IMG/VR virus record: IMGVR_UViG_3300036820_000064
Location: 1-26,258 of that record
Length of the DNA: 26,258 nt
DNA from: a virus
Strand: one strand, 5' to 3'
Shown: positions 1 to 26,258 of the stretch, in pieces
Layout of the letters: the number at the start of each line of letters is the position of its first letter
Position numbering within the stretch: position 1 is the first letter of the stretch
The notes under the pieces: model-generated
The model's database searches: none
What the model was told of the DNA's origin: nothing
Seen by the model: the letters and a program-made list of their open reading frames with translations, nothing else
Translations under genes and position numbers: made by a program

Positions 1-557
1 ATCTCGCACCCGTCAACCTTTTCTTGCAGGATGAACGAGCCTTTGAGCTTTTGCGCCTTCTTCCATCGCTCGAGCATGAACACGAGATCGCCGGGCGACT
101 TGGCGACATAAGAGAGCGACTTATCCGGCTCATCGCCGCAGGGCTTGGAGACGAAGGCGCGATCCTCCTTGACGACGTACCGGATCGCCTCGTCGTAATT
201 GTTGAACTCGCGGTACGGTGGAATGGCGATGTCGTGCTGCTGAAACACCTTCATGCCGAGAGTGCGATTCAACTCCCACGCCGCCGCGTCCTTGGTGGCG
301 CCGACCACGAGCGCGCCGGGGTTGTCCCGGCGGAAGGCATCGGTCTCGCGCAGAAAATTGGTGTTGCTGGTCAGCACGATCAGGTCTGCCCAGCGCGTCC
401 AGTCGCGCCAATCCGCCACGCGCTTGACCATGCCCTCGCCGATGCGCTTGTTGCGGTCGGTCGGCCGCACGTACCACCGCACGTCATGGCCCGCTTCTTG
501 GGCACACCAGACAAAATCCATCTCCGGCCGGTCGTCGTCGATCACCAAGAGGCGCAT
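1..557 (-). CDS. PurD-like ATP-grasp enzyme, N-terminal part (runs off left edge)
   Basis: The frame is open from an ATG at 557 to the window edge and shows 185 residues. It begins MRLLVIDDDRPEMDF, a first beta strand typical of the N-terminal domain of phosphoribosylamine-glycine ligase (PurD/GARS). The segment VGATKDAAAWELNRTLG near residue 85 matches the family's step into the ATP-grasp domain. FVSKPCGDEPDKS near residue 140 occupies the place of the ATP-binding lysine strand, and FILQEKVDGCE at the cut end looks like the next ATP-grasp strand. Such enzymes join a carboxylate to an amine using ATP; in purine synthesis the product is glycinamide ribonucleotide. Phage copies may act on another substrate. 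The start overlaps the stop of the 1180-residue gene by one base (TGATG). The catalytic C-terminal half lies outside the window, so the substrate cannot be judged. Confidence 0.8.
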   Translation of the reverse strand, partial: MRLLVIDDDRPEMDFVWCAQEAGHDVRWYVRPTDRNKRIGEGMVKRVADWRDWTRWADLIVLTSNTNFLRETDAFRRDNPGALVVGATKDAAAWELNRTLGMKVFQQHDIAIPPYREFNNYDEAIRYVVKEDRAFVSKPCGDEPDKSLSYVAKSPGDLVFMLERWKKAQKLKGSFILQEKVDGCE

Positions 558-3500
558 CAGCGCACGTCGAGAAGACGTTGCAGGGGGTCTTTCACGCCGC
601 GCTTCGCCGCCTGCCGCCGCTCAATTTTCTTGCCTATATTTTTGCCGTGCCGCGCATCGGGCGCGGCCAGCGTGATTCCAAACTGCTGACCGACGGCGCG
701 CGTCACGCCGCGCGGCTTCATCGCCTCCTCCGCGATCGCGCCTGGACCAAGGTGGCCGAGAGCGGCCTCTCCGGCCTGCACGCCTTTGGCGAGGAGACCG
801 GACTGCGAATTGACGATGGGGCGCCCGTAGACATCCCGGTCCGTTGTGACTTCCTTGGCAATTTCAGTCGAGGGTGCGAGTGTCAGCATCGAGGATAGAG
901 CCGACATCCAATCGCGTTCTCCGGTCATCATTTCGTAGCCGGATTGCAGAATCGAGAACGGACCGCCGAGCGAGATGCGGTCCTGGGGGTTGCCGGTGAT
1001 CTGGCGCAGCGCCGCGTTGGCGAATGCGTAGACGCCGAACATCATGCCACCCATCACCAGAAGCTTCCCGGCGGCCTCCTTGCGCTCCTCGTTAGTCCCC
1101 CGGATCAGATCGCGGAACGCCGAGTAGATGGCGTTGAACTGCCCGAATTTATAGCGGCCGAACATCAGATAATTCGGACTTTTGAGAAGATTGGCGATGC
1201 CGCGCGAGCCGAGTACGGTGGAGGGGATGCGATAATTCGGGATGTCCTTCTCGGCGGCGGCGATGGCTTTTCGCGGCCCCATGCCTTTCTGCATCAGCTC
1301 CATTTGCCGCTGCAATAGAAACATATCGTTGACCGCCCACAGCATCTTGGAGGAGGCGCGGTACTCCCATCGGACCATGTCCTTTACCGACTGAAAACCG
1401 AATGTCTTGGCAATACCCCCCCAGGTCTGCGGATCGCGGATTTGCTCGTTGCCCATTTTTTCGATCATCAGTTTGTAAAAATTCTGGTTGGCAACGTCGC
1501 CGTACATCAGCCCCGAGCCTTCGCGCAACATGCGGACGTAGTTTTCGTCCTGCGTCATTACCGCCTTCATCGCGGCCGTGCTGGTCTGCATCAAGCGCCG
1601 GTAGGCTACCGGATTGATCCAATCCCAGCCGCGCCCGACAATCCAATGCTGGGCGACGTTACGGATATGGGGAAGTGGGGTCCAGAACAGCGCGGCGGTC
1701 AGAAAACGGTTGATGGAGGTGAGCATCCCCAAGGGATCGCCCTGGACCTTGTCCTGGAAATCCTGGAGAACGTGGCCGAGACGGGGTGCCCAAAAACCCT
1801 CAACTCCCGGCATGTCGATCTTGATGTAATCGCGCGGCACTTCGCGCTGGCTGTTCAATGGGAAATACTCATCGCGATCCAGCGCCGTCGCCTTTATCTC
1901 GTCGGCAAGGTCGAGATTGCGGTCGATGCGCTCGAGCCGCAACACATTGTCCACGGTGTTGATGAGAAAATTCTTGTGATACCGCGTCGCGGTATTGGCC
2001 TCGATCTCCTGTGTCGTGGCAAGCTTCGGCGTATACATTTTCCCGTCGCTGCCGCGCTTCGGATTGAGATCGGAAGGGGTCGCCTTTTGAAACACGCGTC
2101 TGCCGTCTGGGCCTTCGAGCACATAAAATTTTCGAGCCTGCATCGAGGATGCGAATTTAGACAGGCTGCGCCCCTGTCCCATGATCGGGTCGGCCTGCCT
2201 GCCCGTCTCGGGATCGGCGCGGTCGAGATAGTGGCCCTTCCCTTCGGCGACGCGGTGGACATAGCCCTCGCCGATCAGCGGAATGTCGGCGTCGTTTCTG
2301 CCTAGCCGCTTGACGAGCTTGGCCGCCAGCGCGGTCTCGCGAGCGCGCCATCTCTTGACCTGGGGATTGTCCAGAAACGCCTTGACTTTGGGCGAATATG
2401 TGGCCTTCGGATCGATCAGCCGATGCTCGACCTCTCTATAAACCTTTCCTTGTAGCGCATCCGTCGAAGTGACCGCCTTCGGGAACGACTCGATAAAATG
2501 CTTGGCCTCGATCTTATCGGCGGTGCCGTTCTTGCGGACACGATACAGTCCGTCATCGATGCGCTTGGCAAAATCCCTGGTCGTCTCGTCGGCGCTCATA
2601 GGCGGATCGAGCATCGGACCGGGAGCGTTGGGCTTTTGCTCCGGCGCGACCGCCGTATCGGAGCGGATCGCGGCGTTATTGGCCGCCACGTCCTGGGGGC
2701 CGGTGATTTTAGCTGGAGCGCGCTCGTCGCCGATCTTGTTTTTTTGGGTTTGAACGGCAGACCAGATAGCCTTGAGATGCGGCTTGACCGGATCGCCCAA
2801 CTCACGCGTCATCTGGCCGGCCCAACGTCCGAACTCGCGGGCACCAGCCTCAAAATGATAGGTGCCAAGAGTCACAAGGTGGCGGAAAATCTCTGGGTCG
2901 ACCGCGCCGCTCTTATCCTTCAGCAGGTCGGATAGGGAGCGCCCGCTGCTCTTAAGCGCCGCCCGTGCCGCATCGGCGGCCTTGGACGAAACCAATTTAT
3001 TCCTCGCGCCATATCCAGTAACGGGGGGCACGCCGCTCCCTTGGCCGACCAATCGGTCCAATTTGAATCCAGGAGGGGGAGGGGGAGGCGGCGGCGAATA
3101 TGCCTCTAGCGGGGCCGCGCGAGGCCGCTGGCGCTCGATTGCCGACTTGACTGTCTCTCGGTGGGTTACGGGCGACTTCGCCGCCAGCGTGCCCTGTAAG
3201 CGGTTTACGTCCACTCCGGCGTCGGCCAAGTCCTCCGGACTGTACGGTCCCTCCGGCGGTCGCCCTAACTGGATATTCCGGGCGGCAACCCGAATGCCGA
3301 TATCGGTCGGCAATTCTTCCTGGGTCCACGAGCGCGGCGTGGTTTGCTCGCGCGCCGCCGCCAGGGTTTTGGCGGTACGCTCCCGAGCCGCCGTTTTCTC
3401 CATGGCGTGCTCTTGGCGAATTTTGGCGAACTTAGCCGCCTCCTTCGCATCGCCGGCCTTGTCGGCGGCGAACCGCTTGAACTCATCGACCGAGGCTTGC

Positions 3501-4099
3501 CGCCGATCGCGCACCTTGTCAGCCGCGATCGTCGTCTCACGGTCCGCGCGCTGGAATATTTCATTGCCTGCCCCGCTCGCGGCACGCGCGAACCCGGGCT
3601 CCGGGACTGGGGCAACCGCAACGTCCTCCAGGCCGGGAAGGTCTCGCCGCGCCTCTCGTGGATCGAAGAAATTGGAGAGACTTCGATCGATGTACGAGAT
3701 GCCGGTCGGCTTAAAATTCTGGCCTTCCTTGAAGCCCGCGGCCCGCAATCCTTGGGCCACGGCCTCGTTTGCCGCCGCAAGCCCTGCCTGTGGAACCTTG
3801 ACGAATAGAGCCTCCAGCGCACGCGCCGCGACGCCAGCGGGACCAGGGACATCCTTGGTGTAAAGCGGTTGCTCAAGCGGCTCCTCGCCAGCCCGCCCTA
3901 CAGCTTCGATGCCCCCCATGACGCGCTTGCCCAATCCGGGACCGGCCGGCCGATCCAGCGTGAACCCCGGCGGGGGCGGCGGTGCCGCGCGCGCGGTTGG
4001 GGGTTGTTGCGCGTCTAATTTGAAACCGGGCGGGGGCGGCGGTGCCACGCCCGCCGGCTTATCGAGCGTGAACCCCGGCGGCGGGGGCGGAGCGTCCAT
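557..4099 (-). CDS. Very large phage polyvalent / internal virion-type protein (1180 aa)
   Basis: The N-terminus holds three copies of a PPPPPGF(T/K)LD motif (residues 4-13, 20-29, 40-49); a fourth sits at 336-348. Residues about 180-255 are charged and helical (many A, K, E, R). A segment around 400-450 (TYHFEAGAREFGRWAGQM, then PHLKAIW) resembles a pattern seen in many giant phage polyvalent proteins. The C-terminal 450 residues are helical with hydrophobic stretches such as LLVMGGMMFGVYAFANAAL, as in proteins injected with phage DNA. I see no protease, lytic transglycosylase or methylase motif. I found no cysteine in the whole chain. The ATG at 4099 lies three bases after the stop of the preceding gene. 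A role as an ejected internal virion protein is inferred from size, composition and position among virion genes; the exact function is unknown. Confidence 0.8.
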   Translation of the reverse strand: MDAPPPPPGFTLDKPAGVAPPPPPGFKLDAQQPPTARAAPPPPPGFTLDRPAGPGLGKRVMGGIEAVGRAGEEPLEQPLYTKDVPGPAGVAARALEALFVKVPQAGLAAANEAVAQGLRAAGFKEGQNFKPTGISYIDRSLSNFFDPREARRDLPGLEDVAVAPVPEPGFARAASGAGNEIFQRADRETTIAADKVRDRRQASVDEFKRFAADKAGDAKEAAKFAKIRQEHAMEKTAARERTAKTLAAAREQTTPRSWTQEELPTDIGIRVAARNIQLGRPPEGPYSPEDLADAGVDVNRLQGTLAAKSPVTHRETVKSAIERQRPRAAPLEAYSPPPPPPPPGFKLDRLVGQGSGVPPVTGYGARNKLVSSKAADAARAALKSSGRSLSDLLKDKSGAVDPEIFRHLVTLGTYHFEAGAREFGRWAGQMTRELGDPVKPHLKAIWSAVQTQKNKIGDERAPAKITGPQDVAANNAAIRSDTAVAPEQKPNAPGPMLDPPMSADETTRDFAKRIDDGLYRVRKNGTADKIEAKHFIESFPKAVTSTDALQGKVYREVEHRLIDPKATYSPKVKAFLDNPQVKRWRARETALAAKLVKRLGRNDADIPLIGEGYVHRVAEGKGHYLDRADPETGRQADPIMGQGRSLSKFASSMQARKFYVLEGPDGRRVFQKATPSDLNPKRGSDGKMYTPKLATTQEIEANTATRYHKNFLINTVDNVLRLERIDRNLDLADEIKATALDRDEYFPLNSQREVPRDYIKIDMPGVEGFWAPRLGHVLQDFQDKVQGDPLGMLTSINRFLTAALFWTPLPHIRNVAQHWIVGRGWDWINPVAYRRLMQTSTAAMKAVMTQDENYVRMLREGSGLMYGDVANQNFYKLMIEKMGNEQIRDPQTWGGIAKTFGFQSVKDMVRWEYRASSKMLWAVNDMFLLQRQMELMQKGMGPRKAIAAAEKDIPNYRIPSTVLGSRGIANLLKSPNYLMFGRYKFGQFNAIYSAFRDLIRGTNEERKEAAGKLLVMGGMMFGVYAFANAALRQITGNPQDRISLGGPFSILQSGYEMMTGERDWMSALSSMLTLAPSTEIAKEVTTDRDVYGRPIVNSQSGLLAKGVQAGEAALGHLGPGAIAEEAMKPRGVTRAVGQQFGITLAAPDARHGKNIGKKIERRQAAKRGVKDPLQRLLDVR
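3953..4090 (-). repeat. Triplicated PPPPPGF[TK]LD-coding repeat (fourth copy at 3056-3094)
   Basis: Three near-identical coding units of about 30 bases lie within the first 49 codons of the 1180-residue gene, separated by linkers of 6 and 10 residues. A fourth, with eight prolines, encodes residues 336-348. On the plus strand the units appear as gtgaaccccggcgggggcgg-type runs. The repeat looks like a short linear binding motif rather than a folded domain. Confidence 0.85.
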
Positions 4100-4102
4100 G
4101 CG

Positions 4103-5233
4103 TCATTGGCCCGCCGGAACGGGCTGCCATGCATTGCCGTCCCAGTAGATTCTCTTGCCGCCTGGACCCGTGAAGGTCTTCGTGCCGGCCGGAAGACCGC
4201 CCGCCGAGACCGGTTTTGCGGGTGTGGCGCCGCCGCCGCCAATCCCGGCCGCGATGCTATCGCTCTCCGAGTTGATCTTGTCGAGCTCGCCCTGGAGCTT
4301 GCTAAGTTGGGCGTCGGCGTCCACCGGATTCGCCGTTTGGATGTTATTCATCCGGTTGACGATCTGCTGCGCCCGTTGCGCGCGGACCTTAAGCTTCTCC
4401 GCCGTCTCGCGATCCTGCGTCGTGGTAGCGTGCTGTTGGGCCTCGAATGCCTGACGCTGTAGCTGCCGCGCATCCTCCCGGTTTTGTACCAGCGTGGTCC
4501 GATCCATCGACGCGTTGCGCCCTGCCGCCGCTCGATCCCCGGCCATACCCGAGATCGTGATGCGGGTGGCGTCATGGCTCGAGGCGATGATCTGGGCGAG
4601 GTTGCCCTTGAACTCCGCGATGTCGCGTTGGTTCTGCAGCCGGGACTCGTTCATCAACTGCTGCACTTGGAGTTTGTCGGCTTGGCTTGCGGCCTGGATC
4701 AGCGGCGCGATCTGCCTGACCTGCGCCTGCACCGCTTGGGCCAAGACAACGTTGCTGATTCCAGGGTTGGCCGCCTTAATGGTCTGGGCCATCTCGCGCA
4801 GCAGCCTTTGCGCGCCCTCCGCGTTCTGTTGCATACCTCCACCATTGGGCGCGCCGCTCGGCGACGGAGAGGCGCCGGGACCGGCCCCGCCTGGCGGTGC
4901 GTTCTGTGGTGGAGACGGAGGCGGTGCCATCGGCCCGCCACCGGCCGGTCCGGCGTTCGGCGAGCCGGGAATAGCGCCACCCTGGGCCGGTGGAAGTTGC
5001 TGGTTCGGGACACTCGGCGCGCCCGGCGGGGGCGGTTGAGGCCCCTGTTGCGGCAAACCCTGCGGACCTTGCGCGCCCCAGGTGGCGCCCATGGCGCCCT
5101 GAGCCGCCAACTCCTGCTCGTATTGCGCGATATTCTGCTTCGCCTCCTGAAGCTGAAGCCACTTGAGTTGGCTGTCGGGAAGCGCGCCACCGAAGCCGCT
5201 CCCGATCTGACCGATGGCGGCGCCGAAGGCCAT
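4103..5233 (-). CDS. Pro/Gly-rich coiled-coil virion-type protein (376 aa)
   Basis: Unrecognised by family. Residues 1-45 contain a Gly-rich helix (GAAIGQIGSGFGGALPDS) then a Gln/Glu-rich helix. Residues about 48-130 are a low-complexity Pro/Gly/Gln linker. Residues about 130-310 are helical and Gln/Arg/Ala-rich, with coiled-coil character and hardly any aromatic residues. The tail ends with TFTGPGGKRIYWDGNAWQPV, a WDGxxW motif that recalls short wall- or surface-associated modules (weak resemblance). The ATG at 5233 is chosen. A TTG at 5239 would give two more residues and a four-base overlap (TTGA) with the preceding gene; I cannot decide between them. Position between a Gln/Ala-rich protein and the 1180-residue protein suggests a set of ejection or internal head proteins, as in T7 or P22, but that is inference. 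Confidence 0.75.
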   Translation of the reverse strand: MAFGAAIGQIGSGFGGALPDSQLKWLQLQEAKQNIAQYEQELAAQGAMGATWGAQGPQGLPQQGPQPPPPGAPSVPNQQLPPAQGGAIPGSPNAGPAGGGPMAPPPSPPQNAPPGGAGPGASPSPSGAPNGGGMQQNAEGAQRLLREMAQTIKAANPGISNVVLAQAVQAQVRQIAPLIQAASQADKLQVQQLMNESRLQNQRDIAEFKGNLAQIIASSHDATRITISGMAGDRAAAGRNASMDRTTLVQNREDARQLQRQAFEAQQHATTTQDRETAEKLKVRAQRAQQIVNRMNNIQTANPVDADAQLSKLQGELDKINSESDSIAAGIGGGGATPAKPVSAGGLPAGTKTFTGPGGKRIYWDGNAWQPVPAGQ

Positions 5234-5235
5234 CG

Positions 5236-6276
5236 TCAATAGGCCGTGTAGGAGCCGCCGCCCGAGTAGCCGTAGCCACCCGCGTCGGCATTGGCATAGC
5301 CGCCCGTCGAGCTATAGGGCGACGACGACGAGAACAGGCTGTTGAGCGACGAGCCAAGGGCCGGGTTGGAGAGCGAGTTCGCGAGGCTGGTGCCGAGGAT
5401 TTGATTCTGCTGGAACGCCTGGTTTTGACCTTGCAGGGCCAGCCCGCTCGCCGACTGGCCGCGGCCGAGATACGACTCCAAGTCCTGCACCGTCTGCTGC
5501 GGCAGACCGAACACAGCCGAGGAGGCGTTGGTGAGATCGTTGAGGCCGCCGATGCCCTGCGTCGCCTGTCCGGTCGAGGTCGCGTAGGGCGAGCCGTAGC
5601 CCGAGACGAGCGAGCCTAGAGCGCCCGTGCCCAAGGTCGAGGCCGTCGAGTAGTCGAGGCCCGTTGCCTGGTTCAATCCCGTCGCGGTCTGCGTGGCGGT
5701 TTGCTGGCGCCCAAGCGCCGCGTTCTGCCAATTGATATTGAAATTGTTGTTGGCGTTGTTCGCGAGCGAAGCACCGTAGGGGGTGCCGCCCACGCCGTTC
5801 TGGGCATTGATCGCGTTGGCTTGGCTTGCCGCCTGGTTCTGTTGCTGCTGATAGAGCTGTTGTTGTGGATCGAAGCCCGCTTGCAGCGCCGCCGTCGCGT
5901 AGGGCTGCATCGAGGCACCTTGGCCGTAGATCGAGGAGGCGCCGCCAAGCTGCATCCCAGCGACAGCGGGGGTCGCGGCGGCGGCGGCATTGGCCCCGGT
6001 CTGCGCGAGACCCGCATAGGGATTGTCGGTGAGCTGCCCCGCCTGTTGCTGGTACTGCGGATAGAGCTGCTGCGGCAACCCTGTCCCGAAATTGTACATC
6101 TCGCTGGTGAGATTGGAGAGTTCGTTGCCGGCCTGCGGCTGGTTCGGTGGAATGTACACCTGGCCGGTCTGCGGCGACGAAGCGGCGCCGCCGCCGAAGA
6201 TTGAGTTGGCGGCACCCGCGACCGAGCCGAGCGCGCCGACGCCGCCGACGATGGCCGGGACGGTGAAGCTAGGCAT
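5236..6276 (-). CDS. Gly/Ala/Gln-rich putative DNA-ejection (internal virion) protein (346 aa)
   Basis: The N-terminus (residues 7-32) is a glycine-zipper-like hydrophobic stretch, VGGVGALGSVAGAANSIFGG, followed by a low-complexity chain rich in Gln, Ala, Asn, Gly and Ser with no cysteine. The middle (QQLYQQQQNQAASQANA and the following YGASLANNANNNF) resembles the Gln-rich helical segments of small internal virion proteins that podoviruses eject ahead of their DNA. The C-terminus is Ser/Gly/Tyr-rich. A GGAG six bases before the ATG at 6276 supports this start, and the gene overlaps the stop of the GNAT gene by eight bases. Function is inferred from composition and neighbourhood; no catalytic motif is present. 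Confidence 0.75.
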   Translation of the reverse strand: MPSFTVPAIVGGVGALGSVAGAANSIFGGGAASSPQTGQVYIPPNQPQAGNELSNLTSEMYNFGTGLPQQLYPQYQQQAGQLTDNPYAGLAQTGANAAAAATPAVAGMQLGGASSIYGQGASMQPYATAALQAGFDPQQQLYQQQQNQAASQANAINAQNGVGGTPYGASLANNANNNFNINWQNAALGRQQTATQTATGLNQATGLDYSTASTLGTGALGSLVSGYGSPYATSTGQATQGIGGLNDLTNASSAVFGLPQQTVQDLESYLGRGQSASGLALQGQNQAFQQNQILGTSLANSLSNPALGSSLNSLFSSSSPYSSTGGYANADAGGYGYSGGGSYTAY

Positions 6277-6751
6277 CCGTGTCTCCGATCCATAGCGTGT
6301 AGTTAACCTGACTCGGCACGGCGCCGCGGCGAGTGAAGAACTTGCCGATGTGCCGGCCGCGACCGATCAGCCGATGGTGCGGGTAGATGCACTTGACACT
6401 GGCGAGCTTCAACTCGGCAACCGATCGTTCGAACATGCGAACCGCCACCTTCGGGTATCCTGGCGACAAATACCACGCAGCCTGGTTTGCGACAACCAAT
6501 CCCTTACTTTCGAGATCGCCGCTGATCGTCCAGGTGTAGTAACCGATCAGTTTCCCAGCCTCGCGCGCGGTGATCGCCACCAGCAAATTCCGACACGAAT
6601 ACTGGTTGAGCGCCACGGCGTCAGGATTGAACTTGCGCTGCGGTGGGGCCTCGCTCTCGACCTCTTGCCAGTGCGATGCCGCCAGTGCCTCGCCCTCCGG
6701 CCACATGGAGCCGAACGGTTCACGGGCGACGACGACGCGCCTGCTAGCCAT
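6269..6751 (-). CDS. GNAT-like acyltransferase fold protein (160 aa)
   Basis: Length and pattern fit a single GNAT domain of the kind found in podovirus late operons. Strand LLVAITAREAGKLIGYYTW (about residues 55-73) reads as beta2-beta3. LVVANQAAWYLSPGYPKVAV (about 84-103) reads as beta4 plus the start of the acyl-CoA-binding helix, followed by FERSVAELKLASVKCIYPHH. The usual pyrophosphate loop Q/R-x-x-G-x-G/A is replaced by PGYPKVAVRM, so acetyl-CoA binding may be altered or lost. The gene overlaps both neighbours by eight bases (6744-6751 and 6269-6276). Whether the protein modifies a virion protein or host target cannot be told from sequence. Confidence 0.75.
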   Translation of the reverse strand: MASRRVVVAREPFGSMWPEGEALAASHWQEVESEAPPQRKFNPDAVALNQYSCRNLLVAITAREAGKLIGYYTWTISGDLESKGLVVANQAAWYLSPGYPKVAVRMFERSVAELKLASVKCIYPHHRLIGRGRHIGKFFTRRGAVPSQVNYTLWIGDTDA

Positions 6752-7301
6752 GGATCGCCTGCCGGACTTCCGCCTTCAGCCCTTCGATCCGGCGATGATT
6801 CATATGCAGCTTCTTGACGCGCGCGGCGAGGTCTAGCTGGATATTGGTCTGCGACATCGCCAGCCACCAGCCCCGGTCGAATACGATGCCGAGGCAGGTC
6901 TCGAACAGCCACGCGCACACCGCCTCGTTCTTCAATCCATCGTACCGGATCGTCATGATGCCGGTGCGCTCGGAACAATTGTCGAGATCGCGGGCGCGGG
7001 TCTGGATTTCCTTCAGCGGGATTTCGAGACCGAGCTTCTTGAGGCTGGCCTGCACCGGGCCCACCGAGCGTCGCACCACGATTACGCGAGCCTGGCGCGC
7101 CAGAAGCGGCCACGCGAACGCCGCCCCGGTCTCGACCGTGCCGCGCCTCTGCGTCAGCTTGGCCTCGAACTCGATAATCGAAGCGCAGTCTATCGCCAGA
7201 TCGTGGGTGCAAAATTCCTGGTTATAGGAGAGGAAGCGCGAGAGCCAGTAGGTCCGCGAGCGGGGTAGCGCCAGGATGACAAAGGGCTTCGGCGCCGTCA
7301 T
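6744..7301 (-). CDS. Short sulfotransferase-like P-loop protein (185 aa)
   Basis: Residues 7-24 (FVILALPRSRTYWLSRFL) match the 5'-phosphosulfate-binding loop of PAPS-dependent sulfotransferases (P-[RK]-S-x-T-x-x-L). Residues about 72-89 (VIVVRRSVGPVQASLKKL) match the second signature, where Arg and Ser bind the 3'-phosphate of PAPS. A histidine-bearing C-terminal helix follows. At 185 residues it is well below the usual 250-300 of this family, so substrate-binding elements are reduced. The gene starts with an ATGA overlap after the zinc-ribbon gene and overlaps the GNAT gene by eight bases. Sulfation or a related nucleotide-dependent role is inferred; the substrate is unknown. Confidence 0.75.
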   Translation of the reverse strand: MTAPKPFVILALPRSRTYWLSRFLSYNQEFCTHDLAIDCASIIEFEAKLTQRRGTVETGAAFAWPLLARQARVIVVRRSVGPVQASLKKLGLEIPLKEIQTRARDLDNCSERTGIMTIRYDGLKNEAVCAWLFETCLGIVFDRGWWLAMSQTNIQLDLAARVKKLHMNHRRIEGLKAEVRQAIHG

Positions 7302-7462
7302 GGCGCATATCGGATTTCTCGTGCGGCGACTTCATCGCGCCGCACCCGGAGAACGACACCCACCCATTCCCACATGGGGTTGGGGGGGACAACGGCGCGG
7401 CGCACACAGTCCCCGCAAAAGGTGCCCTCGGTCGGCAGGCCGCAGCACAAACACCGCCTCAC
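7298..7462 (-). CDS. 54-aa zinc-ribbon-like small protein, GTG start
   Basis: A GTG at 7462 opens a 54-codon frame ending in TGA at 7300-7298. The product starts MRRCLCCGLPTEGTFCGDCV: Cys4/Cys7 and Cys16/Cys19 form two CxxC knuckles eight residues apart, a compact zinc-ribbon pattern. The rest is basic and aromatic (NPMWEWVGVVLRVRRDE). Its start overlaps the upstream stop as GTGA, and its stop overlaps the next start as ATGA. Exact four-base overlaps at both ends, together with the cysteine spacing, argue strongly for a real gene. A small adaptor or nucleic-acid-binding role is possible; nothing more specific is visible. Confidence 0.75.
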   Translation of the reverse strand: MRRCLCCGLPTEGTFCGDCVRRAVVPPNPMWEWVGVVLRVRRDEVAAREIRYAP

Positions 7463-7689
7463 AATTCCATGCTCTCCACGCGCTTGCGGTAGCCCTTCTC
7501 GCCGCCACCGCCCTTGGCGCGCTTCTTGCCGGCCTTGGCCATCTTTTCCATCTTGCCCTTGCCGTATTTTTTAATGCCCGCCGCGGCGGCAACCGCCTTC
7601 GGGTTCCGCGCGCCGCTCTTAGCGGCTTTCTTCTCGATGGCCTTGAACCTACCACCGCCGCCGAGCTTCATCGATTTCTTTTTCGCCAT
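7459..7689 (-). CDS. Lys-rich small basic protein (76 aa)
   Basis: From the ATG at 7689 the product begins MAKKKSMKLGGGGRFKAIEK and is packed with Lys, Arg, Gly and Ala. The core KSGARNPKAVAAAAGIKKYG and KMEKMAKAGKKRAKGG resembles small basic proteins encoded near phage structural genes. A GGAG seven bases before this ATG supports the start. A GTG at 7758, directly after the preceding stop, would add 23 residues and is less likely. The charge suggests DNA binding or condensation in the capsid, which is inference. It overlaps the zinc-ribbon gene by four bases (GTGA). Confidence 0.75.
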   Translation of the reverse strand: MAKKKSMKLGGGGRFKAIEKKAAKSGARNPKAVAAAAGIKKYGKGKMEKMAKAGKKRAKGGGGEKGYRKRVESMEL

Positions 7690-7758
7690 CTTCCGTCTCC
7701 GTCCGCCGATATGGTTGGTGCTGTCGGCGACGACGCTCGCCGCCATTACAGCGGCCAC

Positions 7759-7908
7759 CTAAGCCTCGCGCGGTCCAAGCGTTTTGGGATTCTTCGCCAC
7801 GCTCTCCCGCGTGGACTCGCTGTTGACCGAGGGGGACTTGGGTAAGCCCATCGACTTGTCTACCGCCTTCGGGCTGTGGGTCTTCAGACCCTCGTGCAGA
7901 TTTTTCAT
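7759..7908 (-). CDS. Small hydrophilic protein (49 aa), unrecognised
   Basis: An ATG at 7908 with AGGAG six bases before it opens a 49-codon frame that ends in TAG at 7761-7759. The product (MKNLHEGLKTHSPKAVDKSM...) is rich in Lys, Ser and Pro and has no membrane segment or cysteine. The preceding gene's stop lies nine bases upstream, and the frame fills the space between two supported genes. The strong ribosome site and tight fit are the main evidence. No family is recognised. Confidence 0.6.
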   Translation of the reverse strand: MKNLHEGLKTHSPKAVDKSMGLPKSPSVNSESTRESVAKNPKTLGPREA

Positions 7909-7917
7909 CTCATTCTC

Positions 7918-8319
7918 CTAAGGCTGGCTCGTATATTCAAACGTGTCACCGCTTGTCCCCGTGATCCAGACCGGACCGTTCGTCAAACCGCCACCGACGT
8001 TACCGCACGAGATGTATCCGCCACCGACATTGAGGCTGCCGGAGGCAGAGGCAGGAGAAAGCGGAAATCCGACATAGGACCCATTGGCCGGCGCCGTTGG
8101 GCCGAAGAACACCGACATGGCGTGAGTGCCGGTATTCTGAATGCGGCAGTCCGCGCGCGAGGTGACGCTTCTCGCCGCCGGGAACACAAGCTGCCAATCG
8201 CCGGTGGTCGTAATCGTGCCGGTGCCCTCGCTCGCCGCCCGACCGAACGGCGGGGCCTGGGCCAGCGCGGCGACGACGGTGAGGCATAGCGCCGCCGCCA
8301 GGATAACGCGCCGCAGCAT
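7918..8319 (-). CDS. Small beta-sandwich virion-type protein with Sec signal peptide (133 aa)
   Basis: The ATG at 8319 overlaps the stop of the preceding gene by one base (TGATG) and is preferred over a start 60 bases upstream inside that gene. Residues 1-20 (MLRRVILAAALCLTVVAALA) are a textbook signal peptide: two arginines, a hydrophobic core and an A-x-A cleavage site. The mature part (DWQLVFPAARSVTSRADCRI, then IQNTGTHAMSVFFG and GTSGDTFEY) follows the pattern of small phage beta-sandwich proteins, where residue stretches such as R-x-x-x-x-I-x-N-T-G and G-x-T-F recur. The mature chain has two cysteines (58 and 105), possibly a disulfide. Export plus a virion-type fold is unusual. The role is unknown. 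Confidence 0.7.
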   Translation of the reverse strand: MLRRVILAAALCLTVVAALAQAPPFGRAASEGTGTITTTGDWQLVFPAARSVTSRADCRIQNTGTHAMSVFFGPTAPANGSYVGFPLSPASASGSLNVGGGYISCGNVGGGLTNGPVWITGTSGDTFEYTSQP

Positions 8320-9560
8320 CAGTAGTTCGCCGACCACACCATCTGCCCCGCGCCGCTCGCCGTCGCCGCCAGCACGCAACCGTCCTTAGCCGTCATGCCG
8401 GTCGTAGTGAAGTTGATGCTCGCGGCATAGACCGAGTTCGCCACCAGCGTCGCCGAGAATGGCGTCGAGAGCGCCGTGAACGACTGCGACGCCGAGATAA
8501 GGCCAAATGTCGTCGCGCTGAGGGCGTTGGTGTAGGTCGGCTCCGCCCGCATCGTCACCGGGAACGGAATCGCCATCGTGCAGGTGGTGCTAGTCCCTTG
8601 CGCGGTGCCGCCCCCAGCCACGATCAGGCCCGCGTGCAGCGGCTCCTTGAGAACGTACATGTACCGCAGCGCGGTTTGGAGTTCCGTGCCGTAGGGCAGG
8701 TACGCGAAGTTCGAGGCGGTCGCGCCCTGCTCGCATTGGACGCCCGTGAAGCGGAAGCCGTCCGTCACACCGGCCGTGCCGCCCGTGGTCGGCGTCCAGC
8801 CGAGACCGAAAGCCGCCTCGGTCGCGGCCGCCGGCATGTTGAAGGTGACGCTGTAGCGCGCCCAGGTCGAGGTGATGGTCCAGGTTCCGGTTTGCGTCGC
8901 GATCCCGGCGAAGGCCGGACTGACGGCCGGCGAGGCGGTGAAGGATTGCAACCCCTCGTCGTTGCCCGTGCCCGTGAACAGGTACGGTGTCAAGGTCGTG
9001 GTCTCGGCCAGCATGTTCGCCAGCCCCTCGACATAGGCGCTGCACGTCACGGCCTGGCCCTGGAGCGGCGTAATCCTGGTGGTCGGGATTTCCTGCATCA
9101 CGAGCTGCGGCTGCGCCAGCGCGCCGGAGGTGCGGTAGAACACCATCGCGGCGTTGAATACCGGCTGCGCCGGAAGGTTCGTGGCGATGACCTGGAGGGT
9201 GCCGGCGCCTGACGTGACGTTGACGTTGCAGCCCCAGCGATCGGCCGCATAGGCGGTCTGGATCGGAATGGTGGTGGTGCCGCAGGTCCGCGTGCCGGTG
9301 CCAAGCTGATCGACCTGCATCTGCCCGTTGTCGAGGATGTTGCGCGGATCGTTGAAAGTCGCCATCGATTGCGGCGTCACCAGCGCGTCGATCGCGCCGA
9401 TCAACTGATTGAGCGTCGCGATGCCCGGCGGCAGGTCGGCGGTCGGATTGGTCCCGGCGGGTCCGGTGAATTGCGGGATGTTTGCCGCGAAAGAAACTAC
9501 CGCGGTGGCGAGGATCGCGGCCAGAACGCCGCCGAAAACCCCCTTGAGAAATAGCTTCAT
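8319..9560 (-). CDS. Carbohydrate-binding-type phage adhesin with Sec signal peptide (413 aa)
   Basis: A GAGGAG seven bases before the ATG at 9560 fixes the start. Residues 1-26 (MKLFLKGVFGGVLAAILATA then VVSFAA) form a signal peptide. After a short linker, RNILDNGQMQV (73-83) and AYAADRWGC (103-111) match a recurring phage tail or adhesin pattern (N-x-L-x-N-G ... Y-x-x-D-R-W). Near residue 300, VQCEQGATASNFAYLPYG and ELQTALRYMYV match its usual end. These domains form jelly-roll, carbohydrate-binding-like folds on tail fibres. The mature chain has six cysteines, spaced as possible pairs. Probable role: binding of a surface glycan. It is unclear why a tail adhesin would carry an export signal. 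Confidence 0.75.
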   Translation of the reverse strand: MKLFLKGVFGGVLAAILATAVVSFAANIPQFTGPAGTNPTADLPPGIATLNQLIGAIDALVTPQSMATFNDPRNILDNGQMQVDQLGTGTRTCGTTTIPIQTAYAADRWGCNVNVTSGAGTLQVIATNLPAQPVFNAAMVFYRTSGALAQPQLVMQEIPTTRITPLQGQAVTCSAYVEGLANMLAETTTLTPYLFTGTGNDEGLQSFTASPAVSPAFAGIATQTGTWTITSTWARYSVTFNMPAAATEAAFGLGWTPTTGGTAGVTDGFRFTGVQCEQGATASNFAYLPYGTELQTALRYMYVLKEPLHAGLIVAGGGTAQGTSTTCTMAIPFPVTMRAEPTYTNALSATTFGLISASQSFTALSTPFSATLVANSVYAASINFTTTGMTAKDGCVLAATASGAGQMVWSANY

Positions 9561-9593
9561 TCGTCGTCTCCTCGGCGACTGGCTGTTGCGCGG

Positions 9594-9621
9594 ATAATAA
9601 CACAAACGCTCGTGTAGTCTA
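9594..9621 (-). promoter_or_regulatory. Possible sigma70-type promoter before the exported adhesin gene
   Basis: In the 102-base gap between two fibre genes the minus strand reads TAGACT (9621-9616), 16 bases, then TATTAT (9599-9594), about 34 bases before the ATG at 9560. The -10 box is good and the -35 box weak. It could let the adhesin and downstream genes be expressed apart from the rest of the operon. Evidence is by pattern only. Confidence 0.3.
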
Positions 9622-9662
9622 GAGAGACTCTTTTTCCGCCTCCACGGTGGAAAATTGCATCG

Positions 9663-11009
9663 TCAGTATCCGATCGCGATGTATTGAAGCGTCGTCGACG
9701 CGCTGCTCACGATGGCGCCCACGATGGCCGTGGCGCTCAGACTGGCCACATAGGCGATCTGACCACCGGTGCTGCTCACGAGCCCAGCGAGAGCCTGCGT
9801 GGTGAACGCCTTGTCAAAGGTCGCGGAACCGCTGGTGCTCGATGTGATCGTGATCTGACCCCAATTAATAATCAGCCCCCCCGGTAGCGTGATGTGTCCG
9901 GAGTTGGCGAGATTGAGCGAGAGCGCGATGGCATTAAGCAGGCCGTTAGCCGTGGTCATCGCGGTGCTGCCGACCGTCTGGCCGATATTGACCGTCCAGG
10001 TGTTTCCCGAACCGCCCGTGATGACGGTGCCAGGAACGACACCGGAACCGTAGAGATACTGGCCGATGGCGATACTGGCCGATGGAGTTTGAGTGCCCGA
10101 TGTAAGCGTGAACCCAGAGATCGAGCCGGTAAAGCTTGAGATCGTAGTGAGGCCGACCCCGGTACCGGCGCCGAGAAAGGCGAGCGCGCCAAGGCCGAGC
10201 GCCGCCTGTCGGTTCGCGTTGCTGGCATAGGTATAGGAGATGATTTGCCAATTGCCCGACCCAAGACAGAGCGCAATGGCGGCGTCGCCCGCGCTCGTGA
10301 CGATATTGGCGTTGCCCGGCAGAATCAGCGACGTGGCGTTATAGGTCAACGTGAGCGAGGCCGCGAAGGTCAAGAACCGAATGTCACCCGCGATGCCCGT
10401 GTACGGGCCGGGACTGGCGGCGTCCAATCCGGCAATCGCGGTCGTGCCGGTGATTTCGATTGCCTGGTTCGGCAGCGCGGCGACGATCGTCTGCGTGGCG
10501 CTGGCGAGGGAGCCGATGGCGCCGTTGCGATCGATGGAACTTAGAAGCTCGTACTGCGTCCCATCATATTGGAGAATGTATTGGAACCCAGGCCGCCAAT
10601 CGCCGGGCTGAAGCGCAACCAAGCCGCCGGCCGTGCGCTTGTAGACGGCAACGTAGCCGGTGCCGTTGAGGTTGAGCGTCAACGCTCCGGTGTTAGTGAG
10701 TCCCGCCCCGACCGAGATCGCGATGACGTTGCCGGTGTTGAGCGCGAAGGCCCCTGGGCTGAGGGACGATACCTGTTGCGCGTTGGCGCTGCCGACGGTC
10801 GGGCCGCCGACATAAACGGACGAGCCGCCCAGCGCCGGCGGAATCGGCGTCGTCAGGCCCGCGAGCTGTGTGATGTTGGTGTTGACCGGAGCGTTGGCGG
10901 CGTTAGCGTTTACCCCGCTCACAATGTCGTTGAAATTCGCCATCACCTGATTGGCGTCGGCGGTCTGGCCGTTCGTCAGGTCAAAAGGCAGGCTCGGAAC
11001 GATCGGCAT
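9663..11009 (-). CDS. Phage tail fibre / receptor-binding protein with gp53-like C-terminal domain (448 aa)
   Basis: A GAGGAG five bases before the ATG at 11009 supports the start. Residues 1-60 (LTNGQTADANQVMANFNDIV) are a common N-terminal segment of phage fibres. Residues about 130-160 contain QPGDWRPGFQYILQYDGTQY, another fibre-type motif. Residues about 291-350 hold a beta-module with the pattern G-x-x-L-x-G-S-G-V-x-P-G-T-x-I that also occurs in three other proteins here. Residues 373-448 (LPGGLIINWGQITI, ATFDKAFTTQALAGLV, LQYIAIGY) match the gp53-like C-terminal tip domain of tail fibres. Only one cysteine is present and there is no signal peptide, in contrast to the neighbouring fibres. 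Confidence 0.85.
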   Translation of the reverse strand: MPIVPSLPFDLTNGQTADANQVMANFNDIVSGVNANAANAPVNTNITQLAGLTTPIPPALGGSSVYVGGPTVGSANAQQVSSLSPGAFALNTGNVIAISVGAGLTNTGALTLNLNGTGYVAVYKRTAGGLVALQPGDWRPGFQYILQYDGTQYELLSSIDRNGAIGSLASATQTIVAALPNQAIEITGTTAIAGLDAASPGPYTGIAGDIRFLTFAASLTLTYNATSLILPGNANIVTSAGDAAIALCLGSGNWQIISYTYASNANRQAALGLGALAFLGAGTGVGLTTISSFTGSISGFTLTSGTQTPSASIAIGQYLYGSGVVPGTVITGGSGNTWTVNIGQTVGSTAMTTANGLLNAIALSLNLANSGHITLPGGLIINWGQITITSSTSGSATFDKAFTTQALAGLVSSTGGQIAYVASLSATAIVGAIVSSASTTLQYIAIGY

Positions 11010-11034
11010 GGCAACTCCTCACATCGCTAAAATT

Positions 11035-11208
11035 TCACGATTGGCGATCCGCGCCGATGAACCGTTCGACGATAAGCGAGGCCCTCAACCTCAATCGATC
11101 GGTTGCCTCGCGCGCTTCTTGAAACTCGGGAACGTCCTCACGCGGCGGGATACCGCCACCGATGCCGGTGACGCGGCGGAACAGGTCGATGATTCCGCAC
11201 AAGGTCAT
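11035..11208 (-). CDS. Small protein (57 aa), unrecognised
   Basis: The ATG at 11208 overlaps the stop of the preceding gene as ATGA, which picks this start from a longer open frame reaching back to 11640. The product (MTLCGIIDLFRRVTGIGGGI...) has an amphipathic first half and a charged helical second half (EFQEAREATDRLRLRASLIV). It ends 25 bases before the next gene's start, which has its own ribosome site. It sits with a membrane protein and a periplasmic protein, so a link to lysis is possible, but nothing in the sequence shows it. Confidence 0.6.
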   Translation of the reverse strand: MTLCGIIDLFRRVTGIGGGIPPREDVPEFQEAREATDRLRLRASLIVERFIGADRQS

Positions 11209-11486
11209 CGGCGGCCGCGCCCGAGCAACAGCCCCTCGATGCGCGCCTGCCCGGTCGATAACGCTTGGAGACCGTCTGACAACGCCATCGTTGCCTCGGT
11301 CCTTCTCCGCGCGTCGGCGAGCGCCGTCTCTCGATCCTTGCGGGCGAAAATTTCCTTCCGTGCGTTCTCGCGCGCCAACCACCAAATCGCCAACGCGGCT
11401 AACGCGATAAGCAACACCGCCAAGCCGCCAGCCGCGCCCCATCGGTCCGTGACGTGCTCGGCGTATTTTTCGGCGGCGTCCCACAC
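11205..11486 (-). CDS. Single-span membrane protein with coiled coil (93 aa); holin- or spanin-like candidate
   Basis: The start is a GTG at 11486, three bases after the preceding stop. Residues 18-41 (GAAGGLAVLLIALAALAIWW) form one clear transmembrane helix. Residues 42-85 are charged and helical with heptad character (RKEIFARKDRETALADARRR). The layout, one span near the N-terminus followed by a coiled coil, fits an inner-membrane spanin or a small class III holin, though it is shorter than usual for Rz. The neighbour upstream is an exported coiled-coil protein. No endolysin is visible nearby, so a lysis role is inference. Confidence 0.65.
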   Translation of the reverse strand: MWDAAEKYAEHVTDRWGAAGGLAVLLIALAALAIWWLARENARKEIFARKDRETALADARRRTEATMALSDGLQALSTGQARIEGLLLGRGRR

Positions 11487-11489
11487 GGC

Positions 11490-11750
11490 TTATTTCTTCG
11501 GCGGTGTCGGCTTCGGCGTCTTCGCCGCGGTCAACTCTTTCGTCAGCGCCGCGATCTGTCGTTGCGCGTCCTGCAACCTCAATTCCAGCGCGCGTAACGA
11601 CGTGCCCATGCTCACGATTGCTTGCTGTGCCGCTTGGCATTCAAGTTCTTGTGCCTGCTTCAACGGCGACGATGGTTGCGGACTCGGATCGGCCGCCCAG
11701 GCCACAAGCGGGAATACCAGCGCGAAGACAACAAAGCGAAGCGATTTCAT
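11490..11750 (-). CDS. Exported small coiled-coil protein with signal peptide (86 aa)
   Basis: The ATG at 11750 overlaps the stop of the large fibre gene as ATGA. Residues 1-19 (MKSLRFVVFALVFPLVAWA) are a clear Sec signal peptide with cleavage at AWA|AD. The mature part is a Pro/Ser linker, then a coiled coil (ELECQAAQQAIVSMGTSLRA and LELRLQDAQRQIAALTKELT) and a Lys/Pro-rich tail. There is no lipobox cysteine at the cleavage site, so it is not a typical outer-membrane spanin lipoprotein. It could pair with the membrane protein just downstream through their coiled coils. Function unknown. Confidence 0.7.
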   Translation of the reverse strand: MKSLRFVVFALVFPLVAWAADPSPQPSSPLKQAQELECQAAQQAIVSMGTSLRALELRLQDAQRQIAALTKELTAAKTPKPTPPKK

Positions 11751-14700
11751 CTTTCTCTCTCCCGTTTCAAAAGCTCTTGGCAAAAATTATCGTTCACGGC
11801 CGCGCGACAAGCAGAGACGATATCGGCGAATCGTTGACTTTGCTCGGCATGTTCTTCTTGTAGTGCCTTGCCGATGCGGGGCACGAAGCCCATGAGGTCA
11901 ACCGTGTTAGGCAGACCGCTTTCGTCATAACCAACCAGCCTCTTTAGGTCGGAATATTTACTTGTCAGAACACTCAATCCTTCGGCGGTCGGGCCGCCGT
12001 AAACTTTTGCGGGATCGTAACCAAGGCCGGGCTTATACCGGAACGTCTTGAAATCGACCGCGTCAATCTCGGCGAGCATTGGCCCCATGTCGGCGAGATC
12101 GGTTTTGTATCGCTCGCTGGATGTGCCGAGGCAGACTCCCAAAGTCCCGGTCCCGGTTACAACCGCGCCGCCTGAAGCGACATGGCAAAGCGTCGCGTCC
12201 GTGTCGCCCGTGTCGGCGCCGATGCCCGTTAAGTTCAACGCCCCCGCAACGGTAGAAGCGCCTGTTCCACTTATTGTAATTACCGCCGTGCCGTTAGTAC
12301 CTAGAACCAAAGCGGACGACGATCCATTTGTGACGATAACACCCGGGGTATTAAAAAACTCAAGCACTCCCAGCCCGGCATTGGCCTGACCGGCGGTGAT
12401 TCCGGTATCCGCGCTCGCATGCTGAATAATCGCCGTGGAAATAAATGATGAATTATAGTTGTCCGTCAGTCCCACTAAAACTACACTGCCGGTGGTTGTG
12501 CTATTCTGCGACCAAATTGTCCCGTTAGTTCCAAAGCCCGTGGTTATTCCGGCGGGGCTAGTCGTCGCTCCTTTGCTAAATATCGATCCGGTCATAGTGC
12601 AACTGCCGGCAAGCGCGCAGTCGCTCGACGCATGACCTGTGAGTGCGCCGATGAATGTCGTGGCCGTGACGGCATGCGTGCTCGGATTTTCGGAGAAGCC
12701 CGCATCCGTAACCACGGCTTGGCTTCCAGTCGTATCGGCAGGCGCTATTACTGGATAGAACGATGCGTTGGTCGTGCTTGCTGTCGTGGCGATCTTGACA
12801 TCGGTCGTCGCGTTGCCGACGCTCGTTATGTCGCCGGTCAGATTGGCGTTCGTCGTAACGGCGCCCGCCGTTAGTCCCGACGCCGTTCCCGTCAAGTTCG
12901 TCGCCGTACCGGACGATGGTGTCCCTAGCGCGCCCCCATTTACGACAATAGCCCCAGCGCTACCAACATTATCCCCGAGCGCGGTTGCTACACCCGTGCC
13001 GAGGCTCGATAGAGCCAAGTCAAGAGAAGCATGCCCCGTGAGCGCGGCAGTGATCGTTCCAGCGGAAAAGTTGCCGCTGGCATCACGGTTAACCAGCGTT
13101 GAGGCGGTATCGGCAGAAGTATAGGCGACGGTGCTTCCCACGCCCGCCGCACTCAACCCCGTTAAAACGGTTCCGGCGCTCGATGTGCCGCCATAGGCGG
13201 TCGGCACCGCGCCATTTCCCGCCGATATCATGAGATCGCCCGAGGTTGGATACTGTACGGCCCAAGAACCGGCGGTTGCCTTGATTGTTACATTATCCGG
13301 CTCGCCGCACCCGATCTGCGCCGATGTCGCTACCGTGCATTTTACCGTGACGGGCCCCGTCCACGGCCCCGACCCCGTGCCGGTGATCGTAAGCGTGCTA
13401 TCGCCCGAATAGTTTCCAACCGATGCGACCGAATTTGCGGCGGTCGCAACGGCTACGCCGTTGACATAATATCCTCCAGACGAATTGAGCGTTCCCGCTC
13501 CTTCGGCGCCGCCTGTCGGCGCGCCGATCTGTAAGCCACCTGTCGCGAGTTTCATTACATTGGTATAGCTAGAGCCGTCTGGATTTATGTCGAGATCGAT
13601 CGTCCTGTTAGTCGATGTGTCCATACCGATTTGAAATCCAAGGCCAGTGCCGGTGTCATTGGCCTGGTAGTACGGACCGTTGCCGGAAAGCGTCGTTGTC
13701 CAAATCGATCTGGAAACTAGATTATGGACTGCGCCGTTTTCGTACCACGTCAAGCCTGCCAGTCCAGGGCCGACGGGCACCGACGTTCCGTTGCCACCGT
13801 CCAATATGGCCGTGTCGTTGTAGGTACCTGTATCGTTATAAATCGCCAGCGCCGACGAGTAATGAGCGATGGAGATATCGTTGGTCGGGGACCCTTCGCC
13901 GCTTGTGAAATTAACGCCGTAAAGCCCAGAACAACCGGTAATACAATAAGGCCGAAACGTTCCAACAGTTTCATTGTCAGCACCGGCCATCTGCCAGCCA
14001 TTATTACTGTCGCTAAGGGTCGAAATATTGTCCCATGTATTGAAGGATGGGTTACACGTACTCGTTGTTAGTTCCTCAATCGGAAACCCGAACGTGAGCA
14101 AATTGATGGCGGTAATCGCATTGAAAAAACCGCCTTGAACCCCACAATAGCCGCCAAGCGAATAAGCACCGCCATGAACGTACAACGACGCAACAAGTCC
14201 CTCATAAACAATTACATGGTCAAGTTCCGGCTGGTTGGTGCCCGATATATCGAGCGCGGAATTTGCCGAAGCCCCGGCCCACAACGCGAGATTTCGCAAA
14301 ATCGGATGCGATACGGCCGGATTTGAAGCGCCAGCGATAGGTTGTATTTGCAGCGGTCCCGTGCCGCCAGAGGCACCAAGCCACGCGAAGCCGCTGGTCG
14401 GGACCGCTGGACCGTTTTGCGGATCGTAATCCCAAAATTTTACTTGATTGCCGGCGATTTCTATTTCGGCGGTTACCAGTAATGTTGTCGCGACGGTGCT
14501 TACACAACTAGGCGGCACGAGAAGAGTACGAGAAAGGGGGCTAGCTTCGGCCCAGGCAATTGCCGCTTGATCGACTGTCGAGTCATCCGTACCGAAAGCA
14601 AATGGCACACCCGAAACGGCGGTCGACGATTGCAGGGCAAGCGTCACATGTTGAGGGTCGGTATAGGCGGAAATAATCGTTACTAACGCGGCGCCGCTCG

Positions 14701-15238
14701 TACCGGCCCCCGACACCATTACGGCCTTGCCGACACTCGCCAAAGAAAAAATCGCCATATTCGAGACCAGCGCGGTACTGTGGAGGGTCATGGTTCCACC
14801 CGCGTCGAAATTCGTATAGCCCGTCGCGACAACGCCGTCACATTTCGCACCAAAGTCCGTAACTGACATCGAGACGCGGCTGTCGATATCCGCCTGGTTC
14901 GGCGGCGGCGACACAGTAGAGCCGGTAGGATTTATCAATATCTTCGGATTCACGCTTCCGACCAGCGCGCCCGTGCCGTTCAGCGCGTTGGCCAAGGCTG
15001 CGAAGACGCTGGTGCTGGTATCCTCGATCAGCACCGCCGGTGGCAAGAGGGCGGCAAGAGAGATCGCGAATTGCAGCGCCGTGATCTGACGAGTATTGCC
15101 CTGCCAGATTGGAATCTGCTCGGGGCCCAACAATGGCAGATTAACTGGCGGAAGCGCCGGAATGGGGATCGGCGTCACGTCCGCCATCGCCGGAACCGGC
15201 AGCAATAGCGCCAAGAGGATAAGGATGCGTCCGGTCAT
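11747..15238 (-). CDS. Large tail fibre/spike with signal peptide, pectate-lyase-like start and S74-type intramolecular chaperone (1163 aa)
   Basis: The ATG at 15238 overlaps the preceding stop as ATGA; an upstream extension of 75 codons lies inside that gene and is rejected. Residues 1-19 (MTGRILILLALLLPVPAMA) are a signal peptide. LLGPEQIPIWQGNTRQIT (36-53) is a fibre attachment-type segment. VTDFGAKCDG (126-135) and TDDSTVDQAAIAWA (217-230) are the split signature of pectate-lyase-3-like beta-helix spikes, with an 80-residue beta-module inserted between. The middle is beta-rich with fibre phrases such as NRDASGNFSAGTITAALTGH. The C-terminal 123 residues begin SERYKTDLADM and match the S74 self-cleaving chaperone that trimerises spikes; cleavage is expected between Ser1040 and Ser1041. 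Fourteen cysteines are present. Base composition is less GC-rich than in the flanking genes. Likely role: host-surface binding, possibly polysaccharide cleavage. Confidence 0.88.
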   Translation of the reverse strand: MTGRILILLALLLPVPAMADVTPIPIPALPPVNLPLLGPEQIPIWQGNTRQITALQFAISLAALLPPAVLIEDTSTSVFAALANALNGTGALVGSVNPKILINPTGSTVSPPPNQADIDSRVSMSVTDFGAKCDGVVATGYTNFDAGGTMTLHSTALVSNMAIFSLASVGKAVMVSGAGTSGAALVTIISAYTDPQHVTLALQSSTAVSGVPFAFGTDDSTVDQAAIAWAEASPLSRTLLVPPSCVSTVATTLLVTAEIEIAGNQVKFWDYDPQNGPAVPTSGFAWLGASGGTGPLQIQPIAGASNPAVSHPILRNLALWAGASANSALDISGTNQPELDHVIVYEGLVASLYVHGGAYSLGGYCGVQGGFFNAITAINLLTFGFPIEELTTSTCNPSFNTWDNISTLSDSNNGWQMAGADNETVGTFRPYCITGCSGLYGVNFTSGEGSPTNDISIAHYSSALAIYNDTGTYNDTAILDGGNGTSVPVGPGLAGLTWYENGAVHNLVSRSIWTTTLSGNGPYYQANDTGTGLGFQIGMDTSTNRTIDLDINPDGSSYTNVMKLATGGLQIGAPTGGAEGAGTLNSSGGYYVNGVAVATAANSVASVGNYSGDSTLTITGTGSGPWTGPVTVKCTVATSAQIGCGEPDNVTIKATAGSWAVQYPTSGDLMISAGNGAVPTAYGGTSSAGTVLTGLSAAGVGSTVAYTSADTASTLVNRDASGNFSAGTITAALTGHASLDLALSSLGTGVATALGDNVGSAGAIVVNGGALGTPSSGTATNLTGTASGLTAGAVTTNANLTGDITSVGNATTDVKIATTASTTNASFYPVIAPADTTGSQAVVTDAGFSENPSTHAVTATTFIGALTGHASSDCALAGSCTMTGSIFSKGATTSPAGITTGFGTNGTIWSQNSTTTGSVVLVGLTDNYNSSFISTAIIQHASADTGITAGQANAGLGVLEFFNTPGVIVTNGSSSALVLGTNGTAVITISGTGASTVAGALNLTGIGADTGDTDATLCHVASGGAVVTGTGTLGVCLGTSSERYKTDLADMGPMLAEIDAVDFKTFRYKPGLGYDPAKVYGGPTAEGLSVLTSKYSDLKRLVGYDESGLPNTVDLMGFVPRIGKALQEEHAEQSQRFADIVSACRAAVNDNFCQELLKRERER

Positions 15239-17388
15239 TGAGCCGAGATCGCCTCGCCGACGCCACCCTCGATAACCGTGCCGCCGCCCTGTGTGACGCT
15301 CGGCGGCAAGAGGTAACCGAGGCGCCCGTAACGCATATACCAATTTCCGAGCGCCATGCCCGACGACGACGATCCTGAGATCGTTAGCGTCATTTGCTTG
15401 AACACGACAGGCCGATCCCAAAGAATTTGCGACTGCATGAAGTATCCAGCACCGCCTCCCCATATCCCGGTTCCCCAGAGCGTCGATCCCCAGAGCGCCA
15501 CCGATTGGGCGGCCCCCGAGAGCGTCGCCCTGTCCAGAATGTTGCCCTGCTCATCCATGGCGCTAATGAGGATAGTATTGTTGTTGGTGACGAGCGCCGC
15601 GAGACTCGTCTCGATCATACTATTCTGCGCCATCTCGCCCGTGTCGGGCAAAAGCGCGGTTTGACTGGTGAAGCTCAGCGCCACGCCGTTCTCGCTGTAG
15701 GTGTCGCTCAGCGTCGGAACCGGACTGCCCTGCCATAGCGCCGCGTCGATGCTCGCGGCGACGGCGATGAAATACTTGCCCGCATAGGGCTGGAGGAGCG
15801 CCGCCGGCAGGCTGTGCGGCCCCGACCAGGACTTGAGGGCCGTGTGATACCAGAACTCTTGCCGCGGCTGCCCGTTGGCGGCGCCGTTCTGAACCGAGAT
15901 GCGCAACGTGTCGTTATTATAGGCGGCGCACATCCTCGTCGGGTTGACGGCATTGAGGAACGGCTGCCACACCCCCGTGCCGTAGGCGCCGATCGGATCG
16001 CCGACCTGGGCGAAGAAGTTGATGACGCGCAGACCGTCGGCGGCAACGAAAGCCAAACCCTGCGTCGTCGGGCAGATCGTGTTCGCCGCGGAACAGCCGA
16101 CCCCAACGGCGATCTGGTTAAGCGAGAGGTTGGAGGTCGCGGCATCGCCGGTGATTTGCCACAGTTCGGACGCCTGAAACACGATGAGCGCCTGGATGAT
16201 GCCGCCCAACGTGGTGGCACCCAAGGGCAGACCGCCCAAAGCCGTGACCGCGACGCCATTGTTGAGGGTTAGCACCTGCACCTCGGAGAGATTGCTGACC
16301 TGAGTGGGGTTCTCGGTGTCCGAGAACACCACCGCGTTGCCGGTTGGGGTGTTGACCGCGAACCACGCCCGCGCGCTGAACTGCGCCACAGCGACGGGCA
16401 CGGCCGCGAGCGGCATGCCGTTGGTGTTGCCGCTACCCCAAAGGGGTGCCGCCGCGGTGCCGCCCGTCACGGTCAGCGCCACGTTCACAGCGCTCGCCGT
16501 CGCGGCCTGGCTGATGACGATCGCGGTGGCGCCGGAGAAATTGACGGCGCCCCCGGCGATGGATTGCGTCGCGGGCAACGTCATTACCACCGAACTGCCG
16601 CCGACATCGACGCTCTCGACCAGCGCGCCGACCGCGATGCCGGGACCGGCCATGGTGCAGCCCGGAACCACGTCCGTGAGCGAGCCAATGGCCGTGACAC
16701 TATAGGCGCCCGCCGCCGTCGTGCCGATCGTGTTGAGGTCGAGAGCCTCGGCATCGAGCGAGACGATGGTGGTGTCGGCCTGGATGCCGTTCCCGGCGAT
16801 AAGCATGCCGGGCTGCCACCCGTCTTCCAGCACGTCGGCGGAGAGGGCCGTTATCGAGGTCGTGCTGTTGAGCGTGCCGGTTTTGGTGTTGTCGCTAAAA
16901 CTTGAAATGTCGAGCCAGCCAAAGTAGGGCCCGCTGCCGCCGGGGAAACCCGGATGTGTCACCATGATGCGGCTGCCAACCACCGCCATCGTCGGCGGGG
17001 TCCAGTCGCCCAGCGTCGGCGGCGTCACCGGCAGCGAGGCAGCACCGCCCGGAATGGCGATCGGCAGATAAGTCTCGGTCGCGATATTGTACACAAAAGG
17101 CACGTCGTATCCGGTGTAAGCGCCGGACGTGGCCGCGATCATGCCATAGGCGAGGTTGCCAACCACCAGGAGCGCATTGATCTGGGCCGGACCGCCCGGC
17201 GCGTTCGGTCCGGTGAAACTGGTGACCTTCAATTGTGCCGAGCGTGAAACCACGATGCCGCGCGTCATCGGCGATGGCACGAGGTTGGCGAGCATCCCCA
17301 TGGCGCCGGGCGGTACGTTGGTGCCGTCCACGGCATCGCACACGCCGGAGCAGCGCCAGGTCAGGGGCTTGGAATTACGGAGCGGCAC
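15235..17388 (-). CDS. Podovirus-type tail hub/nozzle protein, beta-propeller-like (717 aa)
   Basis: The start is a GTG at 17388, three bases after the adaptor gene's stop. The N-terminal ANLVPSPMTRGIVVSRSA (34-51) and later DVPFVYNIATETYLPI (95-110) match a conserved family of phage tail proteins. Residues about 170-288 hold two copies of a beta-module (GWQPGMLIAGNGIQADTTIV and CTMAGPGIAVGALVESVDVG). From about residue 330 to 600 the chain resembles beta-propeller tail proteins such as P22 gp10 or T7 gp12: FQASELWQITGD, GLAFVAADGLRVINFF and EFWYHTALKSWSG repeat a W/F-rich blade pattern. It has six cysteines and no signal peptide. Gene order after the adaptor fits a tail hub or nozzle. The family assignment rests on pattern, not a search. 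Confidence 0.75.
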   Translation of the reverse strand: MPLRNSKPLTWRCSGVCDAVDGTNVPPGAMGMLANLVPSPMTRGIVVSRSAQLKVTSFTGPNAPGGPAQINALLVVGNLAYGMIAATSGAYTGYDVPFVYNIATETYLPIAIPGGAASLPVTPPTLGDWTPPTMAVVGSRIMVTHPGFPGGSGPYFGWLDISSFSDNTKTGTLNSTTSITALSADVLEDGWQPGMLIAGNGIQADTTIVSLDAEALDLNTIGTTAAGAYSVTAIGSLTDVVPGCTMAGPGIAVGALVESVDVGGSSVVMTLPATQSIAGGAVNFSGATAIVISQAATASAVNVALTVTGGTAAAPLWGSGNTNGMPLAAVPVAVAQFSARAWFAVNTPTGNAVVFSDTENPTQVSNLSEVQVLTLNNGVAVTALGGLPLGATTLGGIIQALIVFQASELWQITGDAATSNLSLNQIAVGVGCSAANTICPTTQGLAFVAADGLRVINFFAQVGDPIGAYGTGVWQPFLNAVNPTRMCAAYNNDTLRISVQNGAANGQPRQEFWYHTALKSWSGPHSLPAALLQPYAGKYFIAVAASIDAALWQGSPVPTLSDTYSENGVALSFTSQTALLPDTGEMAQNSMIETSLAALVTNNNTILISAMDEQGNILDRATLSGAAQSVALWGSTLWGTGIWGGGAGYFMQSQILWDRPVVFKQMTLTISGSSSSGMALGNWYMRYGRLGYLLPPSVTQGGGTVIEGGVGEAISAQ

Positions 17389-17391
17389 CGA

Positions 17392-18150
17392 TCACCAACC
17401 TATGTTCTTGGTGTTGGGCAGCGTCGAGAATTGCGAACCGAACCGGCGACGATCCAGCCTGACCCGTTTGGAGCGCGTCTCGGGATTATCGATCATGGGA
17501 AGGATGCGTTGTAAAATCCCCTGCGCTCCCTCGGGCCCCTTGCCGAGAAAAGCCTGCCAACGCGTGTCGTCCGCGAGCTTCATCATCTCGCCCGCCAGCC
17601 GCGTATAGAGGTAGGTCGAGGACGGAAACCACGGCTGCGCGGTCGAGGTGGGGCCGGTCGAAGTCGGCACCGCGTTTCCAGCCCGGTAGCGCACATAGAC
17701 CGGGAAATTGCCGGAGGGCGGCGGGTAGACGTACATCCCCGCGTTCTCGCTGGCGTCGTTACCCAGGATTACCGTGTACCAATAGGGGTAGGACTGTAGC
17801 CCGGCCTGCTGCACCGTCATGTCGAACTCGACCGGATCGAGCGCGATCATCGGGTAGGGCACGCCTTGCAATGTCCAGAACACGTCACCGAACTCGGCGC
17901 GGAGAAAGTCGCTCGGCATCGGATAGGGGCCGCTACCGACCTGCACCGGCGAGGACACCGGCGGCGTCAGCGCGGTATTGAAGGTGAAGGTAAAAAACTT
18001 TTCCTGCGCGTCGAAATCGTAGGTCTGCGCCAACTCTTCGAGGATGGCGACGAGAATCAGCGCCGCTTGGCTGGCAAACCCCGGCGTTTTCGCGATCTGG
18101 TTCGCGATCTGAACGATTTGCGCGAATGTAAGCTGTGCGCTGGCCGACAT
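17392..18150 (-). CDS. Head-tail adaptor / tail tubular protein A-like (252 aa)
   Basis: Helical N-terminus (residues 1-45, FAQIVQIANQIAKTPGFASQ) is followed by a beta-rich centre with YPMPSDFLRAEFGDVFW (about 76-92). This resembles the Y-P-x-P-x-D-F-x-R segment of podovirus adaptors related to T7 gp11 and P22 gp4. A further strand GMYVYPPPSGNFPVYVRYRA (about 138-157) and a closing helix with YLYTRLAGEMMKLADD are also usual in this family. The ATG at 18150 is four bases after the preceding stop. Such proteins form the ring below the portal and connect it to the tail nozzle, encoded next. No cysteine. Confidence 0.75.
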   Translation of the reverse strand: MSASAQLTFAQIVQIANQIAKTPGFASQAALILVAILEELAQTYDFDAQEKFFTFTFNTALTPPVSSPVQVGSGPYPMPSDFLRAEFGDVFWTLQGVPYPMIALDPVEFDMTVQQAGLQSYPYWYTVILGNDASENAGMYVYPPPSGNFPVYVRYRAGNAVPTSTGPTSTAQPWFPSSTYLYTRLAGEMMKLADDTRWQAFLGKGPEGAQGILQRILPMIDNPETRSKRVRLDRRRFGSQFSTLPNTKNIGW

Positions 18151-18154
18151 CGGA

Positions 18155-18751
18155 TCATCCAGCCGCGCCCACGATCAGCTTGCGCTTCGCGATCTCCGCC
18201 TCGATACGCGCGATTTCTTCCTCGAACCGCTTGACCCCCGTGGCGTCATGCGAGCGGATGAACTCGGCGCGCTCCGCGTCGGCCTTTTCCTTGACCTCGA
18301 CAACCTTGCGGATGGCGCTCTCGATCTGGTTCTTGCGCGATTTCATCGCGTTGGTGAGCGCGTAGGGGCCAGCCTTCTTGGCGGCATGGGCTTCCCGATC
18401 GCGCGTCAGCTCGTCGTTGTAGGTCGCGCGCATCGTCGCGATTTCGAGATCGCGCGCCGCCTGTTCCTTTTTGTGGTTGGCCTCGACGGCCGGCATGTCC
18501 TCGGTGAACCGCGCCAGCGCTTGTTTATTTTTACGCAGCTCCTCGGCCAGGTCCACCAGCTCGTACCGCGCCTTCTGCCGGTCGAACACCCGGAACACGC
18601 GGTCCACGATGTCATGGGCTTCGGCCTCCGCCGTATTCTGCAACAGCATGGTGCGCACGGCCATCTGCCGATCGCCGCCGAAATTGCCGGTGAGGGTAAT
18701 GTCGATGCCAGGAGTTTGCGTCTCGACCGGGACCTTGCTCGTTCCGTCCAT
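18155..18751 (-). CDS. Coiled-coil head/connector-region protein (198 aa), unrecognised
   Basis: Residues 1-50 (TPGIDITLTGNFGGDRQMAV and following) are mixed; residues about 55-195 form a long charged helix with heptad features (KARYELVDLAEELRKNKQAL, KNQIESAIRKVVEVKEKADA, FEEEIARIEAEIAKRKLIVG). There is no cysteine, membrane segment or catalytic motif. The ATG at 18751 lies one base after the stop of the 170-residue gene. Position between capsid and tail-adaptor genes suggests a virion or assembly protein. Confidence 0.65.
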   Translation of the reverse strand: MDGTSKVPVETQTPGIDITLTGNFGGDRQMAVRTMLLQNTAEAEAHDIVDRVFRVFDRQKARYELVDLAEELRKNKQALARFTEDMPAVEANHKKEQAARDLEIATMRATYNDELTRDREAHAAKKAGPYALTNAMKSRKNQIESAIRKVVEVKEKADAERAEFIRSHDATGVKRFEEEIARIEAEIAKRKLIVGAAG

Positions 18752-18752
18752 T

Positions 18753-19265
18753 TCAAGCGCCGGCCGGGGCGTTGCGGACGGCGCCGGAGCGCATCGAAAT
18801 CTCGGTGAGGCGCTGCGTCTGGTAGAACTGCGTCAGCGGCTCGTTCTTGAGAGTATGCTCGTGGCGCCACGTCGCCTGCATGATCTCGCGGATGCTGTCG
18901 GCTTGGCGCCGCTTGCATGTCACGATCTGCCCCTGCCAGAAGCGGCGCCCATCGATCGCCATGCCGGGGAGACCCTTGCCGCCGGTGGTACCGAACGTGG
19001 CGTAGGGGGCGAGATTGATCTGGATCGTCACCATGTCCCCGCCCGGATCGTCGTCGGGCCGCAGATTGTCCTCCTCTTGGAGGCGCCGGGACTCGGCTTC
19101 CTCGACCGTCGCGGCGGCGGTTTTCTTGCGCGCCGCGACGATCTTGGCGCGGGCCTTTGCCTGCGCCGCCTCGACCTCGGCATCCGTCAGGTCCGGGTGA
19201 TTGTATTTCGCGCGGGCGTCGATGCCTTCGGCCTTGGCTTCCGGCTTCGGTGTTTTCTCGGTCAT
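18753..19265 (-). CDS. Head-region protein with charged N-terminal arm (170 aa), unrecognised
   Basis: Residues 1-75 are a charged, Ala/Lys/Glu-rich arm, probably helical or disordered (ARAKIVAARKKTAAATVEEA). Residues 78-170 look folded: MVTIQINLAPYATFG, then GMAIDGRRFWQGQIVTCKRR and a helix with MQATWRHEHTLKNEPL. GAGG six bases before the ATG at 19265 supports the start. Its location among small head genes suggests a minor capsid or completion protein, but no family is recognised. Confidence 0.65.
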   Translation of the reverse strand: MTEKTPKPEAKAEGIDARAKYNHPDLTDAEVEAAQAKARAKIVAARKKTAAATVEEAESRRLQEEDNLRPDDDPGGDMVTIQINLAPYATFGTTGGKGLPGMAIDGRRFWQGQIVTCKRRQADSIREIMQATWRHEHTLKNEPLTQFYQTQRLTEISMRSGAVRNAPAGA

Positions 19266-19273
19266 GGCGCGCC

Positions 19274-19831
19274 TCAGCTATGGGTGAAATCGGACACGGT
19301 AAGCGTGTCGCCAGTATTCGTGCCTGTCGCCGCCGCCGTCAAGGTCAGACTGAGACCGTTTTGGGCGATGGTCTCGATGAACGTGGCGGCGGGAATGTCC
19401 GATCCGCTCGACGCGATCGCCATGCCGGGACGCCAGCCCAAGAGGAGAACGCTCGAGGCAAAACCGTCAACCGTCGCCGTGGTGTGCGTGTTCCCGATAG
19501 CTGTCAGCGTCTTGGGGAGGGTCGAGTAGGGGATCAGGAACGGGAAGCCTTCCGCGTCGACCGCCGCCCAATCTCCGGGCTGCATCTTGAGGACGCCCCG
19601 GTTCGGGATGTAAAGGAGGCCGTTCGAGGAAAAGGCACCGGGCCAGATTTTCGCCGCTCCGCCGATGGCGCCGCCGGGAAACGAGGTCGAGCCATTGCCG
19701 CCCGCCGCCGCGAAGTCGTCCATGATCGCGTTGGCGATAGCCGCCACGTCCGCCGCCGCCATGCTGCCGGGCTGGAATTGCAGCGCCGTCAGACCCGTGG
19801 TCAGGGCCGTGCCGAGAGTCTTGGTTGCCAC
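19274..19831 (-). CDS. Head-region beta-rich protein with shared beta-module (185 aa)
   Basis: The start is a GTG at 19831, three bases after the preceding stop. Residues 20-50 are helical; residues 60-105 contain GLLYIPNRGVLKMQPGDWAA, a strand and turn pattern also seen in structural proteins. Residues 108-182 form a beta-module with GWRPGMAIASSGSDIPAATF, the same pattern found twice in the tail hub and once each in two fibres. There is no cysteine or signal peptide. A capsid decoration or minor head role is likely from location; the function is not shown directly. Confidence 0.65.
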   Translation of the reverse strand: MATKTLGTALTTGLTALQFQPGSMAAADVAAIANAIMDDFAAAGGNGSTSFPGGAIGGAAKIWPGAFSSNGLLYIPNRGVLKMQPGDWAAVDAEGFPFLIPYSTLPKTLTAIGNTHTTATVDGFASSVLLLGWRPGMAIASSGSDIPAATFIETIAQNGLSLTLTAAATGTNTGDTLTVSDFTHS

Positions 19832-19834
19832 GAA

Positions 19835-20089
19835 TCAGCCCCCGCCGGTGGCGAAGCCCTGGATTTCGCCGATGTTGGCGTTGAGCGCCGCCGCGATGTT
19901 GGCGCCGACCGTGGCGCAGGCGGTCGTAATATTCGCGGTCGTAGGCGCGTCGGCACCGGGCACCGACACGGCACCGCCGTTGGCGCCGAACTTGGTGGTC
20001 TGCGTCAAACTCTGGGCGCTATTGACCGACATCGCCCCGGCACCGTCCGGCACCCAGAACACCGTCGCTTCCCATCGGATTTTGTACAT
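19835..20089 (-). CDS. Small protein downstream of capsid gene (84 aa)
   Basis: The ATG at 20089 has AAGGAG nine bases upstream, which selects it over a longer frame beginning inside the capsid gene. The product starts MYKIRWEATVFWVPDGAGAM, a beta-strand pair, and continues with an Ala/Asn/Thr-rich part (ATVGANIAAALNANIGEIQG). Small genes directly after the capsid gene often encode decoration or stabilising proteins; here that is only a suggestion. Confidence 0.65.
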   Translation of the reverse strand: MYKIRWEATVFWVPDGAGAMSVNSAQSLTQTTKFGANGGAVSVPGADAPTTANITTACATVGANIAAALNANIGEIQGFATGGG

Positions 20090-20103
20090 GGTCGGATTAC
20101 TCC

Positions 20104-21543
20104 TTAGCCGAAGATGGCGCTGAAGGCGGAGGTGCACTCGATGCGCGCGGCAAACTGCGCGTTGAGAATGATGGTGGCGTAGAAGGCTTTCCAGCCGACT
20201 ATGCGCAACTGGTTCAGGACGTCGGCTTTATCGGCGTCTTTGAGGTAGGTGAACTTGACGTTGTCCAGCATCACCTGGCCGTAGGCGCCGCGCCCAAAGA
20301 GGAAGTTCGGATAGACCGTGATGCCGGTGCCGGGCGCCGCCGGCGGCGACTGCGCCACGCCGAGGCCGGTGACGATCGCCGTGGTGCCGGGCTGCAACTG
20401 CACCGCCTGGCCCTGCAAGGGTCCGACCGTGGGGCCGGCCGCCGAGAGGCCGAGCTGGCCGGGCGAGGTCGTGGCGCCGACATAGACGTTGTAGGTGAAA
20501 CCCGGATTGGCGGCCAAGGTCACCGAGATCGAGCCGTTCGGGCCGACGACATCGATGGCGTTCGAGACCGCGTAAATCTGCGACTCGTATTGGTTCTGCG
20601 TGTCGGACGCGGTGACCACGATGTAGTAGGTGCCGGTCGGGAGCGCGCCGGCCGTGCCGGGCGTCCCATTGACTTGGGCGTAGCCGGTGAACGTCGGTAC
20701 CATGTTGGAGGCGCACCAGCGCGTCCCGGCCCACTCGCCGATCTCGTAATTGTAAAGGCGGTTGAGGTCGCTATAGGTACGCGCGAGTACCACAGTCGCG
20801 TTCTGCGACCAGTCGGCGACGACGAGGGTGTGGCAGATGCCGGCATAGTGCGGCATCCCGCGCGGGTTGGCCGAGGCGCGAGCGCCGCCCGTCTCGACGG
20901 CAATCTTGGTGTCGGTCATCTCGTCGCCCATGAACCGGGGCGCGCCGATGGTTTGGAGGGCGCCCGAGGTGCGCAACACGGTGGTGGTGTCGAGCACGTC
21001 GCCCGCGAGGAGCGCGCCCCGCGAGCCGCGGCTGTTGACGTAATTGACCTGAGTGAGGCCCATCAGCGCGTTAAAGGTGTTGCGCTCCAAGGTTTCCGAG
21101 AGTTGCAAGCCGACCAACTCGATGGCCTTCTTGAACAGCGGATGCTTGGTTGTAAGTTCGGCGACATCGGTGATCGTAACCTTGTCGCCCCATTGCTGGG
21201 CGACGGCGCTGACCTGCTGGATGGTCATGGTCTCGCCGATGGGCGGCACGCCCTCCGAGAGCGGCGCCTGCGGCAGCGGGATACGATTGTAGCGGGTAGC
21301 GGTGTAGGTGTTGCCCATGCCCTTCGGGAGGGTGAGCGGGTCGCCGAACTGATACGCGACCAATTGGCGGCGGGCGAGGGGCAACGTCTCGTCCGCGATG
21401 TAGTTCTGCATGTCGGCGGCGAACTGGCCCGCCGTGTTGGTGGCAAAGGCCACGTTGGGCGAATGGTAGTCGCCGAACTCGTCATGGCGGGCACCGGGCC
21501 CGATTGGCCGGAAGCCGAAACTTTCCTGTCCGAACAAGTCCAT
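20104..21543 (-). CDS. Major capsid protein, N4-gp56 family, with Ig/Fn3-like insert (479 aa)
   Basis: Residues about 70-150 (LTLPKGMGNTYTATRYNRIP, APLSEGVPP, QQWGDKVTITDVAELTTKHP, ELVGLQLSETLERNT) closely follow the N4-gp56 major capsid family. The C-terminal KADVLNQLRIVGWKAFYATI and LNAQFAARIECTSAF complete it. Between them, residues about 285-405 form an extra beta-domain (GTYYIVVTASDTQNQYES, ISVTLAANPGFTYNVYVGAT) with the look of an Ig or fibronectin-III fold. The ATG at 21543 is preferred to a GTG at 21549, because GGAGG sits six bases before the ATG and would abut the GTG. That Shine-Dalgarno lies in a perfect hairpin. Forms the capsid shell on the scaffold encoded just before. Confidence 0.9.
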   Translation of the reverse strand: MDLFGQESFGFRPIGPGARHDEFGDYHSPNVAFATNTAGQFAADMQNYIADETLPLARRQLVAYQFGDPLTLPKGMGNTYTATRYNRIPLPQAPLSEGVPPIGETMTIQQVSAVAQQWGDKVTITDVAELTTKHPLFKKAIELVGLQLSETLERNTFNALMGLTQVNYVNSRGSRGALLAGDVLDTTTVLRTSGALQTIGAPRFMGDEMTDTKIAVETGGARASANPRGMPHYAGICHTLVVADWSQNATVVLARTYSDLNRLYNYEIGEWAGTRWCASNMVPTFTGYAQVNGTPGTAGALPTGTYYIVVTASDTQNQYESQIYAVSNAIDVVGPNGSISVTLAANPGFTYNVYVGATTSPGQLGLSAAGPTVGPLQGQAVQLQPGTTAIVTGLGVAQSPPAAPGTGITVYPNFLFGRGAYGQVMLDNVKFTYLKDADKADVLNQLRIVGWKAFYATIILNAQFAARIECTSAFSAIFG

Positions 21544-21548
21544 CGTCA

Positions 21549-21585
21549 CCCTCCGTTAGACGGAGGGCTTAATTTAGCTCTCCGT
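21549..21585 (-). promoter_or_regulatory. Hairpin holding the capsid gene's Shine-Dalgarno, with a competing upstream arm
   Basis: On the minus strand CCCTCCGT (21567-21560), loop CTA, then ACGGAGGG (21556-21549) form a perfect 8-bp stem whose 3' arm contains the GGAGG ribosome site of the capsid gene. A further copy ACGGAG (21585-21580) begins inside the scaffold stop codon and can pair with CTCCGT (21565-21560), the same bases that lock the ribosome site. The two stems exclude each other. No U-run follows, so this is not a standard terminator. Confidence 0.6.
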
Positions 21586-22364
21586 CAGATTTGCCCGTCG
21601 GCGTCGTAGCCGTCGATCCGCTTTTGCAGCGCGTTACGCGATCCGTTATCGCGTCCCGGCGCCGCCACATCGCTACCGCGCCCACCGCGTGGCTGAACCG
21701 TCTGGCGCTGCCTCTGTACATCGGCGCGCCGCGTCTGCTTCCCCCTCGCCCGCGCCGCCCGTTCGTCGGCGCGCTTGCCGATGAGGTAGTAGGCCAAGCT
21801 TTCCCGCGTCGGGTTCTGCCCGTTCTGGCGGGACTGAGCGAGGAGCGTCTCCACCTCGTCGCGAATCGCGTCGAAATGAGGTTTTCGGTCGCACATCCGG
21901 TCGAACTTCGACTGGTCCGCCATGTCGGCGCCCTGAAGTTGCGTCTGCCGGATCGCGCCCGAGAACTGCTGCTGCTGCTCGGCCAGCAGAAAATCCGTGC
22001 GCTGGTCGGGGTCCATCAGCGCCAATCGCTGGCGCCGCTCCTCGGCCATTCTTGCCTGCTCGGCGGCTGAGACGGGCTGAGGTGAGCCCTGTCGGCGCTT
22101 CAGATCGTCCAGTTCGCGTCGAAGCTCGGCTTGCGTCTGAGTAAGGGACTGAATGCGGCGCGCGGCCCGCGAGATCGGTTTTGCGGGCGGCTCGGCGTCG
22201 GAGTCCGCTTCTGGCTCGGGAGGCTCCGCATCGGGATCGGCCTCGGGGTCCAGTTCTGGCGGCTCGGCATCGGGGTCCGCTGAGTCTGATTCCGCTTCGG
22301 GATCGAGCTCGTCGTCAAGCTCAAGATCGTCCATTGCGGCACCCGGCTTCGGATCGTCGGCCAT
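21585..22364 (-). CDS. Putative capsid scaffolding protein (259 aa)
   Basis: Residues 1-62 are extremely acidic (Asp/Glu/Pro/Ala repeats such as DPEADPDAEPPEPEADSDAE). Residues about 64-95 form a coiled coil (RRIQSLTQTQAELRRELDDL). Then come Gln/Arg-rich helices, and a basic C-terminus (ARGKQTRRADVQRQRQTVQP) follows. This layout, acidic start, coiled coil, basic end, and placement between portal and capsid genes fit scaffolding proteins that guide shell assembly and then leave. GGAGG about seven bases before the ATG at 22364 supports the start. The acidic stretch is encoded by repetitive DNA at about 22180-22330, which may expand or contract. Role inferred from context. Confidence 0.75.
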   Translation of the reverse strand: MADDPKPGAAMDDLELDDELDPEAESDSADPDAEPPELDPEADPDAEPPEPEADSDAEPPAKPISRAARRIQSLTQTQAELRRELDDLKRRQGSPQPVSAAEQARMAEERRQRLALMDPDQRTDFLLAEQQQQFSGAIRQTQLQGADMADQSKFDRMCDRKPHFDAIRDEVETLLAQSRQNGQNPTRESLAYYLIGKRADERAARARGKQTRRADVQRQRQTVQPRGGRGSDVAAPGRDNGSRNALQKRIDGYDADGQI

Positions 22365-22490
22365 ATCAGTCCTCCAGCACCTTACGGGTGCGATTTCGGG
22401 GTGGTAGGCAACTATCGGCTGCCAGTCGATTTTTCACCAATGAACTACACTGGCGGCAATGTCAATTCATTTTTGGTTTCATCGGGGGCA
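22365..22490 (-). promoter_or_regulatory. 126-base gap before the scaffold gene with inverted repeats and a TTGACA box
   Basis: This is the longest gap in the window. On the minus strand it holds a perfect TTGACA (22465-22460) with no good -10 box at 16-18 bases. It also has a 17-base near-palindrome (22430-22414, one mismatched pair) and a perfect 5-bp stem with a 5-base loop (22391-22377) just before the GGAGG ribosome site. It could hold a promoter, an operator or a processing site for the scaffold and capsid genes. No frame of usable length is seen in it. Confidence 0.35.
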
Positions 22491-24584
22491 TCACATTTTC
22501 CTCGGCATGGCCGGAGCGCCGGCCCGGACCATCCGATCGGGCGCGATGCGGCCGGCCGGCTGCTGTCCCGGACGGCGTGGCCCGGCGACCTGGCCGCCCG
22601 GTCGCGGCGTCCCCGCCACACCCGGCCCGGCCCCGCCCGGCACGCCGGGATTGCCCTTCGGCATGTTCGCCATGGCCTCCAGTTGAATCGCCCGCAAATG
22701 GTGCTGGATATGGGCATCTCGATCCGGGCCTTGCGGCAATTTCATGTGCGTCTCAATGTGTTTCTTGTGGTCGTCGAGGGGGTGGACCAGCACCGCGAAA
22801 TGCTGCTCCAAGAGGATATTTTCCCGTTCGGGGTCCATGCTGAGCTGGTGCTTGAGGTCCGTCAGGATGCGGCCGGCGAGGCGCGGCCCGAAGATGTTTA
22901 GGGCGGCGTGCATCAAAAGCGGCGCCGCGTGGACCTTCAATCCTTCGAGTTTATCCGGCGGGATGCCGTTGAGCACGTTGAGGAAGCTGATTTGCTGTTG
23001 AATCTGTTGGGCGTTGCGCTGCGCCTCGATCCCGAACCAGCGCAACTGCCAGCGGTTGTTCATCTGAATCGGCGGCACCGACTCCATGATCGTGTCGAGG
23101 CCAAGCTCGCCGAACGACCTGATCAGCACATCGTCCTCGCGGAACTGGTGATCGTACTCGGCGAAGCGCTGTACCAACGGCGTCAGGATACCGCCCTCAA
23201 CCACCGTGACGGCATCCGAGGTGGTGAGGAGATCGACCTGTTGCTCCTGCGCCACCATCGCTTGGCTCTGCCTCGCGCCTTTCGTCTGCTGCTGCGGGAT
23301 CATCGCCGAGTTGACGGCGAGCGACTGGTTGATAATCTGCGTCGCGGCCTGGATTTTTTCGAGCGCTTGCGCCGTCGTGTCGGGGAATTTAACGAACTCG
23401 GTGCTCTTGGGGTTGGCCTCCCAGACCGCCGCGAGGTCCAGCACCATCGAGGCATAACGCGGGTGGGCCTCCGGGTCGGTCATCACGATGGGCAGCATGG
23501 CGAAATGGCCCTGGTCCGCCGCCTCGTTCGCGGTGTCGTTGGCCCAAATCTGCATGTCCTGCACGCCGGGGGAGATCAGCGACAGGCCCTTGAACAGGCC
23601 GGCCACCTTCTTTACCGCCGCCGAGAGGATAGGTTGCCGATCGCACCAGAACGGATTGAGCTTGCACCCCAGAATTATATCGTCGCCGCCGTAATAAGCG
23701 CGGCAGAGGCGCTGCTTGCCATCGACCTTGAGCCGCGTCCATGTTTCATAGCCGAGACAGTATTTGCCCGACTCGCTGGTTTTGATGCCGGCTGTCTCCG
23801 CCTGCTTTTTCGCCGTGTTGACGTTGCCGGCGCCGTCCTTCTTAGACATCGATTCAAGAACGATCTCGCCCTCGTCCTCGACAAAATCCCCATCGTCGAT
23901 CATCCGGCGAATCTCAGCCTTCGACCACCGGCGGCGGATCGTGACCGACCCGCCGCGAGACAGGCACTTCTCCAGGCTATCGACCGTGACTGGCAGCACC
24001 AGAAAATCGGCGTCCGAGATTACCTCGACGGTCGGGCCATCGTCCGAGATCGTCTCCTCGACGATCTCCTCGACCTCGCCGAAATCCGGCTGCTCCATGC
24101 CATCGATCTCGACCGGCTTTGTTTCACGTGAAACAACATGCCGCTCGTCGTTGCCCCAATCGACATAGAGGGTGTACTGGCCCTCGACATCGCCGTTGAC
24201 CATCAGGGCGGGCATGATCTCGGTGCGGAGCTTCACCTTATCGACGTAGTGTTCCATCAGGGCGATAATGCCGTTGATGTTGTCGGCGTCCTGCGCCACG
24301 ACATCGACGTAGCGGCCAATGGGCGGGAACATCTGGTTGACGAAGCGCGTCTTGCGGGCCTCGACGGCGTTCCTGACGATCGGCAGGAACAGCTTGGAGT
24401 TGCCGTTATAAAACTGACGCGAGCCCAGGACGCAGTTGTAGATATCCCAATAGTCGAGGATGTCATCGGCGCGACTCTGCTGGTCGGTATAGCCCTTGTC
24501 GATCTCGGCAAAGAGCTTGACCAGCGCCTCGCGAATTTTGGGGCGACTGGACAGTTCCTCGTCGCGGGCGGTGATTTTAGACAT
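22491..24584 (-). CDS. Portal protein (697 aa)
   Basis: The ATG at 24584 abuts the terminase stop (TAAATG). Residues about 40-110 (ILDYWDIYNCVLGSRQFYNG, NSKLFLPIVRNAVEARKTRF) and 335-400 (LNPFWCDRQPILSAAVKKVA, GLFKGLSLISPGVQDMQIWA) match the podovirus portal pattern of alternating clip, stem and wing segments. The helical stretch with ALEKIQAATQIINQSLAVNS follows. Residues about 640-697 are a low-complexity Gly/Pro tail. Portals form the dodecameric ring for DNA packaging and tail attachment. Length, position after the terminase, and segment order agree with the family. Confidence 0.88.
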   Translation of the reverse strand: MSKITARDEELSSRPKIREALVKLFAEIDKGYTDQQSRADDILDYWDIYNCVLGSRQFYNGNSKLFLPIVRNAVEARKTRFVNQMFPPIGRYVDVVAQDADNINGIIALMEHYVDKVKLRTEIMPALMVNGDVEGQYTLYVDWGNDERHVVSRETKPVEIDGMEQPDFGEVEEIVEETISDDGPTVEVISDADFLVLPVTVDSLEKCLSRGGSVTIRRRWSKAEIRRMIDDGDFVEDEGEIVLESMSKKDGAGNVNTAKKQAETAGIKTSESGKYCLGYETWTRLKVDGKQRLCRAYYGGDDIILGCKLNPFWCDRQPILSAAVKKVAGLFKGLSLISPGVQDMQIWANDTANEAADQGHFAMLPIVMTDPEAHPRYASMVLDLAAVWEANPKSTEFVKFPDTTAQALEKIQAATQIINQSLAVNSAMIPQQQTKGARQSQAMVAQEQQVDLLTTSDAVTVVEGGILTPLVQRFAEYDHQFREDDVLIRSFGELGLDTIMESVPPIQMNNRWQLRWFGIEAQRNAQQIQQQISFLNVLNGIPPDKLEGLKVHAAPLLMHAALNIFGPRLAGRILTDLKHQLSMDPERENILLEQHFAVLVHPLDDHKKHIETHMKLPQGPDRDAHIQHHLRAIQLEAMANMPKGNPGVPGGAGPGVAGTPRPGGQVAGPRRPGQQPAGRIAPDRMVRAGAPAMPRKM

Positions 24585-26258
24585 TTACGTTGGCGTCCAT
24601 CGAACTCGCGGCATCGTCGAGCGGTACGGCTGCCCGTCCGCCACGGTAGCATAATGGAAGTTCGGGCGCTCGTCATCCGGCTCGCCCGTCTTGAGCAGGC
24701 CCGCGAAGGATTCGATGCCCTCCATCAAGACACGATACGGTCCCTCCGCGGCGAAATCCGCGAGCACGCCGCCTTTCAAGATCGCTCTGGCATAACCGCC
24801 GCTGAGGGCATTTAACGTCCAGCGGGATTCGCTTGATACCAGTAAAGCCGCCATCCCCCGGTGTGTCCGGCGCAAATAATTCCTGATTTCCTCCCGTCCC
24901 GCGCCAGGGTGCACCCCCCTTCGTATCTCCGAAACGATTCTTCGGGCGGCCTGGGCAAGTCCGACATTGTTGTACCGGTCGAAATGGATCGGCCCGGCGA
25001 TGAGATTGACGGTTCGTCCCGCGATAAGATTTGCTTCCTTCACGATGTCGTCGAGCGCCTCTCCCGCGTCGCCCTCCCTGACCCAATCCGCGAAGACGCG
25101 GAGCGAGCCGTCGAAGATTTGCAGGAGGCAGGCGGCGGTCATGGATTGCGTGGCATTCAGGGCCAGCCACACCGGACGGCCATGCCGCACCGCCAATTCC
25201 TCGGCGATGTTCTGGACGCTAAAATCGTCGTACATCGGCGCGCCCGGCCGCATCTTCAGCGCGTAGGCCAGCGCGTTCATCGCGTCGATCCGGCCGGACG
25301 GGTAGTTCGCGAACAGCGCGCGCGCCTCCGGATTCTCGGTCGCGAACACGATCTCGCGGGCCCTGGCGAAGGGCTGAAGGCCCAGAATAAAATCGTGCTT
25401 GCCCTTCGGCGCCTTCATCTCGACGACCGGCAGCACGATCCCGCGCCGGACTTGTTCCTGCCGGATCGGTTGCATCAGCCACTGGTTGAGACCGTCCGCC
25501 TCAACGCCCTGCGCCACCGGATGAAAATTCTCGTTCTCGACGAACAACGATTCGACGATCTCGTGCGGCATCAGGGGCCGCTGCCACATGTCCCAGACGG
25601 TCAGCTTCGGGCCGATCCAAGACCACGTGGCCGAGCCGGTATGAGCCGCGTTGGGGCCGACGGTGCGCGCCGGGTCCTTCATCGAGTAGGTCGCCTGCCA
25701 GACATGAACGGTCGGCTCAACTCGAATCGTCTCCGGCTTGAACGGCTTGCTCTCCGGCGATTCCGAGTGGCACATGTATTCCCGCTCGTAGTCCGGCCCT
25801 CGGCCCAAAGCGTACATCTGCCGGCGCTTCAACTCGACGGTCTCGAGCGGGAACCGATCGGGCCAAGACGCCACCCGTTCGCCTCGGTCGCCGCGGTATT
25901 CCCACGGGTAGACCTTGACGATGAAGCCGGAGTCGCGGGCCTTCAGCTTGTTGGCGATGCACTCCGGGTGGATGTCGTTCGCCAACATTCGCACCCGCAG
26001 ACTCGGCTCGTCGCCTGCTGGCAGCAACTCGGTAAAGAACCAACTCTGGACCTTCTCGCGACCTTCGGGTGTGCGCACACTGTCGTCGTCCTCGATGTCG
26101 TCGGGCAGAATGAAGTCCGGGCGGTAATCCTCGTTCTTGGTTCCCCGAATGGCTTGCCCGCGCCCCATCGCGGCGATGGTGCAACCGTTGGTCAACTCAA
26201 TCCGGTCGTCGCCCCACGGTCGGCCTCGCAGATCGCCGAATAGCGCGATGAGACGCCC
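24585..26258 (-). CDS. Terminase large subunit, partial at 5' end (right edge)
   Basis: The frame is open to the right edge and gives 557 visible residues; the Walker A region is missing. The visible part opens with GRLIALFGDLRG, then GRGQAIRG and YRPDFILPDDIEDDDSV, the Walker B region with acidic residues. The nuclease domain shows YSMKDPARTV (first Asp), GVEADGLNQW (second acidic site) and YPSGRIDAMNALAYAL (third Asp), as in phage terminases. A further 200 residues follow with a strand RPVWLALNATQS, then LLQIFDGSLRVFADWV and LNALSGGYARAI, resembling a second, degenerate copy of a terminase nuclease domain. The stop abuts the portal start. Packages DNA into the prohead. Confidence 0.9.
   Translation of the reverse strand, partial: GRLIALFGDLRGRPWGDDRIELTNGCTIAAMGRGQAIRGTKNEDYRPDFILPDDIEDDDSVRTPEGREKVQSWFFTELLPAGDEPSLRVRMLANDIHPECIANKLKARDSGFIVKVYPWEYRGDRGERVASWPDRFPLETVELKRRQMYALGRGPDYEREYMCHSESPESKPFKPETIRVEPTVHVWQATYSMKDPARTVGPNAAHTGSATWSWIGPKLTVWDMWQRPLMPHEIVESLFVENENFHPVAQGVEADGLNQWLMQPIRQEQVRRGIVLPVVEMKAPKGKHDFILGLQPFARAREIVFATENPEARALFANYPSGRIDAMNALAYALKMRPGAPMYDDFSVQNIAEELAVRHGRPVWLALNATQSMTAACLLQIFDGSLRVFADWVREGDAGEALDDIVKEANLIAGRTVNLIAGPIHFDRYNNVGLAQAARRIVSEIRRGVHPGAGREEIRNYLRRTHRGMAALLVSSESRWTLNALSGGYARAILKGGVLADFAAEGPYRVLMEGIESFAGLLKTGEPDDERPNFHYATVADGQPYRSTMPRVRWTPT

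Follow-up and report, generated by a model that had tools for sequence, protein, structure and literature searches.

Probable Sec export of disulfide-bonded fibres and adhesins in a group of uncultivated podophages

The fibres and tailspikes of tailed phages are, to our knowledge, synthesised and folded in the cytoplasm and have no signal peptides, and the locus analysed here raises the question of whether some podophages export such proteins through the Sec pathway and whether the exported proteins reach the virion. The window, by which we mean the whole stretch of DNA analysed, is 26,258 bases long and makes up a complete IMG/VR virus record, whose minus strand encodes, in order, terminase, portal, scaffold, capsid, connector genes, tail hub, a fibre cassette, ejection-type proteins and a DarB-like protein. 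This order is similar to that of Bcep22-like podophages, e.g. BcepMigl; the window portal matched no record in the phage collection, so that by similarity the phage is not a Bcep22-like (Lessievirus) member. Between the fibres and the ejection proteins lie a sulfotransferase-like or hydrolase-like gene (6744-7301, phrog_10855) and a GNAT-like gene (6269-6751); in BcepMigl the corresponding place is taken by an acyltransferase gene and a PAPS reductase-like gene. A sequence-only reading of the window had proposed that four genes of the fibre region encode Sec precursors, and their coding sequences were recovered as given there (15238-11748, 11750-11490, 9560-8319 and 8319-7918, all on the minus strand). 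The features concerned are as follows.

20104..21549, minus strand: major capsid protein, which defined the phage group (52-75% identity, 19 contigs)
15235..17388, minus strand: tail hub/nozzle-type gene that immediately precedes the fibre cassette and lacks a signal peptide
11748..15238, minus strand: P1, tailspike or fibre of 1163 aa; phrog_32881 (1.6e-14) and, under the Pfam cut-off, Peptidase_S74 (0.0053)
15182-15238: signal peptide of P1, 19 aa
11490..11750, minus strand: P2, predicted coiled coil of 86 aa; signal peptide of 19 aa at 11694-11750
11205..11486, minus strand: small protein with a GTG start, a coiled coil and a single transmembrane segment, as read from sequence only
9663..11009, minus strand: P5, fibre-like, no signal peptide; SLPFDLTNGQTADANQVMANFN, Gp53-like C-terminal domain
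8319..9560, minus strand: P3, adhesin of 413 aa with a carbohydrate-binding-like fold; phrog_4492 tail fibre (8.1e-22)
9486-9560: signal peptide of P3, about 25 aa
7918..8319, minus strand: P4, 133 aa; signal peptide of 20 aa at 8260-8319

Stop overlaps or ribosome sites give good support to all four starts: the ATG at 15238 shares bases with the stop codon of the preceding tail gene (ATGA), the start at 11750 overlaps the fibre stop (ATGA) and is preceded by GAGAGAAAG, the start at 9560 is preceded by GAGGAGACGACGA, and that at 8319 overlaps the preceding stop (TGATG). Signal peptides were recognised on all four products, in agreement with the sequence-only reading, with Sec scores of 12.5 (15238), 13.5 (11750), 12.6 (9560) and 13.5 (8319) on a scale on which MalE scores 11.9 and OmpA 12.7. 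That this score is rule-based and home-made is a point in favour of an artefact of wrong starts or chance hydrophobic N-termini; against this stand its calibration on E. coli K-12, in which, across two 49-kb regions, every Sec protein scored at least 9.6 and all 44 cytoplasmic proteins at most 7.5, with some inner-membrane proteins and lipoproteins also at 10-12, and three chance controls. None of 202 core structural genes scored at least 10, only 3 of 2452 non-gene ORFs scored at least 12, and no shuffled N-terminus among 5000 scored at least 12.5. Considered alongside cysteine parity and the conserved position of the signal peptide in many diverged homologues, both described below, these controls leave an artefact close to excluded, and start choice as its source is excluded by the stop overlaps and ribosome sites, the conserved signal peptides of homologues and the controls. 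The cleavage sites proposed at AMA|D, AWA|A and ALA|Q also rank best by Sec score; for the product starting at 9560 the score preferred ATA|V over the proposed SFA|A, but homologues cut before AN(I/V/L) support SFA|A. Tripartite signal peptides with a small-x-small site are found throughout the exported set.

The exported set lies close to the tail hub within the structural module, and the claim that three of its four products have fibre- or adhesin-type domains stands clearly for two of the four, those starting at 15238 and 9560; the product starting at 8319, a putative beta-sandwich, is without a homologue, a search of IMG/VR for P4 relatives having returned none. P1 combines a virion-anchor-like motif (LPLLGPEQIPIWQGNTRQIT), a tailspike pectin-lyase-type start and a C-terminal S74-like chaperone, for which the S74 match is weak. 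The predicted structure of P3 has a mean pLDDT of 53, with only the carbohydrate-binding-like region usable, and this low-confidence model is similar in fold to CBA120 TSP4 and to carbohydrate-binding modules. No outer-membrane beta-barrel family matched any of P1-P4. Among other exported members of the phage group, matches were obtained to tail-spike, tail-fibre, S74, BNR/Sortilin, GH130 and lectin families, most of those scanned giving no family match.

P2 is a candidate co-exported partner of the fibre, or else a lysis protein. A spanin-type lysis role would fit the small size, predicted export and coiled coil of P2 and the gene that comes next (11205-11486), whose transmembrane coiled-coil product possibly functions in lysis and lies outside the exported set; however, P2 has neither a lipobox nor a cysteine at +1 (AWA|ADP), and so does not qualify as an o-spanin, it gave no convincing family match, and its translation is coupled to that of the fibre. 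In another genome of the group (G008) a similar small gene with a signal peptide comes after the large fibre gene, and we regard the lysis role of P2 as unlikely, if a serious contender.

Conserved signal peptides in homologues, which the sequence-only reading had proposed as a check, are present in all five P3 relatives and in most P5-type members. The P3 relatives from IMG/VR (L004-L008) are 51-67% identical to it, four of their five signal peptides are distinct in sequence, and recognisable ribosome sites precede their starts. P5, a fibre-like product of the same cassette that the sequence-only reading had left out, has one cysteine and no signal peptide, whereas its homologues mostly have a signal peptide and a cysteine pair; in two of the P3-relative genomes, the homologue of this signal-peptide-free gene at 11009 has a signal peptide and extra cysteines. 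A search with the P5-type domain yielded 80 IMG/VR loci and 10 genome loci, giving 79 non-redundant members, of which 72 are signal-peptide forms (69 by score, 3 by eye) and seven have a Met directly before the domain and no signal peptide, in a count that allowed the start with the best signal-peptide score. A cysteine pair flanks the domain in 65 of the 72 signal-peptide forms versus none of the 7 others (Fisher p 1.2e-6), and in 62 of 69 versus 3 of 10 on a score-only split that excludes the three calls by eye (p 1e-4); when starts were chosen by ribosome site, 63 of 76 members had a signal peptide and the association with the cysteine pair was weaker, yet significant (p 0.0015). Twin forms in which the signal peptide stands directly before the same domain (L083, ...PAAA|QIVGTLPFQLQNGTTADATQVMADFNKIL, versus L084, MTTIIGTLPFQLQNGTTADATQVMADFNKIL) show an apparent gain or loss of the predicted signal peptide at precisely this point of a P5-type fibre. 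Across the family, the N-domain is conserved and the C-terminal part mosaic (median 0.61 versus 0.20), the usual pattern of receptor-binding proteins, and a signal-peptide-bearing P5-type protein also matches tail-fibre families. The P5-type domain was found in no isolated phage; a TKxxL-type domain matches enterobacterial phage proteins, and the one examined, from K1ind2, has no signal peptide.

From the P5-type loci we obtained an uncultivated podophage group of 19 contigs of 41-47 kb, with major capsid proteins 52-75% identical to that of the window, which were taken whole and whose genes were called without the signal-peptide score. In each of the 19 genomes 2-9 genes score at least 10; most of them lie in the portal-scaffold interval or just after the tail hub, a few elsewhere, and by this score exported fibre-type proteins are encoded by every member. 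In 17/19 genomes the P5-type gene comes immediately after the tail-hub gene, with a 4-base overlap in 11/19, and in most of them it is followed in turn by a gene with a P3-type N-terminus that also bears a signal peptide. All or nearly all recognisable fibre-like genes have signal peptides in four genomes (G001, G005, G008 and G017), so that, by elimination, their virions would otherwise be fibreless; others, G014 and G019 among them, have a few fibre-like candidates without one. Signal-peptide-plus and -minus fibre genes occur together in the window and in the genomes of L062/L098 and L016/L105, a mixture that could reflect two different functions. In a clade member from a bacterial bin (L110) the same position is occupied by two signal-peptide-free fibre genes, one a P5-type fibre with a Phage Tail Collar domain (Pfam Collar 4.6e-26) and the other a 1200-aa fibre that matches a tail-fibre family; their lack of signal peptides could be a host-linked loss. 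A search for the L110 fibre anchor in isolates gave no match, and the bin is labelled Elusimicrobia, binning being an unreliable host assignment. Beyond the group, the tail hub is closely followed by a signal-peptide-like gene in two distant phages whose capsid identity is about 27-28%, which suggests a wider range. A signal peptide is not universal on podophage fibres, those of BcepMigl and Lo5R7ANS being without one, and the siphophage-like 16-3 fibres have none either.

In two of the contigs the capsid match crosses in-frame stops (one TAG in G004; one TGA and one TAG in G003), for which recoding, a frameshift and assembly error are candidates. The capsid gene was found in none of the alphaproteobacterial genomes searched (397 and 385), a search that had no positive control.

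Exported proteins of Gram-negative bacteria favour an even number of cysteines (PMC7678975). Among signal-peptide proteins of at least 150 aa, mature cysteine counts were even in 64 and odd in 8 (p 6e-12); the even:odd ratio was 49:7 after dereplication at 50% identity and 47:6 without the P5 family, compared with 130:163 in other proteins, and cysteine content was 1.45% in the signal-peptide proteins versus 0.65% in same-strand proteins without signal peptides. In the window, P1 has 14 cysteines, all in the mature part, P3 has 6, and P4 has two, both in the mature part. Several ejection-type proteins of the window have no cysteine, those at 557-6276 (1180, 378 and 346 aa) having zero, as do their homologues across the group. 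Cysteine parity implies that the body of the signal-peptide proteins crosses the membrane, which argues against a rival in which the signal peptides stay uncleaved, as hydrophobic N-terminal tethers located at the membrane or acting there during DNA ejection. Their strong hydrophobic cores would suit such tethers, but the small-x-small sites are kept while the hydrophobic parts have diverged, and removal of the signal peptide gives nearly the same N-terminus as that of the signal-peptide-free forms; we consider the tether quite improbable. The fibres and adhesins are thus, on these sequence statistics, very probably exported via Sec and disulfide-bonded.

Whether the exported proteins join virions is less firmly answered. 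A P5-type domain with signal peptide and cysteines also occurs in Reyranella, Rhizobium, Mesorhizobium and other alphaproteobacterial genomes, beside RHS/YD-repeat genes; a reading of these cellular matches as prophages was dropped on account of these neighbours. The loci share the domain, the signal peptide and the cysteines with the phage group, and differ from it in being chromosomal, with no phage structural genes adjoining. Exported tail-fibre-like proteins, some in tandem, lie on alphaproteobacterial chromosomes at eight such loci (L108, L109, L111-L114, L116 and L117), next to a small YD-repeat protein and a very large RHS-type protein, with Pfam-confirmed RHS repeats only in L108, in what looks like an undescribed surface or toxin-type system. 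As there is no virion there, possession of the domain is not proof of virion docking. Within the phages, one genome (G005, L151:11324-11995) encodes between portal and scaffold an outer-membrane beta-barrel protein with a signal peptide (OMP_b-brl 2.4e-15), so that not every exported product of this region is a fibre; similar N-termini occur in G001, G003 and G010, and the resemblance of the G005 N-terminus to alphaproteobacterial Omp25/31-type proteins may be a weak host hint. Tail-region proteins with Tat-like N-termini and no family match are encoded at L145:13335-14201 (G003, SRRGFVSGIACVAAPALLIPKIVRAS) and L137:16451-17200 (G006, PRRRLVFGAATTAAYAALSKDAGA).

The exported proteins might then never join virions but, in the manner of the phage-encoded envelope protein Lom, coat the infected cell or be released, and serve as decoys, superinfection blockers, adhesins or soluble enzymes that degrade polysaccharides. 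The RHS-locus proteins, the beta-barrel and Tat-like exported proteins of the same phage region, and the genomes that hold both kinds of fibre gene keep these non-virion roles, taken jointly, in play as a reading that we nevertheless judge unlikely. Against it, several genomes export nearly every fibre-like gene and would be left with no virion fibre, the P5-type gene overlaps the tail hub and pairs a conserved N-part with a mosaic C-part, and a signal-peptide-free P5-type counterpart has a tail-collar domain. Among the possibilities raised by the sequence-only reading, namely assembly outside the inner membrane, a decoy function and self-coating of the host, the evidence favours assembly outside.

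In the assembly model, receptor-binding fibres and adhesins of the podophage group would be made as Sec precursors that cross the inner membrane, are cleaved by signal peptidase I and fold with disulfide bonds in the periplasm, steps that the sequence statistics strongly support. We infer that mature trimers would remain in the periplasm until a holin opens the inner membrane at lysis, and would then dock on tails through the N-terminal domains used by signal-peptide-less fibres; the grounds for docking are fibre identity, gene position, elimination and the signal-peptide-free counterparts. The endolysin in one genome of the group is of GH108 type and has no signal peptide, implying that a holin opens the inner membrane, and we propose that this opening lets particles and periplasmic fibres meet. 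Probable benefits are that cysteine-rich adhesins can fold oxidatively and that the cytoplasm is kept free of sugar-binding or sugar-cutting domains. The whole chain, from Sec export through virion docking of receptor-binding fibres, appears to us somewhat probable, and completion of virions in two compartments, with cytoplasmic heads and tail hubs joined at lysis by periplasm-oxidised fibres, an evenly balanced proposition.

Compared with known tailed-phage fibres (P22-type tailspike, T4-type collar, Bcep22-like), the group shares pectin-lyase/S74, collar and carbohydrate-binding domains, the conserved N-part and mosaic C-part, the position after the tail hub and the Bcep22-like gene order, and differs in its Sec signals and paired cysteines. 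The pIII/pVIII proteins of filamentous phages are likewise virion components whose signal peptides are cleaved and which enter the particle outside the cytoplasm, but these phages are unrelated and assemble by extrusion at the membrane, with no lysis. SAR endolysins and spanins are also late phage proteins that use Sec, and differ by their lysis function. Lambda Lom/Bor-type envelope proteins are similarly phage-encoded and Sec-exported, but each is a small outer-membrane beta-barrel or lipoprotein, neither a fibre or tailspike nor a whole fibre repertoire. Lom is encoded among tail genes, a position that PMC12309495 also gives. The earlier statement that no described system is known to export tail adhesins agrees with our search of the open-access literature, extended to few subscription papers, which gave no Sec-exported tail fibre; in these sources, phage signal peptides appeared only for lysis proteins, for Lom or in mentions of methods.

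Tailed-phage fibres are taken to be folded and assembled in the cytoplasm, and a near-whole exported repertoire departs from that view. If this group does export nearly its whole fibre repertoire, an oxidising compartment would be added to virion assembly, the cysteine richness of these receptor-binding proteins would be explained, and infectivity would be tied to host Sec and Dsb functions. Export would also alter the annotation and production of metagenomic receptor-binding proteins, with regard to the mature N-terminus and periplasmic expression. If the exported proteins instead act apart from the virion, they would constitute a large unrecognised class of phage-encoded surface proteins.
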